Below are positions 1 to 64,000 of a stretch of DNA of 64,000 nucleotides, piece by piece. Position 1 is the stretch's first letter, and the number at the start of each line of letters is the position of its first letter. The position numbers and the translations under genes were made by a program. This DNA is from Clostridiales bacterium (GTDB taxonomy: Bacteria > Bacillota > Clostridia > Saccharofermentanales > Saccharofermentanaceae): assembly GCA_017513085.1 (NCBI GenBank), contig JAFWDK010000001.1, positions 1 to 64,000 of the forward strand, read 5' to 3'. The notes below the pieces were generated by a model. That model was not told where the DNA came from. It was given only the letters and a program-made list of their open reading frames with translations, and did no database searches.

Positions 1-65
1 AGAGCAAGATTCTACCGCAGTACCAAAATTCGCTTATCGCTCATTTTGCCCCTGCGGGAATCTTG

Positions 66-110
66 TTGGGGAGTGCCTTCCCCAAACCCTGCTTATGCGG
101 CTTACGCCGC
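66..110. other. Inverted repeats upstream of the mobilization genes, possible oriT
   Basis: Two inverted repeats lie just upstream of the MobC-like gene: TTGGGGA (66-72) with TCCCCAA (79-85), and GCGGC (97-101) with GCCGC (106-110). MOBP-type relaxases nick next to such repeats and oriT is usually just upstream of mobC. The placement is inference from context; no nick site was recognised. Confidence 0.35.
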
Positions 111-222
111 TGGAAAATCCCTCAAAATAATTTTTCGGATTTTTCAAAAACAGTTCCGCTTTACACCCTGTTTTTCTCCTATTAGTGAGAGGACACCACG
201 CACAGCCGAAGGAGGTTTTACC

Positions 223-621
223 ATGCGAAAACGATATAACACGCCGCACCGCAGCCGGGTAGTCAAGACACGCATGACCGAGGAAGAATACGCCGAGTTT
301 GCGGAAAGGCTTTCTGCTTACAACATGAGCCAAGCCGAGTTTATCCGGCAAGCCATAACCGGGGCAGCCATACGCCCCATCATAACCGTTTCCCCCGTCA
401 ATGACGAGTTGCTTGCCGCTGTCGGGAAGCTGACCGCCGAATACGGCAGGATCGGCGGCAACTTAAACCAGATAGCCCGGACGCTGAACGAGTGGCACAG
501 CCCCTACCCGCAGCTTGCCGGGGAGGTACGGGCGGCGGTTTCCGACCTTGCTGCCCTAAAGTTTGAAGTCTTGCAGAAAGTGGGTGACGCTGTTGGCAAC
601 ATTCAAACATATCAGCTCTAA
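223..621 (+). CDS. MobC-like plasmid/transposon mobilization protein
   Basis: A 132-residue basic protein that would bind oriT DNA and help the relaxase form the relaxosome. The start at 223 is set by the GGAGG ribosome site at 211-215, although the frame is open further upstream. The N-terminal half (RSRVVKTRMTEEEYAEF then SQAEFIRQAI) looks like a ribbon-helix-helix DNA-binding fold. The C-terminal part contains the IGGNLNQIARTLNE stretch (about residues 84-97), typical of MobC/relaxosome accessory proteins. The relaxase frame starts inside its 3' end, so the two are translationally linked. Family assignment is firm; the DNA target is inferred. Confidence 0.85.
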   Translation: MRKRYNTPHRSRVVKTRMTEEEYAEFAERLSAYNMSQAEFIRQAITGAAIRPIITVSPVNDELLAAVGKLTAEYGRIGGNLNQIARTLNEWHSPYPQLAGEVRAAVSDLAALKFEVLQKVGDAVGNIQTYQL

Positions 622-2215
622 AAATGCGGACTATGGCGCAGCGGAAGCCTATCTCACATTTGAGCATGACGAGTTTACCATGAAGCCCACCCTTGATGAA
701 AACGGGCGGCTGATACCGAGGGAGGATTACCGCATTTCTTCCCTCAACTGTGGGGGCGAGGATTTCGCTGTTGCCTGTATGCGGGCTAATCTCCGCTATG
801 AGAAAAACCAAAAACGGGAAGATGTGAAAAGCCACCACTATATCATCAGCTTTGACCCACGGGACGGGACAGACAACGGCTTGACCGTAGACCGGGCGCA
901 GGAGCTGGGCGAGCAGTTCTGTAAAGAGCATTTCCCCGGACACCAAGCCTTAGTCTGCACCCACCCGGACGGGCATAACCACAGCGGCAATATCCATGTG
1001 CATATCGTCATCAACTCCCTGCGGATTTATGAAGTCCCGCTTCTGCCCTACATGGACAGACCAGCCGACACACGGGAGGGCTGCAAGCACCGCTGCACCA
1101 ACGCCGCTATGGAATATTTCAAGAGTGAAGTCATGGAGATGTGCCACCGGGAGGGGCTTTACCAAATCGACCTCCTAAGCGGCAGCAAGGAACGGATAAC
1201 CGAACGGGAATACTGGGCGGCAAAGAAAGGACAGCTTGCCCTTGATAAAGAGAACGCTGTCAGAGAAGCCGCAGGACAGCCGACCAAGCCCACCAAGTTT
1301 GAAACGGACAAGGCGAAGCTGCGCCGGACGATACGGCAGGCACTTTCCCAAGCTGGCAGCTTTGACGAATTTTCTTCCCTTTTGCTGCGGGAGGGTGTGA
1401 CCGTCAAGGAGAGCCGGGGGCGGCTTTCCTACCTCACGCCGGACAGGACAAAGCCTATCACAGCCCGGAAGCTGGGGGACGATTTTGACAAGGCTGCTGT
1501 CCTTGTCCTGCTTACGCAGAACGCCCACAGAGCCGCCGAACAGAGCAAAGCCATACTCGAATACCCTGCCGCGGTTAAAAAGCTGTCACAAGGGGAAAAA
1601 ACCACAAAAACCACCCCGGCAGACAACACCTTGCAGCGCATGGTTGACCGGGAAGCCAAGCGAGCCGAGGGCAAGGGCGTGGGCTATGACCGCTGGGCGG
1701 CAAAGCACAACCTAAAGCAAATGGCAGCTACCGTTACCGCCTATCAGCAGTACGGCTTTTCTTCCCCGGAGGAACTGGACGAAGCCTGTTCTGCCGCCTA
1801 TACCGCCATGCGGGAAAGCCTTACAGAGCTGAAGCAGATGGAAAAGACGCTGAACGGGAAAAAGGAGCTGCAACGGCAGGTGCTTGCCTATTCCAAGACC
1901 CGCCCTGTCCGGGACGGGCTGAAACAGCAGAAAAACGCCAAAGCAAAAGCAGCCTACCGTCAGAAGTACGAAAGCGACTTTATCATAGCAGACGCAGCCG
2001 CCCGCTATTTCAGGGAAAACGGCATTTCCAAGCTGCCGAGCTATAAAGCCCTGCAAGCAGAGATTGAAACCCTTATCCAAGAGAAAAACAGCGGCTACAA
2101 CGATTACCGGGCAAAACGGGAGGAATACCGCCGCTTACAGACTGTCAAGGGCAATATCGACCAGATTTTACACCGGGAGCGCAAGCCTGTGAAAAGGCAG
2201 GAACAGGAACGATAA
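593..2215 (+). CDS. MOBP-type relaxase/mobilization nuclease
   Basis: About 540 residues, the nicking enzyme that would cut one strand at oriT and lead it to a recipient. The N-terminal relaxase domain begins ATFKHISSKNADYGAA and carries the metal-binding histidine cluster in HSGNIHVHIVINS (about residues 129-141). The C-terminal half is rich in Lys, Glu and Arg and probably coiled coil. I place the start at a TTG (593), which gives the N-terminus usual for this family; the longer ATG-started form at 563 would add ten residues that look like out-of-frame mobC. The gene overlaps mobC by 29 nt. A clear ribosome site is not visible before the TTG, so the start is uncertain. Confidence 0.9.
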   Translation: MATFKHISSKNADYGAAEAYLTFEHDEFTMKPTLDENGRLIPREDYRISSLNCGGEDFAVACMRANLRYEKNQKREDVKSHHYIISFDPRDGTDNGLTVDRAQELGEQFCKEHFPGHQALVCTHPDGHNHSGNIHVHIVINSLRIYEVPLLPYMDRPADTREGCKHRCTNAAMEYFKSEVMEMCHREGLYQIDLLSGSKERITEREYWAAKKGQLALDKENAVREAAGQPTKPTKFETDKAKLRRTIRQALSQAGSFDEFSSLLLREGVTVKESRGRLSYLTPDRTKPITARKLGDDFDKAAVLVLLTQNAHRAAEQSKAILEYPAAVKKLSQGEKTTKTTPADNTLQRMVDREAKRAEGKGVGYDRWAAKHNLKQMAATVTAYQQYGFSSPEELDEACSAAYTAMRESLTELKQMEKTLNGKKELQRQVLAYSKTRPVRDGLKQQKNAKAKAAYRQKYESDFIIADAAARYFRENGISKLPSYKALQAEIETLIQEKNSGYNDYRAKREEYRRLQTVKGNIDQILHRERKPVKRQEQER

Positions 2216-2400
2216 AAACCGCCCCAAAATGTACCCGAACCTATACAGAACAAGGGGGCTGCCCCGTACCCTATCCGCAAATACCAAAGGATTTTTTAAC
2301 GGGCTTATAGGGCAGAAAAAACCCGAAAATGATACCGAGATGATACAGAATTACCGCCGATACCGCCACACCAGCGGAAACGGCAGAAAGGAGCGCACCC

Positions 2401-2613
2401 ATGCCAAGAATGAGCAAGAAACGGCGGCTGGAATGGTCTTTTTTCCTGCGGCAAGTGAAAGTCGGGAATTCCACCTGCGATCGTATCACATACAATGACC
2501 TCTGCCGGGGCTGTACCCATAGCTGCAAGCAGAGCTTCCGGGCGGTTATCATACTCTGCCCCCACTACTACTCCAAACGCCGGAAAAAGGAGGACAGGGA
2601 CAATGGCAGATAA
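2401..2613 (+). CDS. Small cysteine-rich mobile-element protein
   Basis: A 70-residue basic protein starting MPRMSKKRRLEW and carrying several cysteines (CRGCTHSCKQSF and a later CPHYYSKR), which might bind a metal. An AAAGGAGC ribosome site lies about ten bases before the ATG. Small proteins of this kind sit before the replisome organizer in related Tn1549-like elements; no function is known to me. Its 3' end overlaps the start of the next gene by 11 nt, suggesting coupling. The 185 bases between the relaxase stop and this gene hold nothing I can assign. Confidence 0.65.
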   Translation: MPRMSKKRRLEWSFFLRQVKVGNSTCDRITYNDLCRGCTHSCKQSFRAVIILCPHYYSKRRKKEDRDNGR

Positions 2614-3352
2614 CCGCAAGTATTACTACCTCAAGCTGAAAGAGAACTTTTTTGACAGCGACTCCATTGTGCTGCTGGAAGATATGAAAGACGGGATTTT
2701 ATACTCCAATATCCTCTTGAAGCTGTACTTAAAATCGCTGAAAAACGGCGGGAAATTGCAGCTTGACGAGCATATCCCCTACACAGCGCAGATGATAGCG
2801 ACACTGACCCGCCACCAGATAGGGACGGTTGAGAGGGCTTTAGAGATTTTCCGGCAGTTGGGGCTTGTGGAGCAGCTTGACAGCGGGGCTTTCTATATGA
2901 CCGACATTGAGCTGATGATAGGACAGTCCTCTACCGAAGCCGAGCGGAAACGGGCTGCAAGACTGGAAAACAAGGCACTTTTACCGCCCCGGACAAAAGG
3001 CGGACATTTGTCCGACATTCGTCCACCAGAGATAGAGATAGAGTTAGAGAAAGAGATAGAGATAGAAAAAGAGAGAGAGGGAGAAACGGGACACCCCGCC
3101 CCCGCCGCTTATGGCAGATACAACAATGTGATACTGACCGATACAGAGCTTTCCGGGCTAAAAACAGAGTTGCCCGACAAGTGGGAGTATTATATTGACC
3201 GGCTTTCCTGCCATATCGCTTCCACCGGGAAACAGTACCACAGCCATGCAGCCACCATTTACAAGTGGGCGCAGGAGGACGCTGCCAAAGGCAAGGCTGC
3301 CCCGAAACAGGGCATACCCGATTATTCATGCAAGGAGGGCGAGAGCTTATGA
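2603..3352 (+). CDS. Phage replisome organizer-like replication protein
   Basis: A 249-residue protein whose N-terminal about 120 residues (NRKYYYLKLKENFFDSD, then KDGILYSNILLKLYLKS) match the phage replisome organizer N-terminal domain, a winged-helix fold related to DnaD/DnaB-type helicase loaders. It probably starts replication of the excised element together with the DnaC-like protein downstream. Start at 2603 follows the AAAAAGGAGG site at 2585-2593; the frame is open further upstream. The middle contains a low-complexity Glu/Ile/Lys stretch (about residues 143-161) encoded by a GA-rich repeat. Its stop overlaps the next gene by four bases (ATGA type). Confidence 0.8.
   Translation: MADNRKYYYLKLKENFFDSDSIVLLEDMKDGILYSNILLKLYLKSLKNGGKLQLDEHIPYTAQMIATLTRHQIGTVERALEIFRQLGLVEQLDSGAFYMTDIELMIGQSSTEAERKRAARLENKALLPPRTKGGHLSDIRPPEIEIELEKEIEIEKEREGETGHPAPAAYGRYNNVILTDTELSGLKTELPDKWEYYIDRLSCHIASTGKQYHSHAATIYKWAQEDAAKGKAAPKQGIPDYSCKEGESL
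3029..3085 (+). repeat. GA-rich low-complexity tract inside the replisome organizer
   Basis: About 57 bases made almost only of GAGATA/GAGAGA-like units. It encodes the alternating Glu/Ile/Lys linker of the protein. The units are mostly hexamers, so gain or loss of one would keep the frame. Confidence 0.8.
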
Positions 3353-4203
3353 AAAACGGAATTGAAGCTATGATTACGGACATTACAGCCACTACCGCCG
3401 AAGCGGAGGACTACACAGGCGAGGACGGGCTTTTATACTGCGGTAAGTGCCATACGCCCAAAGAAGCCTATTTTGCAGAGGGAAAGACTTGTTTCGGGCG
3501 TGACCGCCACCCGGCAGAGTGCGACTGCCAGCGGGCAGCCCGTGAAAAGCAGCAAGCCGCCGAAAGCCGACAGAAGCACCTTGAAAAAGTGGAGGACTTG
3601 AAACGCCGGGGCTTTACCGACCCTGCTATGCGGAACTGGACATTTGAGCATGACAACGGCAGAAACCCGCAGACCGAAACCGCCCGCTTTTATGTGGAGA
3701 GCTGGGAAACCATGCAGGCTGAAAATATCGGCTACCTGTTTTGGGGCGGCGTGGGGACGGGAAAAAGCTACCTTGCCGCCTGTATCGCCAACGCCCTTAT
3801 GGAAAAAGAGGTTGCCGTCTGCATGACAAACTTTGCAACGATACTGGGTGACCTTGCCGCCAGCTTTGAGGGCAGGAACGAATATATTTCCCGCCTTTGC
3901 AGCTACCCTCTGCTGATACTTGATGATTTCGGTATGGAGCGAGGAACAGAATACGGGCTGGAACAGGTTTACAGCGTGATTGACAGCCGTTACCGAAGCG
4001 GCAAGCCGCTGATCGCCACGACCAACCTCACGCTGGAGGAATTGCAGCACCCGCAGGACACGCCCCACGCCCGTATCTATGACAGGCTGACTTCCATGTG
4101 CGCCCCCGTCCGCTTCACGGGCAGCAACTTCCGAAAGGAAACCGCACAGGAAAAGCTGGAACGCTTAAAGCAACTGATGAAGCAGCGAAAGGAGAGCCTA
4201 TGA
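3349..4203 (+). CDS. DnaC-like AAA+ ATPase (helicase loader)
   Basis: A 284-residue protein related to DnaC/DnaI/IstB. The N-terminal part has a zinc-finger-like arrangement (CGKCHTPKEAYF, then CFGRDRH and CDCQRA). The AAA+ domain has a Walker A motif GGVGTGKSYLA and a Walker B LLILDDFGMERG, followed by a sensor-type ATTNL. It would load the replicative helicase on the element's origin, in partnership with the replisome organizer just upstream, with which it overlaps by ATGA. The annotated start at 3349 is preferred over an upstream in-frame ATG at 3265 because of this overlap and the AAGGAGGGCGA site. Confidence 0.87.
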   Translation: MKNGIEAMITDITATTAEAEDYTGEDGLLYCGKCHTPKEAYFAEGKTCFGRDRHPAECDCQRAAREKQQAAESRQKHLEKVEDLKRRGFTDPAMRNWTFEHDNGRNPQTETARFYVESWETMQAENIGYLFWGGVGTGKSYLAACIANALMEKEVAVCMTNFATILGDLAASFEGRNEYISRLCSYPLLILDDFGMERGTEYGLEQVYSVIDSRYRSGKPLIATTNLTLEELQHPQDTPHARIYDRLTSMCAPVRFTGSNFRKETAQEKLERLKQLMKQRKESL

Positions 4204-4388
4204 CAGAAACGAAACAGACAAGCACCACCAAAACAGACCGCCGCCCGGACTGTGTGACGGAAATCCGCATGGGCAACTCCGTCCTTACCGTTTCCGGCTT
4301 CTTCAAGCAGGGCGCAACCGACACCGCAGCCGACAAGATGATGAAAGTGCTGGAAGCGGAAGCTGCTACACAAAAAACGGCGATTTGA
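4200..4388 (+). CDS. TnpW-like transposon-encoded small protein
   Basis: A 62-residue protein with the core CVTEIRMGNSVLTVSGFF and then TDTAADKMMKVLEAE, which I recognise as the TnpW family of Tn4451-like transposons. Its role is not established. It starts inside the stop codon of the DnaC-like gene (ATGA overlap), so it is part of the same operon. The N-terminal about 18 residues are Thr/Lys-rich and probably disordered. Confidence 0.75.
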   Translation: MTETKQTSTTKTDRRPDCVTEIRMGNSVLTVSGFFKQGATDTAADKMMKVLEAEAATQKTAI

Positions 4389-4430
4389 CCGACCATAAAG
4401 AAGCAGATTTGACGCTTTTGCCGCTATACA

Positions 4431-4483
4431 GACAGCCGCCCCATGTGGTACAATCAAGGTACGGAATAGTGGGGCTGGCTGTC
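4431..4483 (+). promoter_or_regulatory. Extended -10 promoter inside an inverted repeat, upstream of the recombinase
   Basis: A TGG-TACAAT extended -10 box lies at 4446-4454. It is framed by an imperfect inverted repeat, GACAGCCGCCCCA (4431-4443) and TGGGGCTGGCTGTC (4470-4483). A repeat that encloses a promoter would fit an operator or a leader hairpin controlling the recombinase. No good -35 box was found. The regulator is unknown. Confidence 0.45.
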
Positions 4484-4499
4484 GGAAACGGAGGATTTT

Positions 4500-6110
4500 A
4501 TGTTAAGACAGACCAACCAACAACCAATTACCGCCCTTTACCCAAGACTATCCCATGAGGACGAGCTGCAAGGCGAAAGCAATTCCATTTCCAATCAGAA
4601 GCGTATCCTTGAAACCTATGCAAAGCAGAACGGCTTTTCCAATCTGCGCTGGTACACGGACGACGGTTATTCTGGTGCGAACTTTCAAAGACCCGGTTTT
4701 CAAGCCATGCTTGCGGACATTGAAGCCGGAAAAGTCGGGACAGTTATCGTAAAGGATATGTCGAGGTTAGGGCGAAACTACCTGCAAGTGGGAATGTACA
4801 CGGAAATGATTTTCCCACAGAAAGGTGTCCGCTTCATCGCTATCAATGACGGAGTGGACAGCGCACAGGGCGACAATGACTTTGCCCCGCTGCGGAATAT
4901 CTTTAACGAATGGCTGGTGAGAGATACGAGCAAGAAAATCAAAGCAGTAAAACGCTCAAAAGGCATGAATGGCAAGCCCATCACAAGCAAGCCTGTGTAT
5001 GGCTACCTCATGGACGAGGATGAAAATTTCATTATTGACGAGGAAGCTGCACCCGTAGTCAAGCAGATATACAACCTCTGTCTTGCCGGGAATGGTCCGA
5101 CCAAGATAGCCCGTATGCTCACAGAGCAGCAAATCCCCACGCCGGGAACGCTTGAATACCGCAGGACGGGCAGCACCCGCCGCTACCACCCCGGCTATGA
5201 GTGCAAGTGGGCGACCAATACCGTAGTGCATATCCTTGAAAACCGGGAATACACAGGCTGTCTGGTAAATTTCAAGACAGAAAAACTTTCTTACAAAGTC
5301 AAGCACAGTGTAGAAAATCCCCCGGAAAAGCAAGTGATTTTCGAGAACCACCACGAGCCTATCATAGACACCCAAACATGGGAACGGGTGCAGGAGCTTC
5401 GCAAACAGCGCAAACGCCCAAACCGCTATGATGAAGTGGGTTTGTTCTCCGGCATACTGTTCTGTGCGGACTGCGGCAGCGTGATGTATCAGCAGCGATA
5501 CCAGACGGACAAGCGCAAGCAGGACTGTTATATCTGCGGCAACTACAAGAAACGCACCCATGACTGTACGGCGCACTTTATCCGCACCGACCTCTTGACC
5601 GCTGGTGTACTCTCCAATCTGCGGAAAGTGACCAGCTATGCGGCAAAGCATGAAGCCCGGTTTATGAAACTCTTGATTGAGCAGAACGAGGACGGGGGCA
5701 AACGCAGGAACGCCGCCAAGAAAAAGGAACTGGAAGCCTCCGAGAAACGCATAGCCGAGTTATCCGCTATCTTCAAGCGGCTGTATGAGGACAGCGTGAC
5801 CGGGCGCATATCAGACGAGCGTTTCACAGAGCTGTCGGCAGACTATGAAGCAGAGCAACGGGAGCTGAAAGAAAGAGCCGCTGCTATTCAAGCGGAGCTT
5901 TCCAAAGCACAGGAAGCCACCGTGAACGCAGAAAAGTTTATGAATGTTGTCCGGCGGCATACCAGCTTTGAAGAACTTACCCCTACTCTGCTGCGGGAGT
6001 TTGTAGAGAAAATCGTTGTGCATGAGTGCAGCTATGACGAGAACAAGACCCGCAGACAGGACATTGAGATTTATTATTCTTTTGTTGGCAAGGTGGACTT
6101 GCCCGAATAA
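4500..6110 (+). CDS. Large serine recombinase, TnpX/TndX type
   Basis: A 536-residue site-specific recombinase that would excise and insert the element. The N-terminal resolvase domain has the catalytic serine in YPRLSHEDE (Ser18) and the conserved VIVKDMSRLGRNYLQVG helix region. It is followed by the recombinase domain (KPVYGYLMDE through the HILENREYTGCLVNF stretch) and a zinc ribbon (CADCGSVMYQQ and CGNYKKRTHDC). A long coiled coil runs from about residue 395 to 475, then a short C-terminal domain ends it. GGAGGA lies five bases before the ATG. Enzymes of this type typically recombine at a central GA dinucleotide; whether that holds here is inference. It is the last gene before the element's right edge. 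Confidence 0.93.
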   Translation: MLRQTNQQPITALYPRLSHEDELQGESNSISNQKRILETYAKQNGFSNLRWYTDDGYSGANFQRPGFQAMLADIEAGKVGTVIVKDMSRLGRNYLQVGMYTEMIFPQKGVRFIAINDGVDSAQGDNDFAPLRNIFNEWLVRDTSKKIKAVKRSKGMNGKPITSKPVYGYLMDEDENFIIDEEAAPVVKQIYNLCLAGNGPTKIARMLTEQQIPTPGTLEYRRTGSTRRYHPGYECKWATNTVVHILENREYTGCLVNFKTEKLSYKVKHSVENPPEKQVIFENHHEPIIDTQTWERVQELRKQRKRPNRYDEVGLFSGILFCADCGSVMYQQRYQTDKRKQDCYICGNYKKRTHDCTAHFIRTDLLTAGVLSNLRKVTSYAAKHEARFMKLLIEQNEDGGKRRNAAKKKELEASEKRIAELSAIFKRLYEDSVTGRISDERFTELSADYEAEQRELKERAAAIQAELSKAQEATVNAEKFMNVVRRHTSFEELTPTLLREFVEKIVVHECSYDENKTRRQDIEIYYSFVGKVDLPE

Positions 6111-6118
6111 CCGCCCGA

Positions 6119-6151
6119 CCTATCCGACACAATGCGCAAGTGCCGGATAGG
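6119..6151. repeat. Inverted repeat near the right end of the element
   Basis: CCTATCCG (6119-6126) pairs with CGGATAGG (6144-6151) across a 17-base loop, eight bases after the recombinase stop. It may be a transcription terminator or part of the recombinase-binding end. A short T run follows within 15 bases, but not directly, so a terminator is not certain. Confidence 0.5.
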
Positions 6152-6598
6152 AACGGCAAAATTTTTTACACTTCTATTACTTCTTTATCGCACATCAGTA
6201 AATGCTTAACGCTTGTAGTCGCAATTCTTTCGGTGCTGACCGCGAACCGTTATGCGGACAGATGGTGGAGTGATGTTGCGGTGTTTACCCCGGTTTCGTG
6301 TTTGATCATCTTTTTGTTCGCTCGTTCGAGAGGCAGACTGTCAAGATTCAGATCCGCTTGTATCGATTTTGTTGCTGATATCAGCAGAGAGGGCTTCCTT
6401 GTCCATTCGGTAGTCTTTATTTATGCTGAGTCGATTATTTTCAGAGTGATCAATATAGTTGGCCTTGCTGTCGATCCTTATCTATTCACTGATTTGGTCA
6501 GGCTGATCATCGGCTTTCCGATCACTGTATTTCTATGCCTGTCCTGGCGAAAACTGCATGGCGCTTTGGTTGCCGTGAATAAAAAGAATCATTCATAA
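6152..6598 (+). pseudogene. C-terminal remnant of an acyltransferase-3 membrane protein, cut by the element
   Basis: An open frame of about 148 residues with four hydrophobic segments. Its pattern (membrane helix, a short basic loop, DFVADISREGFLVHSVVF, two more helices, a cytoplasmic end) resembles the last third of acyltransferase family 3 (OafA-like) membrane proteins, where the equivalent line usually reads like FGVYLIH. There is no plausible start or ribosome site; the in-frame ATG at 6140 lies inside the inverted repeat at the element edge. The catalytic N-terminal part would be on the other side of the mobile element, outside the window. The reading that the element split the gene is inference, but the lack of a start and the composition change support it. 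Confidence 0.65.
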
Positions 6599-6628
6599 TC
6601 TGTCGGGCGATTTGCCAAGTTTTCTACA

Positions 6629-6665
6629 TTAACAGAAAGCTTTGGCTATATGCTAGAATTATAAT
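6629..6665 (+). promoter_or_regulatory. Promoter for a leaderless start at 6666
   Basis: An extended -10 box TGC-TAGAAT (6651-6659) stands exactly six bases before the ATG, so transcription would start at the A of the start codon. A TTAACA (6629-6634) may be the -35 box, with a long 19-base spacer. There is no ribosome site. Confidence 0.5.
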
Positions 6666-8525
6666 ATGCAAAAACATCTTGAGAACATTTCTCTTGTTTT
6701 TAGCACCGTGCTCAGCAGCATGGCTTTTTGTTATTTAAACAGCATCAGGCCGGACAATATCATCGTTTTCGGTACATGTTTCTTAGCTTTGCTGCTGTTC
6801 AAAACGCGTTATAAGGAGAAGTGCTCTGCTTCGATTGCGGTCCTGTCGATCATATTGTCGCTGCTGCTTCTGCTGGGCAAATATCTGGTCTATCTTGACG
6901 AATCCACGGGTTTCGCTCTTTGGCTGAAAATAGTGATTACGCCGTTGGGTGCTTTTTTGTTTTTTTGCGATTTCTTTTCCGTTCTTTTTGCAAAAGCGGA
7001 GAATATTCGGGTAAGCGAAAAGCGGACTATCGGGTTTGTTCCTGTCTTTGTTATTTCGTTTGTTGTCATTCTGGCCGCGTGGATCCCTGCGTGGCTGGCT
7101 GAATATCCCGGTATTTTCTCTCCCGATACGATCGCGCAGCTTAACCAGGTAGAAGGGCTGAGAGCTTTTGATAATTTTAATCCACTGCTGCATACACTGA
7201 TGGTCGCTGCCTGCAGGGCTTTAGCTTCCGTTTTTACAAAGGATGTAAACGTCATTTATTTCGTTGTAGGCCTGATTCAGATGGTGATTTTGGCTTTGAT
7301 CTATGCTTATTCAAATGCCTATATATATAGAAGAACCGGCAAGATTTCTCTGCTGATCCTGTCGCTCATTTTCTACATGCTCATTTCCTATAATGTCTTT
7401 TACAGCATCTCTGTCTCCAAGGATAGTATGTATGCCGCGTTTGCGCTGCTGCTGGTGATAGCTGTTGACAGATATGGTAACGAACCAACTTTGAAGAATG
7501 CCGTCATCCTGATCGTTTGCGGAATTATTTACGGACTCCTGAGAAAAAACGGCTTCTACTCGCTTTTGTTCGCTTTTGTGGTGCTGGTCTTTCTGTGGCT
7601 GAAACGCGATTTCAGAAAGACTGTAACCGTTTTTGCGACGATGCTTATCTTGATCACAGTTATCGAACGGCCTGTCTACAGTGCTGCTTTGAGTGTCCTG
7701 AATAAAAATGTAATAACAGCACAAAGCAATGCAACGCTGATGCTGGAAGACGAATCTATGGCGACTGATGCGTACAGCATCAGTTTCCGGCGTGGTGAAA
7801 ACACCAAGACAAACGAAGTCCACTTTCGTGGAAATTTCCTGTACGTAATGTTTTTCCAGCAAGTTGCAAATGTCGTCTGTCATGACCGGAAACTTACAGC
7901 TGAAGAAGAACATATGATCGAAGAGATGATCCCGATAAGCGTCATCAAGAAGACATATAATCCAATGCTGGTTGATGAACTGTTCAATATGGCAGCTGCA
8001 TATGCTACAGAAGAAGCCGAAAGATTTGGGTTCTTTGGATATTTCCGCCTCTGGGCCGGCCTGCTGTTCCGATATCCTCTGGATTATCTGGAAGCCTATG
8101 TAAATATGACAAAGTATTACTTTTATCCCAATCGCTTTGTCAACACTTACTATATCGGCGTGCATACGAACGAATTCGGATTGAGTTCGGCAAACCTGCT
8201 CTCTCCGGAATACAAAAGCGGGGTCGAAAGATTCTATTCCAGGAATCAGAATTCATTACCGCTTGTTTCCTCACTTTATTGTGCGGGAACATTCACCTTT
8301 ATTCTGCTGGCGACGATATTCTTTACGATGCGAAAGAAGAACTACACTTCTCTTTTATCGCTTCTCCCACTTCTGGGTAACTTTTTGATTCTGATGGCGT
8401 GCGTACCAATTAACGATGAATTCAGGTACATGTATCCGATAGTTGTTTGTCTGCCATATTATGTGATGCAGTTTTTGGTTAAGGATAATGCACAGACAGA
8501 AGCGCAGGGAGGACTGAGAAATTGA
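6666..8525 (+). CDS. Polytopic membrane protein, DUF6020-like, probable GT-C glycosyltransferase
   Basis: A 619-residue membrane protein with about 12 hydrophobic segments. After the third to fourth helix comes a conserved-looking extracellular motif, IPAWLAEYPGIFSPDTIAQ (about residues 139-157), then NPLLHTLMVAA. The same pattern occurs in the next gene, so the two are paralogs. A soluble extracellular section (about residues 350-450) separates the last helices. The arrangement suggests a GT-C type enzyme that uses a lipid-linked sugar outside the membrane, but neither donor nor acceptor can be told from sequence. It starts a seven-gene run through 15,583. The start at 6666 has no ribosome site and a -10 box six bases upstream. 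Confidence 0.7.
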   Translation: MQKHLENISLVFSTVLSSMAFCYLNSIRPDNIIVFGTCFLALLLFKTRYKEKCSASIAVLSIILSLLLLLGKYLVYLDESTGFALWLKIVITPLGAFLFFCDFFSVLFAKAENIRVSEKRTIGFVPVFVISFVVILAAWIPAWLAEYPGIFSPDTIAQLNQVEGLRAFDNFNPLLHTLMVAACRALASVFTKDVNVIYFVVGLIQMVILALIYAYSNAYIYRRTGKISLLILSLIFYMLISYNVFYSISVSKDSMYAAFALLLVIAVDRYGNEPTLKNAVILIVCGIIYGLLRKNGFYSLLFAFVVLVFLWLKRDFRKTVTVFATMLILITVIERPVYSAALSVLNKNVITAQSNATLMLEDESMATDAYSISFRRGENTKTNEVHFRGNFLYVMFFQQVANVVCHDRKLTAEEEHMIEEMIPISVIKKTYNPMLVDELFNMAAAYATEEAERFGFFGYFRLWAGLLFRYPLDYLEAYVNMTKYYFYPNRFVNTYYIGVHTNEFGLSSANLLSPEYKSGVERFYSRNQNSLPLVSSLYCAGTFTFILLATIFFTMRKKNYTSLLSLLPLLGNFLILMACVPINDEFRYMYPIVVCLPYYVMQFLVKDNAQTEAQGGLRN

Positions 8526-10231
8526 ACAGGATTGCGATTTTAAAAAGTCTGATCTGCACAGTAGCATTTAGTCTGCTCACAGGGGCAGTTCCTTATGTGG
8601 GGATCTATTCTCTGTTTATAGCGATATTGCTGTACTGGCTGTTCGACTCTGTAAAAACAGACAGCAGTTTGTCGGCGCGGCTTTGTTCCGCTGTTTTTGG
8701 AGTTTTCTCCTTTTTACATGTCTTTCAGGTCAATGTTTATGAAGACGTACTGGCGAAATATCCGGCATTCGGCAAAGCTTTTGTTTTGGTGGTGATCTTT
8801 GCGGGAGTATATCTTTTTGCGAAAACGGTACTGTCTTACGCGTATGCACTGATGGATAAATGGACTCCCGGAAAGAGAAAACTCAGCCCAAATATCCTGT
8901 TTGTTATCTTCTTTGAACTGCTGATTCTGCTGTATCTTCCGGCCTGGATGATGGAGTTCCCGGGAATCGTTCCGCCGGATACATTAGATCAGATCGGCCA
9001 AATCACTTCGAATGTATATATCAACCATCATCCTTTTGCGCATACGATGTGGCTGAAGCTATTACTGAGTTTCGGAACGAAGATGAACGTCAGAGTTGGT
9101 ATCGCGGGGCTGCTGCAGCTAATCATCAATGCTTTGGTCTTTGCTCTTGTGATCAAGACTGTATATAAAAAGACCGGCTCATTAACAGCTTCGATCGTAG
9201 TGTTCTTATTCTATGGGCTGATGAGTTTCCATGCTTTTTATAACGTGACGTTAATCAAGGATACAACGCATGCGGCGCTGACCTGTTCGCTGCTGATGCT
9301 GCTGATCGGTTATTTCGACGAGAGGACCGCAAAAAGAAAGAATATCTATACAGCGCTTATTCTGCTGTTTTCCGTCTTGTTCTGTCTGTTCAGGACTAAT
9401 GGTTACTACGCGTTTGTAGTTCTGATCCTTGTGTCATTTGTTTATGCGATAAAAACCAGGGATTTCAAATTATCCGCAGTGATGCTGATCGCGATCGTGC
9501 TTGCGACGATCATCAAAGGACCGGTATACACTTCTCTGGGCGTTTCCAAAGCAAGCTATGCGGAAGCTCTTTCGGTCCCTGCCCAGCAGATCGCTTACGT
9601 CATCAAGAACGGCAGATATCTGACCGACGAGGAGATAGAGATGGTCGGAGCCATTATAGAGATAGGCGATATTCCGCAATACTATGATTATTTCCTGTCT
9701 GACCCAATAAAGCATCTGATGAACAACCGCGGGAATATCTCCTATCTGGAATCGCATAAACTGCAGTATCTGCTTTTATGGGTAAAAATCGGGATCAGAT
9801 ATCCTCTGGATTATCTGCGCGCCTGGGTCAATCAGTGCAGCGGCTTTTTCACACCTCATTACTATTCGACAAGCATTTTCTGGGGTGTTTGGAACAATGA
9901 ATTAGGAATTACATCCGCGCCGCTGATCGGGAACGAAGCTCTGATAGAGACTTTGCAAGATCTGGCGGCTCAGCAGCATGAGATCCCGCTCTTTGGTGTT
10001 CTTCATTATCCGGCTGTTTCGGTCTGGATCACTGTGATCATGATCTGTTATGCGTTAAGAAACAGGGACGAAAAGAGCCTGGTGATTATTGCGCCTCTTT
10101 TCGGAATTTTCCTGACTCTGCTGTTAAGCTGTCCGTATAATCTGTCGTTCCGCTATTCATATGCGATCACTGCCTGTTTACCGTTGCTGATCATGTACCC
10201 GCTGGTGAAGCGAAGGAAGAAGGTGGCGTGA
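8522..10231 (+). CDS. Polytopic membrane protein, DUF6020-like paralog
   Basis: A 569-residue membrane protein, paralog of the preceding gene: it repeats the motif LPAWMMEFPGIVPPDTLDQ (about residues 139-157) followed by NHHPFAHTMWLK. The conserved acidic and histidine residues in that loop could be catalytic by analogy with GT-C enzymes, which is inference. It starts with TTG at 8522, overlapping the previous stop codon; GGGAGGA at 8508-8514 supports this unusual start. Later extracellular segments (about residues 350-460) differ from its neighbour, so the two probably act on different acceptors or donors. Confidence 0.7.
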   Translation: MNRIAILKSLICTVAFSLLTGAVPYVGIYSLFIAILLYWLFDSVKTDSSLSARLCSAVFGVFSFLHVFQVNVYEDVLAKYPAFGKAFVLVVIFAGVYLFAKTVLSYAYALMDKWTPGKRKLSPNILFVIFFELLILLYLPAWMMEFPGIVPPDTLDQIGQITSNVYINHHPFAHTMWLKLLLSFGTKMNVRVGIAGLLQLIINALVFALVIKTVYKKTGSLTASIVVFLFYGLMSFHAFYNVTLIKDTTHAALTCSLLMLLIGYFDERTAKRKNIYTALILLFSVLFCLFRTNGYYAFVVLILVSFVYAIKTRDFKLSAVMLIAIVLATIIKGPVYTSLGVSKASYAEALSVPAQQIAYVIKNGRYLTDEEIEMVGAIIEIGDIPQYYDYFLSDPIKHLMNNRGNISYLESHKLQYLLLWVKIGIRYPLDYLRAWVNQCSGFFTPHYYSTSIFWGVWNNELGITSAPLIGNEALIETLQDLAAQQHEIPLFGVLHYPAVSVWITVIMICYALRNRDEKSLVIIAPLFGIFLTLLLSCPYNLSFRYSYAITACLPLLIMYPLVKRRKKVA

Positions 10232-11223
10232 TGGAACTTTTAACGATTATTATTCCCACTTATAAGGGAGCCGATTCATTGCCGGTAGCACTTGAATCGA
10301 TATGCAGACAGTCTTACAAGAAGATCGAAGTTATTGTTTCAGATGATAACGGACCGGGCACGCCCGGCCAGCTCGAGACCGCCAAAATCATAGAGCATTA
10401 TCAAAGCAAGCTGGACCTGGTATACCTTATCAACGAGCACGTCAACGGATCACATGCCCGAAACGAAGGATTGAAACGAGCAAAGGGAGCTTATGTCTCT
10501 TTTCTGGACGATGATGATTTTTATCTGCCTCATTATGCGGAAAGACTTGCCGAAGCTTTTGTCAAAAATGCGGATGCTGATCTGCTGTTTTTTGACGTCC
10601 TGGTTCTGACAAAAGAAGGCTCCGGACGGATCGTCAGCAATGAGGCGATCTCAGCCAGAGATCTGCTGTTTATGAAGAAGGAGATCGGCAGTGGCTCCAA
10701 CATCTGCTTCAGAAAAAAGATATTTGATGAATCCGGAGGCTTTGAGGAAAAATACTTCAGGCTTCAGGATATTGAATTCATCGTTAAAAAACTGAATAGA
10801 TATAGATCCTTGTGGATAAATGATCTGGAAGTCGTCAAGTATTACAATACGACGGACAATTATCTGAATTATCAAAAATCATTGGAACATTATAAGTTTT
10901 TACGAGATGACTGCGTAAGTCAGGAGATCATCACTGAGCAGGAAGCGGAAGAACTTTTCGGCATACAGCTTCACAGTCTGTACAACGACTCACTGGTCAA
11001 GAATTCGCCCTACAAGGATATCCGCACATTAAGCAACTTAATGAAGGACAGAGGCGTGCTGACAACACAGGACAAGTGTCTAAGGTCCGTTTACAGAATA
11101 TCCCCATCGTTATTTAACCTGATTTTTAGAACGTATATGCGTATGAAGAAGAAAAAACCCGTGATCGCAAACATTCGGGAAATGCTCGCGTACCGTAAAG
11201 AACTGGAGTCTGCAAAACAATGA
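10231..11223 (+). CDS. GT2 family glycosyltransferase
   Basis: A 330-residue GT-A fold transferase. It opens with LTIIIPTYKGADSLPVALES, has the nucleotide-binding VSDDNG segment and the DDDD metal-binding motif in VSFLDDDDFYLPHY (about residues 89-102). A later HARNEG motif is typical for the family. It has no membrane segment and should act on the cytoplasmic face, adding a sugar from an NDP donor to a lipid-linked glycan. The ATG at 10231 shares a base with the previous stop (TGATG); the GTG one codon earlier is less likely. Sugar specificity is unknown. Confidence 0.85.
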   Translation: MELLTIIIPTYKGADSLPVALESICRQSYKKIEVIVSDDNGPGTPGQLETAKIIEHYQSKLDLVYLINEHVNGSHARNEGLKRAKGAYVSFLDDDDFYLPHYAERLAEAFVKNADADLLFFDVLVLTKEGSGRIVSNEAISARDLLFMKKEIGSGSNICFRKKIFDESGGFEEKYFRLQDIEFIVKKLNRYRSLWINDLEVVKYYNTTDNYLNYQKSLEHYKFLRDDCVSQEIITEQEAEELFGIQLHSLYNDSLVKNSPYKDIRTLSNLMKDRGVLTTQDKCLRSVYRISPSLFNLIFRTYMRMKKKKPVIANIREMLAYRKELESAKQ

Positions 11224-12290
11224 AAATCTGTTTTTTGATCGATGATTACAGCGCTACCGGAGGGATTCAGAGGGTCGTCCCGCTTGTTTGTAATGCTCTG
11301 ACCGATGCACACGAAATCCATGTGGTCTCAATGTATAACGAGCACGGCCAGAACAATAGGGATTCATATACCGCAAGTATCCGTCACAGCGTTCTGATTT
11401 CCGGGAAAAAGGAGTATATCAAGCAGGCTTTTCGGGTAGTTGGATTATTGCGTAAGTATCTCCGTGACAATCAGATCGATGTCCTTGTCGAAACAAGCGA
11501 AATGCTTTCCCCGTATTCTTTTTTAGCGACACTTGGTCTCAAGGTGCCTTATATCCTGTGGACGCATTCCACGGCTTTCAGATATAACGAAGCCTTAACG
11601 CAAAGACCTTTCAAAAGACTAGGGATCTCTACGTCAGCCTATACAGTTGCTTTGACCGGAAAGATCAGGGATGAGCTGATTGGAAAATACAAAGTCAGTA
11701 ATATAGTCTCGATCCCCAATCCCATAGACAGTGAGCTTATGCGCAGCGTTTCTTATAATGGCGCAGAAAAAAAGATCATTTCTGTCGGCAGGATCTGTTA
11801 TGAGAAATACTATGAAAAACTGATCGAAGTCGCTGAGATCGTTCTTAAAAATAATCCGGAATGGACATGGGATGTGTATGGTGACGGCGAAGACAGACCC
11901 AAATATGAGAAAATGGCTTCGGATAAAGGCATTACCCAGTTGGCATTCAAAGGAAACGCAAACAATCTTTATGAACTGTACAGGGAATATGCATTTTTGG
12001 TAATGACTTCCCGAAGCGAAGCCTTTCCTATGGCGATTCTTGAAGGAACGGCGAGCGGTCTTCCTTTGGTCGCATTCGCTATAGATGGTGTAAATGAGAT
12101 GATCAAGGGCAACGGTTATCTGGTAACGCCGTTTGATCAAAACGAGATGGCTGACTGCATTCAGAAACTGATCGACAGCGAGACTCTGCGCCGTGAGTTC
12201 TCTGAAAAAAGCATTCAATTAAGAAATGAATATGATATATTGAAAATCGCCGAGAAATGGAACGCACTGTTTGACAAAATAAAGAGATGA
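11220..12290 (+). CDS. GT4 family glycosyltransferase
   Basis: A 356-residue GT-B fold enzyme. The N-terminal part has ATGGIQRVVPLVCNAL, the acceptor-side glycine loop. The C-terminal donor domain has ISVGRICYEKYYEKLI and the E-x7-E motif in SEAFPMAILEGTASGLP (about residues 263-279). It is likely to transfer a sugar with retention of configuration on a lipid-linked intermediate. It overlaps the previous gene by ATGA and the next gene by four bases, so it belongs to the same operon. The donor sugar is not predictable. Confidence 0.88.
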   Translation: MKICFLIDDYSATGGIQRVVPLVCNALTDAHEIHVVSMYNEHGQNNRDSYTASIRHSVLISGKKEYIKQAFRVVGLLRKYLRDNQIDVLVETSEMLSPYSFLATLGLKVPYILWTHSTAFRYNEALTQRPFKRLGISTSAYTVALTGKIRDELIGKYKVSNIVSIPNPIDSELMRSVSYNGAEKKIISVGRICYEKYYEKLIEVAEIVLKNNPEWTWDVYGDGEDRPKYEKMASDKGITQLAFKGNANNLYELYREYAFLVMTSRSEAFPMAILEGTASGLPLVAFAIDGVNEMIKGNGYLVTPFDQNEMADCIQKLIDSETLRREFSEKSIQLRNEYDILKIAEKWNALFDKIKR

Positions 12291-13255
12291 AGAAGATCCC
12301 GTGGTTGTTAAAAGCGATTATTGCCGGAACAGCAGCATTTATCGTGCTGAATTTTTTCAGTTTCCTTTATTACAATGTGCCGGCGAGACAGGAAGTGCCG
12401 GACGGCGCCACGGACTATAAATGGCCCGCTAACGCCTTTCATGCGATGGCTACAGAGGGCTTCGGATACGGGAATGTCAATGATGACGGCTATAATAATC
12501 CGGAAGATCTAAAAGATATCGATGAGATCAATGTGCTGTTTATGGGTTCTTCACACCTGGAGGGTTTTAATCTCAGCCCTGACCGGAACGCGGCTGCTGT
12601 GCTGCAAAAACTGACAGGTAAAACAGTCTATAATATCGGAATCAGCGAACATACATTGCTTAGGTGTTTGGATAATCTGGATAATGCCCTGAATAAATAC
12701 GATCCGACTGAATATGTGATCATCGAGACGATGACCGTCAGCTTCTATGATGAAGAGCTGCAGAATGCCCTTAATGGCGAGGGTAGACTTCCGACATATT
12801 CCGGCGGGGTCATGGATATCCTGCAGACGATGAAATACCTGAAGCTCGTTTATTATCAGTATAACAATCTGACGCGCCGCTCTTCACCGGGCGGGACTGC
12901 GCCATTGACAAACGAGGGAATGCTGGATCAGCTGCTGTCATCGGCCGAAAAGACGTGTGAGGATCATAACGTTCGACTCATGATCGTTTTTCATCCGACT
13001 CTTACAGTTGACGATGAGGGAAAGATCACAGCGAATTTCAATACTGAGGATGCCGAACTGATGGAGAAAGTCTGCACTGAAAAGGGCATTGTTTTCATCA
13101 ATATGGCCGATTCTTTTATCGAGCATTACCTGAAGGAGTCTGAGCTTCCTCATGGTTTTTCCAATACAGTCCCCGGTTCCGGACATTTGAATGAAACAGG
13201 GCATTATCTGATCGCTCAGAAAGTAAATGAAGCGATGGAGGCAAACAGACAATGA
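12287..13255 (+). CDS. Membrane-anchored SGNH-like protein paired with an MBOAT acyltransferase
   Basis: A 322-residue protein with one N-terminal membrane segment (about residues 8-29) and a large extracellular domain. The SGNH-like block I is INVLFMGSSHLEGF (Ser88 probable nucleophile), and the C-terminal GSGHLNETGHYLIA carries the late histidine. This resembles DltD/AlgX/PatB-type partners that take an acyl group from an MBOAT protein and place it on an extracellular polymer. It directly overlaps the MBOAT gene that follows, which supports that job. Acyl group and target are unknown. Confidence 0.75.
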   Translation: MKKIPWLLKAIIAGTAAFIVLNFFSFLYYNVPARQEVPDGATDYKWPANAFHAMATEGFGYGNVNDDGYNNPEDLKDIDEINVLFMGSSHLEGFNLSPDRNAAAVLQKLTGKTVYNIGISEHTLLRCLDNLDNALNKYDPTEYVIIETMTVSFYDEELQNALNGEGRLPTYSGGVMDILQTMKYLKLVYYQYNNLTRRSSPGGTAPLTNEGMLDQLLSSAEKTCEDHNVRLMIVFHPTLTVDDEGKITANFNTEDAELMEKVCTEKGIVFINMADSFIEHYLKESELPHGFSNTVPGSGHLNETGHYLIAQKVNEAMEANRQ

Positions 13256-14631
13256 TGTTTAACAGCCTTGGATTTCTTGCCTTTTTCCTGATCTCCTACT
13301 GTCTGATCGCGTTATTCAACCGGAAAAAACAATTAAGAAGAAGTTCAAATCTGCTTCTTTTGCTGATTAATCTGGTTTATTATGCGTTCTTCGATTATCG
13401 CTGTCTGCTGATCCTTTCAGGACTGATCATCTGGACCTATTATTGCGGCCTGAAGGTTTCTTCCAACAAAAGATATCTGACTGCCGGGATCGTATTGAAC
13501 GTAGCAGTGCTGTTTGTCTTTAAATACTACGGTTTCTTTGCGGAATCGTTAATACGTTTATTCGGACTGAGAGAGGGATCTCTGATGAGGATCATTCTCC
13601 CGATCGGCATATCCTTTTATGTATTCAAAGCAATCGCGTATCTGGCTGACGTTTATCATGGCCGCTGCGAGACCGAAACGGATTTTGTTGCCCTGGCCGT
13701 GTATATCTCCTTCTTCCCGGAAATCGTTGCAGGTCCGATCAGCAGAGCCGATCAGATGCTGAAGCAGATCAAAGCGGATCGAAATATCAGCCTCGAAGAT
13801 CTTTCGACAGGTATCCAAATGTTCGTTATCGGACTGTTCAAGAAGACGGTGATCGCCGATAATATCAGTGTATTTGTCAATGAAGTCTATCGGGCACCAA
13901 ATATTTATTCCTCTCTTACAATCTTGCTGTGTGTCGTTGCTTACAGTGTTGAGATCTACATGGATTTTAGCGGATATTCTGATATGGCTATAGGCTGCGC
14001 AAGAATGATCGGCTTCCGGAGCGAGAAGAATTTCAACCTCCCGTATGTTTCCAGGAACGTCACCGAATTCTGGAAAAGATGGCATATGAGCCTGTCTTCC
14101 TGGCTGATGCGTTATATCTATATCCCGCTGGGAGGTAACCGCAAAGGCAGATCCAGGCAATATCTGAATCTGTTGCTGACTATGGCTCTCGGAGGTCTGT
14201 GGCATGGTGCCAATTGGACTTTCGTAGTATGGGGCATCGTCAACGGTCTGGCATTGATCGTTCATAAGGTATATGCTTCGGGTAATAACCGGAAAGAGGG
14301 AGGGATCTTCTCCATTCTTCTGACCTTTGCGTTCGTGAGCCTGGTCTGGGTGCTTTTCCGGGCAAACACGCTCACCAATGCTATGGAGATCTATTCCGGC
14401 CTCATCAGTTTCAGAGGCGGGATCGATTACTACAGTTCCTGGGCTGTTTTCGGAATCGCTGTCACGTTCGTCTGCACAGCGATAGCGTATGTCAGAAATG
14501 ATAAAAACGCTTACTATCCTCTGGTCGATCTGAACACCGTCACGGGTCTTTTCCTGTTTTTCCTGTTAATCGGTCTAATCGTCGGATTAGCATACACCGG
14601 CGCAAATCCATTCATTTATGCAGCATTCTGA
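13252..14631 (+). CDS. MBOAT family O-acyltransferase
   Basis: A 459-residue (or 458 from the ATG at 13255) polytopic protein of the DltB/AlgI type. It has the conserved RNVTEFWKRWHMSLSSWL block, the IPLGGNRKG loop, and the active-site histidine region GGLWHGANWTFVVWGIVNG. These enzymes pass acyl groups across the membrane to an extracellular polymer. Overlap with the SGNH-like gene before it shows the usual two-component export-acylation pair. The window contains a second, separate pair at 26,975-29,821. Membrane topology appears complete and the length is normal. Confidence 0.9.
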   Translation: MMFNSLGFLAFFLISYCLIALFNRKKQLRRSSNLLLLLINLVYYAFFDYRCLLILSGLIIWTYYCGLKVSSNKRYLTAGIVLNVAVLFVFKYYGFFAESLIRLFGLREGSLMRIILPIGISFYVFKAIAYLADVYHGRCETETDFVALAVYISFFPEIVAGPISRADQMLKQIKADRNISLEDLSTGIQMFVIGLFKKTVIADNISVFVNEVYRAPNIYSSLTILLCVVAYSVEIYMDFSGYSDMAIGCARMIGFRSEKNFNLPYVSRNVTEFWKRWHMSLSSWLMRYIYIPLGGNRKGRSRQYLNLLLTMALGGLWHGANWTFVVWGIVNGLALIVHKVYASGNNRKEGGIFSILLTFAFVSLVWVLFRANTLTNAMEIYSGLISFRGGIDYYSSWAVFGIAVTFVCTAIAYVRNDKNAYYPLVDLNTVTGLFLFFLLIGLIVGLAYTGANPFIYAAF

Positions 14632-14632
14632 T

Positions 14633-15583
14633 ATGAAACCATTTATCTCTGTCATTATTCCCGTATATAACTGTGAGCGCTATCTTGAGAGATGTCTAGA
14701 CAGCGTTTTCAGCCAGGATTACAGCAATTATGAAGTTATCTGTATCGATGACGGCTCATCTGACGGAAGCGCCGAGATCATTAAAAAGTATCGCTGCCGT
14801 TATTATTGGCAAACCAACGCCGGACAGGCTGCCGCCAGAAACAGGGGAATTGAGCTTGCTGAAGGGGAATGGATCTGTTTCGTCGATGCCGACGATGCCA
14901 TTGAGTCCGACTATCTCTCCAAACTTGTCGGCGGCATAACAGAAAATGCCGGGATCGTTGTCTGCAGGATCAAAAGGATCAATGAAGACGGATCCAGCAG
15001 TGTGGATGTGCTTAAAAAGACCGGGCTGCTCAATGCTGCGGAAGCATTGGTGACGCTGAATATCGGCCCGACGAACAAACTGATCAGGAAAGACATCATC
15101 AAAGACTGCCGCTTTATTGAGGGAAAGCTCAGATTTGAAGACGTTCTGTTTACGCCGGAGTTAATTATCAATTCGGGTCATGTAAACGTAATTGACGATG
15201 TTCTCTACGACTATTATGTCAGGGAGAACTCAACGATGCGCCGTTTTGACGATAGTCTGAACAATATTTTTACGGTGCTTGATGAGCTGAAGAAAAAGGA
15301 CTTCAGCAGCACTTACAGCGAAGAGATCGGTTACATCATCTTTAAGAATGCCTTGTTCGGTCACCTGTCCAGGATTGTCTATTTTGACAACAAAACTGCA
15401 ATGGCTGAACTCAAAAAAGCCGAGCAGTATGTACTGAAAAACGTTCCTGATTACTGGCAGAACAAGTATATCCGGCAGGATCGGCAGCCATATTTCTATA
15501 TCGGTGTCCGGCTTTTCCGGATCGGGCTGCTCAAGCTGCTGATTCGTCCGCTGAGACTGCTTGAGAAAAGAGTTAAGCGGTAG
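14633..15583 (+). CDS. GT2 family glycosyltransferase
   Basis: A 316-residue enzyme starting MKPFISVIIPVYNCERYLE, with the usual IDDGSSDGSAEII donor site and metal-binding VDADDAIES (about residues 84-92). The C-terminal half is a helical region common in capsule GT2 enzymes. An upstream in-frame ATG at 14618 would add five residues and overlap the MBOAT gene; I prefer 14633 because the conserved fold starts right there, though no clear ribosome site marks either. It ends the run that starts at 6666. Confidence 0.85.
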   Translation: MKPFISVIIPVYNCERYLERCLDSVFSQDYSNYEVICIDDGSSDGSAEIIKKYRCRYYWQTNAGQAAARNRGIELAEGEWICFVDADDAIESDYLSKLVGGITENAGIVVCRIKRINEDGSSSVDVLKKTGLLNAAEALVTLNIGPTNKLIRKDIIKDCRFIEGKLRFEDVLFTPELIINSGHVNVIDDVLYDYYVRENSTMRRFDDSLNNIFTVLDELKKKDFSSTYSEEIGYIIFKNALFGHLSRIVYFDNKTAMAELKKAEQYVLKNVPDYWQNKYIRQDRQPYFYIGVRLFRIGLLKLLIRPLRLLEKRVKR

Positions 15584-15633
15584 GGACTGCTGTTTTCTCC
15601 AGAAACCGGCGATTCAACGCAGAATAAATACGC

Positions 15634-15639
15634 TATAAT
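15634..15639 (+). promoter_or_regulatory. TATAAT box, near-leaderless start for the GT2-DUF2304 pair
   Basis: TATAAT is eight bases before the ATG at 15648, so the message would have about zero to two untranslated bases. No ribosome site is present. The -35 box is poor (GATTCA at 15611-15616 with a 17-base spacer). Confidence 0.5.
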
Positions 15640-15647
15640 TTAAAGCG

Positions 15648-16316
15648 ATGAAAACTTTGGTCATTATTCCTGCTTTTAATGAAGAAGCGAATATCCTTCG
15701 TCTGACAAAAGAACTGATTTCTTTTGGGTATGACTATATCGTGATCAATGACGGCTCAACCGACAGAACGCCTGAGATCCTGAAAGAGAACGGGCTCAAG
15801 CACCTGGATCTCAAGGAAAACGTGGGTATAGCCGGAGTGACCAAAGTCGGATTTCGCTATGCATACGAAAACAACTATGATGGCGCGATCGTAGTGGATG
15901 GAGACGGGCAGCATCCTCCGGAATATATTGGTGCACTGCTTAAAGAAGTGACAGCGGGATGCGATTATGTCGTTGGCTCCAGATTCATCACTGAGAAAAA
16001 ACCTTATAACATGAGAATGCTTGGCAGCAGGATCCTGTGCTTTTTGATCAAACTTAAGACAGGCACCGGTGTAACGGATCCGACAAGCGGCATGCGGGCT
16101 TTGGGGAAAAAGGTACTTGCCGATTTTTCCGAGAATATGAATTTCATAGCTGAGCCGGATGCGCTCTGCTATATCCTGAAAAAAGGATACCGGTTTAAAG
16201 AGATTCAGGTCAGGATGAAAGAACGCGAAGGCGGTGTCTCCTATTTTGTAAGTCCCTTTAAATCCATTCGTTATATGATAACCGTGATTCTTTCAATTAT
16301 TTTTGTACAGTGGTAG
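15648..16316 (+). CDS. GT2 polyprenyl-phosphate glycosyltransferase (DPM1-like)
   Basis: A 222-residue enzyme with LVIIPAFNEEANILRL, INDGSTDRTPEIL, and the metal site VDGDGQHPPEY (about residues 83-93). This short form, without C-terminal membrane helices, matches dolichyl-phosphate mannose synthase-like enzymes, which make polyprenyl-phosphate sugars for GT-C enzymes. The next gene is a DUF2304 membrane protein, a common partner that may supply the membrane anchor. It could supply activated sugar to the many GT-C-like proteins nearby; that link is inference. Confidence 0.85.
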   Translation: MKTLVIIPAFNEEANILRLTKELISFGYDYIVINDGSTDRTPEILKENGLKHLDLKENVGIAGVTKVGFRYAYENNYDGAIVVDGDGQHPPEYIGALLKEVTAGCDYVVGSRFITEKKPYNMRMLGSRILCFLIKLKTGTGVTDPTSGMRALGKKVLADFSENMNFIAEPDALCYILKKGYRFKEIQVRMKEREGGVSYFVSPFKSIRYMITVILSIIFVQW

Positions 16317-16323
16317 GTGAATC

Positions 16324-16674
16324 ATGAATAAAACTCTGCATATATTCCTATTTGTATTTTCTATGATGTCGATGATCCTTATTCTTCATAATGTCCGCCG
16401 GAACAAAATGAATATTCATTATTCAATGATCTGGATCATCATCGGCATACTGCTGATCGTGATCTCGATCTTTCCTGGGCTTGTCTCCTTTCTGTCACGG
16501 ATTTTGGGCATCTCGACGCCATCGAATACCATTTTCCTGATAACGATCTTTTTTCTGTATGCGCTGAGCTTCTATTCTTATCTGCGCATATCAAAACTGT
16601 CCGATCAGATCCAGTCCCTGAATTATGAAATAGCACTGCTCAAAAAGAAACAGGAAAAGCAGGATACGGAATAA
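16324..16674 (+). CDS. DUF2304 family small membrane protein
   Basis: A 116-residue protein with three hydrophobic segments (about residues 5-22, 33-52 and 68-88) and a C-terminal coiled coil. This fits DUF2304, often found beside short GT2 enzymes like the one just upstream, seven bases away. It probably anchors or helps the GT2 enzyme at the membrane. TAGGTG before the ATG is a fair ribosome site. Confidence 0.75.
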   Translation: MNKTLHIFLFVFSMMSMILILHNVRRNKMNIHYSMIWIIIGILLIVISIFPGLVSFLSRILGISTPSNTIFLITIFFLYALSFYSYLRISKLSDQIQSLNYEIALLKKKQEKQDTE

Positions 16675-16690
16675 CGGTTCAGTTATTTTT
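16670..16690. terminator. Weak AT-rich hairpin between convergent genes
   Basis: AATAAC (16670-16675) pairs with GTTATT (16682-16687), followed by T residues. It lies between the convergent ends at 16,674 and 16,679 and may stop transcription from the left; the stem is short and AT-rich. Confidence 0.35.
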
Positions 16691-18706
16691 AAGATCATTC
16701 AGATCGAAAACAGCATATGTATCTGTTGAATAGTCGGTTTTGGAATAACCGGCTTTTTCTATCATTTCCACAAAAGATGTGTAATGTCCGTCAACTTCGC
16801 CCCCTAAGCCGTAATCGACCACAAGGATATCGTAGTCACTTTCCTGAAGCAGTTTGACAGTATCCGCATAGGGAGGCTCATCTTTCGGCCGGAAGTTATC
16901 CCAGCCATCAGTAGGGTAGAACAACAGATATAAAGCGTAGCTGTTATCGCTGTAACGGTTATAGTCATATCTTCTTTCTTTGCCGATCAGATAAGTCGAC
17001 CCTTCTATAAAGGAAGGCATCCAGAAGGTGCTGGTAATGATCGCCGGGCTGCTGATGTTTCTGTCGGTGATCATATTCCTGACATTGCGGATAACCTCCA
17101 ACTCACTGTTATTGATCTTATAGACGGGATTGTAATCATCGCCCGGAACGAAGTAATCATTCGTATATCTCGGGATCTGAACCACCGCCAGAAAGATGCT
17201 GAGCGCAAGCATTGCGGCTTGAAACGCCCGTCTGGGTTTTTCCGCAAACCAGGCGGACAGCTCCGCTAAAAACAGAGCGATCGTAAAATGATTGATGATT
17301 AGATCGTAGCATCGGTAATAGACCCAGTTATATTTGTTGACAACGGTACAGCAGAAAGGGTTGAAGACCGTTAAGATCAGCACCCACGACATGACTGAAA
17401 AGGGGTGTTTTCTTTCTTTGACGAGATAAAAGAGAGCCGGGAGGAGGATGATCAGATTGAAGATCCAATGCCGGATATCCCGGAAATCAAAGTAATCCCA
17501 GGACATATCCTGTCTTTCGCTGTAGTTATAGGTAAACGCCCTGAAATTGAATAGATTGCCGGTAATACGGAATGATAAGGCCGCCAGAACCAGAACGATC
17601 AAAGCAAGCGTGCCATAACGGACATACCGGTTCTGGTAGATTTTCAGAATAATATCATTCAGGAGATACACAGCCGCGATAAACAACGCAGTTGCGGCAA
17701 CGACCCATAGCTTCGCTCCGAGTTTGACGATCAGTATATTGAGGACGGGCACAGCCAGCACTAAAGCATATTCTTTGATTAGATTCTTTTCCTGTTTATA
17801 GAACGCAAAGAACAGTCCGAATAAAGCCAGTGCCATGGAGAAGGTTCCCGTGGAACTCAGTCCGCAGATCCCCAGCATTATCAGATAGAACAGCCATTTG
17901 TGACATTCGTTTTTTTTCTTAATATATCTAAACAGATATAAAGTCGCTAATGCATGGTAAGCCATTCGGTAATTGTTTCCAATAAAACCAAACGCATTGT
18001 TGTAGTAGAAATTTCCCATGAACAGGATCAGCAGGATATATACAGCTGCTTTTATCAATCTTTCACTGCATAATTCATCTGCGACATCTATTGAAACTTC
18101 AATGAATACCGCCTGGCAGATGATCTGAAACGTCCACACAAAAGCAGGCAGAGTCTCGTATGAGATACCGACAAGTCCAAGTACAGACCTGACGGCGAAT
18201 ATATAACAGGCAATAAAGTAATAGTATGACTGGAATACATAGGTGATCCATTGAATATCAGTATTTGGATAAGTGCCGAAATGCGGATGCAATGTATTCA
18301 TCGCCTTATTACCGATATTGAAACTGATCATATTCAGGTAATACAGAACGTCATATCCGTGAGGGTCACCAAGAGTCCTGGTTAAGGAAATAGCGATAGA
18401 GGCGATGAGCAGTATAAGAAAGAGAACGATATGTTTCAACGGAAGAGCTTTGCTCAGCAGACGGCGGTCTTTGATGATCAGAACAAAACCGGCGAGGGTA
18501 ATGAATATCACCAGAGCCAGATATATATAAAAGGAACCGTTAAAAGCGCTGATTGGCCAGCCTGCCAGATACAGTAACGCTATGTATGCAATAAAACCTA
18601 CTGGAAACGATAACGGAAGAGGTTTTTCGTTTATCTTTGAAAAGAGCCATCTTCCCAACAGTTCAAAATAGATCAGCAATATAAACGGCAGAATAAAATA
18701 AATCAT
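16679..18706 (-). CDS. Large polytopic membrane protein, family not recognised (paralog of 21,249-23,276)
   Basis: A 675-residue protein with about 13 membrane segments and a C-terminal soluble domain of about 150 residues. It begins MIYFILPFILLIYFELLGRW, and shares this start, the GDPHGYDVLYYLNMISF region after the fifth helix, the CCTVVNKYNWVYYRCYDL segment and the C-terminal YNPVYKINNSELEVI block with the gene at 21,249. I do not recognise the family. The layout (multi-helix core, acidic early loop, extracellular end) suits a GT-C glycosyltransferase or polymer-handling enzyme. It is read opposite to its neighbours and has its own ribosome site (AGAAGGG). Confidence 0.6.
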   Translation of the reverse strand: MIYFILPFILLIYFELLGRWLFSKINEKPLPLSFPVGFIAYIALLYLAGWPISAFNGSFYIYLALVIFITLAGFVLIIKDRRLLSKALPLKHIVLFLILLIASIAISLTRTLGDPHGYDVLYYLNMISFNIGNKAMNTLHPHFGTYPNTDIQWITYVFQSYYYFIACYIFAVRSVLGLVGISYETLPAFVWTFQIICQAVFIEVSIDVADELCSERLIKAAVYILLILFMGNFYYNNAFGFIGNNYRMAYHALATLYLFRYIKKKNECHKWLFYLIMLGICGLSSTGTFSMALALFGLFFAFYKQEKNLIKEYALVLAVPVLNILIVKLGAKLWVVAATALFIAAVYLLNDIILKIYQNRYVRYGTLALIVLVLAALSFRITGNLFNFRAFTYNYSERQDMSWDYFDFRDIRHWIFNLIILLPALFYLVKERKHPFSVMSWVLILTVFNPFCCTVVNKYNWVYYRCYDLIINHFTIALFLAELSAWFAEKPRRAFQAAMLALSIFLAVVQIPRYTNDYFVPGDDYNPVYKINNSELEVIRNVRNMITDRNISSPAIITSTFWMPSFIEGSTYLIGKERRYDYNRYSDNSYALYLLFYPTDGWDNFRPKDEPPYADTVKLLQESDYDILVVDYGLGGEVDGHYTSFVEMIEKAGYSKTDYSTDTYAVFDLNDLKNN

Positions 18707-18816
18707 AAAGAACCCTTCTATTAACAGGATGAAAGTTCATCGGAACGTAGTGACAGAAACTAATTGTCTTTTAAATGTTATCATAATTCTTCAATTTGAA
18801 CGCGGATGACCCGCCT

Positions 18817-18844
18817 TTGAAACAATAACCGCTTATAGTATAAT
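18817..18844 (+). promoter_or_regulatory. Promoter TTGAAA-N16-TATAAT for a leaderless start at 18851
   Basis: TTGAAA (18817-18822) and TATAAT (18839-18844) are separated by 16 bases. The ATG at 18851 follows after six bases, which places the expected first transcribed base on the start codon. This is the clearest example of the leaderless pattern in the window. The 144 bases before the gene (18,707-18,850) also serve the divergent gene at 18,706. Confidence 0.7.
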
Positions 18845-18850
18845 GTGAGC

Positions 18851-21148
18851 ATGCTCAATAGCTTGAGAAAACGTCTTTCATTTTCGGACAATAAATACTT
18901 TTATCTGCTGATTCTGTTCATGCTGATCTCAATCACCACCATGATGCTTCCCGCATGGCTCGAAGGGAAGTTTTTTCTTGGCGGCGGTGACATCAAAACC
19001 CAGTGGGATCCGTTTTATTATCTAAACCGCCAGGAAACCATTTCGGCCCTGAAAGATGGAAAACTACCGTTTTATTCGTGGATCCTGTTTTTGGGAACGA
19101 ATCTCTGGTCTTCAAAAGCCTCATACGGTTTATTTGATATCTATAACTTATTTACATATCCTTTCCATACTGATTATTTGCATGTATATCTGGTCTTGTG
19201 CTACCTGAAGATGCTGGTAGCCGCCATGCTGTGCTATGTATACCTGGAATATATAGGTATCCGCAAAGAATACTGCATGCTGGGCGGTCTGTGCTTCGGC
19301 ATGTCCAGCTTTGGGGTGTATTTCACGTCGGAATTCGGATTTCTTTCTTTTTATTCACTGTTGCCGCTGTATTTTCTTGGCATCGAAATGTTCCTCAAGG
19401 AAAGAAAAAGGATACCGTTCATCATCAGCGTCATACTGTTGTTTTTGACAAACTATTATCTGTTCTTTTCGATCACTCTGCTATCTCCGGTGTATTTCAT
19501 ATACCGTTGTGTCAATATCCGCAGGGAATTCAAGACGATGGTCCTGAATGCGTTGGAAATGGTCGGATTGTACCTTATTGGTTTCCTGATCTGCGGAGTG
19601 ATGATTCTTCCTGTTTTCTCTTTTATTACCCAGAATCAGCGTGTTGGTGCCGGTGGTTTGGTTTATACCTATAACAATCTCAAGATCTATCTGCATCTAC
19701 TGACGGCTTCCCTGATTCCGAATCAGACCTATATCTTCGGCAACAATGTCTATACATTTGATAATCACAACCTGAAAGAATTATGCTTTTTCAGTTCTTC
19801 CTGTGTAACGCTTTTGATTCCCCAGGCTTTTTGCGATACGGATAAACGGTTCCGTTTCTCAACTGTCGTTTTATTCCTGGTGACCGGTTTGTTTATGTAT
19901 CTGCCTTTTATGGCGAGTGCGCTGAATGGATTCAGCGAACCGAGTTTCCGCTTCTCGATGTTCTGTATATTTATCAATATCCTCGTTTTCGTAAGCGTCC
20001 TGGATAGAAATAAACATCTTAACACGAAACTGCTCATTGTCACTTTTGTCGCAGAGGCAATCGTGATTTATGCCTGTTTCTTCGGTGTAGCTGCTGTTGA
20101 GAATCTGGAAATCTCCTCCTATAAAAAACAGTTAGCGTGGATCTCTGTATGCTGCTTATTCTTGCTGGTGTACAGTGTGCTTTTATCCAGAGGTCTGAGA
20201 CACGTTGTGAAATACATCATGCTTGTCGAAGTGAGTTTATATGCGATCTCATTTGGATACAGGGTAAAAGGTACCGATTTAGTTTCATATGAATACGCCA
20301 GATCAGTATTGAACGATTACCGGTCATATGAAACGGTCAAAGACTACCTGGATGGGCTCGAAGAAGAGAACCGCAAATCGTTTTACAGAACATATGTGCC
20401 TTACGGCAGTCTTTACTGGTATACCACCAGAAATATGAACATCTATTACGATCTCCCCGGCGTTATGACGTATGATTCTACTTACGAGCCGTCATTTGAC
20501 GGATTCAGGTATCTTGGCAATATTCCCACCGTTCAGGATATTGATTGGGAATTCAGCGTAGAAGATCCTGATTTGCTGGATTTTCTAAATGTTAAATATG
20601 CGCTTGCCCTCAGTGAAGACGAGATTCCGTTCAATAGCTATTCTATAGTTCAGAGCGATTACCGTTGGAGCATAATCATTGCCGAAAATAATAATTATGT
20701 CTCTTTGGGCAGGACTTGCTCCGGCCTCATATCCAAGGAGTCATATGACGGAGATCCCAAGAAACTGATGGATAACATTATCAGTGATGATCCCGAAATT
20801 GCGGATATGCTTGACAGAACACCGGGCAACGAAGCGGAAATGCATGATATATACTACGATCATAACCACATGGAAGGGGTTATTGACTGTCCGGAGAGCA
20901 CAGTCATGCTCATGACGATCCCGTATGATGAAGGATGGAAAGTCTTGGTCAACGGCGAAGAGGTGAAGACATATAACATTAACCGCGGCTTTTTAGGCAT
21001 TCCGGTTCAGAAAGGCAGAAATACTGTTGACATGTATTTTATCCCGCCCGGATTCAAGACCGGAGCTGTACTTACGGCAATTGGATCGGCTATGTTTCTG
21101 GTTGTTCTTTTTGCAGAAATAAGAAGGTCCCACAAGACCGGACTGTAA
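18851..21148 (+). CDS. YfhO family membrane glycosyltransferase
   Basis: About 765 residues: some 12 membrane segments, a large extracellular domain, and one last helix. The N-terminal GGGDIKTQWDPFYY loop carries the acidic residues expected in GT-C enzymes, and the C-terminal PYDEGWKVLVNGEEV followed by PVQKGRN-type turn is the hallmark of YfhO. In other Firmicutes YfhO adds sugars to lipoteichoic acid outside the membrane. Two starts are possible, GTG at 18845 or ATG at 18851; the promoter position makes 18851 more likely. The LtaS-like gene at 23,278 makes a teichoic acid role plausible. Confidence 0.85.
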   Translation: MLNSLRKRLSFSDNKYFYLLILFMLISITTMMLPAWLEGKFFLGGGDIKTQWDPFYYLNRQETISALKDGKLPFYSWILFLGTNLWSSKASYGLFDIYNLFTYPFHTDYLHVYLVLCYLKMLVAAMLCYVYLEYIGIRKEYCMLGGLCFGMSSFGVYFTSEFGFLSFYSLLPLYFLGIEMFLKERKRIPFIISVILLFLTNYYLFFSITLLSPVYFIYRCVNIRREFKTMVLNALEMVGLYLIGFLICGVMILPVFSFITQNQRVGAGGLVYTYNNLKIYLHLLTASLIPNQTYIFGNNVYTFDNHNLKELCFFSSSCVTLLIPQAFCDTDKRFRFSTVVLFLVTGLFMYLPFMASALNGFSEPSFRFSMFCIFINILVFVSVLDRNKHLNTKLLIVTFVAEAIVIYACFFGVAAVENLEISSYKKQLAWISVCCLFLLVYSVLLSRGLRHVVKYIMLVEVSLYAISFGYRVKGTDLVSYEYARSVLNDYRSYETVKDYLDGLEEENRKSFYRTYVPYGSLYWYTTRNMNIYYDLPGVMTYDSTYEPSFDGFRYLGNIPTVQDIDWEFSVEDPDLLDFLNVKYALALSEDEIPFNSYSIVQSDYRWSIIIAENNNYVSLGRTCSGLISKESYDGDPKKLMDNIISDDPEIADMLDRTPGNEAEMHDIYYDHNHMEGVIDCPESTVMLMTIPYDEGWKVLVNGEEVKTYNINRGFLGIPVQKGRNTVDMYFIPPGFKTGAVLTAIGSAMFLVVLFAEIRRSHKTGL

Positions 21149-21233
21149 AGATTAGTGAAAAACCGATAGTTCTATACCGGCCTCGCCAGCAGCCTGTCTA
21201 CGTGATAATCTGTCAATTTTGGTCGGTATTTCA

Positions 21234-21239
21234 TATAAT
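21234..21239 (+). promoter_or_regulatory. TATAAT box, near-leaderless start at 21249
   Basis: TATAAT lies nine bases before the ATG at 21249. No ribosome site is present between them. A weak TGTCAA at 21211-21216 may be the -35 box with a 17-base spacer. Confidence 0.45.
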
Positions 21240-21248
21240 AATAGCGAT

Positions 21249-23276
21249 ATGATTTATTTTTTAATCAGCGCATTGCTCATAGTCTATCTTGAATTTCTTG
21301 GCCAATCCCTTTATTCGTTAATCGGAAAAAAGAGAGCTGGTTTTTCTTTTGGCGCTGGTTTTATTCTCGTCTTGGCATCAAGCTATATAACCACAGCACT
21401 TCTCACAGCGTTTGACTGCTCTTTTTATATTATTTTGATCATTTATTCTCTTCTTTTCGTCTTAAGCCTCGGTTTGATGTTCAAGGAGAGAAAAAACTTA
21501 TCGATTCGCTTCGGCTTGTTTGACTGTATCGCCGCAGTTATTATCATGGCGATTTTGCTGGCATACAGTGTGAATACAACTTTAGGTGATCTGGACGGTT
21601 TTGATACGACTTTCTATCTCAACATGATCACTAACAACGTTGGCATTGATAAGCTGAACAGCAGGAACGTTTTCTTCGGTGATACCAGCTATTACTTTGA
21701 GATGTTCTATTATTCATTCCAGTCATATCATTATCTGGCAAGCATCATGCTTTATTATGCAGAGAAAACCTGCGGGCTTTTCGGAATACCTTTTTATCGT
21801 CTTCCTGGTTTTGTCTGGCCTAACCAGATTCTCTTTTTCGCATTAACAGCTTCCCTTTTTGTGGATGGAGTCAAAAAAGCCAGAGAAAAAAATGCCGGAT
21901 TGATATTCCTCGGTTTTGTGCTGATTGTTTTCTACTTTGGCAGGTTGTATTTCAACAGTGTATTTGGATTCTATGGCAATTCAATGAGAACTTTGATAAT
22001 CGGTCAGGCATGCAGTTACGTAATCGACTATGAACGGAGCAAAGAGAAATATGACCGGTATCTGGTCTATATGGCTCTTCTGGCCGCTTGTGCAGTTTCT
22101 TCTTCCGGCGTGTTCCTGATGTTCTTCTTCCTGTTTGCCTTGTATTTCTTATGGATCGGTGAGGAGAAGAATCTCGTTAAAGAGTATGCGCCGATTCTGC
22201 TGCTGCCTTCTATCAACTTATTTACAATCGTTCTGATTTCGCGATATAAAGGCATCGTTTTCGGCGTTGCATTAGCTCTTTTGATCTGGTTATTCAGCAA
22301 GCCACTTTATTACCTGGGCAAAGACAGGAGCAGAAGACTGGCCATCATAGCGCTAATGATAATTCTAATGGCAGCATTGTCATATTTAACGGACGGAAAG
22401 CTGTATCATTACAGCGCTTTTGTAGAGAACAATTCCCAGCGTTATGATATGACATTAAACTATTTTTACTTCTCTCAAGAGGCTGTTGAAGGCATAACCT
22501 ATTATAAATATGTTGTTCTGATCATCGTTCTCCTTTCGGTAGCGATGATCCGCAACAGTTTAACGGATGTCGATCTGATTCTGATCGCTGTCTTCTTTAA
22601 TCCGGTCTGCTGCGCTTTTCTGAATAAAGTCGACCCTGTCTTCTATCGGGCTTACGATATTCTGGTCAATCCGTTCACTCTGGTCTGGCTGCTAAATGAG
22701 TTATCGGTGCTGGCCCCGGTTAAACTCGCCAAGGCATTTGGCACGATCTTGCTGGCCTTATATCTGCTGTATTTCGGATCTGTCGAGAAACCGATCTACT
22801 ATCATAAGTCTTTTAGACCCAGTGACGATTACAATATGGTCTATAAGATGACGCAGTCCGAACTGGAAGTCATAGACGCCGTTAAAAATGAGATCGATTA
22901 TTACGGCGATGAAAACCCTGAAATCATCACTCACAACAAATTAACGCAGTCCATGCTGAAAGAGGGCAGATTCATATACGGCAGAGAGAATATCAGAAAC
23001 AATGCCTGGAGCAAAGCGGAAAAGGAATTATATGCCATCTTCTACCCGGTGATTTATTTCGGAGACCCTGAGCAGCCCAAGGCTGATTATGATAATATGT
23101 GTCAGTATCTGCAGGAAGCGGATATACGATATGTTGTTCAGGACAGGCAGATAGAGTATTACGATAAAGAACAGAATATATGGTATTCCATGACTTACGT
23201 TGTCGATAAATGCGGAGAATACCCTATATTCGAAAACGACCGTTATGCCGTCTATCGGTTTGATTGGGAGAAATGA
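21249..23276 (+). CDS. Large polytopic membrane protein, family not recognised (paralog of 16,679-18,706)
   Basis: A 675-residue protein of the same length as its paralog on the opposite strand. It begins MIYFLISALLIVYLEFLGQS, contains LGDLDGFDTTFYLNMITNNV after the fifth helix, CCAFLNKVDPVFYRAYDI near the last helix, and YNMVYKMTQSELEVI in the soluble C-terminal domain. Alignment with the paralog supports the start at 21249 over an upstream in-frame codon at 21219. Function unknown; a GT-C type role is only inferred. It is followed after one base by the LtaS-like gene, so the two may work on the same polymer. Confidence 0.6.
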   Translation: MIYFLISALLIVYLEFLGQSLYSLIGKKRAGFSFGAGFILVLASSYITTALLTAFDCSFYIILIIYSLLFVLSLGLMFKERKNLSIRFGLFDCIAAVIIMAILLAYSVNTTLGDLDGFDTTFYLNMITNNVGIDKLNSRNVFFGDTSYYFEMFYYSFQSYHYLASIMLYYAEKTCGLFGIPFYRLPGFVWPNQILFFALTASLFVDGVKKAREKNAGLIFLGFVLIVFYFGRLYFNSVFGFYGNSMRTLIIGQACSYVIDYERSKEKYDRYLVYMALLAACAVSSSGVFLMFFFLFALYFLWIGEEKNLVKEYAPILLLPSINLFTIVLISRYKGIVFGVALALLIWLFSKPLYYLGKDRSRRLAIIALMIILMAALSYLTDGKLYHYSAFVENNSQRYDMTLNYFYFSQEAVEGITYYKYVVLIIVLLSVAMIRNSLTDVDLILIAVFFNPVCCAFLNKVDPVFYRAYDILVNPFTLVWLLNELSVLAPVKLAKAFGTILLALYLLYFGSVEKPIYYHKSFRPSDDYNMVYKMTQSELEVIDAVKNEIDYYGDENPEIITHNKLTQSMLKEGRFIYGRENIRNNAWSKAEKELYAIFYPVIYFGDPEQPKADYDNMCQYLQEADIRYVVQDRQIEYYDKEQNIWYSMTYVVDKCGEYPIFENDRYAVYRFDWEK

Positions 23277-23277
23277 A

Positions 23278-25152
23278 ATGAAAAGAATCAAAACAATTAG
23301 ATATTTCTTGATTGAAATAACTTTTACGCTGGCTATGCTGGTATATATTACGAAGCTTCATGGCATATACTCGCCATCCAGTGAATTCGAAGTTGAATTT
23401 CTGAAAATGCTCTGCCTTCTGACGATCATTCTGATCTGGGCATTCGGTCCGATGCTGAACCGCTTTGTAATGCTGATTTTCGGCGGGCTGTATACCTTTT
23501 ATCTGGTATCGCAGGATGTATATAAAAGAGCCTTCCAACAGTATTATCATTTTTCAACAGCAAAAGACCTGATAGGAGAGGTCTGGGGTGAAAAAGCAAG
23601 CGCTTTTGAATTTATTAAATTCAACGATCTGATCCCGTTTTTTATTCTTCTGGCGCTGTGTATCATTTTCTTCATTGCCTATCTTCTCCTTCAAAGAAAA
23701 TGCATTAGTTTAAAAGTATCCATTCCTCTCAAACTTGTCGCTCTGCTGCTGATTATCCCGATGATGGGATGCTACCGGAATTATGAGCGAAAGGTTGACT
23801 ATCTCAAGAGCGAGACCGATCAGTTCACACTTTACCAAAGTGAATTCTATAGCTTTGACATGATGCAGAACGTCAATGAGTTTGTCGAAAAATATGGCTT
23901 TCTAACCTATGCTTTCCGTGACGGACAGAAGTATTTGTCAAAGAACGTTTTTGATGGCAGCGAGCGCAAAGAGATAGCAGCCTTCCTGGCCGAACAGCCT
24001 CAGCAAACCTATTCGGAATACCATGGTCTGTTCGAAGGCAAAAACGCTTTCTTTATTCAGGCGGAATCGTTTATCAACGTCGCTGTTGATCCTGATTTAA
24101 CACCGACTTTGTATAGGATGTTCAATGACGGCATCGTTATCGACGGATTTAACACACCGTTGTTAGCCGGTTCAACGAGTGATACCGAATTCATGGCAAA
24201 TACTTCGGTCATCCCGGTAACGATGGGAAAATCAGTCTGCTATAACTTCTATGAAGACACCTTCCCGGTAACACTTCCGGGCACCTTTGCGAACTACGGC
24301 TTCAATCCGATCGTTTATCACAATAACTACGGCGAATATTATAACCGCACCAAATTCATGCCGACGCTCGGATATAAAACCTTCTTTGACTGCACCGGTA
24401 TGGGGAAGGAAGACCAGACAACCGATTCGGAACTGCTGGAAGAAATGAAATGGATCTATTCCGGCACCAGCAATCCATATATGGCATATTGGATCACTTA
24501 CTCCGGACATCAGCCGTATACTAAAGACAGCGTTGGTGTTACGGATGAAGAATGGGCGATGATCTATGACAAGTATCCGAATATCAGCGAAGAGTACGCT
24601 TCCTTCTTTGCTAAAAATATGGACCTGGACCGTGGCCTGGCTTCGTTCATGGAGACAATGGAAGAAAACGGCAAGTTGGATGACGTTGTGTTCATTTTCT
24701 ACGGCGACCACATCGCAAAAGGAATCGATTATACCGCAGGCAGCGATTTTTACGAGCAGACCGGCATCACCTATAAAGAGGATAGTGAGTTCACCGGGCT
24801 CGTGTTCTACAATACGGCAACCGAAGGGTTCCACTATTATAAAAAAGGCACAGTTCTGGACCTGCTGCCTACAGTCTGCGATCTCTGGAATTTCGAATAT
24901 GATACCAAATCTGTTTTTGGAAGAAACCTTCTGGACGACAGCTACCGCGGCTTCTATTTCTCGGAATTCGGAAACTGGATCACGAATGATTATGAGTATA
25001 ATCCTTCTACAGGAGAGATCATCCCGTTGGTCAGTGACTCTTTAGATAATGAAAAGATCACTCAGGAAATGCAAAGAAGGATCAAAGAAAGAGAGATCTG
25101 CAATCAGATCCTTGAGCTTGATTATTTCGGTTCGGACGAAAACGGAAATTAA
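23278..25152 (+). CDS. LtaS-like sulfatase-fold phosphotransferase
   Basis: A 624-residue protein with an N-terminal membrane domain of about five helices and a large extracellular domain of the alkaline phosphatase/sulfatase fold. Key residues of LTA synthase-like enzymes are visible: Glu263 in FIQAESF, the nucleophile Thr300 in AGSTSDTEF, His411 in YSGHQPY, and the metal pair Asp477-His478 in FYGDHIAKG. Such enzymes transfer glycerol phosphate, or related phospho-groups, from a lipid to a growing polymer. GGGAG about eight bases before 23278 fixes the start. Neighbouring YfhO and GT-C-like genes suggest lipoteichoic acid or a related polymer, though other phosphotransferases share this fold. 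Confidence 0.88.
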   Translation: MKRIKTIRYFLIEITFTLAMLVYITKLHGIYSPSSEFEVEFLKMLCLLTIILIWAFGPMLNRFVMLIFGGLYTFYLVSQDVYKRAFQQYYHFSTAKDLIGEVWGEKASAFEFIKFNDLIPFFILLALCIIFFIAYLLLQRKCISLKVSIPLKLVALLLIIPMMGCYRNYERKVDYLKSETDQFTLYQSEFYSFDMMQNVNEFVEKYGFLTYAFRDGQKYLSKNVFDGSERKEIAAFLAEQPQQTYSEYHGLFEGKNAFFIQAESFINVAVDPDLTPTLYRMFNDGIVIDGFNTPLLAGSTSDTEFMANTSVIPVTMGKSVCYNFYEDTFPVTLPGTFANYGFNPIVYHNNYGEYYNRTKFMPTLGYKTFFDCTGMGKEDQTTDSELLEEMKWIYSGTSNPYMAYWITYSGHQPYTKDSVGVTDEEWAMIYDKYPNISEEYASFFAKNMDLDRGLASFMETMEENGKLDDVVFIFYGDHIAKGIDYTAGSDFYEQTGITYKEDSEFTGLVFYNTATEGFHYYKKGTVLDLLPTVCDLWNFEYDTKSVFGRNLLDDSYRGFYFSEFGNWITNDYEYNPSTGEIIPLVSDSLDNEKITQEMQRRIKEREICNQILELDYFGSDENGN

Positions 25153-26876
25153 TCCAGGATGTATTTGAAGTATTCTGCTTCGTCCGGATAGAATTTCAAG
25201 ATTTCGTTATAAAAATACTCTTTGATAGCCGGTGAGTACTCACCGGTTTTTTCATAGATAACAACATGAACATCATCTATATACTGCGAGTACACTTCCT
25301 GGTATATTTCCTGTACCAGAGGTTCTGACCACAGAGCATTCGACAGAATATCGTAGATATGCTGGTATGGCTTATTGAAATACTGAATAGGATCGAACGT
25401 CACGATATAGCGTATGTAAGGGAGATCTCTCGGAAAACCATCTCTCAGATCCAGAATCGCGCTGTCGATCGTCGGTATTGTGTTCAGATCCGGAAGGTTT
25501 GCGTTTCGCAGAAGGTCATCATTGATAAAAGATGACCCCGAAGCAAGATACGCGGTTATGCCCTCGCCTTCGGTCAGCTCGTAAAGTTTCGATGAAAGCT
25601 GCTTTATATCGTCAACGCCGTAATTCTTGGGCTGTCTTCTGACGGTATTGATAAACGGAACGGGCTTTACCTGCGAGAAGATGACCAAAGTATTGGCTGC
25701 CAGAATGAAGGTCAGCAGCGCGATCAAAAATTTCGGATTTCGCTTTGGTTTTTCGGAAATGACATACAGACCTTTAATGAACAGCAGGGCAAGCGGAAGG
25801 ACCACCATAGAATAGTGATGCTGTTCCTGGATCTGTATCTGCCACAGCATGATCAGCGGGAAGAAGATCTGCAGCACAGCGCTGACGACAAGACCATATT
25901 CCCTTTCTTTGAAGAAACTGTATAGACCGCAGAGCGAAAGCACCAGCAGCGGCAGAGAAAAGAACCCGACAAAAGCACCGAACTTGCCGGAATGATCGTA
26001 AGCTGCGTAAGCTTCGCTGAAACGGTTGCCCAGGACCATCAGCAGATAAGGCCGGAAGAAAAGCAGGATCACGATCAGAGCCGGCAGACCGGAGCAGATC
26101 ATAAACCAAAGATTGCGCAGATGATTGCGGTTGCGCAGGAAGCTGAGCTCAAACAGATATTTGATCACATAAGACAGATAAAAGGCGACCAAAGGATATA
26201 AGCTGTATCTGCGGAAAAAGATCAGAATAAAGGTATAGAGATTTACTGCAAGATTATCGATCCAGTCGATCTCATTGAATGACTGATGCAGTGTTAGCAA
26301 TACCATCATCATGAAAAACAGCGGCATGCCGACGTCCACTTCGCCATTGAACAGAACAAACCAAAGCGGATAAAAAGTCAATCCTCCGACCAGCATCAGT
26401 CCGGGACGGGTGTTGTATGTTGAATAGCACCAGATCTGCAGCAGAACAAACAACGGTACCACAAAAGAGATGAAGATACTGATGCAGAACCAGCCATAAC
26501 CCGGGGAAACCAGCGTTATTCCCAGGGTCAGCAAAGCCGGAAGATACGAATAGTCGGCATGATTCATTGAATCATAGACATTTTTGAGCACAATAAACGG
26601 ATCTTCCAGGAACCATTTTCTCAAATATAATGATCTGATCCAGTGGCCGGAATAATCGTAGGAATAAATCGTATTTTCGAGTTTAAAGAAAACGATCAGT
26701 ATCATTACCCCGATCGCTGTAAATACGAGAGTATTTACGATCAGGTCCTTTAATCGAAATCTGAAAATATAATGGTATCTCTTCTTTCTGTTGAGCAGCA
26801 AAAAAGAGACGAGAAGAAGACAGGGGTAAATCATAAACAGAACGAATCTGTAAATATTTGCAAGTAGTCCGGACAT
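25149..26876 (-). CDS. Polytopic membrane protein, probable GT-C type, family not recognised
   Basis: A 575-residue protein with about 11 hydrophobic segments and a C-terminal extracellular domain of about 170 residues. An acidic loop (YDYSGHWIRSLYLRKWF) after the second helix and NGEVDVGMPLFFMMM later are features of GT-C enzymes such as PMT or ArnT relatives, but I cannot name a family. The start is set at 26,876 rather than an upstream ATG at 26,909, because two TATAAT boxes lie immediately before 26,876 and the shorter start is leaderless. It is convergent with the LtaS-like gene and the two reading frames overlap by four bases at their stops. Confidence 0.6.
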   Translation of the reverse strand: MSGLLANIYRFVLFMIYPCLLLVSFLLLNRKKRYHYIFRFRLKDLIVNTLVFTAIGVMILIVFFKLENTIYSYDYSGHWIRSLYLRKWFLEDPFIVLKNVYDSMNHADYSYLPALLTLGITLVSPGYGWFCISIFISFVVPLFVLLQIWCYSTYNTRPGLMLVGGLTFYPLWFVLFNGEVDVGMPLFFMMMVLLTLHQSFNEIDWIDNLAVNLYTFILIFFRRYSLYPLVAFYLSYVIKYLFELSFLRNRNHLRNLWFMICSGLPALIVILLFFRPYLLMVLGNRFSEAYAAYDHSGKFGAFVGFFSLPLLVLSLCGLYSFFKEREYGLVVSAVLQIFFPLIMLWQIQIQEQHHYSMVVLPLALLFIKGLYVISEKPKRNPKFLIALLTFILAANTLVIFSQVKPVPFINTVRRQPKNYGVDDIKQLSSKLYELTEGEGITAYLASGSSFINDDLLRNANLPDLNTIPTIDSAILDLRDGFPRDLPYIRYIVTFDPIQYFNKPYQHIYDILSNALWSEPLVQEIYQEVYSQYIDDVHVVIYEKTGEYSPAIKEYFYNEILKFYPDEAEYFKYILD

Positions 26877-26888
26877 ATTATAATTATA
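26877..26888 (-). promoter_or_regulatory. Double TATAAT before a leaderless start
   Basis: On the minus strand two TATAAT hexamers follow each other (26888-26883 and 26882-26877) and touch the ATG at 26,876. The outer one is six bases from the ATG, matching the spacing at 6666, 18851 and 34319. Confidence 0.55.
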
Positions 26889-26933
26889 TGATATTTCGGG
26901 CGGCTGCATTAACCATTAATTATGGATGCCTGT

Positions 26934-26963
26934 TTGTGAAAAGACTGTTTTAGAAGTTATAAT
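26934..26963 (+). promoter_or_regulatory. Promoter TTGTGA-N18-TATAAT
   Basis: TTGTGA (26934-26939) and TATAAT (26958-26963) lie 11 bases before the ATG at 26975, leaving about four untranslated bases and no ribosome site. Confidence 0.5.
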
Positions 26964-26974
26964 ATTTAGTAAAT

Positions 26975-28387
26975 ATGATAATTGGTGATTATTTCTTTCA
27001 GATTCCCAAAGAACTGCCGAAACTGGAGATGCTGTCTTTCTATTATCTCATCTTTATTTTCGGCATTTTTCTGTTATCAAGAGTATTTAAAGCCAGGCTC
27101 CGCCCTTTTGTCCTGCTTGCGGCAAACCTGGCTTTTCTGTATTCCTTTTCCCTGTATCATCTTCTTCTGCTTTGCGAACTTGCGCTGGCCGGTTATCTGT
27201 GTTCACTGCTGCTGATCTACAAAAAGAAAAAGCCCTTCCTTTTCCTATCGGTTATTGTTATCCTCGCTGTTCTTTGCTTTTTTAAGTTCCAAGGATATTT
27301 TCATATCTCGATCACCATCCCGTTGGGCTTGTCATATGTAACATTCAAATTGATCTCTTATTATGCCGACGTCTATTCCGGAAAGACCCAGGGGACCCGG
27401 AATCCGGTATATTTCCTTGACTATGTTTTGTTTTTCCCGGTGATCACCGCCGGACCGATCAACCGTTTTGACCCATTCTATAAAACACTGAAAAAACCGC
27501 AGAGTTTCGATTATCGTTCTGCCAAAAACGGCGGGTTTCAGCTAATGCTGGGTATATTCGAAAAGAAGGTGTTCTGTGATTATCTGTCCGATGTCTCTTC
27601 CAGGGCTCTAGCGAGCGGTCTGGGAGGAATGAATACACTGCTTGCGGTGGTTCTTTATTCATTTATTATCTATCTGGATTTTGATTCCATTTCCAATATG
27701 GCGATCGGTTCAGCAAAGCTTCTCGGTTTTGAACTGCCTAAGAATTTCAACAGCCCGTACCTCTCTGCCAGCATCAGAGAGTTTTGGACAAAATGGCATA
27801 TCTCCCTGAGCACCTGGTTCAGAGACTATGTATATATCCCGTTAGGAGGAAATCGGAAAGGGAAATTTAGACAGTATCTCTTTATCATTATTGTTTTTGT
27901 TCTTTCCGGTATCTGGCATGGTTCAACAATAAACTTTGTTCTTTGGGGCTTTTTGCACGGACTTCTCAGGATCATTGAAGATCTGGTGTTCCGCCCGTTC
28001 AGCGGTATAGGCGGAACAGGAAAGAAGATCATCAGACCTTTCGGGATCGCATTGAATTTCTTCCTGGTGACCTTCCTCTGGCTTTTCTTCCGTTATCAAA
28101 CCATAGGCGAAGTTCTCACAATACTAAAGTCGATTCTAACCTTTAAACCTCTTTCGCTCGCCGAAATCGGTATGACCATCAACGAAAGATACTGGTTAGT
28201 CGTCATTCTGTTCTGCGTGTTTGTCACTGATTATCTCCGCAGCCGTTTTGATATGACCGAAACCTACGCAAAGCTTCCGTTCCCGCTGCGCTGGTTAGGA
28301 TATGCACTGCTGATCGTCGTTTTCCTGATCTTTGGTGTTTATGGAGGTTCGCACGCGGCGAGCGACTTCATCTATCAGTTCTTTTAA
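26975..28387 (+). CDS. MBOAT family O-acyltransferase (second copy)
   Basis: A 470-residue polytopic protein of the DltB/AlgI type with REFWTKWHISLSTWFRDYV, IPLGGNRKGKFRQY and the active-site region SGIWHGSTINFVLWGFLHG. It should carry an acyl group through the membrane to a surface polymer. It is followed after 12 bases by an SGNH-like partner. The pair is separate from the one at 12,287-14,631 and is clearly diverged from it, so two different acyl decorations or targets are likely. Confidence 0.9.
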   Translation: MIIGDYFFQIPKELPKLEMLSFYYLIFIFGIFLLSRVFKARLRPFVLLAANLAFLYSFSLYHLLLLCELALAGYLCSLLLIYKKKKPFLFLSVIVILAVLCFFKFQGYFHISITIPLGLSYVTFKLISYYADVYSGKTQGTRNPVYFLDYVLFFPVITAGPINRFDPFYKTLKKPQSFDYRSAKNGGFQLMLGIFEKKVFCDYLSDVSSRALASGLGGMNTLLAVVLYSFIIYLDFDSISNMAIGSAKLLGFELPKNFNSPYLSASIREFWTKWHISLSTWFRDYVYIPLGGNRKGKFRQYLFIIIVFVLSGIWHGSTINFVLWGFLHGLLRIIEDLVFRPFSGIGGTGKKIIRPFGIALNFFLVTFLWLFFRYQTIGEVLTILKSILTFKPLSLAEIGMTINERYWLVVILFCVFVTDYLRSRFDMTETYAKLPFPLRWLGYALLIVVFLIFGVYGGSHAASDFIYQFF

Positions 28388-28399
28388 AGAGGCCAGATT

Positions 28400-29821
28400 A
28401 TGTTGAAAGAGATCAAAACAGTATTTCAGATCGCTATAAAAACATGTTTGATCGTTTGTCTGCTTTTCGGCAGCTATCAGTATCTGAACAGGGTTTTCTA
28501 CAATCGCGAAGTCTATCGGGGAGAGACCCTGCACTCTTTGCCGGAAAACAGTCTGGACGTTTTGGTGCTGGGAAGTTCCCATGCCCAATATTCTTTTGTC
28601 CCTTCTTTCTTTTATCAGGAGACCGGCCTGTATTCACTGGTCCTGGGTTCTGCCTGCCAGCCTCTTGAAGTAAGCTATGAAATGCTGAAGGAAGCGCTGA
28701 AGACCCAGGATCCTTCGGTCGTTATCCTGGAAGTATTCACAGCCATGCCGCTGCATTACGGCTGTCTTGCTGATTCCTGTTACGTATTGGCGGAATACCA
28801 GATGACTGGTGAAGAGAAATACAATACGATCGGTTACCTGCCGGAAGAAAAGAGAAGTCAATATCTCAATGATTTCTTCACATATCATAACGATTGGAAG
28901 ACTATGGAGGATATCGACCGTTTGCTTCCACGAAACGCCTTGAAAAAGTACGGTCTAGTTACCGGTGATTTTGGATATGTTTATCAGGCAGCTGATCTGC
29001 CGCCTGTTAACTGGTGGTATCCGCTGGATAATGGCGACGTGGAGGCGGTGCCGCTCGAAGAGAAAGATCTTGATTCCCTTAATAAGATCTACGATCTCTG
29101 CCAGAAAGAGGGTATAAACCTGTATCTATATAAGACCGCGATAGACGGTTTCGATGAAGAAAACAATGCATACCTGAACGGTGTTTGGGAATGGGCAAAG
29201 GAGAGGAATATCCCATATACGGATTTCTGTACTGAAGCGGATGACATGGATTACGCGCTCTGCATTCAAAGCGATTCAGCACACGCTTTTATTAACGGAG
29301 CCGGGCTGATAACACAGGTTCTTGCCGAACGCGTTCAAGTCAGTGATTCCAAGCACACCGAAGTGCCGGAATTAACAGAAAGATACACTGCCAACGGCAA
29401 TGGCTACACGATGGAGTACCTTGCCTACGAATTCAACCCTTACCGCATCCTGAAAAGGCTGGCATCGGCCAGCGGGATGATCATGATCCGTTATAATTCC
29501 GGTGAGTATTTTGATGATCGGCTTGCTGAGTATTTGAGCAAAGTCATCGGAAAAGAGTTTGATCCGGACAGCGATCTCTACCTGCTAATGAATGAAGGCA
29601 GGATTATCGCGGAAAGTTCCGAACCGTTTAAAGAAACTGAAAGCGGGCATACGATCGAGTTTACAGCAGACGATATTCTTTTTGACGGAGAATCGACAGG
29701 CTGCAAAGGTTCTTTCAGTATCGCGTATAGTTACGACTCCCGTTTCCCGGTCGCTCATAGTTTTCAGATCAGCGGCAATGTCTGGGAAATAGGCTACGAT
29801 TATTACACCAAACAGGAATGA
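28400..29821 (+). CDS. DltD-like SGNH protein with an extra C-terminal domain
   Basis: A 473-residue protein with an N-terminal membrane helix (about residues 8-27) and an extracellular SGNH-like domain. Block I is LDVLVLGSSHAQYSF (Ser59 probable nucleophile); the late DSAHAFINGAG gives the Asp and His. A C-terminal domain of about 120 residues, probably beta-rich (GMIMIRYNSGEYF onward), is not part of usual DltD proteins. AAAGAGG eight bases before the ATG is its ribosome site. With the MBOAT protein just before, it would complete a polymer acylation system. A hairpin overlaps its stop codon. Confidence 0.75.
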   Translation: MLKEIKTVFQIAIKTCLIVCLLFGSYQYLNRVFYNREVYRGETLHSLPENSLDVLVLGSSHAQYSFVPSFFYQETGLYSLVLGSACQPLEVSYEMLKEALKTQDPSVVILEVFTAMPLHYGCLADSCYVLAEYQMTGEEKYNTIGYLPEEKRSQYLNDFFTYHNDWKTMEDIDRLLPRNALKKYGLVTGDFGYVYQAADLPPVNWWYPLDNGDVEAVPLEEKDLDSLNKIYDLCQKEGINLYLYKTAIDGFDEENNAYLNGVWEWAKERNIPYTDFCTEADDMDYALCIQSDSAHAFINGAGLITQVLAERVQVSDSKHTEVPELTERYTANGNGYTMEYLAYEFNPYRILKRLASASGMIMIRYNSGEYFDDRLAEYLSKVIGKEFDPDSDLYLLMNEGRIIAESSEPFKETESGHTIEFTADDILFDGESTGCKGSFSIAYSYDSRFPVAHSFQISGNVWEIGYDYYTKQE

Positions 29822-29837
29822 ATTTCCTGTTTTTCTT
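29811..29837 (+). terminator. Rho-independent terminator
   Basis: AACAGGAA (29811-29818) pairs with TTCCTGTT (29824-29831) across a five-base loop, then TTTCTT. The stop codon of the SGNH-like gene lies within the loop. Confidence 0.75.
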
Positions 29838-29863
29838 AATTTCCCTTTACGATCTAAAAACAG

Positions 29864-29869
29864 TATAAT
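29864..29869 (+). promoter_or_regulatory. TATAAT box for a leaderless start at 29877
   Basis: TATAAT ends seven bases before the ATG at 29877. The -35 region is weak (TTTCCC at 29840-29845, 18-base spacer). No ribosome site is seen. Confidence 0.5.
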
Positions 29870-29876
29870 GATTAGT

Positions 29877-30794
29877 ATGTTAAGTATTATTGTGCCCTGT
29901 TATAACGAAGAAGCAACTGTTGCTCTGTATTACGAGGAACTGAAGAAATATCTTCCTGAATTGGGAGAATATGAACTGCTGTTCGTTAATGACGGCTCCA
30001 AAGACGAGACTCTCAAAAAGTGTCTTGAAATCAAAGCGCAGGACAGTAATTGCAGGATTATTGATTTTTCGCGTAATTTCGGCAAAGAAGCCGCTATGCT
30101 GGCAGGTATGAGCGTTGCAAAAGGCGATTATGTTGTGATCACCGATGCTGACCTGCAGGATCCTCCAAAATTGCTGCCGGAAATGCTGAAGATCCTGAAA
30201 GCGGATGAACATCTTGACTCAGTTGCCACATACAGAGTCAACCGCAAAGGCGAACCTGTGATCAGATCCTTCTTTGCCCGTTGTTTCTATAAGCTGATCA
30301 ATAAAATGATCGATATCAACATCGTTGACGGTGCTCGTGACTATCGTATGATGACTTCCAGGATGGTCAAGGCAGTCTTGTCGTTAAGCGAAGTTAACCG
30401 TTTTTCAAAAGGCATTTTCGCATGGGTCGGCTTCGAAACGAAGTATCTTGAATACGAAAACGTTGAAAGAGCTGCCGGAGAAACGAAATGGTCCTTCTGG
30501 AAATTGTTCAGATACGCTCTTGACGGTATTGTCGGTTTCACGACGATACCATTAAGACTTGCGACCATTGCCGGATTATTGGTCTCGGCTTTCGGATTTA
30601 TTTATATGATCTATATCGTTATCAAAGCACTGGCGTTTGGTGATCCGGTAGCAGGGTTTCCGAGCCTGATCGTGATCATTACCCTGCTTGGCGGAATTCA
30701 GCTGATTGTGCTTGGCATCCTGGGTGAGTATTTGGCAAAAACATACATGGAAACAAAGCGTCGCCCGGTTTATATTATCAGAGATATCTTATAG
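29877..30794 (+). CDS. GT2 polyprenyl-phosphate glycosyltransferase (GtrB-like)
   Basis: A 305-residue enzyme: GT-A domain with LSIIVPCYNEEATVALYYEE, VNDGSKDETL and the metal site TDADLQDPP (about residues 89-97), then two C-terminal membrane helices (about residues 230-250 and 262-285). This is the GtrB/DPM1-type that makes undecaprenyl-phosphate sugars for transfer outside the membrane. The start at 29877 is preferred to an ATG at 29868, which overlaps the -10 box. It is a single-gene unit, with a terminator at its stop codon. It probably supplies the GT-C-type proteins of the region. Confidence 0.88.
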   Translation: MLSIIVPCYNEEATVALYYEELKKYLPELGEYELLFVNDGSKDETLKKCLEIKAQDSNCRIIDFSRNFGKEAAMLAGMSVAKGDYVVITDADLQDPPKLLPEMLKILKADEHLDSVATYRVNRKGEPVIRSFFARCFYKLINKMIDINIVDGARDYRMMTSRMVKAVLSLSEVNRFSKGIFAWVGFETKYLEYENVERAAGETKWSFWKLFRYALDGIVGFTTIPLRLATIAGLLVSAFGFIYMIYIVIKALAFGDPVAGFPSLIVIITLLGGIQLIVLGILGEYLAKTYMETKRRPVYIIRDIL

Positions 30795-30817
30795 AGTGAG
30801 CTCGTCGCTCTATTTTT
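30791..30817 (+). terminator. Rho-independent terminator
   Basis: ATAGAGTG (30791-30798) pairs with CGCTCTAT (30806-30813) with one G-U pair, followed by five T. It overlaps the stop codon of the GT2 gene. Confidence 0.75.
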
Positions 30818-30823
30818 GAAAGG

Positions 30824-30852
30824 TGGACAAACTACAGATTAAATTGTAGTAT
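30824..30852 (+). promoter_or_regulatory. Promoter TGGACA-N17-TAGTAT
   Basis: TGGACA (30824-30829) and TAGTAT (30847-30852) stand 17 bases apart, ahead of the gene at 30877, which has a normal ribosome site (AAAGGAAGG). A short CTACA/TGTAG dyad overlaps the spacer. Confidence 0.55.
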
Positions 30853-30876
30853 TGATTAGTTGGAAAGGAAGGTAAT

Positions 30877-31569
30877 ATGGGAGATTTGTTTAACAAATTA
30901 TTTAAGGATAAAAAGAAACGCTACCTCAACCTTTTGATAGTGTTACTGCCGTTTTTGCTCCTGACAGGTTTCTTTGGCTATAAGACTGTTGATTCTGTCA
31001 GAAATCTGGTTCCGTCCGGAAACTCATCCGGTGCTAAGAAAGCGACTATTGATATTGATGAATACGATTATCATTTAAGGCATAATGCCACCGCTCTGCA
31101 GAAGGAGCTGTTCGAAGAACTCGATTCGCTTCTGAGACAGGATCCGGTCGATGAACAGGCAGTTGCGGAATCTGTCGCCAAAAACTATGTCGCAGATTTT
31201 TATACTTGGACCAATAAGTCCGGTCAGTATGATGTCGGCGGTATGTATTATGTATTCGCGGACTCAAGAGTAAACTTTTATTTTCAGGCCAGAGACCAGT
31301 TCTACCATTATCTCTCCACTTACATCAAAGAGTATGGTGCCGAGAATCTGATCGAGGTCACGGCTGTTAATGTTGAGGAATCGGGCCAAGCCGATCAGTT
31401 TACCGATGTCTTCGGGAGATCATACCCTGCCTGGTTTGTCAGAGTCAGTTTAACTTTTGGGGATCACCCGAACTTCCCATTCAGTGCCTTTGAACGATAT
31501 ATTAACATTCTAGTTGTTAAACGTGACAATGGACGTTTTGAAATAGCTCAGGCTTACGGAGATGAATGA
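30877..31569 (+). CDS. Single-pass membrane protein of unknown function
   Basis: A 230-residue protein with one N-terminal membrane segment (about residues 19-36) and an extracellular domain of about 190 residues. The domain (YVADFYTWTNKSG, then YYVFADSRVNFYFQA and FERYINILVVKR) has a helix-then-sheet pattern that could be a cystatin- or NTF2-like fold; this is a guess. It overlaps the LCP gene by four bases, so it may help that enzyme, for example by binding it or its substrate outside the membrane. Confidence 0.6.
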   Translation: MGDLFNKLFKDKKKRYLNLLIVLLPFLLLTGFFGYKTVDSVRNLVPSGNSSGAKKATIDIDEYDYHLRHNATALQKELFEELDSLLRQDPVDEQAVAESVAKNYVADFYTWTNKSGQYDVGGMYYVFADSRVNFYFQARDQFYHYLSTYIKEYGAENLIEVTAVNVEESGQADQFTDVFGRSYPAWFVRVSLTFGDHPNFPFSAFERYINILVVKRDNGRFEIAQAYGDE

Positions 31570-34142
31570 TGAACAAGCGTGAAATAATCCAGAAGAACGA
31601 GCTCAATCCAGCTCCCAAGCATAGTAAGAAAGAGAATAAATGGTTATTGCCTGTAGCAGCAACCCTGACTCTTCTTTCTCATATCGGACTGATAGTCATG
31701 ATCCTTTGGTCATACCGCTATTTTGGCTTAAGCAAATCTACCTTTATTGGCATTATTTGCGCCTTGGTATGTCTTGTGATCATTATGGATATTATCTTCC
31801 TGGTGGCATTCCGGTATCGAGATAAACTGCTGAAAACCATTAATATCATCATGGCAGTCCTGCTGCTTGCCGGGACAGGCACCTCTGCGTATTATCTCAA
31901 CACCATCAATAAAGTCGTTGACGATGTCACGGAAAACAGCGGAACTGAGCAGTATGAGACTATTACAGTTGTTTTCGCAACACACGAAGATAACAAGGAT
32001 ATCAAGGAAACAGCTGACCTGAAAGGAAAGAAAGTCGGTGTTATCAAGTCTTTCTCTCCTGATAGAATCACAGCTTCCACTTTAGGAAAAGACGAGCTTT
32101 CCAGACAGGGAGTAGAACCGGTTTATGTTGAATACCAGAGCACGAACGATCTTTTCCTGGCTTTGGCGGGTAAGGAAGTTGATGCCGCGATCTTCCAGCA
32201 GGGCTATCGTACCCAGTTCAATAATGAAGACGGATATGAAGAATATGTCGAGAAGATCGTTGATATCGGTTCATACGAAGAAAAAGTTCAGGTCGCTGAT
32301 AACAAATCCGCGACTCTTGACCTTTCGTCCAACCCCTTTAACATCCTGCTGATCGGTCTTGCGCCGGAAGCCGGCGGAGGCGGATTACCGGATGCCATTA
32401 TCCTCGCATCGGTCAACCCGCAGACGATGACCGTATCGATGGTTTCGATCGCCCGTGACTCTTACATCGATATCCCCTGTTACGGCGGTGCAAAGAATAA
32501 GATCAATGACACCGGTGCTGACCGTGCGTGTCTGATGGAATCGGTTTCCAACCTGCTGGATAAAGATATTGACCTTTATATGGAAGTCAACTTCAAAGGT
32601 CTTGTAGATATCATTGATGCATTAGGCGGCATCTGGATCGACTCACCGGTAGAATTCGTCGGTCAGAACTCTTCGACTGAACGCGGTAACTACACAAACA
32701 AGATCTATGCCGGCGGACAGTGGGTCGACGGTGAACACGCTCTGACTTTCGCCAGAGAAAGAAAGAGAATGCCGAATGGCGACTTCGACCGTCAGAAGCA
32801 TCAAAAAGAAGTCATTATCGAGATCGTCAAGGGTCTGCTGAACCTGAGAGATGTCAATAAGGCCGTCAATATCATGAAGATTGCCGGAGATAATTTCTCG
32901 ACAAACCTCTCTCTGAAGCAGATGACGGATGTCTTCAATTATCTTCTTAACGCAACCAACTATAACGGCATACCGAGTTTCGATATGATCGATATCCAGC
33001 AGTTGAGAATTACCGGTTATCCATCCTGGTTCTATAGTTATTCAATGCGTCTGCCGTTATGGATCTATCGCTTGTATAATGGCTCTATCGCAGAAACGCA
33101 GGAACGTATCGAAGATGTTCTCGGAGAATACAATGTTGATACGATCCAGCAGCCGTACTTATTCAAGTTCTTCGCTGACAGAAACTATGTCAGAGCACCG
33201 TTATACCACGAAACTTTCAACGAGGCTCAGATCCACGAAGAGATGCCTGCTTTCGTTACGAAGCTTACAGATATGACATATGCTGACGCAATGGCATGGG
33301 CTTCTGCTAACGGAGTTACTCTTAACGTAACATTCATTGCGCCGGATAGTCCGGAATACGTAGCTTCCGATGACGGATGGGTCATGTCCCAGAGCGTCAG
33401 ATATGGTGCTTTAGTATCTGAAAACCCTGTAATCTCGATCACGGTCATGGGTTCTCCGATGTCCGAAGAAGACAAGGTTCCGAATTTTGTGGGCGGAAGA
33501 GTATCGGATGCTCAGTCCTGGTGTGATGCTAACGGAATCGCTCTGAATATCACTTGGTCGGAAACCAATGATTACACATTATCCAATACGGTCATCTCTC
33601 AGAGTGTTAATGCCGGTTCGGATAAGCGTAACGTTACCTCGATGGATATTCAGGCATACCAAGGCCCAGTCGCTGTTCAGGACCTTATTGCCGGAAAGAG
33701 CTACAACAATGCCATCGCGACTCTTGAAAGCTCTGGCTACAAAGTTGTATACACTCCGGATCCGGAAGGAGGAGTACAGGGCTATGACTGGTCGCCGGTC
33801 GCTGTCAATCCGGGTGATCAGATCACGCTTACAATAAAGAGCTGCAGAGAAGGGTATACGTTAAACAATGGCGTATGTGAACTGACTTCAGTACCGACTA
33901 CTTCGCCTGAAACAACTGAATCACCTTCGCCAGAACCCGAACCTACAAAGACTTGCCCGGATGGAAGTGTAATCCCTGAAAGCCAGGAATGCAAAATAGA
34001 ACCTCCATCAACTGAATCACCTTCGCCAGAACAACCGAGTACCCCGCCTGAAGGTGGTGGCGACTCCGGTGGTGGCGACTCCGGTGGTGGCGACTCCGGT
34101 GGTGGCGACTCCGGTGGTGGCGACTCCGGCGGCGGAGCATAA
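31566..34142 (+). CDS. LytR-CpsA-Psr (LCP) protein with solute-binding-like and PASTA domains
   Basis: An 858-residue protein likely to transfer glycopolymers from lipid carrier to peptidoglycan. Order: basic N-terminus, three membrane helices (about residues 27-49, 57-81, 92-110), a domain of about 115 residues like family 3 solute-binding proteins (TADLKGKKVGVIKSF, KEVDAAIFQQGY), the LCP domain from about residue 256 with the pyrophosphate-binding arginines and acidic residues in SIARDSYIDIP, FARERKRM and DFDRQKH, then about three PASTA-like repeats (AQSWCDANGIALNI type), then a Pro/Glu/Ser/Thr tail and GGGDS repeats. A terminator follows. Typical LCP proteins lack the solute-binding-like domain and the repeats. 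Confidence 0.88.
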   Translation: MMNKREIIQKNELNPAPKHSKKENKWLLPVAATLTLLSHIGLIVMILWSYRYFGLSKSTFIGIICALVCLVIIMDIIFLVAFRYRDKLLKTINIIMAVLLLAGTGTSAYYLNTINKVVDDVTENSGTEQYETITVVFATHEDNKDIKETADLKGKKVGVIKSFSPDRITASTLGKDELSRQGVEPVYVEYQSTNDLFLALAGKEVDAAIFQQGYRTQFNNEDGYEEYVEKIVDIGSYEEKVQVADNKSATLDLSSNPFNILLIGLAPEAGGGGLPDAIILASVNPQTMTVSMVSIARDSYIDIPCYGGAKNKINDTGADRACLMESVSNLLDKDIDLYMEVNFKGLVDIIDALGGIWIDSPVEFVGQNSSTERGNYTNKIYAGGQWVDGEHALTFARERKRMPNGDFDRQKHQKEVIIEIVKGLLNLRDVNKAVNIMKIAGDNFSTNLSLKQMTDVFNYLLNATNYNGIPSFDMIDIQQLRITGYPSWFYSYSMRLPLWIYRLYNGSIAETQERIEDVLGEYNVDTIQQPYLFKFFADRNYVRAPLYHETFNEAQIHEEMPAFVTKLTDMTYADAMAWASANGVTLNVTFIAPDSPEYVASDDGWVMSQSVRYGALVSENPVISITVMGSPMSEEDKVPNFVGGRVSDAQSWCDANGIALNITWSETNDYTLSNTVISQSVNAGSDKRNVTSMDIQAYQGPVAVQDLIAGKSYNNAIATLESSGYKVVYTPDPEGGVQGYDWSPVAVNPGDQITLTIKSCREGYTLNNGVCELTSVPTTSPETTESPSPEPEPTKTCPDGSVIPESQECKIEPPSTESPSPEQPSTPPEGGGDSGGGDSGGGDSGGGDSGGGDSGGGA
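34053..34127 (+). repeat. Five tandem 15-bp repeats at the LCP C-terminus
   Basis: Five identical GGTGGTGGCGACTCC units encode GGGDS each, followed by a final GGGA and stop. Unit length is a multiple of three, so copy number changes would lengthen or shorten the tail without a frameshift. Confidence 0.95.
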
Positions 34143-34152
34143 CATCGATTTT

Positions 34153-34180
34153 GAGCAGAACTATGAAGTTCTGCTCTTTT
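34153..34180 (+). terminator. Strong rho-independent terminator after the LCP gene
   Basis: GAGCAGAACT (34153-34162) pairs perfectly with AGTTCTGCTC (34167-34176) across a four-base loop, followed by four T, a C and two more T. Confidence 0.92.
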
Positions 34181-34306
34181 CTTCAAAAGAGCAATCTAGA
34201 TCCCCGGATTGCTTTTTATGTGATTTTATTGTGCAATTTAAAACATCAATTTCGACAGCTTGTAAAATCTTTTGGGAAATCTAAAAACGTTATCAGTATT
34301 TGCAAG

Positions 34307-34312
34307 TATAAT
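34307..34312 (+). promoter_or_regulatory. TATAAT box, leaderless start of the long LicD/glycan operon
   Basis: TATAAT ends exactly six bases before the ATG at 34319, with no ribosome site. No convincing -35 box is visible. This would be the main promoter of an operon that runs to the terminator at 52,851. Confidence 0.5.
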
Positions 34313-34318
34313 AGTATT

Positions 34319-35161
34319 ATGGTACCACAATTTGGCTTGGCAGAGATTCATAAAGTCGAGCTTATGATTTTGAAAGACATAGATAATTTGTGTCAAAAAC
34401 ACAAATTGAACTATTGCTTATATTGCGGCACTTTATTGGGCAGTATCCGTCACAAAGGCTTTATTCCGTGGGACGATGACGCAGATATCATGATGCCTTT
34501 ACGGGATTGTCGACGATTTTTAAGCATTGCTAAAACAGAATTAAAGGGCAGGTATTTTATTTCCGAAATTCGCAGCGATGCCAACGCTATGGTCCCCTGG
34601 ACGCAAATTCGCCGCGAAGGAACGGAATATTACCCGGAAGAGCATAGAAACATAGAATACCATAAAGGCATTTCTTTGGATATTTATCCGCTGATCGGTG
34701 CGTATGAAGGCATCTTCGGTAAGCTGCAGGTCTCTGCGATCGACGTTCAAAGGGCTTTGACAAGCCGGAATATGCGAAGAGCCGAAAACTATAAGACTAT
34801 TCATCGTTTTGTTGCGGCACGAAAGATAATGGACTGTATGCCGAGATGGTTTTTATTAATGGCTAACAGTTTGATTGAAGCTTTATTCTGGCCGGATCCG
34901 GACAAACATGTATCCTGTGGTACGGTCGATGCTGCCAAGTTCTCAGGGAAATATCTGGTCAGGGACTGGAAGGAAAAAACAGATGGCGAATTTGAAGGCA
35001 GCAAATTCCCGATACCAAAAGAGTATGATCTGTTTTTAAGAACGATGTATGGAGATTACTGGAAACTGCCTCCTGAAGAAAAAAGGGTAAGCCACCACGC
35101 TGATAGCGTGGTCGTAACGATCAGTGATACGATTGCGGAAGAAATAGGGATAAAACCATGA
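34319..35161 (+). CDS. LicD family phosphotransferase
   Basis: A 280-residue protein with the LicD signature CLYCGTLLGSIRHKGFIPWDDD, then ADIMM (about residues 38-64), a nucleotidyltransferase-like fold with an acidic metal site. LicD proteins move phospho-groups such as phosphocholine, or other phospho-alcohols, from CDP donors to surface glycans. The open frame extends upstream to 34151 but that part lies in a terminator, so the start is 34319. It overlaps the cytidylyltransferase fusion gene by four bases, which could make its CDP donor. Which group it transfers is unknown. Confidence 0.85.
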   Translation: MVPQFGLAEIHKVELMILKDIDNLCQKHKLNYCLYCGTLLGSIRHKGFIPWDDDADIMMPLRDCRRFLSIAKTELKGRYFISEIRSDANAMVPWTQIRREGTEYYPEEHRNIEYHKGISLDIYPLIGAYEGIFGKLQVSAIDVQRALTSRNMRRAENYKTIHRFVAARKIMDCMPRWFLLMANSLIEALFWPDPDKHVSCGTVDAAKFSGKYLVRDWKEKTDGEFEGSKFPIPKEYDLFLRTMYGDYWKLPPEEKRVSHHADSVVVTISDTIAEEIGIKP

Positions 35162-36510
35162 AAACAGTAATAACATACGGTGTTTTTGATCTTTATCATG
35201 AGGGACATGAAAACCTCTTAAGACGCGCGAAAGCATTGGGAGATCGTCTGATCGTCGGAGTGACGTCGAACGAATTCACAAAACAGCGAGGAAAGCTTCT
35301 GCTTGCAGACAGTTTGGATATTCGTATGGCGAATGTTCGAAACTGTCCGTATGTTGATGAGGTTATTCTGGAAGATCATTACGGGCAGAAGGCTGAGGAT
35401 ATACAAAAGTATCGTGCCGATGTGTTTGTAGTTGGAGATGACTGGAAAGGTAAATTCGACTATCTCCGCAAATGGTGCGAAGTGGTCTATCTTCCCCGCA
35501 CCCCCGGTATTTCTTCATCTTCTCTGCGTACTGCTCCCTATCCGAAAATCTCTTTCGGAGTCGTAGGAAGCGGCCGGATCGTCAGACGTTTTCTTGAGGA
35601 AATAAAGACTGTGCATGGTGGTGTGCATGCGGAGCAAATCTATAATCCGCATCGTGAAAGCGCGGAGAGAGCCGCGGCTGAACATCCGGATCTGTCTGTC
35701 TGTGACAGCTATCCGAATATGCTGAAACTGTGTGACGCTGTATATATTGCCTCTCCTCACGAGACGCATTATGCGTACGCAAAAGAAGCGCTGCAGGAAG
35801 GGAAACACGTTCTCTGTGAAAAACCTCTGGCCTTGAAAGAAGCTGAAGCCAAAGAACTTTTTGCGATCGCGGAAGAAAAATCGCTGGTTCTGATGGAGGC
35901 AGTCAAGACTGCCTATTGTCCGGGCTTTACCAGATTGCTCTCGATCATTGAAACCGGCTTTATCGGCGAAGTCAGGGACGTCGAGTGTTCTTTTACAAAG
36001 CTCACCGCTCCGGACGTCCGCGAGCGAACAGACACCGAATACGGCGGCGCCTTTACCGAACTCGCTTCCTATACCTTACTGCCGGTGCTCAAACTTCTCG
36101 GCTGCAAGGATCTGCAGGTTCGTTTTGATAGTCAGTTTGATGAAAATGGGATCGATCTGTATACAAAAGCATATATTTCAAATGGGAAAGCTTTATCCTG
36201 CGGAAAAACAGGCCTTGGCGTCAAAACCGAAGGGAGTATGATCGTAGCCGGTACAGATGGCTATATCCGCGTAGAAGCACCTTGGTGGAAAACATCCAGA
36301 TTTTCGATCCATCATGAAGACCCGCAGGATATTCAGGACTTCAAAGTTTACTTCGCAGGAGAAGGCCTTCGTTACGAAATAGCCGAGTTTGTTGACCGCA
36401 TTCAGGGCTGGCATACATCGGATTATCATTTAACAAAAGAGGAATCGATCACAATGGCGAGGATCTTTGAACAATATCTGGAATATCGGAAAGGACTGAG
36501 GGAAGAATGA
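35158..36510 (+). CDS. Cytidylyltransferase fused to a Gfo/Idh/MocA oxidoreductase
   Basis: A 450-residue two-domain protein. Residues 1-127 are a TagD/Gct-type cytidylyltransferase with the HxGH site in GVFDLYHEGH (His14, His17) and the late RTPGISSSSLR block. Residues from about 131 form an NAD(P)-binding Gfo/Idh/MocA oxidoreductase with GVVGSGRIVRRFL and the conserved EKPLAL (Lys222). One polypeptide could thus reduce or oxidise a sugar phosphate and couple it to CMP, making a CDP-polyol for the LicD proteins, in the manner that TarJ and TarI do together with unrelated folds. The substrate is unknown. Confidence 0.85.
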   Translation: MKTVITYGVFDLYHEGHENLLRRAKALGDRLIVGVTSNEFTKQRGKLLLADSLDIRMANVRNCPYVDEVILEDHYGQKAEDIQKYRADVFVVGDDWKGKFDYLRKWCEVVYLPRTPGISSSSLRTAPYPKISFGVVGSGRIVRRFLEEIKTVHGGVHAEQIYNPHRESAERAAAEHPDLSVCDSYPNMLKLCDAVYIASPHETHYAYAKEALQEGKHVLCEKPLALKEAEAKELFAIAEEKSLVLMEAVKTAYCPGFTRLLSIIETGFIGEVRDVECSFTKLTAPDVRERTDTEYGGAFTELASYTLLPVLKLLGCKDLQVRFDSQFDENGIDLYTKAYISNGKALSCGKTGLGVKTEGSMIVAGTDGYIRVEAPWWKTSRFSIHHEDPQDIQDFKVYFAGEGLRYEIAEFVDRIQGWHTSDYHLTKEESITMARIFEQYLEYRKGLREE

Positions 36511-37790
36511 AAAACGGAACGAGAGATTTCGTTTCGGCTCTTTCGCAGACGGTTTTGAAGGGGAAACGGGTCGATGAAAAAACCGGATATCTCGTAAATG
36601 AAGATAACTGTTCGGTCAATTTCGAACCTGTTTTCGTATCAAAAGGAGAGACGGTAGTATCTCAAATCCCGTTCCGTCTTTATTTCTATCACCCCGAGAT
36701 CCAGACAGACCTTATTCATACATATGCCTATGATCCCGACAGTAATTACACGACGTATGATCCGGAGCTCTCTGTATTTACAGAGATCCGCGAGAAAACG
36801 ATAGAGCAGGACGGTTATATCCGGCTTGTCTTTGAATGTAAGGAAGAAAAAGCCTTAACAGAATTGGTTCAGTTTCCGGACAGGAAAGAACATACACTGG
36901 TTCAAAAACCATACTTTGCAGAAGAGCAAAAGAGAATGGCAGAGAGACTGAGCACGCTGAGAGAAGATGAGGATACCTGCCTGCTTCTTCTGGCGGATAC
37001 GCACTATGGGTACGGAAGCGTATTTCCGGAGTCTGCCGAGAATCTCAAAAAGCTCAGCCAGGAGATCCATCCGGAGGCTCTGATCCATCTTGGCGATCTG
37101 ACGGATGGCGCACAGTCCACAAAGATCAGTATCGAAATGACAAAACGGGTATTACACGGATTGCAGGACTGCGGAGTTCCGGTCGAACTGTGTATCGGCA
37201 ATCACGACGGAAACTACTTCCGCGGAAATAAGGATGTCTTCAGCAAGAAGCGGCGCGAAGATCTTTATTTGAACGGAAGAAGCGAAGACCGGAGAGTGGA
37301 TATACCGGGTAAAGACCTGTCTCTGCTGTTTCTGTCAACTTTTGATCCGACGAGAAAGGAACGCTATGGTTTTTCCACACAGACGATCTGGAATTGTCTG
37401 TGGCTTTTAAAGGGAAAACCAAGAAAGAATAAACTGCTGGTCTTTTCACATGTTCCGCCGGTCGGAGAGATGCACTACTGGGATCCGCATATTCACAACA
37501 GCAAATGGATGATGAAACTTCTGAACCGCCATCAGAGACGGTATCACGATATACTTGCGTACATTCACGGTCATAACCATGCCGACAGCATTTACCGCAA
37601 GCAATCATTCCCGATCATCGGGATCGCCTCCAATAAGCCGGAGGATTTCCTTGACCGCAAGCCCGGAGGAACGACAACACCGCCGCGGAAACAGGGGGAT
37701 GTCACACAGGAGTGTTTTGATGTGCTCCTGGTAAAGAAGGAGAAAGTGTATTTCCTTCGTTACGGAGCAGGAGAGGACCGGGCAGTATGA
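36507..37790 (+). CDS. Calcineurin-like metallophosphoesterase with an N-terminal domain
   Basis: A 427-residue cytoplasmic protein. After about 150 residues of a probable beta-rich N-terminal domain of unknown role comes a metallophosphoesterase domain: CLLLLADTHYG (Asp164, His166), HLGDLTDG (Asp197), IGNHDGNYF (Asn232, His233), VFSHVPPV and IHGHNHAD. It would cleave a phosphate ester or diester; in this operon perhaps a sugar-phosphate intermediate or a CDP-product. It overlaps both neighbours by four bases. No signal peptide is present. Confidence 0.8.
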   Translation: MKNGTRDFVSALSQTVLKGKRVDEKTGYLVNEDNCSVNFEPVFVSKGETVVSQIPFRLYFYHPEIQTDLIHTYAYDPDSNYTTYDPELSVFTEIREKTIEQDGYIRLVFECKEEKALTELVQFPDRKEHTLVQKPYFAEEQKRMAERLSTLREDEDTCLLLLADTHYGYGSVFPESAENLKKLSQEIHPEALIHLGDLTDGAQSTKISIEMTKRVLHGLQDCGVPVELCIGNHDGNYFRGNKDVFSKKRREDLYLNGRSEDRRVDIPGKDLSLLFLSTFDPTRKERYGFSTQTIWNCLWLLKGKPRKNKLLVFSHVPPVGEMHYWDPHIHNSKWMMKLLNRHQRRYHDILAYIHGHNHADSIYRKQSFPIIGIASNKPEDFLDRKPGGTTTPPRKQGDVTQECFDVLLVKKEKVYFLRYGAGEDRAV

Positions 37791-38605
37791 TCCATTATGA
37801 TCAGGAAACTCTCCGCAGGATCCAGCTCGTTCAGCTCGGGCTTCTTCAGGAAGCGGACCGGATCTGCCGCAAACATGATATTCCCTATGTGATCATTGCC
37901 GGCACGCTTTTAGGAGCGGTCCGCCATAAGGGCTTTATTCCCTGGGATGATGATGCGGATATCGCTTTGCTGCGGGAAGATTACGACCGATTCGCAGAAG
38001 CTTGTGCGGAAGATCTTGACACAGAGAATTTCTATTTTCAGGATCACCGGGTCACGCCCGGTTACCGTTGGGGATACGGAAAGCTGCGTCGGAAAGACAG
38101 CCTTTTTCTCCGCGAGCATCAGGAGCATATGCCTTATGAACAGGGAGTATTTATCGATGTTTTTCCGCTGGACGCTGTCCCGCAGAGCCGCATTGGAAGA
38201 ACGCTCAAAAACTTCGAATGTTTTTTGATCCGCAAAACACTGTATGCTCCGGTAGGACGGGTTGCGGACAGAAGTGTTTTTAAAAGGAGACTGTATGACC
38301 TGCTGTCAAAGATCCCGGAACAAAGAGTCTTCGGACATCTGGAAAAAATGATCAAAAAAGCCGGAAATACCCAGTCTGAATGGGTCCGCATTTTAATGTT
38401 CCCGACACCGAATAAGGAATACGGATATCTGCGCCGCTGGTATCTTGAAAGAGAAAAGATCCTTTTTGAAGGGGTCCCGTTTTACGGCATCAAAGATACA
38501 GACGGATATCTGACATTTAAATTCGGTGATTATATGACTCTTCCGCCGGAAAGTGGAAGAAAGACACATCCAGTTTCACAGCTGAAACTGCCGGAGAAGA
38601 TATGA
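37787..38605 (+). CDS. LicD family phosphotransferase (second)
   Basis: A 272-residue LicD protein with VIIAGTLLGAVRHKGFIPWD then DDADIALLREDYDRF (about residues 33-67). It is related to but clearly different from the LicD protein at 34,319; both match over the central motif and the MYGDYWKLPP / KFGDYMTLPP end segment. It probably adds the same or another phospho-group to a different sugar of the polymer. Overlaps of four bases at both ends keep it in the operon. Confidence 0.85.
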   Translation: MIHYDQETLRRIQLVQLGLLQEADRICRKHDIPYVIIAGTLLGAVRHKGFIPWDDDADIALLREDYDRFAEACAEDLDTENFYFQDHRVTPGYRWGYGKLRRKDSLFLREHQEHMPYEQGVFIDVFPLDAVPQSRIGRTLKNFECFLIRKTLYAPVGRVADRSVFKRRLYDLLSKIPEQRVFGHLEKMIKKAGNTQSEWVRILMFPTPNKEYGYLRRWYLEREKILFEGVPFYGIKDTDGYLTFKFGDYMTLPPESGRKTHPVSQLKLPEKI

Positions 38606-39384
38606 ATTCCGAGGAAATCAAAGAATTGCTGAAACAACAGGAGTACAGCATTTTTGGCACGGGATACGTATCCCGTATGCTTTTGCGCGCTTTAAAAAAA
38701 CAGAAACTGTCAGATAATCTGCAGACTTTCTGCCGCAGCGAAGTCACTCCCGGTGAAACGTTTCAGGGCTACCCGGTGATCTCGGCGGAAAAAGCGCTGC
38801 AAAGCGGAAACCCGATCCTGCTCGGTATCCACGACGGAGGAAAGGGCTCTGTTGCCGGCGCTGACAAAATGATCCGCGCTTATCCTTATCTGAAAGACTG
38901 GCTGTTTGGCGATCCGCTGCAGAGACAGGTCATTTTGAAAACAGATGAAATACGGCAAAGACAGCCGCAGGACCAATATTGGATCGCGGCTCGTTATGCC
39001 GGAATTGAAGGGATCGCTGAAAACGATCCGGAAAAGAAAGAGATCTATCTGCGCGCAATGTCGATGCACTGTTCCCGGGAAACGGCGGAACAACGTTTAA
39101 GATCACTGGATGCATTGATGAAAGAGGCGGAGAAAAACGGTCTAGATCCCGAGAGACCTGTTGTTCTTGATACGGACTTCCGGGTCATTGACGGTCTGCA
39201 TCGCCTGGCTGTTGCTGCCTGGCTGAATATTGATGAGATCCATGCGGATATCTATCCGTCAGACGACGTCTATTTGGATCTTTTCGGAGAAAAGAACCGG
39301 CTCAGTGAAGCGGCCTTGCGAAGAAACGGATTTAAAGAAACGGAGATCGAGTATCTCAGGGAGTGCAGGAGGAAATGCGGATGA
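38602..39384 (+). CDS. Rossmann-like module plus ParB-like domain, function unknown
   Basis: A 260-residue protein. Its first about 105 residues (YSIFGTGYVSRMLLRALKK onward) look like a nucleotide-binding Rossmann module that recurs in several neighbours. The C-terminal part contains VVLDTDFRVIDGLHRLAVAA (about residues 193-212), which resembles the ParB/sulfiredoxin nuclease-like fold, in which such domains can have kinase or other phosphate chemistry. It lies in the glycan operon, so a chromosome partition role is improbable. No function can be assigned. Confidence 0.55.
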   Translation: MNSEEIKELLKQQEYSIFGTGYVSRMLLRALKKQKLSDNLQTFCRSEVTPGETFQGYPVISAEKALQSGNPILLGIHDGGKGSVAGADKMIRAYPYLKDWLFGDPLQRQVILKTDEIRQRQPQDQYWIAARYAGIEGIAENDPEKKEIYLRAMSMHCSRETAEQRLRSLDALMKEAEKNGLDPERPVVLDTDFRVIDGLHRLAVAAWLNIDEIHADIYPSDDVYLDLFGEKNRLSEAALRRNGFKETEIEYLRECRRKCG

Positions 39385-40958
39385 TAAAAGAATTGGTTAC
39401 GTTGATCCTGCCGGTCTATAATGTCGCGGATTATATCGATCAGTGCATGGAGACGGTGACTGCCCAGACCTATCCCGATCTTGAGATCCTTTTGATCAAC
39501 GACGGTTCAACAGATGACTCTTTGAGAGTATTGCGGAAATGGGAAGATGCGGATAAGCGTGTCCGTGTTATTGATAAAAAGAACGAAGGCGTTGCAGCAA
39601 CGCGCAATCTGGGTGTTCACGAGGCGAAAGGCACCGTCATTGGGTTTGTCGATCCGGATGACTGGCTGGATCTTTCGTATGTTGAAAAACTGCTTTCAAA
39701 AATGCAGGAAGAGGACGCGGAATATGTTGAATGCGATCTCTGGCGCGTTGACGGAAGGACCGGCAAGATGATCTACCGTTCCTGCGGAAGTCGGATGGGC
39801 GTTCCCTATACGCACGAGGAACATATGAAATACGGTCCGACCGCAACATATAAAGCCCTGAGCCGTAAGGCTCTTTGGGATCGCTATGATCTGCATATGC
39901 CGTCCTGTTCCTTCGAGTCTCCGGCGATCTATTCGCTGATCCTGACACTAAGCAAAAAGAACTCCTATGTACCGGAGGCATTGTATTATTACCGCCGATT
40001 CCGCCCGGCTTCTTTGGTTGAGACAGGGTATTCCGCAGATCCTTTGCTTGGTGTGGAAGCGATGAATTTTCTGGTAAGCGAATTCAAACGCTGCGGGATC
40101 TACGACCAGTATAAAAGTGTACTTTCTTCCGTTGTTACTTACAGACTGAATGATATTCTTGCGATGCAATATCATCGTAAACCGTCTAATGACTTTCAAA
40201 AACTCGTAAAAGCTTACGAGGACCTGCGATCCCGGCTTTTTCCACAAAACCATCAGGAACGTTACGTGGTATTCGGGGGATATAATCTAAACCGCATCCT
40301 CCTCCATATGGACATGCTGCAGAATCCTGTCCTGCGTTTCAATTTCTGCAGTCTGATATCTCTGTCAAAGAAACGTGAGAGGACTTACCCGATTCATCAC
40401 AAAAACCGTTATCGCGAGATCATGCTTGAGAAGGAAGAAAAACAGTCCTATTTCAGGACAATTGAGGAAATACGGCCGGCTTATCTTTTTATGGATCTTT
40501 TGGAAGAACGATTTGACATACTGGAAAGCGACTCATACCGAACTTTGAGTGATGCCAGAGAAGGAGCGGATGAACAGATCGAAGGAAGAAGAATCCCGCG
40601 AAACAGCAAAGAATGTACAGAACTGTGGAAAAGAAGTTTTGATCATTTTTTCGGTTCAAATATTGAGATCCTGCCTCAACTGAAGGTTATTGTTTTGGAA
40701 AACTATTTGAGCGAAAAAGTCGGGGATCCGCACGGGCAGAAAGACTTTCCTGAAATCGGAAAGATAAGGGAAACAAATGCCGTTTTGAAGGATTACTACG
40801 CATTTATCAAAGAGAATTACCCACAGATCCAAGTTGTTCATACATCTGACCTGTCGCTGTACTATACTGATACGCACTTTGAATACGGAGCTGTGCCTTC
40901 TCATCTAAACGAGATCGTGAATCAGCAGATCGCAGAAAGAGCGGGAGAGTATCTATGA
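39381..40958 (+). CDS. GT2 glycosyltransferase with a C-terminal SGNH/DUF6270-like domain
   Basis: A 525-residue protein. The first about 230 residues are a GT2 enzyme: LVTLILPVYNVADYIDQ, INDGSTDDSL and FVDPDDWLD (Asp91, Asp93, Asp94). The rest starts with a module VVFGGYNLNRILLHMD and goes on with PAYLFMDLLEERFDILES and DLSLYYTDTHFEYG, resembling DUF6270 (an SGNH-like fold seen in polysaccharide loci). The start at 39381 is fixed by AGGAGG at 39367-39372; upstream in-frame ATGs are too close to that site. Fusion suggests that a sugar is added and then modified or trimmed. Confidence 0.75.
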   Translation: MIKELVTLILPVYNVADYIDQCMETVTAQTYPDLEILLINDGSTDDSLRVLRKWEDADKRVRVIDKKNEGVAATRNLGVHEAKGTVIGFVDPDDWLDLSYVEKLLSKMQEEDAEYVECDLWRVDGRTGKMIYRSCGSRMGVPYTHEEHMKYGPTATYKALSRKALWDRYDLHMPSCSFESPAIYSLILTLSKKNSYVPEALYYYRRFRPASLVETGYSADPLLGVEAMNFLVSEFKRCGIYDQYKSVLSSVVTYRLNDILAMQYHRKPSNDFQKLVKAYEDLRSRLFPQNHQERYVVFGGYNLNRILLHMDMLQNPVLRFNFCSLISLSKKRERTYPIHHKNRYREIMLEKEEKQSYFRTIEEIRPAYLFMDLLEERFDILESDSYRTLSDAREGADEQIEGRRIPRNSKECTELWKRSFDHFFGSNIEILPQLKVIVLENYLSEKVGDPHGQKDFPEIGKIRETNAVLKDYYAFIKENYPQIQVVHTSDLSLYYTDTHFEYGAVPSHLNEIVNQQIAERAGEYL

Positions 40959-41860
40959 TCAAACAAAAAACATACAGAGTATTCATCTGGGGCGTATCCG
41001 CAATCTATAATCGGCATTTGCTGAATCTTAAGTACAGAGAAGATCACGGTGAAATCGAAGTCTTAGGAGTCTATGACCGCGATATCTGCTGCGGAAGCAA
41101 ATTGGATGGCTATCGGCTAGTCAGAAAAGAACAGATCGTGGAGACTCCGCACGATTTTGTAATCGTGATGGCAAAGTGGACAGAAAAAGTGATCACCGAA
41201 GAGTATCTCGAACTTGGCGGTAAGCGGGAAAAGATCCTTCCTTACCGGATCCTGGATGTTCCGGGACTGACATTAGAACAGTATGAAACGATAAGGAACG
41301 CGCATTTTTCCATTATTTCAAGTGACTGTTTTGGCGGTATGCTGTCCCACACATTGAATCTGCCGTTTTTGTCTCCTTTTGTGAATCTGTGGATCGAATC
41401 GGGCGATTATCTCAAAATCGCCGGCGACTTGAAACACTATATGAGTATTGCTCCCCGATTTGTCCGCTTCCAGGAAGCGATGGGACCGTTTGACGAAAAA
41501 CAATATCCGGTTCTGAAGGTGGGTGATGTCACTCTCTACTGCAATCATGACCGCGATCCGGAGGAGGCGATCGCAAAATGGGAAAGACGGAAACAGCGCA
41601 TTAATTACGGAGCGCTGCTGCTGACCTCTCTGGTGAACGACAGAGATGCTGAAAAGAAATTGAAGCTATACAAAGGTTATACGCGTAAAATGATCTTTAC
41701 CGGTTATCCTGATCCGGAACCGGATTCCATATACTTACCTTCCGAAGGAAGGCAGCCTCTTGATCAGCTGCACCGTTCAGTAACCGAACCGGGAAGCATG
41801 TTCGATCTCTATTCGCTCTTTTTTGGAAAAGTGAAATACCGCCGCAGTATGGAGGGCTAG
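40955..41860 (+). CDS. DUF1919 protein with N-terminal Rossmann-like module
   Basis: A 301-residue protein. Residues 1-105 (VFIWGVSAIYNRHLLNLKY, VLGVYDRDICCGSKLDGY) form the short nucleotide-binding-like module also found in neighbouring genes. The rest is DUF1919, recognised by SIISSDCFGGMLSHTLNLPF followed by LSPFVNLWIE and the HYMSIAPRF region. DUF1919 proteins occur in capsule loci and are suspected glycan-modifying enzymes, perhaps phosphotransferases; the activity is not established. Confidence 0.72.
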   Translation: MIKQKTYRVFIWGVSAIYNRHLLNLKYREDHGEIEVLGVYDRDICCGSKLDGYRLVRKEQIVETPHDFVIVMAKWTEKVITEEYLELGGKREKILPYRILDVPGLTLEQYETIRNAHFSIISSDCFGGMLSHTLNLPFLSPFVNLWIESGDYLKIAGDLKHYMSIAPRFVRFQEAMGPFDEKQYPVLKVGDVTLYCNHDRDPEEAIAKWERRKQRINYGALLLTSLVNDRDAEKKLKLYKGYTRKMIFTGYPDPEPDSIYLPSEGRQPLDQLHRSVTEPGSMFDLYSLFFGKVKYRRSMEG

Positions 41861-41865
41861 AAGAA

Positions 41866-43212
41866 ATGTTAACCACACGAACGATTGCAATATGGGGAAT
41901 GGGCGTATTCGGTCAGAAAATGCTAATAGCGCTTAAGGAATACTATTCCGATGTTTATTCTGTTGCTGCTTTGTTTGACAGATCTCCTAAAAAAAGCGGA
42001 ACAGAATACGAAGGTCTGTTGATCAAGGAACCTTCAGAAATAAAGAAAGAATATGCTGCGGGTTTGTTTGAAGCAGTAATGGTCTGCATAAAATTCGGAG
42101 ACGCAAGAACCGAAGCCGTCCGGAGTTTGCAGGAATGGGGCATTCCGTTGTTTTATCCCGGGACTGAAGACAGTTTTACGGATCATACGCAGTTTGAACA
42201 GACAGAAAGTCCGTCTTATCAGATAGATCAAAAAGGGTACGATGTATGGGAATTCACGAATATATTCGGAATCAAAGCACTGCATTTTGATTCGGAATCT
42301 ATGTTTCTGTTCAACGGAGAAGGAAAAGTGTTGCTGGAACAATGGGATGCGTATCCGGAAGATGAGCAATACGCATTACGCTTATATTTCCCGATCCGGT
42401 TCGATCAGCCGCCGGCTGAAAAAGTCATGTTAAGAGGTGAATGGTGTATTCTGACAAAACTGTTCGCAGGAAACTACTGGCACTTCGTGAATGAAGGAAT
42501 GGATTGTGTAGCATTGCTTGAAGGAGCCGGTTACACAGGAAAATATCTGGTTCCGGATTGCGACTTCAATAAAGAGCTTCTTGTAATAATGGGGATCGAT
42601 GAGAACCGTATCTGCTCAGCTGCTGGCCTGGACAACGAAACTGTTTATCAATTCGAGAAACTTGTTTTTTGCCACCAAAGGAAAAGAAACTATCGGGAAA
42701 GCGCAGATGTTCTGTCCCGCGTTGGAGACAGACTGAAAAAACACCTGAAAACTGATTCGAGCCTGCCAAAAAGGATCCACATTAAACGGATCGGTTCGCG
42801 AAAACTTCTGAACGGCGAAGAGATCAGCAGTCAATATGGATTTGTGACGATCATCCCCGAAGAATACAGTGTAAAGGAACAAATGGAGTTCTTCTACAAT
42901 GCAGATATCGTTTTAAGCGAACATGGCGCGAATTCAACCAATTACGTCTGCATGAGACCGGGTTCGGTATTTGTAGAAACGTTCAACAATTCCTGGAAGT
43001 ATCCGTTTAATCTTTACGGAACTTATGCATGCGGAATTCATTATCTGCCCGTAAGTGATCTGAAACCGGCAGATAATGATCCGCAGGGGAAAACAAAAGA
43101 TTACAAAATCGACGAGACAATGTTGCGGACATCGATTGAAAACGCAATCTTGATTAGCAAAGGAGACAAGCTTCTATATGACAAAAGTATCCGTAATCAT
43201 TCCGGTATATAA
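41866..43212 (+). CDS. GT61-type (DUF563) glycosyltransferase with N-terminal Rossmann-like module
   Basis: A 448-residue protein. Residues 1-105 (TIAIWGMGVFGQKMLIALKE, ALFDRSPKKSGTEYEG) are another copy of the recurrent module. The catalytic part has NYWHFVNEGMDC, RIHIKRIGSRKL, FFYNADIVLSEHGANSTN and GSVFVETFNNSW, the typical line of GT61 enzymes. These usually add xylose or similar sugars; a UDP-xylose-type synthase gene lies in the same operon at 49,770, which may be relevant. It shares 35 bases with the next gene. Confidence 0.78.
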   Translation: MLTTRTIAIWGMGVFGQKMLIALKEYYSDVYSVAALFDRSPKKSGTEYEGLLIKEPSEIKKEYAAGLFEAVMVCIKFGDARTEAVRSLQEWGIPLFYPGTEDSFTDHTQFEQTESPSYQIDQKGYDVWEFTNIFGIKALHFDSESMFLFNGEGKVLLEQWDAYPEDEQYALRLYFPIRFDQPPAEKVMLRGEWCILTKLFAGNYWHFVNEGMDCVALLEGAGYTGKYLVPDCDFNKELLVIMGIDENRICSAAGLDNETVYQFEKLVFCHQRKRNYRESADVLSRVGDRLKKHLKTDSSLPKRIHIKRIGSRKLLNGEEISSQYGFVTIIPEEYSVKEQMEFFYNADIVLSEHGANSTNYVCMRPGSVFVETFNNSWKYPFNLYGTYACGIHYLPVSDLKPADNDPQGKTKDYKIDETMLRTSIENAILISKGDKLLYDKSIRNHSGI

Positions 43213-44419
43213 CACAGAAAAATACCTTCCGGCCTGCCTGGAAAGTGTGCTGTCACAGACTCTTCCGGACCTTGAAGTCATCTGCATTGATGATGCTTCA
43301 CCGGATCGCTGCGGGCAGATCCTCGATGAATACGCCGGGAAAGACCAAAGGGTAAGAGTCTTTCATCTTGAAGAAAACCACAGGCAGGGATACGGGCGCA
43401 ATCTCGGCATTCAAAACGCAACCGGTGATTATCTTTATTTTCTTGATTCAGATGATATGATCGAGGCCGATGCTTTGAAAGAACTCAGTGAGATTTCGGA
43501 TCAAAAAAACCTGGATGCCGTGTTTTTTGATGCGCAGAATCACTTCGAATCCGAAGATCTCCGAAGTGTATATACACCTGCTTTTGAGGATCGGAAAGGA
43601 ACATATCCGGATCATCCGGTCGAGGGGAAAGAACTCTTTGATCTGTTTATGGAACAAAAGGAATGGACCTGTTATCCACAGCGTATTTTTTGGAGACGCA
43701 GCTTCATCCTTGAGGAGGGCACACTCAATCCTGTAGGATCCGAACACGAAGATGAGTATTTCGCATTCGCCGGAATCCTAACGGCAAAACGGGCTATGTA
43801 TATTCCGAAGCAGTATTTCATTCTGCGGATCCGCCCAAACTCCGTAATGACCAGCAGGATCCTTCCGAAGAATTTTCATGGTTATTTAATGAATTATTAC
43901 TGGATGAGCCGTTTTGTTGCGGAAAGAGATCTGCACACAAAGGCCGGAGATCTGAATATCATCCGCATGTATGAACGCTGCTGTACTTTCTATGACAGAC
44001 TATCCGGTGAATTTGACCTTCGCGAAATCTGCAGCCACAGGGAATTGGATAAGATCCTGTTTGAATGTTTCGAAATACATCTCAAAGCAAAAAAACAAAT
44101 GAGTATGATCGATCCCGGCGTAATGGAAAGAATCCGTTCCTGTGCGCATCTGTATATTTACGGAGCCGGCATTGTTGCGGACAAATTTGCCAAAGAGATC
44201 CTGATGCAGAAGGATATTCCTTTAGATGGTTTCCTCGTCACCGAAACAAAAGGAAATGCTCAGATCTTATACGGGAGAAGAATACAGGCTTTTGAAAGCA
44301 CAAAACTGCCGGAAGATTCCCTGGTCGTGGTTGCCGTCGGGAAAACTCTGCGAAGCGAAGTGTGTGCTATTCTGGAAAAGAGCGGCGTTAACTGGATCTA
44401 TTACCGTGACCAGGAGTAA
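43178..44419 (+). CDS. GT2 glycosyltransferase with C-terminal Rossmann-like module
   Basis: A 413-residue protein with a GT2 domain (VSVIIPVYNTEKYLPACLE, IDDASPDRCG, YFLDSDDMIEAD) and a C-terminal module (LYIYGAGIVADKFAKEILM from about residue 326, then VVVAVGKTLRSEV) like those at the N-terminus of neighbouring proteins. Here the module follows the catalytic domain instead of preceding it. The start at 43178 lies in the end of the GT61 gene, after AAAGGAGAC. A cytoplasmic glycan assembly role is expected; sugar unknown. Confidence 0.82.
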   Translation: MTKVSVIIPVYNTEKYLPACLESVLSQTLPDLEVICIDDASPDRCGQILDEYAGKDQRVRVFHLEENHRQGYGRNLGIQNATGDYLYFLDSDDMIEADALKELSEISDQKNLDAVFFDAQNHFESEDLRSVYTPAFEDRKGTYPDHPVEGKELFDLFMEQKEWTCYPQRIFWRRSFILEEGTLNPVGSEHEDEYFAFAGILTAKRAMYIPKQYFILRIRPNSVMTSRILPKNFHGYLMNYYWMSRFVAERDLHTKAGDLNIIRMYERCCTFYDRLSGEFDLREICSHRELDKILFECFEIHLKAKKQMSMIDPGVMERIRSCAHLYIYGAGIVADKFAKEILMQKDIPLDGFLVTETKGNAQILYGRRIQAFESTKLPEDSLVVVAVGKTLRSEVCAILEKSGVNWIYYRDQE

Positions 44420-44439
44420 AACACAGGTTTTTTGATTCT

Positions 44440-46944
44440 ATGACAGAACTGGAATATGTCCTGAAAAACTTTGATAAGCACTTTTCTCCTTTTTGCGGAA
44501 AGAAGATCCTTTTGCATGGATCAAGGGAATATGCAGAGAACATTTTGTCTGCATATGATGAAAAATACCATTTCCTCGGTATTATGACTTCAGATCCGGT
44601 ACACGAAGACCTTTTCTGCGGGAAAAGGATTTTCCACGAGTCTGATCTGGCGGAACTGCAGCCAGAGATCGTCATTTTTACAGAAAGAGTAAAATATGAA
44701 GATCTTGCGTATCAGCAGATCATTCTATGTCCGGAGTGCAGAGATACGCTTTTGTACAATATGTACGGTGTGGATGAAAGAAGAGTCCGGGAAGAGTATG
44801 AGTGTATCACCGAACTGTCAAGGTTGGTCCGCGCAAAGCTTTTGAAGGAGAATGACGTCATTGGTTTCGAAGTAATGGATGTCTTCTTTTCTCAGGTGGA
44901 CGGAGAAATCGACAAGCCGCAGCGCAGAGCAATGCGAGTCTATGAAGAAGCCAGAAAAAAAGGAAAAAAGGTGTTTTTCAGTCTGCGTCGTTCATTTGAT
45001 CAGAAAAAGCAGATCAAAGCGCTGGAGGACTGTGGGATCCGCGAGATCCCCGGACAAATCGAAGTCATCAGCCGGGAGGGTGAAGACCTGTCTTTCCGCA
45101 GGATCTGCGATATGTTTCCCGGCAAAAAGACCGTGTATTTTGGTCAGGGCTTCGTAAATGAGTATCTATTGCCGAAGTGCTACGGGATCACCCCTGTTCG
45201 GGTGTATACCTATGCGATCCCGTTCGATGTTCCGAATTCTCTGGATACGATATTGCGGAACGCGTACAAGGAGACGAGCCGCCAAAAAGATACAACCCGG
45301 ATCCTTTATCAGGAAATCGATCTGTACGATGTAATATCCTTTGATGTTTTTGACACTCTTCTTCAAAGAACAGCCCTGCTTCCGGAAGACGTTTTCAGAC
45401 TGCTGGCCAAACGTTTCTGGACGGATCCAAGGGAACAGAACAGGTTTGTTGAATGCCGGATAGACGCACAATACAGCGGGATATATCCGACTCTGGAGGA
45501 GATCTATAACAGCGTTGCCGCATCTTTGGAACTCAGTGAAAGCGAAAAAGAGCTTCTTCTGGAGCAGGAGCTCGACATCGAAAGAAGCGTGATCTGTTGC
45601 CGCAGACATATGACAGATATAGTTGATTACGCGATCAAAGCAGGAAAAACGGTCGTCGCAACTTCCGACATGTATCTCGGCAGCACGATCCTGAATGATC
45701 TGCTGAAAGAAAACGGATATCCCGATTTTGAGAGGATCTTTGTCTCTTGCGAGTATCGGAAGGCAAAAACGGACGGGCTGTTTGATGAACTCGGAAATGC
45801 GTATGCCGGAAAAACGATACTTCATATCGGCGATAACCCAAAGGCAGACGGCATCGCGGCAGAAAAAACAGGCTTTGGATATCGTCCGATCCGATCGGCG
45901 CTGCAAAAGGCATGTGACTGCGGATATGAAGATGTGATCCGTGAAGAACATGATCTGGCTGAACGCTGTATGATCGGCCTTTGCGTGGCGAATGCTTTCA
46001 GCGACCCGTTTGAACCGGATATGATCGAAGATCTGAATGATGGGGAAAGACTGACACGGTTTGCGTCCATGAGCGTCTTTCCGATCCTGATCGGATATAT
46101 TTGTTACTTGAACAAGATGTCCGCCGGTTATGACAGAGTACTGTTTTCGTCGAGAGACGGACTTATCCTGTCTGAACTCTACAATTACATCCGATCAGCC
46201 AAACATCCCACGCTGCCGGAAAGTCTGTACTTTTACTCCAGCCGCCATGCAGCATTCCAGACATGCATGGATAATCCGCAAACGATCGGCAACACATATC
46301 TCGGTAAGGAGCAGACGCTCCCGAGCTTTGTCAGAAACGTTTACGGAGTTGAGCCTCTGCCGTGTGAGCAGAACATCGGGAAAGAAGAGTATGTAAGACT
46401 TCATTGGGATAAGATCTGTGAAAAGGCGGAAACCGCCCGGGCTAATTACCGAAAATACCTCCGGAACCATGGCCTTTCCGGTGACAAACGGTATCTGTTT
46501 ACAGATTTTGTTGCGATCGGAACGACCCAGCATTATCTGCAGAAGTTTTCCGGAATAAAACTTCATGGATGTTATATCGCCTGTCCGCTTTACGGAGAAC
46601 CGTATGAAGCTGTTGATTATTATATCGATTTTGGTGATGACTTCTTTATTACGAACTTCATGGAGATGGAATATATCATGACTTCCATGGAGGCTTCGCT
46701 TGATTGTTTCGATGAAAAGGGGCAGCCTGTTTTTGCGAAAGAAGTCCGCACAGAAGAAGATCTGCAGCGGATCAGGACCGTACACGAAAATATCCTGAAA
46801 CTGGGAAAAGTGTTTTGCGATGTTATCTATGAAAAAGACACAGAGATCGATGCTGAATTGACAGTAAAAATGTATGCAGCTGAAGGATATCATGGAATAG
46901 TGAAAGAAAGGGGATACGATGACTGGGTCAAACAAGTCTTATAG
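44440..46944 (+). CDS. Tandem-HAD protein (COG5610-like), first HAD copy degenerate
   Basis: An 834-residue protein. Residues 1-110 begin with a Rossmann-like module (KILLHGSREYAENILSAY). Residues about 138-250 look like a decayed HAD domain: IGFEVMDVFF has Glu144 where the nucleophile Asp should be, and YFGQGF replaces the GD motif. Residues about 296-490 form an intact HAD domain: ISFDVFDTLLQR (Asp302), VVATSDMYLG, RKAKTDG (Lys443) and LHIGDNPKADG (Asp465). The last about 300 residues (VLFSSRDGLILSELYNYI, YFYSSRHAAFQ) occur in HAD proteins of polysaccharide loci. It probably acts on a phosphorylated glycan intermediate; its product is unknown. Confidence 0.8.
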   Translation: MTELEYVLKNFDKHFSPFCGKKILLHGSREYAENILSAYDEKYHFLGIMTSDPVHEDLFCGKRIFHESDLAELQPEIVIFTERVKYEDLAYQQIILCPECRDTLLYNMYGVDERRVREEYECITELSRLVRAKLLKENDVIGFEVMDVFFSQVDGEIDKPQRRAMRVYEEARKKGKKVFFSLRRSFDQKKQIKALEDCGIREIPGQIEVISREGEDLSFRRICDMFPGKKTVYFGQGFVNEYLLPKCYGITPVRVYTYAIPFDVPNSLDTILRNAYKETSRQKDTTRILYQEIDLYDVISFDVFDTLLQRTALLPEDVFRLLAKRFWTDPREQNRFVECRIDAQYSGIYPTLEEIYNSVAASLELSESEKELLLEQELDIERSVICCRRHMTDIVDYAIKAGKTVVATSDMYLGSTILNDLLKENGYPDFERIFVSCEYRKAKTDGLFDELGNAYAGKTILHIGDNPKADGIAAEKTGFGYRPIRSALQKACDCGYEDVIREEHDLAERCMIGLCVANAFSDPFEPDMIEDLNDGERLTRFASMSVFPILIGYICYLNKMSAGYDRVLFSSRDGLILSELYNYIRSAKHPTLPESLYFYSSRHAAFQTCMDNPQTIGNTYLGKEQTLPSFVRNVYGVEPLPCEQNIGKEEYVRLHWDKICEKAETARANYRKYLRNHGLSGDKRYLFTDFVAIGTTQHYLQKFSGIKLHGCYIACPLYGEPYEAVDYYIDFGDDFFITNFMEMEYIMTSMEASLDCFDEKGQPVFAKEVRTEEDLQRIRTVHENILKLGKVFCDVIYEKDTEIDAELTVKMYAAEGYHGIVKERGYDDWVKQVL

Positions 46945-49291
46945 ACGGATCCTGGAACTCGTCAGTGAGTATGGGAACATCGATTATGATGAACTGATCG
47001 CGGATGAAGACCGTGATGTTTTGCTGCAGCTGAGTTCTCTCCGTCATAGTCTGCTGAGCTGGTATCCCTTCCCGAAAGAGGCAGAGGCTCTGGAGATCAA
47101 TGCCGGATGCGGAGCTTTAAGCGCTTTGCTGCTGGACCGGTTTGACCGGGTCGATCTGTTCGAGGAACACGATGCAGCGAGAGAAATACTGAAACAACGT
47201 TTTCCGGATATGACCGGACGTGTTCTGGAAACACTTGAGGAAGTTGACCGCAAGTATGATTTTGTATTTGCGCTCGATCTGCCGGCTTTCTATCAGGGGA
47301 AACTCGCACAGGTTTTGGAAGACGCCCATGATCTGCTGAAAGAAGGGGGAATACTTTGTGTCGGGTTCCGGAACCGGAACGCCTCGAAATACAGCTGCGG
47401 GTCTGTTGATGATATTGTCAGGGAACCCTTTAAAACCGACAGCCTTCTTTCGCTTTCGGAATTCAATAATGCAGCCGGTTCTATGTTTGAAAATATCGAG
47501 GTGTACTGTCCGTTTCCGGATGCACTTTACACGCAGGCTGTTTACCGGAGCGGCTGCATGCCGACATCCTCGTTTGCTGACAGAGTTCGCGCCTTTGATC
47601 CCTATAACAGTCCGCTGATAAAAGACGAGAATGAGGAATTTTACTATGCAATAAAGGATGGAACGCTTCTTGAAAAGAGTGATTTCTATTTGGTTTTTTT
47701 GAGCAAAAGACCGCTTTCCTGTCCGATCGAACGAGTTATATTATCTCCCGACAGAGGAGAACATTCCTTTATGACGATTTTCGAAAAGGACAGAGTTTAC
47801 AAAAAAGCGATCAACGCCAAAGGCAGTTCCTATCTTGAGGAGAGCGTGAGAAACGCTGATAAACTTCGTGAACGCGGGATCGACGTCGTTCCGCAGTCTT
47901 TTGAAGATAAGAAACTGATCATGCCCTATGTCCATCAAAAAGCATCGCTGGATGAAATAGCGGATGCGGCGGCGGCAGGAGATGACACGCGCATATTGCG
48001 TGTATTCGATCAGATCTATAAAGATGTGTGCCGTTCATCAGAAACCGCCGGGGAGCCGGATCCGGAAGTATGGGGAACAGAAGATGATTCCAGTCCGGTC
48101 CTGAAAGAGGCAATGATCGACATGATCCCTTACAATGCATTCCTGACAGAAAACGGGCTTTGTTATTACGATCAGGAATTTGTCTGGGAAAATACACCTG
48201 CAAATTATGTCATGTTCAGGGCGGTGCGCTATACTTCCATTCATTTAGGTCCTCTCTTTGATCCCTGGCGGGACCTGCTCCTCGCGCGTTACGGAATCAG
48301 CGAGACACTGTATGAGATCTATCTGAAAAAAGAAAACGCATTCGTTGACAGAAACCGGCGAAGAGATCTCTATCATCAGTTTTATGACTGGACATATATT
48401 TCGCCTGAACGAATAAAGAACAACCGTCAAATGCTGATGCATTCCGATGAGGACGAAGAACTGCAAAAGATCCACGCGATCCAGCTGACGCTCTTGAAAA
48501 AATTCGACGCGTTCTGCAAAGAAAACGATCTGAAATACTTTGCGTTGCACGGTACTTTACTTGGGACGATACGTCATCAGGGGTTTATCCCCTGGGATGA
48601 CGATATCGACTTGGGCATGACGCGGGAGGACTACGACAAGCTGGTGGAACTATATGTAAACCGGCCGGGGATCCCATATCTTCAATCAATGGGCAGAGAA
48701 GGCAGGATCTTTCACGGAGGATATGCGAAATACCGGGACGAGAATTCGGTCGCAGTCGAGGAGCGGAACCGTTATATCTACGGCCATAAAGGGGTGTCGA
48801 TCGACATCATGCCGTTAGACCGCTGCCCCGAAGATCCTGCTGAACGGAAAAAGCTGCAAAAGAAGATCACGGAGATCCAGCGCTGTATTTACGCGAGATG
48901 CTATTCCAAACCGGCCGGATTATTCGATGATCTGCCGGCGAATAAAATGCTTAAATACTATCTGTTTGGCAGCCATATTCCTTTGCGGTTCCAATATCCG
49001 GTCCTGAATCATCTGTTCCGAAGTGTTAAGGATTCGTCGTTGCGGACGATCCTGGCATGTTACTACGGCGAAGTTGAAAACCGGAATCTGTTCCGGGAGA
49101 AGGACCTGAATGATCTGGTTCTTATGCCCTTTGAGGATACGATGATTCCGGTTCCGAGAAACTATCACCAGTGGCTTCTGCAACGCTATGGAGAAAACTA
49201 TCTGTATCCGCCAAAGATAAAGAACAGAAAGCACTCGAACCTGTTTATTAAACTCGATGATTCCTATAAACTAAAGAAAGGAGACGAGTGA
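46919..49291 (+). CDS. Methyltransferase-kinase-LicD trifunctional fusion
   Basis: A 790-residue protein. Residues about 50-215 are a SAM methyltransferase (LEINAGCGALSAL, then YDFVFALD and LLKEGGILCVGFR). Residues about 270-440 look like a kinase fold: VYKKAINA with a lysine, then LIMPYV as a hinge, DMIPYNAFL (Asp401, Asn406; the DxxxxN catalytic loop) and YYDQEF (Asp418). Residues about 515-790 are LicD, with HGTLLGTIRHQGFIPWDDDI. The first two domains have the order of WbdD, which caps O-antigen with phosphate and methyl groups to end the chain. The kinase call rests on motifs only. AAAGGGG precedes the ATG, which overlaps the HAD gene by 26 bases. Confidence 0.78.
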   Translation: MTGSNKSYRRILELVSEYGNIDYDELIADEDRDVLLQLSSLRHSLLSWYPFPKEAEALEINAGCGALSALLLDRFDRVDLFEEHDAAREILKQRFPDMTGRVLETLEEVDRKYDFVFALDLPAFYQGKLAQVLEDAHDLLKEGGILCVGFRNRNASKYSCGSVDDIVREPFKTDSLLSLSEFNNAAGSMFENIEVYCPFPDALYTQAVYRSGCMPTSSFADRVRAFDPYNSPLIKDENEEFYYAIKDGTLLEKSDFYLVFLSKRPLSCPIERVILSPDRGEHSFMTIFEKDRVYKKAINAKGSSYLEESVRNADKLRERGIDVVPQSFEDKKLIMPYVHQKASLDEIADAAAAGDDTRILRVFDQIYKDVCRSSETAGEPDPEVWGTEDDSSPVLKEAMIDMIPYNAFLTENGLCYYDQEFVWENTPANYVMFRAVRYTSIHLGPLFDPWRDLLLARYGISETLYEIYLKKENAFVDRNRRRDLYHQFYDWTYISPERIKNNRQMLMHSDEDEELQKIHAIQLTLLKKFDAFCKENDLKYFALHGTLLGTIRHQGFIPWDDDIDLGMTREDYDKLVELYVNRPGIPYLQSMGREGRIFHGGYAKYRDENSVAVEERNRYIYGHKGVSIDIMPLDRCPEDPAERKKLQKKITEIQRCIYARCYSKPAGLFDDLPANKMLKYYLFGSHIPLRFQYPVLNHLFRSVKDSSLRTILACYYGEVENRNLFREKDLNDLVLMPFEDTMIPVPRNYHQWLLQRYGENYLYPPKIKNRKHSNLFIKLDDSYKLKKGDE

Positions 49292-49716
49292 TGGAGAAAG
49301 TACATGTCGGTCTGCTGATGGGAGTCTTTGACCTCTTTCATGTCGGACATCTGAAACTGATCCGCAACGCGAAGGAACGCTGTGAGTATCTTCGGGTCGC
49401 GATCCTCTCGGATGAGTTGGTAATGGAATATAAAAAACACTATCCTGTCATTCCGGCAGAAGAGCGGAAAGAAGTCCTGGAAGCGCTGCGCGATGTTGAT
49501 GAGGTAGTGATCATTGAAGATACCCCGTCACGTCTGACGGAGTATGACCGGCGACCTTTCGATGCGTTCTTCTCCGGAAATGATTATGAGGGAAATCCGT
49601 ACTGGATCTACGAGCAGCAGGAGCTGCGCAAGCGCGGTTCAGATGTTGTGTTCTTCCCTTATACGGAATCACAGAGCACCACAAAAATCATCAGCAAAAT
49701 CAGAAACACAAAGTAA
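49291..49716 (+). CDS. Glycerol-3-phosphate-type cytidylyltransferase
   Basis: A 141-residue stand-alone cytidylyltransferase with GVFDLFHVGHLKLIRNA (His17, His20) and a late ESQSTTKIISKI segment matching the family's C-terminal motif. It is of the TagD/Gct type and should make a CDP-alcohol, for example CDP-glycerol, that the LicD domains may use. The ATG at 49291 follows AAAGGAG and shares a base with the previous stop; a GTG one codon upstream is less likely. Length is normal for the family. Confidence 0.85.
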   Translation: MEKVHVGLLMGVFDLFHVGHLKLIRNAKERCEYLRVAILSDELVMEYKKHYPVIPAEERKEVLEALRDVDEVVIIEDTPSRLTEYDRRPFDAFFSGNDYEGNPYWIYEQQELRKRGSDVVFFPYTESQSTTKIISKIRNTK

Positions 49717-49766
49717 CACCAAGCACCACAAAGAAACATTAAGCAACACAAGGCGACACGAGGTAA
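49703..49766 (+). repeat. AC-rich imperfect repeats between cytidylyltransferase and epimerase genes
   Basis: About 60 bases with several copies of an ACACAA(A)G-like unit (AAACACAAAGTAACACCAAG and similar). They cover the gene's last codons and the 53-base gap. No function is evident; the final CACGAGGTAAC includes a weak ribosome site for the next gene. Confidence 0.5.
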
Positions 49767-49769
49767 CAA

Positions 49770-50693
49770 ATGAAAGTACTAGTAACCGGGGGAGCTGGAT
49801 TCATCGGCTCGCACCTGTGCAGGAGACTGCTCGAGCAGGGGGATGAAGTCTTCTGCTTGGATATCTTCTATTCCAGTGCGCGAAGAAATATCGCTGATCT
49901 GGAAAACGATCCGCATTTCCATTTTCTTGAGAAAGACATCGAAGACCCGATCGATCTGGAAGTCGAACGTATTTACAATATGGCCTGTCCGGCAAGCCCG
50001 GTCCACTATCAGAGAGATCCGGTAAAAACCGCCCGCACAAGCGTGCTCGGCGCCATCAATATGCTGGAGCTGGCAAAAAGAAATCATTGCCGTATTCTGC
50101 AGACGAGCACAAGCGAGATCTATGGGAATCCGCTGGTTCATCCGCAGAAGGAGAGCTACTGGGGCAATGTCAATACGATCGGACTGCGTTCCTGCTATGA
50201 TGAGGGAAAGCGGATGAGTGAAACACTTTTCTTTGATTATCATCGTCAGTACGGTGTTGATATCCGTGTTGTCCGTATTTTTAATACATATGGCCCGTAT
50301 ATGGCAGAAAATGACGGCCGCGTTGTTTCCAATTTCATCGTGCAGGCGCTTCGCGGCGAAGACATCACGATCTACGGAGACGGCTCCCAGACGAGATCTT
50401 TCTGCTATGTGGACGACACCGTCAGCGCCTTGATGAAAATGATGGAAAGCGATTTTACCGGTCCGGTGAATATCGGAAATCCGGACGAGAGGACTGTAAA
50501 GGAACTCGCCGAAAAGATCGTTGAAATGACATCGTCGGTCTCAAAGATCGTTTATAAAGGCCTGCCATCGGATGATCCGGTTAGACGCAGACCGGACATC
50601 TCGCTCGCGAAGGAAAAACTGCACTGGCAGCCAGTCGTTTCACTGGAGACAGGTCTGCAGCGAACGATCGAATATTTCAAAAAGGTTATTTAA
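49770..50693 (+). CDS. UDP-glucuronate decarboxylase-like SDR (UXS type)
   Basis: A 307-residue extended short-chain dehydrogenase. The NAD site is [12 protein letters not shown] (residues 5-16). Catalytic features of UDP-xylose synthase-like enzymes are present: [26 protein letters not shown] (Tyr-x3-Lys) and [11 protein letters not shown]. Such enzymes turn UDP-glucuronate into UDP-xylose. No UDP-glucose dehydrogenase is in the window, so the substrate would come from elsewhere. A GT61-type enzyme in the same operon is a candidate user of the product. Related dTDP- or UDP-sugar epimerases cannot be fully excluded. Confidence 0.8.
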
Positions 50694-50706
50694 GTGAGGA
50701 TACGGA

Positions 50707-51549
50707 ATGTCGGAACATCACGTGCATATTGATGCAAATCCGAAAAGAGTCGATCTGCAATTGCGCGACGTGTGGCGTTACCGGGATTTCGTCTGGTCGT
50801 ACACGCGTACGCATTTCGCAAAAAAATACAAACAGACCATCCTTGGACCGCTTTGGCTTTTAGTTAACCCGATGATCAACGCCCTGATGAACCTTTTTGT
50901 TTTCGGTATGATCGCCGGGATCGGCACAAGCGGTATTCCGAAACTGCTCTTCTATATCGCCGGTCAGGGGATATGGGCGTTTTTCGCGTCGATCGTCGGA
51001 GCCTGTGCTTTTACCTTTGCCGCAAATGCGCATCTTTACGGGAAGGTCTGGTTCCCCAGACTGTGTATCCCGGTATCTTATATCATGACTTCTGCTGCGG
51101 AATTTCTTATCCAGATGGTACCGTTTCTTTTATGCGCGGTCTATTACGCTCTGACCGGGACCTACGTCATTCGCTGGAGCGGATTGCTGCTGATGCTGCT
51201 TCTTCTGCCGTGGCTTGGAGCTCTCGGACTGGGTGTCGGTATTCTTGTCTCCAGCATGACCACAAAATACCGAGATCTCGGTCTGCTTGTCGGACTGGTC
51301 ATCCGTTTCTGGATGTACGCAACGCCGGTCGTTTATCCGCTCAGCGAAGTACGCTACAGTTTCCTGCAGAAATGGATCCGCCTGAATCCGGTAACCGCAG
51401 TTGTGGAGCTCTTCCGGCATTTCCTGTTTGGTGTCGGAGAGGTCTCGCCGGGAATGATCGGATATTCTCTCGTTCTGACAGTGCTGATCCTCGCTGCAGG
51501 CATCTTCAGTTTTAACCGGATCGAAAGATCCTTTATGGATACGGTGTAA
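50707..51549 (+). CDS. Polysaccharide ABC transporter permease (TagG/Wzm type)
   Basis: A 280-residue membrane protein with six hydrophobic segments and the ABC-2 type family features: an amphipathic N-terminal start (VWRYRDFVWSYTRTHFAKKY), LGPLWLLVNPMINALMN, and the late YATPVVYPLSEV. It forms the channel that carries lipid-linked glycan across the membrane, together with the ATPase encoded one base downstream. GAGG precedes the ATG by about eight bases. Confidence 0.9.
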   Translation: MSEHHVHIDANPKRVDLQLRDVWRYRDFVWSYTRTHFAKKYKQTILGPLWLLVNPMINALMNLFVFGMIAGIGTSGIPKLLFYIAGQGIWAFFASIVGACAFTFAANAHLYGKVWFPRLCIPVSYIMTSAAEFLIQMVPFLLCAVYYALTGTYVIRWSGLLLMLLLLPWLGALGLGVGILVSSMTTKYRDLGLLVGLVIRFWMYATPVVYPLSEVRYSFLQKWIRLNPVTAVVELFRHFLFGVGEVSPGMIGYSLVLTVLILAAGIFSFNRIERSFMDTV

Positions 51550-51550
51550 T

Positions 51551-52846
<1,296 letters not shown>

Positions 52847-52850
52847 GAAG

Positions 52851-52876
52851 AGATCTTCGAAAACGAAGATCTTTTT
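52851..52876 (+). terminator. Strong rho-independent terminator ending the LicD/glycan operon
   Basis: AGATCTTCG (52851-52859) pairs perfectly with CGAAGATCT (52864-52872) across an AAAA loop, then four T. Confidence 0.93.
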
Positions 52877-52951
52877 GTATACGGAGAAAACCTCTGTCCC
52901 TTTTTGACAGTTATGTAGATAATAGAGAGTAAGAAAAAGAAGGTTAAAAAG

Positions 52952-54292
52952 ATGAACAGTCAGTATTTGAACGGTCTTTATCAGGAACTGGAGAACAGGT
53001 ATCCGGAACAGAAAGAGTATCTGCAGGCGGTCCGTGAAGTCTTCTCGTCGATCGATCCGGTCCTGGAAAAACATCCGGAATATGAAAAGGCGAATATCGT
53101 AGGCAGAATGATCGAACCGGAAAGGATCGTTATTTTCCGTGTTCCCTGGACAGATGACAACGGCAGCGTTCAAGTGAACAGAGGATACAGGGTGCAGTTC
53201 AATTCTGCGATCGGACCTTATAAGGGCGGGCTCCGTTTCCGGGAGAACGTAAACCTCTCGATCCTGAAATTCCTTGGCTTTGAACAGGTATTCAAGAATG
53301 CCCTGACCTCTCTGCCGATGGGCGGAGGAAAAGGCGGATCGGATTTTGATCCGAAAGGAAGATCCGACCGGGAAGTCATGGCATTCTGCCAGAGCTTCAT
53401 GACGGAACTGGTGAAATACATCGGTCCGGACAGCGATGTGCCGGCAGGAGATATCGGTGTCGGAAAAAGGGAGATCGGTTATCTGTACGGACAGTATAAA
53501 AGGCTGACCGGTGAATGGAACGGTTCTCTGACCGGAAAGGGACTGACATACGGAGGTTCTCTCGGCAGAACGCAGGCGACCGGTTATGGACTTTGCTATT
53601 TTACGGAAGCCTATCTAAAAGACAACGGAATGAGTTTTAAGGATCAGAATGTCGTGATCTCCGGGTCGGGCAATGTTGCGATCTATGCTGCTGAAAAAGC
53701 GAAGCAGCTGGGCGCGAAAGTCATCGCGATGAGCGACTCGGACGGATATGTATATGATCCCAGTGGAATAGACATCGAAACCATCAAGATGATCAAGGAA
53801 GGAAAGAGAGACCGGATCTATAAATATGCTGATTTGGTACCTGCTGCGGAATATCACGAAGGATGCAAAGGAATCTGGACAGTCCCGTGTGATTTTGCGA
53901 TGCCGTGTGCCACACAGAATGAACTGGATCGCGATGATGCGGAAGCCCTGATCAAAAACGGATGCAAAGGGGTCTTCGAAGGCGCAAATATGCCCAGCAC
54001 GCCGGAAGCGATCTCGCTTATCCAGAGCAGCGGACTGCTGTATTCTCCGGGAAAAGCCTCCAACGCCGGCGGAGTTGCGGTATCCGGATTGGAGATGAGT
54101 CAGAATGCCCAGCACCTGAACTGGACGTTCGAAGAAGTCGACTGCAAACTGAAAGAGATCATGATCAATATCTACAAGAATTCCAGAGATACTGCCGCAG
54201 AATACGGAAAAGAAGGCGACCTGGTTTCCGGTGCGAATATCGCGGGATTCGTCAAGGTCGCAAACGCAATGCTTGAACAGGGCGTTTGCTGA
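52952..54292 (+). CDS. gdhA: Glutamate dehydrogenase, NADP-type
   Basis: A 446-residue hexameric-type glutamate dehydrogenase converting 2-oxoglutarate and ammonia to glutamate and back. Clear family blocks: IGPYKGGLRFRENV, LPMGGGKGGSDFDPKG (active-site lysine region), PAGDIGVGKREIGY, and the NAD(P)-binding VVISGSGNVAIYAAEKA. AGAAGG lies about nine bases before the ATG. A TTGACA at 52904-52909 could be a -35 box, but I see no good -10 box at the right distance. Full length and no anomalies. Confidence 0.97.
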   Translation: MNSQYLNGLYQELENRYPEQKEYLQAVREVFSSIDPVLEKHPEYEKANIVGRMIEPERIVIFRVPWTDDNGSVQVNRGYRVQFNSAIGPYKGGLRFRENVNLSILKFLGFEQVFKNALTSLPMGGGKGGSDFDPKGRSDREVMAFCQSFMTELVKYIGPDSDVPAGDIGVGKREIGYLYGQYKRLTGEWNGSLTGKGLTYGGSLGRTQATGYGLCYFTEAYLKDNGMSFKDQNVVISGSGNVAIYAAEKAKQLGAKVIAMSDSDGYVYDPSGIDIETIKMIKEGKRDRIYKYADLVPAAEYHEGCKGIWTVPCDFAMPCATQNELDRDDAEALIKNGCKGVFEGANMPSTPEAISLIQSSGLLYSPGKASNAGGVAVSGLEMSQNAQHLNWTFEEVDCKLKEIMINIYKNSRDTAAEYGKEGDLVSGANIAGFVKVANAMLEQGVC

Positions 54293-54327
54293 CGTGAAGT
54301 ATGTATAACGCAGGAAGGAGACAGGGA

Positions 54328-55458
54328 ATGATACGTTTTAATGTTCCGCCGTATACCGGCAAAGAACTTGAATACATGAAAGAAGCTATCGCAAACCGTA
54401 AGATCTGCGGTGACGGGCCTTTTACCAAAAAATGCAGCGAATGGATCGAACAACGTTTTGGCACAAAGAAAGCGCTGCTAACAACCAGCGGTTCGACAGC
54501 CCTTGATATGGCAGCACTACTCTGTGATATTCGGCCGGGCGACGAAGTCATACTGCCGAGTTTTACTTTCTCCAGCACGGCGAACTCTTTCGTTTTGGCC
54601 GGGGCTAAACTCGTCTTTGTGGACATCCGTCCCGATACGATGAATATCGATGAAAACAAGATCGAAGAAGCGATTACTGAGAGAACTAAGGTGATCGCTC
54701 CGGTTCATTATGCCGGCGTAGCATGTGAAATGGATAAGATCATGGAAATCGCTCACAGATATCATTTGAAAGTCGTCGAAGATGCCGCGCAGGGCGTGAT
54801 GAGTACTTATAAGGGCAAGGCTCTCGGAACAATCGGCGATTTCGGCTGTTTCTCCTTCCATGAAACGAAGAATTACTCCATGGGAGAAGGCGGAGCCATC
54901 CTCATCAATGATGAAGACTACATTGAAAAAGCGGAGATCCTTCGGGAAAAAGGAACGAACCGTTCAAGATTCTTCCGTGGTCAGGTCGATAAATATACAT
55001 GGGTCGATTTTGGAGACAGTTACCTGCCGAGCGATCTCAATGCCGCCTATCTGTGGGCACAGCTTGAGAAAGCAGACGAGATCAACGATAACCGGCTCGA
55101 AACATGGAATGCATACTACAACGCTTTCCTGCCCCTGGCAGAGAGAGGTCTGATCGAATTGCCACATGTCCCTGCAGACTGCATTCATAATGCCCATATG
55201 TTTTACATCAAGTGCAGATCTCTGGAGGAGAGAACCAGATTTATCAGCTACATGAAACAGAATGACATTCTCTGCGTGTTCCATTACGTTCCTCTTCACA
55301 GTGCACCTGCCGGGGAAAAGTTTGGAAGATTCAACGGAGTTGATCGGTATACAACATCTGAAAGCGATAAACTCGTCAGACTGCCGATGTACTATAACAT
55401 CGATAAAGAGGATCTGAGGAAAGTGATCAACTGCACATTAAACTTTTTCAAAGCTTAA
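54328..55458 (+). CDS. DegT/DnrJ/EryC1 sugar aminotransferase, WecE-like
   Basis: A 376-residue PLP enzyme that would aminate a nucleotide 4-keto-6-deoxy sugar. The start at 54328 follows AAGGAG (54315-54320); an earlier ATG at 54301 lacks such a site. Visible motifs: LLTTSGSTALDMAA, DEVILPSFTFSSTAN, VVEDAAQG, and the PLP-binding lysine in FSFHETKNYSMGEGG. The length and motifs fit WecE (dTDP-4-amino-4,6-dideoxygalactose transaminase) closely. No other gene for such a sugar is intact here, apart from the broken remnants just downstream, so its substrate must come from elsewhere, or it is itself a relic. Confidence 0.87.
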   Translation: MIRFNVPPYTGKELEYMKEAIANRKICGDGPFTKKCSEWIEQRFGTKKALLTTSGSTALDMAALLCDIRPGDEVILPSFTFSSTANSFVLAGAKLVFVDIRPDTMNIDENKIEEAITERTKVIAPVHYAGVACEMDKIMEIAHRYHLKVVEDAAQGVMSTYKGKALGTIGDFGCFSFHETKNYSMGEGGAILINDEDYIEKAEILREKGTNRSRFFRGQVDKYTWVDFGDSYLPSDLNAAYLWAQLEKADEINDNRLETWNAYYNAFLPLAERGLIELPHVPADCIHNAHMFYIKCRSLEERTRFISYMKQNDILCVFHYVPLHSAPAGEKFGRFNGVDRYTTSESDKLVRLPMYYNIDKEDLRKVINCTLNFFKA

Positions 55459-55512
55459 TGAACGATCAATGATGATTGTATTAACATAAGGATAAACTCA
55501 TAGGAACTGCAG

Positions 55513-55609
55513 ATGTCTGCCTTTTCAAATAAAACGCTGATGATCACCGGAGGAACCAGCTCCTTCGGACATACAGCATTAAAACACTTTCTGACTACGG
55601 ATATCGGGA
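55513..55609 (+). pseudogene. N-terminal fragment of a CapE/PseB-like UDP-GlcNAc 4,6-dehydratase
   Basis: The 33 codons from ATG 55513 read MSAFSNKTLMITGGTSSFGH and on to LKHFLTTDIG, which matches the NAD-binding start of CapE/FlaA1-type dehydratases. The match ends abruptly at the GATATCGGGA point and the frame closes soon after. Only about a tenth of a normal gene remains. Confidence 0.75.
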
Positions 55610-55789
55610 CTCGATACCAAAGGTCTTTTGCAGGCAGCCGATGTTGCAGCTGAAATGGTAAAGAACAAGAAGAACGACGGTGTGATCCTGGTAACGGATT
55701 ATACGGATTTGAATGTTTTGGGGAAAGTTGTTAAAATCATTCAGTCTTATACCGGAGTTCTTGATAAAATGGTATGGCGTAAGTACTAG
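55610..55789 (+). pseudogene. C-terminal fragment, probably of a CapG/FnlC-type UDP-GlcNAc 2-epimerase
   Basis: Directly after the dehydratase fragment, and in another frame, about 59 codons are open up to a TAG at 55787. They include GLLQAADVAAEMVKNKK, ILVTDYTDLNVLGKVV and end IIQSYTGVLDKMVWRKY. The end resembles UDP-GlcNAc 2-epimerases of the CapG/FnlC type, from memory and without a search. There is no start codon or ribosome site. The two fragments together look like the two edges of a deletion within a capE-capF-capG-like set. Confidence 0.5.
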
Positions 55790-55804
55790 CAGGAGGTTTA
55801 GCAA

Positions 55805-56467
55805 ATGTATAAGATCACCGATATGTACGATTTGGAATACAGTGTCGCAAAAGAGTATTTATCCCAATTTGAGTATCCCTGGGAGGCCCTTCCGGGCATC
55901 CGGGACCTGATCCTGGAACTGGGGGAGAATTTGGATCCGGAGGAATATGATGAAGTCGAACCCGGTGTTTGGGTGCATAAGACAGCGTACGTTTATCCTT
56001 CTGCTTATTTAGGAGCACCTTGTATCGTCGGTCCGGAGAGCGAAGTACGCCATTGTGCTTTTATCCGCACATCCGCTCTGATCGGCAGAGGCTGTGTTGT
56101 CGGGAACAGCTGTGAGCTGAAGAACGTCATTCTGTTCGATAAATGTGAGGTTCCGCATTATAACTATGTCGGAGATTCGATCCTCGGCTATCATGCCCAT
56201 ATGGGCGCCGGGTCGGTAACATCCAATGTTAAGTCAGACCGTAAGCTGGTCGTTGTCCATAATGGAGAGGAGAATATCGAGACCGGTCTTAAAAAGTTCG
56301 GCGCAATGCTTGGTGACAACTGTGAGATCGGCTGTAATTCCGTATTGAATCCAGGCACTGTCGTCGGCAGAGAATCAAGAGTATATCCGACTTCTTGTGT
56401 ACGTGGCGTCATCCCGGAAAAATCGATCTGGAAAGTTGACGGAACGATTGTTCCGATCAACGATTAA
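55805..56467 (+). CDS. Left-handed beta-helix acyltransferase, GlmU C-terminal-like
   Basis: A 220-residue protein with about 75 N-terminal residues of helical character and then hexapeptide repeats (YVYPSAYLGAPCIVGPESEV, ALIGRGCVVGNSCEL, SVLNPGTVVGRESRV). The order resembles the acetyltransferase part of GlmU-type enzymes (YVGDSILGYHAHMGAGSVTS). It would transfer an acyl group to a sugar phosphate or nucleotide sugar. AGGAGG eight bases before the ATG is a strong ribosome site. It follows the deletion scar and could be a survivor of that sugar locus. Confidence 0.78.
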   Translation: MYKITDMYDLEYSVAKEYLSQFEYPWEALPGIRDLILELGENLDPEEYDEVEPGVWVHKTAYVYPSAYLGAPCIVGPESEVRHCAFIRTSALIGRGCVVGNSCELKNVILFDKCEVPHYNYVGDSILGYHAHMGAGSVTSNVKSDRKLVVVHNGEENIETGLKKFGAMLGDNCEIGCNSVLNPGTVVGRESRVYPTSCVRGVIPEKSIWKVDGTIVPIND

Positions 56468-56476
56468 CCTAACGCT

Positions 56477-56500
56477 AACCGGACAGCAATGCCCGGTTTT
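56477..56500 (+). terminator. Probable rho-independent terminator
   Basis: AACCGG (56477-56482) pairs with CCGGTT (56493-56498) across ten bases, followed by a short T run. Confidence 0.5.
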
Positions 56501-56597
56501 ATATTCCTGTAAAATGAAAATATTTTCTGAAAATCTATTAAGTATTCTTCCATGATTTATTTTATAATTAGTTCGTGAAATAAAAGGAGAATGAACC

Positions 56598-57710
56598 ATG
56601 ATCGTAGGATGTGTAAAAGAGATCAAGAATCAGGAGCACCGTGTCGGCATTACGCCTGATAATGCTCGCGCATATGTGGACGGCGGCAATACTGTCTATA
56701 TTGAAAAGAACGCCGGAGTAGGTTCCGGTTTTGCGAATACCGAATACATCGAAGCCGGCGCACAGATCCTGGATACAGCCGAGGAAGTCTGGGCAAAAGC
56801 AGACATGATCGTTAAGGTCAAAGAACCTCTTCCGCAGGAATTCAAGTATTTCCGCGAAGGTCTTATGATCTATACCTACTTCCATCTGGCAGCAGACGAG
56901 GAGTGTACCAAAGCACTCGTCGATTCCAAAGTAACTTCGATCGCTTACGAAACACTGCAGGAAAGAGACGGATCCCTGCCGCTGCTCGTTCCGATGTCCC
57001 AGATCGCCGGTCGTCTTTCTCTTCAGGAAGGTGCGAAGTATCTTGAGAAGAAATATGGCGGTGAAGGCGTCCTGTTAGCCGGTGTCCCCGGGACTCCGAA
57101 AGCAAACGTCGTTATCTTAGGTACTGGTACCGTCGGCTGCAATGCCTGCAAGCTGGCAGTCGGTATGGGCGCGAACGTCACAATCATCGGACGGAACCTG
57201 CATAAGCTGGAAGTTCTGGATGATCAGTATCATTCTTCTATCCAGACGCTGTATTCCAGCGACTCCAATATCGAAAAAGCCTGCAAGGAAGCAGATCTTG
57301 TCATCGGTGCTGTTCTCGTACCCGGCGCTGCTGCTCCGAAGCTCTTCAAGAAGCGTTATCTGAAGGAAATGAAACCGGGCTCTGTCTTCGTCGATGTTTC
57401 GATCGACCAGGGCGGCTGCGGCGAAAGCTCCAGAGTCACATCGCATGATGATCCGATCTACATCGAAGACGGCGTCATTCATTACTGTGTAGGCAATATG
57501 CCCGGCGCTGTCCCGCGCACTTCCACGATCGCTCTTACCAATGCGACCGTCAAATACGGTCTGCAGGTCGCTAACAAAGGTCTGAAGAAAGCGTGTGAAG
57601 AGAACGATGTCATCTACTCTGCGATCAACACTTTTGACGGCAAAGTTACCTTCAAGGGTGTTGCGGACGCATTCGGAATGGATTGCAGCGATATCCGCGG
57701 CATGTTGTAG
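56598..57710 (+). CDS. ald: Alanine dehydrogenase
   Basis: A 370-residue NAD-dependent enzyme converting alanine to pyruvate and ammonia. Typical blocks: IVGCVKEIKNQEHRVGITP at the start, VKVKEPLPQEFKYF, SQIAGRLSLQEGAKYL, the nucleotide site VVILGTGTVGCNACKLA, and SVFVDVSIDQGGC followed by GNMPGAVPRTST. AAAGGAG lies before the ATG, and TATAAT at 56563-56568 is a likely -10 box. It is a single gene closed by a terminator. With glutamate dehydrogenase nearby, amino-acid nitrogen metabolism seems well served. Confidence 0.96.
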   Translation: MIVGCVKEIKNQEHRVGITPDNARAYVDGGNTVYIEKNAGVGSGFANTEYIEAGAQILDTAEEVWAKADMIVKVKEPLPQEFKYFREGLMIYTYFHLAADEECTKALVDSKVTSIAYETLQERDGSLPLLVPMSQIAGRLSLQEGAKYLEKKYGGEGVLLAGVPGTPKANVVILGTGTVGCNACKLAVGMGANVTIIGRNLHKLEVLDDQYHSSIQTLYSSDSNIEKACKEADLVIGAVLVPGAAAPKLFKKRYLKEMKPGSVFVDVSIDQGGCGESSRVTSHDDPIYIEDGVIHYCVGNMPGAVPRTSTIALTNATVKYGLQVANKGLKKACEENDVIYSAINTFDGKVTFKGVADAFGMDCSDIRGML

Positions 57711-57728
57711 GATAGAAAATGAAATGAG

Positions 57729-57759
57729 GAGGATCGCAGAAATGTGCGGTCCTCTTTTT
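57729..57759 (+). terminator. Rho-independent terminator after ald
   Basis: GAGGATCGCA (57729-57738) pairs with TGCGGTCCTC (57745-57754), one T-G pair, then five T. Confidence 0.9.
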
Positions 57760-57795
57760 CATTAAGAGAACTGATATGCGTGTTAAGAGTTTTTA

Positions 57796-57824
57796 TTGCA
57801 TGGAAAAAAAGAGATTTTTATAAT
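57796..57824 (+). promoter_or_regulatory. Promoter TTGCAT-N17-TATAAT of the pduL-nagB-trxA operon
   Basis: TTGCAT (57796-57801) and TATAAT (57819-57824) are 17 bases apart, 33 bases before the ATG at 57858, which has an AAAGGGAG ribosome site. This is an ordinary leadered promoter. Confidence 0.8.
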
Positions 57825-57857
57825 GATAAAGGTGGATTTAAAAGGGAGACCATTACA

Positions 57858-58430
57858 ATGGAAAAGTTTTTAGTTGAGATTTCAGCCCGTCACGTTCATC
57901 TTTGCCAGAAGACCGTGGACGTTCTGTTTGGCGAAGGCCATCAGTTGACTCCGATCAAGGATCTGTCCCAGCCCGGACAGTTCGCCTGCGAAGAAAAGGT
58001 CACCGTCGTCGGCCCAAGAGGCAAACTTACCTGCCGTATCTTAGGCCCGACCAGAAAAGAAGACCAGATCGAAGTTTCGCTGACTGAAGCGAGACAGCTG
58101 GGTATTGAAGCTTTGATCCGTGAATCCGGCCATTTGGACGGCACAAACGGCTGCATGGTCGAAGGGCCCTGCGGCTCTGTTGAGCTCGCAAAAGGCGTGA
58201 TCGCCGCGAAGCGCCACATCCATATGGAACCGAAAGACGGAGAATACTACGGTGTCAGCAACGGCGATATCGTCGCTGTCCGCATTCAGACACCGGAAAG
58301 AAGCATCGTATTTGACGACACCGTCGTCCGTATCAATGAGAATTATCGTCTGGCCATGCATATCGATACCGATGAGGCGAATGCGGCCGGTTTAAAGGGT
58401 AATGGAGAAGGAGAGTTGATTAAACTATGA
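57858..58430 (+). CDS. pduL: Phosphate acyltransferase, PduL type
   Basis: A 190-residue PduL-family phosphotransacylase that interconverts acyl-CoA and acyl phosphate. Two beta-barrel halves carry the zinc-binding histidines in EISARHVHLCQ and AAKRHIHMEPKDG. The start at 57858 follows AAAGGGAG; the upstream open frame crosses a terminator. There is no N-terminal targeting extension and no microcompartment gene nearby, so it probably serves as the cell's acetate-forming phosphotransacetylase. It overlaps nagB by four bases. Confidence 0.92.
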   Translation: MEKFLVEISARHVHLCQKTVDVLFGEGHQLTPIKDLSQPGQFACEEKVTVVGPRGKLTCRILGPTRKEDQIEVSLTEARQLGIEALIRESGHLDGTNGCMVEGPCGSVELAKGVIAAKRHIHMEPKDGEYYGVSNGDIVAVRIQTPERSIVFDDTVVRINENYRLAMHIDTDEANAAGLKGNGEGELIKL

Positions 58431-59152
58431 AAATTATCCGCGTTAAAGATTACGAAGAAGCATCCCAGAAAGCCTATGAAGTGATGAAAGAATTCATCAA
58501 ACCGGGCGCTGTTTTAGGTCTGGCTACCGGCAGCACACCTTTAGGTCTGTATGCCCTGATGGTCAAGGATCACGAAGAAAACGGCACAGACTACACCAAC
58601 ATCCGCACATTCAATCTGGATGAGTATGTCGGTCTGCCGCTGCATCACCGTGAATCCTACTATTCCTTCATGCATACCAACCTTTTCAATAAGATCGGTA
58701 TCCCGGAAGAGAATACCCACGTTCCCGGAGGCTTAGGCGATCTCGAAGCCAACTGCAAGGCATACGATGAAATGCTGGCGAAGGAATCTGTCGATATCCA
58801 GCTGCTCGGCATCGGCGCTGACGGCCATATCGGCTTCAACGAACCGGGCACACCGTTCAATCTCGGAACCCATGTCACTGATCTGACAGAACAGACACGT
58901 AAGGACAACCAGCGTTTCTTCAACGATCTCGGCGAAGAAACACCGACACAGGCTGTTACCATGGGTCCGGCTACGATCATGGCTGCCAAGAACGTTCTTC
59001 TGATCGCGACAGGCGAAAACAAAGCGGAAGCGATCAAGGGAATGATCGAAGGTCCGGTCAGCGAGGAATGCCAGGCATCCCTGTTGCAGAACCATCCCAG
59101 CTGCACAGTCATCATCGATGAGGGTGCGGGCAAATTACTGGAGAATCACTAG
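58427..59152 (+). CDS. nagB: Glucosamine-6-phosphate deaminase
   Basis: A 241-residue enzyme that turns glucosamine-6-phosphate into fructose-6-phosphate and ammonia. Motifs: LGLATGSTPLGLYALM, TFNLDEYVGLP (catalytic Asp), LLGIGADGHIGFNEPG with the active-site His, and a late LLIATGENKAEAIKG. Length is usual for the short Firmicute form. It lies in an operon with a phosphotransacylase, linking amino-sugar use to acetyl phosphate; no other nag gene is in the window. Confidence 0.96.
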   Translation: MKIIRVKDYEEASQKAYEVMKEFIKPGAVLGLATGSTPLGLYALMVKDHEENGTDYTNIRTFNLDEYVGLPLHHRESYYSFMHTNLFNKIGIPEENTHVPGGLGDLEANCKAYDEMLAKESVDIQLLGIGADGHIGFNEPGTPFNLGTHVTDLTEQTRKDNQRFFNDLGEETPTQAVTMGPATIMAAKNVLLIATGENKAEAIKGMIEGPVSEECQASLLQNHPSCTVIIDEGAGKLLENH

Positions 59153-59189
59153 GAAGTTCTTATAATGAAGTCGAGGAGGTAGCTGACTT

Positions 59190-59495
59190 ATGAAGATCGT
59201 AAACAAAGCAGAATTTGAAGAAACCATCAAAGAAGGTGTGACTCTGGTCGACTTCTTCGCGACCTGGTGCGGACCGTGCAAGATGCTGGGTCCGGTACTT
59301 GAAGAGCTTTCCACAGAGATCCCGGACGTCAAATTCGTCAAAGTCGACGTCGATGACGAACCGGAACTCGCTGAAAAATACGGCATCATGTCGATCCCGA
59401 ACGTCTTCCTGTTCAAGAACGGGGAGATCGCCGGCAGTTTCCTGGGACTTCAGTCCAAGGAAAACGTTAAAACTTTCATCGAAGAAAGAAAGTAA
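59190..59495 (+). CDS. trxA: Thioredoxin
   Basis: A 101-residue thioredoxin with the redox site ATWCGPCKMLGP (Cys31 and Cys34 approximately) and cis-proline region IMSIPNVFLFKNGE. It keeps cytosolic thiols reduced. GAGGAGG is the ribosome site. It follows nagB after 37 bases and shares its operon, though a TATAAT at 59161-59166 could act as an extra promoter. A terminator follows. Confidence 0.97.
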   Translation: MKIVNKAEFEETIKEGVTLVDFFATWCGPCKMLGPVLEELSTEIPDVKFVKVDVDDEPELAEKYGIMSIPNVFLFKNGEIAGSFLGLQSKENVKTFIEERK

Positions 59496-59515
59496 ACGTA
59501 TATCACAAACAAGCG

Positions 59516-59543
59516 AAACCCGGCATATGACGGGTTTTTCTTT
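59516..59543 (+). terminator. Rho-independent terminator after trxA
   Basis: AAACCCG (59516-59522) pairs with CGGGTTT (59531-59537), with a T-rich tail. Confidence 0.85.
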
Positions 59544-59634
59544 GACCCGGTTGTCGAAAACATCTCGAAGTAAATACATGATCAGTTCATTCTGAAAAAG
59601 GCTATATAATAAAAGACGATAAAGAGGTCCAAGT

Positions 59635-61320
59635 ATGAAAAAGATAATTCTTTTATTGACGCTCATCCTGCTGGTTTTGACTGCAGGATGCAGTACACAG
59701 AAAAAAGAAGAGAACACTCCGGAGCCTGAAAAGACCGTAGCTGAGCGTACGGACGATATCTATATCTTCTACACCAGTGATGTTCACTGCGGCTTCGAAG
59801 AGAACCTGACCCTTGCCAGTGTCAAATCCCTGGTCGATGAGACAAAAGCCGAACATGAATTCGTATCCCTGGTCGATATCGGTGATTATCTTCAGGGCGG
59901 CACATTAGGTTCACTTTCAAAAGGCAAGCTGTGCATCGATCTGATGAATAAGACGGGCTACGATATCGCGACTGTCGGTAACCACGAATTCGATTACGGC
60001 ATGGAAGAACTGGCGAAGCGGTTTGCGGAAGCGGATTTTGATATCGTTGCTTCCAACGTCATCTACTCCGGCAGCGGAAAGAACATCTTCGCGGATATTC
60101 CGGAATATGTCATTAAAGACTACGGAGGGACGAAAATCGCTTTCCTTGGTATCCTGACCCCTCAAAGCATCCTCCAGTCCACTCCGAAATATTTCATGGA
60201 AAACGGTGAATTCGTCTATGATTTCTATTCCGGCAGCAACGGCGAAGATCTCTACGCAAAGGTACAGTCTCTGGTCGATGAGGCCAGGGAACAGGGTGCG
60301 GAATATGTCATTGCGCTTGCTCACCTGGGCTCAGAAGCAGACACAGTTCCGTATGACTCGATCTCGCTGATCTCCCACACGACCGGGATCGACGTTGTCC
60401 TGGACGGTCATTCCCATTCTGTGATCATTGGCGATCCCTATCCCAATAAGAACGGCGAGGATGTCATCCTTTCCTCAGTCGGCACAAAACTTCAGGCACT
60501 GGGCGAGCTGATCATTGAGAAAGACGGAACGATCACGACCATGCATATCGACCACTATGACAAACAGGACGAAACGATCCTTGAGAGTCTGGCTGCCGCC
60601 AATGCGGAAGCCGAAACAGTCCTTGGCGAGAAGATCTGTGATCTGGACTTTGACCTGACGATCAAGGATGAAGAAGGTATCCGGATGGTACGCGCAAGAG
60701 AAACGACTGCCGGTGATTTCGTGGCAGATGCAGTCCGCTCCGTCATGGGAACAGACATCGCTATGATAAACGGGGGCGGTGTCCGTAATACGATCGCAGC
60801 CGGCGAAGTCACCGTCGGTGATCTTCTGGAAGTCATGCCTTTCCAGAATACGATCGCTTCTGTAAGGGCGACCGGTCAGCAGATCCTGGATGCGCTTGAA
60901 TTCTCCAGCCGGCAGACCGAGGCTTTATATAAACTTGACGGAAATGCCGTTGGTGAGAACGGCGGTTTCCTGCAGGTCTCGGGATTGAAATATACGATCG
61001 ACACATCCGTCGAATCACAGGTGACTGTCGATGAGAATGGAATGTTCAATGGATATTCCGGAGACAGCAGAAGGGTTACGGATGTCATGGTCCTGAAAGA
61101 CGGGGAGTATATTCCGATCGATCCGGAGGCATATTATACTGTCGGCAGCTCTTCCTATATCCTGCTCGACAGCGGTGACGGAAATTCCGCCTTTGCGGAA
61201 GCGGAGGTCCTTTCGAACCTGGGTATTCTGGATATCGATGTATTGATGCAGTATCTGGAAGAACAGGGCGGCTTCGCGGAAAGCTACCGCGAGACGGAAG
61301 GCAGGATCACTGTAAAATAA
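59635..61320 (+). CDS. 5'-nucleotidase/2',3'-cyclic phosphodiesterase family lipoprotein
   Basis: A 561-residue secreted enzyme with a lipoprotein signal (LLVLTAGCSTQ, Cys19), so it is held on the outer face of the membrane. The metallophosphatase domain has FYTSDVHCGFEE, VDIGDYLQGG, TVGNHEFDYGMEE and VLDGHSHSVI. The C-terminal nucleotide-binding domain has TTAGDFVADAVRSVMG, MINGGGVRNTIAAG and VMPFQNTIASV. It should release phosphate from extracellular nucleotides. AAGAGG precedes the ATG, with a TATAAT at 59605-59610. Confidence 0.93.
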   Translation: MKKIILLLTLILLVLTAGCSTQKKEENTPEPEKTVAERTDDIYIFYTSDVHCGFEENLTLASVKSLVDETKAEHEFVSLVDIGDYLQGGTLGSLSKGKLCIDLMNKTGYDIATVGNHEFDYGMEELAKRFAEADFDIVASNVIYSGSGKNIFADIPEYVIKDYGGTKIAFLGILTPQSILQSTPKYFMENGEFVYDFYSGSNGEDLYAKVQSLVDEAREQGAEYVIALAHLGSEADTVPYDSISLISHTTGIDVVLDGHSHSVIIGDPYPNKNGEDVILSSVGTKLQALGELIIEKDGTITTMHIDHYDKQDETILESLAAANAEAETVLGEKICDLDFDLTIKDEEGIRMVRARETTAGDFVADAVRSVMGTDIAMINGGGVRNTIAAGEVTVGDLLEVMPFQNTIASVRATGQQILDALEFSSRQTEALYKLDGNAVGENGGFLQVSGLKYTIDTSVESQVTVDENGMFNGYSGDSRRVTDVMVLKDGEYIPIDPEAYYTVGSSSYILLDSGDGNSAFAEAEVLSNLGILDIDVLMQYLEEQGGFAESYRETEGRITVK

Positions 61321-61340
61321 GTGAAATAAATCAGAAAACA

Positions 61341-61380
61341 AAAGCCAAGGCTGCTATAAACAATTGCCTTGGCTTTTTTA
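61341..61380. terminator. Strong bidirectional terminator between convergent genes
   Basis: AAAGCCAAGGC (61341-61351) pairs with GCCTTGGCTTT (61366-61376), T run on the right and A run on the left, so it works for both strands. Confidence 0.93.
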
Positions 61381-61404
61381 TGTCTTGTTATAAAGATGAA
61401 ACAG

Positions 61405-61989
61405 CTATCTCTTCGATATGGTGTTCAGTAATAATCCCATCCCGTAATTCAGAAGAAGCAGGAAGACAAAGATGACCATCCCTATCGGCAGTCCCCAGGT
61501 AACGAATCCGTACCAGTCATTTCCCTGCCGTCCGTTCAGGATGATGTTTCCGAGATAGCCGCAGCCGTAGATAAATAGCGGAAGGACCGCAAGGATCAGC
61601 TCACTTCTGCTGAGCTTCTGTTCTCCGAGGAAGATCTCCTCAAAAAGACACAACAGCGGAACGGCGAGATGAAACCAGAAATTCGGTCCGACATATAAGA
61701 TCGAATAACCGAACATCGGTCCCAGGAACAAGGCGGTTACGAGAAAAGTAATCATCAGCGCGAGGCAGGCGGAGAATTTCAGGACTGCGCTGAAATGCGA
61801 ATTACGGAACAGCAGCCAGCAGATCGCGGCGAACGCGGCCAGTAGATTGGAGAGAACAGTGAAATAGCGTAAGCTCCAGATCCCTCTTGCGGAAAAGGAG
61901 CCGCCTCCGTTGAATACCATATTCAGCCATGACCAGAGGATGATGACGGCCAGAAAGAGATTCAGAATGATTTTTACCATATGCTTCAT
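61405..61989 (-). CDS. Pr6Pr family membrane protein
   Basis: A 194-residue membrane protein with about six hydrophobic segments and the line LRYFTVLSNLLAAFAAI early on, which fits the Pr6Pr/FAR-17a-like family of small integral membrane proteins. Function is unknown. On the minus strand TATACT stands six bases before the ATG with no ribosome site, the same leaderless pattern as in the glycan region. A second ATG nine bases inside cannot be excluded. Confidence 0.75.
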   Translation of the reverse strand: MKHMVKIILNLFLAVIILWSWLNMVFNGGGSFSARGIWSLRYFTVLSNLLAAFAAICWLLFRNSHFSAVLKFSACLALMITFLVTALFLGPMFGYSILYVGPNFWFHLAVPLLCLFEEIFLGEQKLSRSELILAVLPLFIYGCGYLGNIILNGRQGNDWYGFVTWGLPIGMVIFVFLLLLNYGMGLLLNTISKR

Positions 61990-61995
61990 GTTTTT

Positions 61996-62001
61996 AGTAT
62001 A
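61996..62001 (-). promoter_or_regulatory. TATACT box for a leaderless start at 61,989
   Basis: On the minus strand TATACT is followed by six bases and the ATG at 61,989. No ribosome site is seen. The -35 region is not obvious. Confidence 0.5.
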
Positions 62002-62086
62002 TACAATCCGCAGATCGAAATGCGCAGAATACTTTCTTCAGAATGGTGTGTCAAGCGGTTTGCAAAAACATATTCATACAATCGCT

Positions 62087-62103
62087 GTTTACTGTAAGTA
62101 AAC
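62087..62103. promoter_or_regulatory. Perfect operator-like dyad upstream of the polyamine operon
   Basis: GTTTACT (62087-62093), GTA, AGTAAAC (62097-62103): a perfect 7-bp inverted repeat, 27 bases before the -35 box. Size suits a dimeric XRE regulator such as the one encoded downstream. Confidence 0.5.
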
Positions 62104-62130
62104 AAATTCTTTATTTTTATGAAATTTTTG

Positions 62131-62158
62131 TTGCAATGCTTCGATTTTACAGTATTAT
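62131..62158 (+). promoter_or_regulatory. Promoter TTGCAA-N16-TATTAT of the polyamine operon
   Basis: TTGCAA (62131-62136) and TATTAT (62153-62158) are 16 bases apart, 61 bases before the ATG at 62220, which has GAAGGGAG as its ribosome site. Confidence 0.6.
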
Positions 62159-62186
62159 ATTAATGGTCATATAAAACATGACAAAA

Positions 62187-62205
62187 AGTTTAGTAAAAAT
62201 AAACT
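62187..62205. promoter_or_regulatory. Second dyad, in the leader of the polyamine operon
   Basis: AGTTTA (62187-62192) and TAAACT (62200-62205) form a dyad that shares the GTTTA/TAAAC half-site with the upstream one. Together they flank the promoter. Confidence 0.4.
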
Positions 62206-62219
62206 AGAAGGGAGTTGCG

Positions 62220-62762
62220 ATGGACATCGGAAAAAGACTGAGACAACTTCGCACGAAAAACTCTCTGACCCTGGAGGAACTTGCCTCAAGGACAGAACTG
62301 ACAAAAGGATTCCTGTCCCAGCTGGAACGGAATCTGACTTCTCCGAGCATCTCCACTCTGGAGAATATCACGGGGGTCCTGGGCGTTCCGCTGGAGGATT
62401 TCTTCAAAGAGGAAGACAGAGAAACGCGCATCAGCTTCAGCAAGGATGATTATTCGGTAGATGAAAAAGACGGCCGCAAGATCACCTGGCTCGTTCCGGA
62501 CTCACAGAAGAATATCCTGGAGCCGATCCTGATGGAACTGCAGCCGGGAACCGAATCCCAGGAGATCGAGCCCTATGAGGGTGCTGAATTCGGCTATGTC
62601 CTGAAAGGACGAGTCGATCTGATCAAGACGGGAACGAATGAGGTCTATCATCTTCGCAAAGGCGACTCCTTCTATCTTGAAGGGGATTACACACACAAAC
62701 TGAGCAACATCGGCAAGGAACCGGGGGTCATCCTCTGGGTCGCGACACCGTCCATATTCTAA
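62220..62762 (+). CDS. XRE family regulator with cupin domain, probable polyamine regulator
   Basis: A 180-residue protein: an N-terminal helix-turn-helix ([20 protein letters not shown] then [19 protein letters not shown]) and a C-terminal cupin ([34 protein letters not shown]). Such proteins often control the polyamine transporter genes next to them; here potA follows after 22 bases in the same direction. The cupin probably binds the signal molecule. Dyads near its promoter suggest self-regulation. Confidence 0.9.
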
Positions 62763-62784
62763 GCGAGTTCAGAGAGGGGAAAAT

Positions 62785-64000
62785 ATGAAGAAGCTAATTG
62801 AATTCCGCAATATCGTAAAAGCGTTTGGCAGCCAGGTCGTTCTTAAGGGGATCAATCTGGATATCTATGAGAATGAATTTGTCACACTGCTCGGTCCGTC
62901 CGGCTGCGGCAAGACGACCCTGTTAAGAATCCTGGGCGGATTCCTGAATCAGGATTCTGGCGAAGTCATTCTCGACGGCAAGGAGATCAGCAATGTTCCG
63001 GCCTATCAGCGCCCGATCAATACTGTTTTCCAGCGCTACGCTCTGTTCCCGCATCTGGATGTCTTTGACAACGTCGCCTTCGGTCTGCGCATCAAGAAGA
63101 TGTCGGAAGACCTGATCAAACCGAAAGTCGAGCGTATGATCTCTCTGGTCGGTCTTGAAGGCTTCGAACACCGTGATATCTCCATGATGTCCGGCGGCCA
63201 GCAGCAGCGTGTCGCGATCGCCCGTGCCCTGGTCAACGAACCGGATGTCCTTCTGCTTGACGAACCGCTCTCCGCTCTTGACCGCAAGCTGCGCGTTGAG
63301 ATGCAGCAGGAATTAAAGCGTATCCAGCAGGAAGTCGGCATCACCTTCATCTTCGTCACCCACGACCAGGAAGAAGCATTAACGATGTCCGATAAGATCG
63401 TCGTCATGCGTGACGGCGTGATCCAGCAGATCGGCACTCCGCTTGAGATCTACAATACCCCGAACAACCGCTATGTCGCGAACTTCATCGGCAACTCCAA
63501 TATCGTAGACGGCATGATGAAGAAAGACTACCTCGTAAAATTCGATGACCGTGAATATGAATGCGTCGACTTCGGCTTCAAACCGAATGAACTGGTCGAT
63601 GTCATCATCCGTCCGGAAGATATCCGCATCCTGCCGCCGAACAAAGGCAAACTCAACGGCCAGGTGCTTTCCGTCCTCTTCAAGGGCGTTCATTACGAAA
63701 CGATCGTCGAGACCCGCCGCGGTGCCTCCAAGACAGTAACTCTGCATGTCGTTGAAGGCCGCGATACCTTCAATAAGGAAGCAAACGAAATGATAAACGC
63801 GACGGACTTCACCGTCGATATCGAAGACGTCAAGAACCTGACGAACGAAGACCTGATCGCCCGCGCCAACGCGCAGGCCTGGGTCCCGGACAGCGAACAG
63901 GATATCTCCATCACGACTGTCGAAAACGGTCTGAAAGAGGAATCCGGCAGCTACCCGGTCACCTTCCGCACAGCCAAGGGAACTTCGATCACCGTCAACG
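62785..64000 (+). CDS. potA: Spermidine/putrescine ABC transporter ATPase, cut by window edge
   Basis: 405 residues are visible, without a stop. The ATPase has Walker [14 protein letters not shown] (about residues 35-47), the signature [16 protein letters not shown] and Walker [13 protein letters not shown], then a TOBE-like end ([17 protein letters not shown]). It drives polyamine uptake with permeases expected downstream. It is already longer than a usual PotA of about 350-380 residues: after the TOBE start it has an extra segment ([20 protein letters not shown] and following) of at least 60 residues. Start at 62785 follows AGAGGGG. Confidence 0.94.

Follow-up and report, generated by a model that had tools for sequence, protein, structure and literature searches.

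A Rossmann-like accessory module recurs on neighbouring surface-glycan proteins of a Clostridiales bacterium

In a 64,000-nucleotide stretch of Clostridiales DNA (referred to as a whole as the window), five of six neighbouring glycan proteins appear, on profile evidence, to share one Rossmann-like module of approximately 100 residues, which is degenerate in the last of them. An earlier note had proposed six copies, a claim that proved mostly right: all six open reading frames were confirmed with their coordinates, and the module was recovered in the 38602, 40955, 41866, 43178 and, through its homologues, 44440 proteins, whereas in the 39363 protein the segment opens a DUF6270 domain. The attachment of the module at either end, as had also been described, was borne out, with four N-terminal copies (38602, 40955, 41866 and 44440) and one C-terminal copy (43178). 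The features are as follows, where outside HMM denotes a model built from 100 modules, none of them a window sequence.

38611..38862, + strand: Rossmann-like module, N-terminal, GTGYVS loop, in the 260-aa protein 38602-39384 (outside HMM 9.8e-8)
38944..39270, + strand: putative ParB/Srx-like partner domain, DGLHRLAVA motif (blastp of residues 4-223 vs L095:11769-12593, 27% identity, 4e-28)
40272..40310, + strand: FGGYNLNR segment, start of the DUF6270 domain and not a module (Pfam DUF6270 residues 330-514, E 2.9e-17)
40955..41257, + strand: Rossmann-like module, N-terminal, Pfam C2185-like_N (PF22674 4.5e-10; outside HMM 9.4e-9)
41276-41734, + strand: DUF1919, after the 40955 module (Pfam 2.3e-31)
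41866..42189, + strand: Rossmann-like module, N-terminal (outside HMM 3.5e-14; window-free hhalign prob 95.9)
42475-42975: GT61, after the 41866 module
43190-43582: GT2, before the module of the 43178 protein
44120..44413, + strand: Rossmann-like module, C-terminal (outside HMM 4.9e-12; window-free hhalign prob 91.5; kept in the L024 relative)
44488..44766, + strand: degenerate Rossmann-like module, N-terminal, HGSREYA loop, in the 834-aa HAD protein (hhalign, L097 homologue N-terminus, AlphaFold2)
44839..45213, + strand: additional HAD-like domain, degenerate, lying between the module and the catalytic HAD, with FEVMD replacing FDVFD (VIA-align rows 3slr, 1zjj and 2ia5 on residues 134-258, where model confidence is moderate)
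45472..45873, + strand: HAD-IA catalytic domain (TIGR01549 2.3e-5, 24.9 bits vs cut-off 23.3)

The five window modules are only 10-18% identical in aligned pairs, so that their kinship becomes visible through profiles. All-against-all comparison, which the earlier note had suggested, gave no usable or decisive signal when the 15 segment pairs were aligned locally and shuffled (top ranks: P1-P3 2/300, P1-P4 3/300, P3-P4 6/300), and it was profiles that linked the five segments. When the outside HMM was searched against 218 window reading frames, the 41866 module ranked first, followed by 43178, 40955 and 38602, then by glutamate dehydrogenase as a generic Rossmann control (5.5e-6) and by 44440 (2.2e-5), with noise at E >= 0.13 and no match in the 39363 protein. 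Four of the five copies thus score above the control, by sequence models, and 44440 alone scores below it. Comparison by hhalign with the window-free profile gave prob 86-91 for the 38602 module (best of 100 shuffles, 1.9) and, among 24 other window proteins, prob <=6 for 23 and 58 for glutamate dehydrogenase. The 100-row profile behind the outside HMM was collected with a 28-row profile (A1) that contains window rows, so that it is free of the window in content but not in history; two of its rows are short fragments and one comes from the genome to which the window belongs. A six-row profile consisted of five members found via PF22674 and L012:1773, first seen via the 40955 query. Neither 38602 nor 44440 was listed in a whole-genome search with A1 at E <= 0.01.

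Membership of the 38602 module depends in part on homologues: a protein of the same build occurs in genome G259, and homologue L095:11769-12593 has this build. Its partner domain, for which ParB/Srx-like is our assumed name, matched no Pfam family, AlphaFold2 modelled the protein alone at a mean pLDDT of 38, and phmmer of the whole protein against the PDB returned no relatives. A single-protein search of 118 genomes of the order found only the window itself, and searches of plasmids, phages and IMG/VR gave nothing useful. The 44440 copy is assigned through its homologues: hhalign reached prob 88 with the L024 homologue in the profile and 25-69 for 44440 alone, and the N-terminus of the G435 homologue aligns with it and is itself a module match (E 1.0e-8). 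AlphaFold2 predicted a Rossmann fold for its residues 1-110 (block pLDDT 61-93). VIA-align of this model gave WbaP 8t53 (Z 7.4) and Rex (Z 6.8), rows that are tied within 1 Z and below the caution level of 8 and are taken as support only, and Foldseek returned no match at E <= 0.001. The extra HAD-like domain is absent from the G435 and G478 homologues. Searching with the 44440 protein gave three partial or weak matches outside the window in the 118 genomes, its N-terminus found nothing useful in plasmids, and its N-terminal 287 residues had no relatives in the PDB by phmmer, the phmmer queries yielding one chance coiled-coil match.

The 41866 protein found only the window in the 118 genomes and its module nothing useful in plasmids, the C-terminal part of 43178 gave two partial or weak matches outside the window in the 118 genomes, and neither module had relatives in the PDB by phmmer; elsewhere in its order, the genomes first matched by the 43178 module matched at the N-termini of FkbM proteins. 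The FGGYNLNR segment was considered as a sixth copy and ruled out by an hhalign prob of 0.2 against the module profile, by the lack of an outside HMM match and by its position in DUF6270, for which the 39363 protein exceeds the Pfam cut-off (63.8 vs 27.5 bits). Its GGYNLNR lies where a Rossellomorea relative has GSCVTRD (the N-terminal GSCxxRD motif), as placed by a two-row alignment with this one relative that is gapped there.

As judged by profile matches, the module falls in the PglD_N/NeuD-VioB, C2185-like_N, CoA_binding_3/Rex group of nucleotide-binding Rossmann domains. The best match in a PDB profile search was 3nkl, a UDP-quinovosamine 4-dehydrogenase fragment (6.5e-11), followed by Rex (5.1e-9), 2g6t (6.1e-8) and WbaP (5.2e-4), and VioB was matched by profile at 1.1e-4 and 2.1e-6; nucleotide- and NDP-sugar-binding domains are among its nearest solved relatives. 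Ordinary NAD(P) Rossmann enzymes also match (e.g. a shikimate dehydrogenase fusion, 1.4e-6), which leaves room for an NAD-like nearest ligand or for no ligand at all. The build of an NAD(P)-dependent oxidoreductase was not encountered among the module proteins of the window, where the partners are GT2, GT61, DUF1919, HAD and a ParB-like region, with no redox-catalytic domain; one FrhB/FdhB-like partner was seen outside it. The 40955 protein resembles CAC2185-like proteins (PF22674 plus DUF1919; CAC2185 is a locus name) over both domains, matching 2g6t over residues 7-253 (1.3e-22), and it alone among the window modules passes the curated PF22674 cut-off (40.1 vs 27 bits). Here, however, five such fusions stand side by side, of which this protein is one, and the module reaches far beyond PF22674 detection: PF22674 was found in 5/398 genomes (E <= 0.001) vs 44/299 for A1 (E <= 1e-8, a count that includes Rex and other relatives). 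Rex, the NADH-sensing repressor, is matched in its nucleotide domain, but in the window the module is joined to glycan enzymes where Rex has a DNA-binding part. FkbM methyltransferases with an N-terminal Rossmann module (2py6, profile match 0.0041) are a further likeness, 14 of 106 module proteins matching FkbM, although the catalytic partner differs in the window.

CoA_binding_3 (PF13727), of WbaP-type phosphoglycosyl transferases and PglF-type dehydratases, is likewise an accessory domain on glycan enzymes; 3nkl, which we take to be a member of this group, is the best PDB match, and 8t53 is the top, tied, row for the 44440 model. It differs in that it precedes the catalytic part and does so in membrane enzymes, whereas the present module sits at either end and on many enzymes per locus, and the six window proteins contain neither a PF13727 match nor a phosphoglycosyl transferase or dehydratase partner. 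The PglD_N/NeuD-PglB-VioB group (PF17836, TIGR03570) resembles the module by profile matches and, apparently, in the glycine loop and the D-N position: TIGR03570 was matched by 26/106 module proteins and PF17836 by 6/106 at E <= 1e-3, with no window module reaching the curated PF17836 cut-off. Its left-handed beta-helix acetyltransferase part is, however, absent from the module's 25 commonest Pfam partners, the families to which our partner-family tallies refer, the partners instead being glycosyltransferases, methyltransferases, HAD, radical SAM and other proteins. In a PglD relative whose entries (7L7Y-7L82) match the module profile at 0.013-0.016, the N-terminal domain is reported to hold UDP via two Asp and a Ser (PMC8040287). 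For WbaP, the corresponding paper describes a domain that is stabilised by UMP, UDP and UTP and destabilised by UDP-Gal, and an enzyme inhibited by UMP at 4.1 uM; nucleotide-sensing regulation was proposed there for WbaP, and not for the present module, from the stabilisation and the UMP inhibition (PMC10942596).

Across genomes, the module is both widespread and tied to particular loci. From 109 module hits, glutamate dehydrogenase and two frames <100 aa were dropped before the tree and partner tallies. Among the remaining 106 module proteins, the module was N-terminal in 58, C-terminal in 45 and in the middle in 3, and it was fused to 41 partner groups. From A6, 115 of 129 proteins were used, the other 14 being non-module L028 proteins. 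In other genomes of the phylum, whole surface-glycan loci carry it, on up to fourteen enzymes; in a single locus of ~24 kb, genome G259 has 14 modules, fused to 13 partner groups among which no similarity could be detected, and G478 has 13 on 11 partner groups. In genomes with multiple hits, 57/62 lie within 15 kb of another (~2.4 expected). A control with GT2 enzymes in 10 genomes, covering the matches listed, found the module on 22/39 GT2 frames near another module gene vs 0/109 elsewhere (150 of 188 GT2 matches used, 148 frames; eight Rex-sized rows had been removed by hand from the module set beforehand), which makes its presence on GT2 a trait of the locus and not of the enzyme class.

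The earlier suggestion of shuffling was not supported as a recent event inside the window operon, since the nearest relative of each window module lies in another genome. In other loci, tree and neighbour statistics gave a mixed picture, pointing to some local copying or co-evolution as likely. On the tree, locus labels required 76 changes, vs 83.3 +/- 2.1 in free shuffles (0/500) and 81.5 +/- 1.7 when partner and position were kept (2/500), and partner labels 62 (shuffled within locus, 71.1 +/- 1.5, 0/500). Nearest neighbours shared a locus in 18/100 modules (6.4 expected), and in 12 of those cases the partners differed (4.25 expected, 4/1000 shuffles). Mean identity of same-locus, different-partner pairs was not clearly raised (0.1925 vs 0.187 +/- 0.0035, 20/300). 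G248, of the same genus as G214, was left out of some of the tree, identity and nearest-neighbour tests.

These observations lead us to a reading to which we give about an even chance, in which an accessory nucleotide- or NDP-sugar-binding, perhaps oligomerising, module subjects all enzymes that carry it within a pathway to one ligand or partner. On profile evidence the five segments are copies of one old accessory domain fused to many surface-glycan catalytic domains, and the module may bind a pathway nucleotide or nucleotide-sugar via its GxG loop and the acid that follows strand 2. Such binding, possibly with pairing of modules, could tune or co-localise the enzymes to which it is fused; successive steps in making one polymer would then answer to a single small molecule or belong to a single assembly. 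GxG and the acid are both kept in 70/100 outside modules, and the position after the first acid, at which the second Asp of the relative contacts uracil, is usually N or S. In the alignment of the five window copies, by comparison, only 41866 keeps both marks, and the first acid is kept in 2/5 window vs 83/100 outside modules; a single ligand bound classically by all window copies is therefore doubtful, and copies in which the motif is partly or wholly lost (40955, 44440) may keep a structural role only. The common ligand or docking role envisaged earlier is consistent with one homologous family on different enzymes and with the locus dependence of GT2, which a shared ligand or partner predicts; a shared nucleotide sugar, specifically, has the nearest solved relatives in its favour and the scarcity of the full motif in the window against it. 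Also counting against the reading, FkbM methyltransferases, radical SAM and HAD proteins are not known to share a single nucleotide, UDP-Gal destabilised the WbaP domain (PMC10942596), and mean same-locus identity is not clearly raised. The evidence for co-operation within a locus is entirely genomic.

Several of the same observations would also suit a docking or scaffold module, whose homotypic contacts or common partner hold the enzymes in one assembly while nucleotide binding is ancestral and dispensable, a reading we consider rather doubtful. It would explain why several copies lack the motif, why attachment at either end or in the middle is tolerated and why the locus sets module presence on GT2, and the excess of same-locus nearest neighbours on different partners fits it. 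The WbaP relative is moreover dimeric with most contacts in this domain, although these run via a beta-hairpin (PMC10942596). Conservation of the motif in most outside copies argues against dispensable binding, as does, for docking itself, the mean same-locus identity.

Glycan loci are exchanged as blocks, and the module might thus be an old passive fusion, a folding aid or relic (e.g. what is left of an acetyltransferase or NDP-sugar enzyme) that travels with the gene blocks that islands swap. Many fusions do seem inherited and not new, as the two largest partner groups keep a fixed end (C-terminal in 28/28 GT2-like, N-terminal in 14/14 FkbM-like). We nevertheless regard passive carriage as improbable: the G259 locus has the module on so many dissimilar partners, the motif is conserved in most copies, and the module still moves, as the one at the N-terminus of a G214 methyltransferase and the one at the C-terminus of a G319 GT4 are 52% identical over 91 columns. 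Least credible, to the point of being very improbable, is that the segments are unrelated glycine-rich beginnings brought together by chance. This describes the 39363 segment, and the low pairwise identities, the scoring of glutamate dehydrogenase and the rank of 44440 below it point the same way; for the other four copies, which outscore that control, and given the near-silence of the remaining window proteins in hhalign, it is unlikely. Having weighed these, we retain the module under a common ligand or partner as our preferred reading.

It is possible, and we propose it tentatively, that a pathway-wide tag marks some surface-glycan loci, in which one small nucleotide-binding module sits on many or most enzymes whatever their chemistry and serves as a common allosteric input or docking code. 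We found no description of a locus-wide pattern of this kind in the open-access literature, which is weak evidence of novelty as subscription journals were scarcely covered. If true, the 'one-size-fits-all' feedback proposed for WbaP would be one case of a general design that also takes in glycosyltransferases, methyltransferases, cytidylyltransferases, HAD and radical SAM enzymes. The question touched is how the cytoplasmic enzymes of one surface polymer stay pathway-specific and flux-matched, on which module presence set by locus rather than chemistry, as seen for GT2, offers a direct handle. The module would also account for many extensions at the N- or C-terminus of glycan enzymes that are now labelled 'hypothetical', and orphan enzymes that carry it might be easier to place in pathways.

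The six open reading frames, named by their start coordinates, form a single run on the plus strand of the window, with the following Pfam and NCBIfam assignments:

38602, plus strand: no family match in Pfam or NCBIfam
39363-40958, plus strand: GT2 followed by DUF6270
40955, plus strand: C2185-like_N and DUF1919
41866, plus strand: GT61
43178, plus strand: GT2
44440-46944, plus strand: HAD-IA

Their neighbourhood looks like a teichoic-acid-type locus, because three LicD proteins, two cytidylyltransferase-like proteins, an epimerase, an ABC-2 permease and an ABC ATPase are encoded nearby. One of the LicD proteins (46919-49291) carries a weak methyltransferase-like match ahead of its LicD domain, and a LytR-CpsA-Psr protein (31566-34142) combines three PASTA repeats with an NMT1-like substrate-binding match. 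At 35158-36510 a cytidylyltransferase-like domain is fused to a GFO/IDH/MocA oxidoreductase, perhaps a single maker of an unusual CDP-linked polyol or sugar. Relatives of 44440 and 43178 adjoin each other in a Parasporobacterium MAG.

An earlier note had proposed that all six proteins share a Rossmann-like module of about 100 residues. Comparing the six segments all against all left this undecided (identities of 10-18% among the five finally accepted), and relatives were therefore collected for profiles. A PF22674 search of 398 phylum genomes matched five, the window's own among them, in parts fused to TylF methyltransferases, a GT4 and a radical SAM protein, and in a 259-residue protein whose partner has no assignment. 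Run on 218 window frames, a six-row profile of outside members ranked 41866 (8.9e-7), 40955 (3.3e-5) and 43178 (0.0088) on top, with noise starting at 0.11 and taking in 38602 (0.29) and 44440 (2.7). A profile of 100 outside modules ranked 41866 (3.5e-14), 43178 (4.9e-12), 40955 (9.4e-9) and 38602 (9.8e-8), followed by glutamate dehydrogenase as generic Rossmann control (5.5e-6), 44440 (2.2e-5) and the next frame at 0.13. Since the profile used to collect these 100 rows itself includes window rows, the six-row profile makes the cleaner test. In profile-profile comparison against a window-free profile, the probability was 95.9 for 41866, 91.5 for 43178, 88.9 for 40955 and 86.4 for 38602. Glutamate dehydrogenase reached 58.1, 44440 by itself 25.1 (69 when cut to the first 127 residues) and 39363 0.1, with the best of 100 shuffles reaching 1.9 for 38602 and 9.2 for 44440. 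Four segments thus stand above the generic Rossmann control, and 44440 by itself does not.

Homologues helped to count 38602 and 44440 as copies. A 275-residue protein of genome G259 aligns with residues 4-223 of the 260 in 38602 (27% identity, 4e-28) and matches the module clearly at its N-terminus (G259:C18:692179, 6.7e-11). The N-terminal 110 residues of 44440 align (8.4e-5) with a 704-residue G435 protein that matches the module (G435:C13:229037, 1.0e-8). Structure prediction, which the note had suggested, answers in part for 44440: residues 1-110 alternate strands and helices (AlphaFold2, block pLDDT 61-93), and the tied best fold matches include WbaP (8t53, Z 7.4) and Rex (Z 6.8). The 39363 segment failed every module test, by profile search and profile-profile comparison, and is instead the start of DUF6270. 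Five segments rather than six therefore count as copies, one of them degenerate.

Several features of these proteins lie outside the module. The DUF6270 of 39363-40958 reads GGYNLNR where a Rossellomorea relative reads GSCVTRD, and may, judging from sequence, have lost its presumed active-site motif. Between module and HAD, 44440-46944 holds a second, degenerate HAD-like domain (residues about 134-258; FEVMD against FDVFDT in the catalytic HAD), present likewise in L024:65-2617 and missing from the G435 and G478 homologues. The G259 homologue of 38602 (L095:11769-12593), the sole relative found with both module and ParB-like part, also lies in a many-module cluster; ParB-like folds include free-serine kinases, so this partner is a possible small-molecule kinase.

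Module matches at E up to 1e-8 occurred in 44 of 299 phylum genomes, 28 of them with a single match, half being Rex-sized frames. The other 16 held 62 matches, 57 of which had a second match no more than 15 kb away, where random placement would give about 2.4 (51 of 55 without profile-donor genomes). Because glycan genes cluster anyway, GT2 enzymes served as internal control in ten genomes picked for having module clusters (148 GT2 frames, from 150 of 188 matches). Among the matches listed, 22 of the 39 frames with another module gene within 10 kb carried the module, as did none of the 109 others (Fisher 5e-16, frames within one locus not being independent); without three profile-donor genomes the counts were 17/29 and 0/85, again among the matches listed. 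In the window's genome the only other match at E up to 0.01 (G000:C10:32773-33024; L105:9591-10811) is on a methyltransferase, assigned by placement in an FkbM-like group, that is closely related to others from its own genus and family.

The window shows no sign of the shuffling that the note envisaged, each of the five modules being nearest to one outside it in a tree of 106. Taken as a whole, the family does show a change of partners: two copies, one N-terminal on a methyltransferase of G214 and the other C-terminal on a GT4 of G319, share 52% identity over 91 columns. Evidence for within-locus transfer is mixed: 12 of 100 modules were nearest to one carried by another partner in their own locus, including neighbouring genes in G319, against 4.25 expected (4/1000 shuffles), and mean same-locus identity was 19.25% against 18.7 +/- 0.35% (20/300). 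Tagged enzymes appear mainly to have been gathered into loci, plus some module transfer.

The partners fall into 41 groups, with 14 modules on 13 groups lacking detectable similarity in the G259 locus, 13 on 11 in G478 and five on five in the window. Among 106 modules, 58 are N-terminal, 45 C-terminal and three in the middle, and Pfam partners include GT2 (29), FkbM (14), radical SAM (6), GT4-type Glycos_transf_1 (6), cytidylyltransferase-like (2) and CDP-glycerol transferases (2). In one G174 protein (L106:7778-9223) the partner resembles an FrhB/FdhB-type F420 dehydrogenase beta-subunit and has 4Fe-4S sites. The 13-module G478 cluster has a flagellin gene (L025:2-721) close to its edge and may therefore glycosylate flagellin.

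Against the PDB, a 28-row profile with some window rows matched 3nkl (a UDP-quinovosamine 4-dehydrogenase fragment), Rex, 2g6t, VioB and WbaP, and also ordinary NAD(P) Rossmann enzymes, e.g. a shikimate dehydrogenase fusion (1.4e-6); in the match of a six-row profile to VioB (2.1e-6) the D-N pair lined up. TIGR03570 and PglD_N matched 26 and six of the 106 module proteins. Of the nucleotide-binding marks, GxG occurs in 87 of 100 outside modules, the acid after strand 2 in 83 and both in 70; in the window alignment only 41866 has both, 43178 and 38602 keep the glycines without the acid, 40955 the acid without the glycines, and 44440 neither. The N-terminal domain of a PglD-type acetyltransferase is described as a UDP platform (PMC8040287), and the related WbaP domain as the site of most dimer contacts, stabilised by uridine nucleotides and destabilised by UDP-Gal, the enzyme being inhibited by UMP (PMC10942596).

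These relatives suggest nucleotide or NDP-sugar binding, and the locus effect suggests that the tagged enzymes share a ligand or partner. A putative role in docking alone seems rather unlikely; passive fusion is quite improbable. The fold is already known, and in open-access literature we found no description of the module's locus-wide spread, which thus appears to be new. We lean, with middling confidence, towards a putative accessory ligand-binding module with a regulatory or assembling role in these loci.
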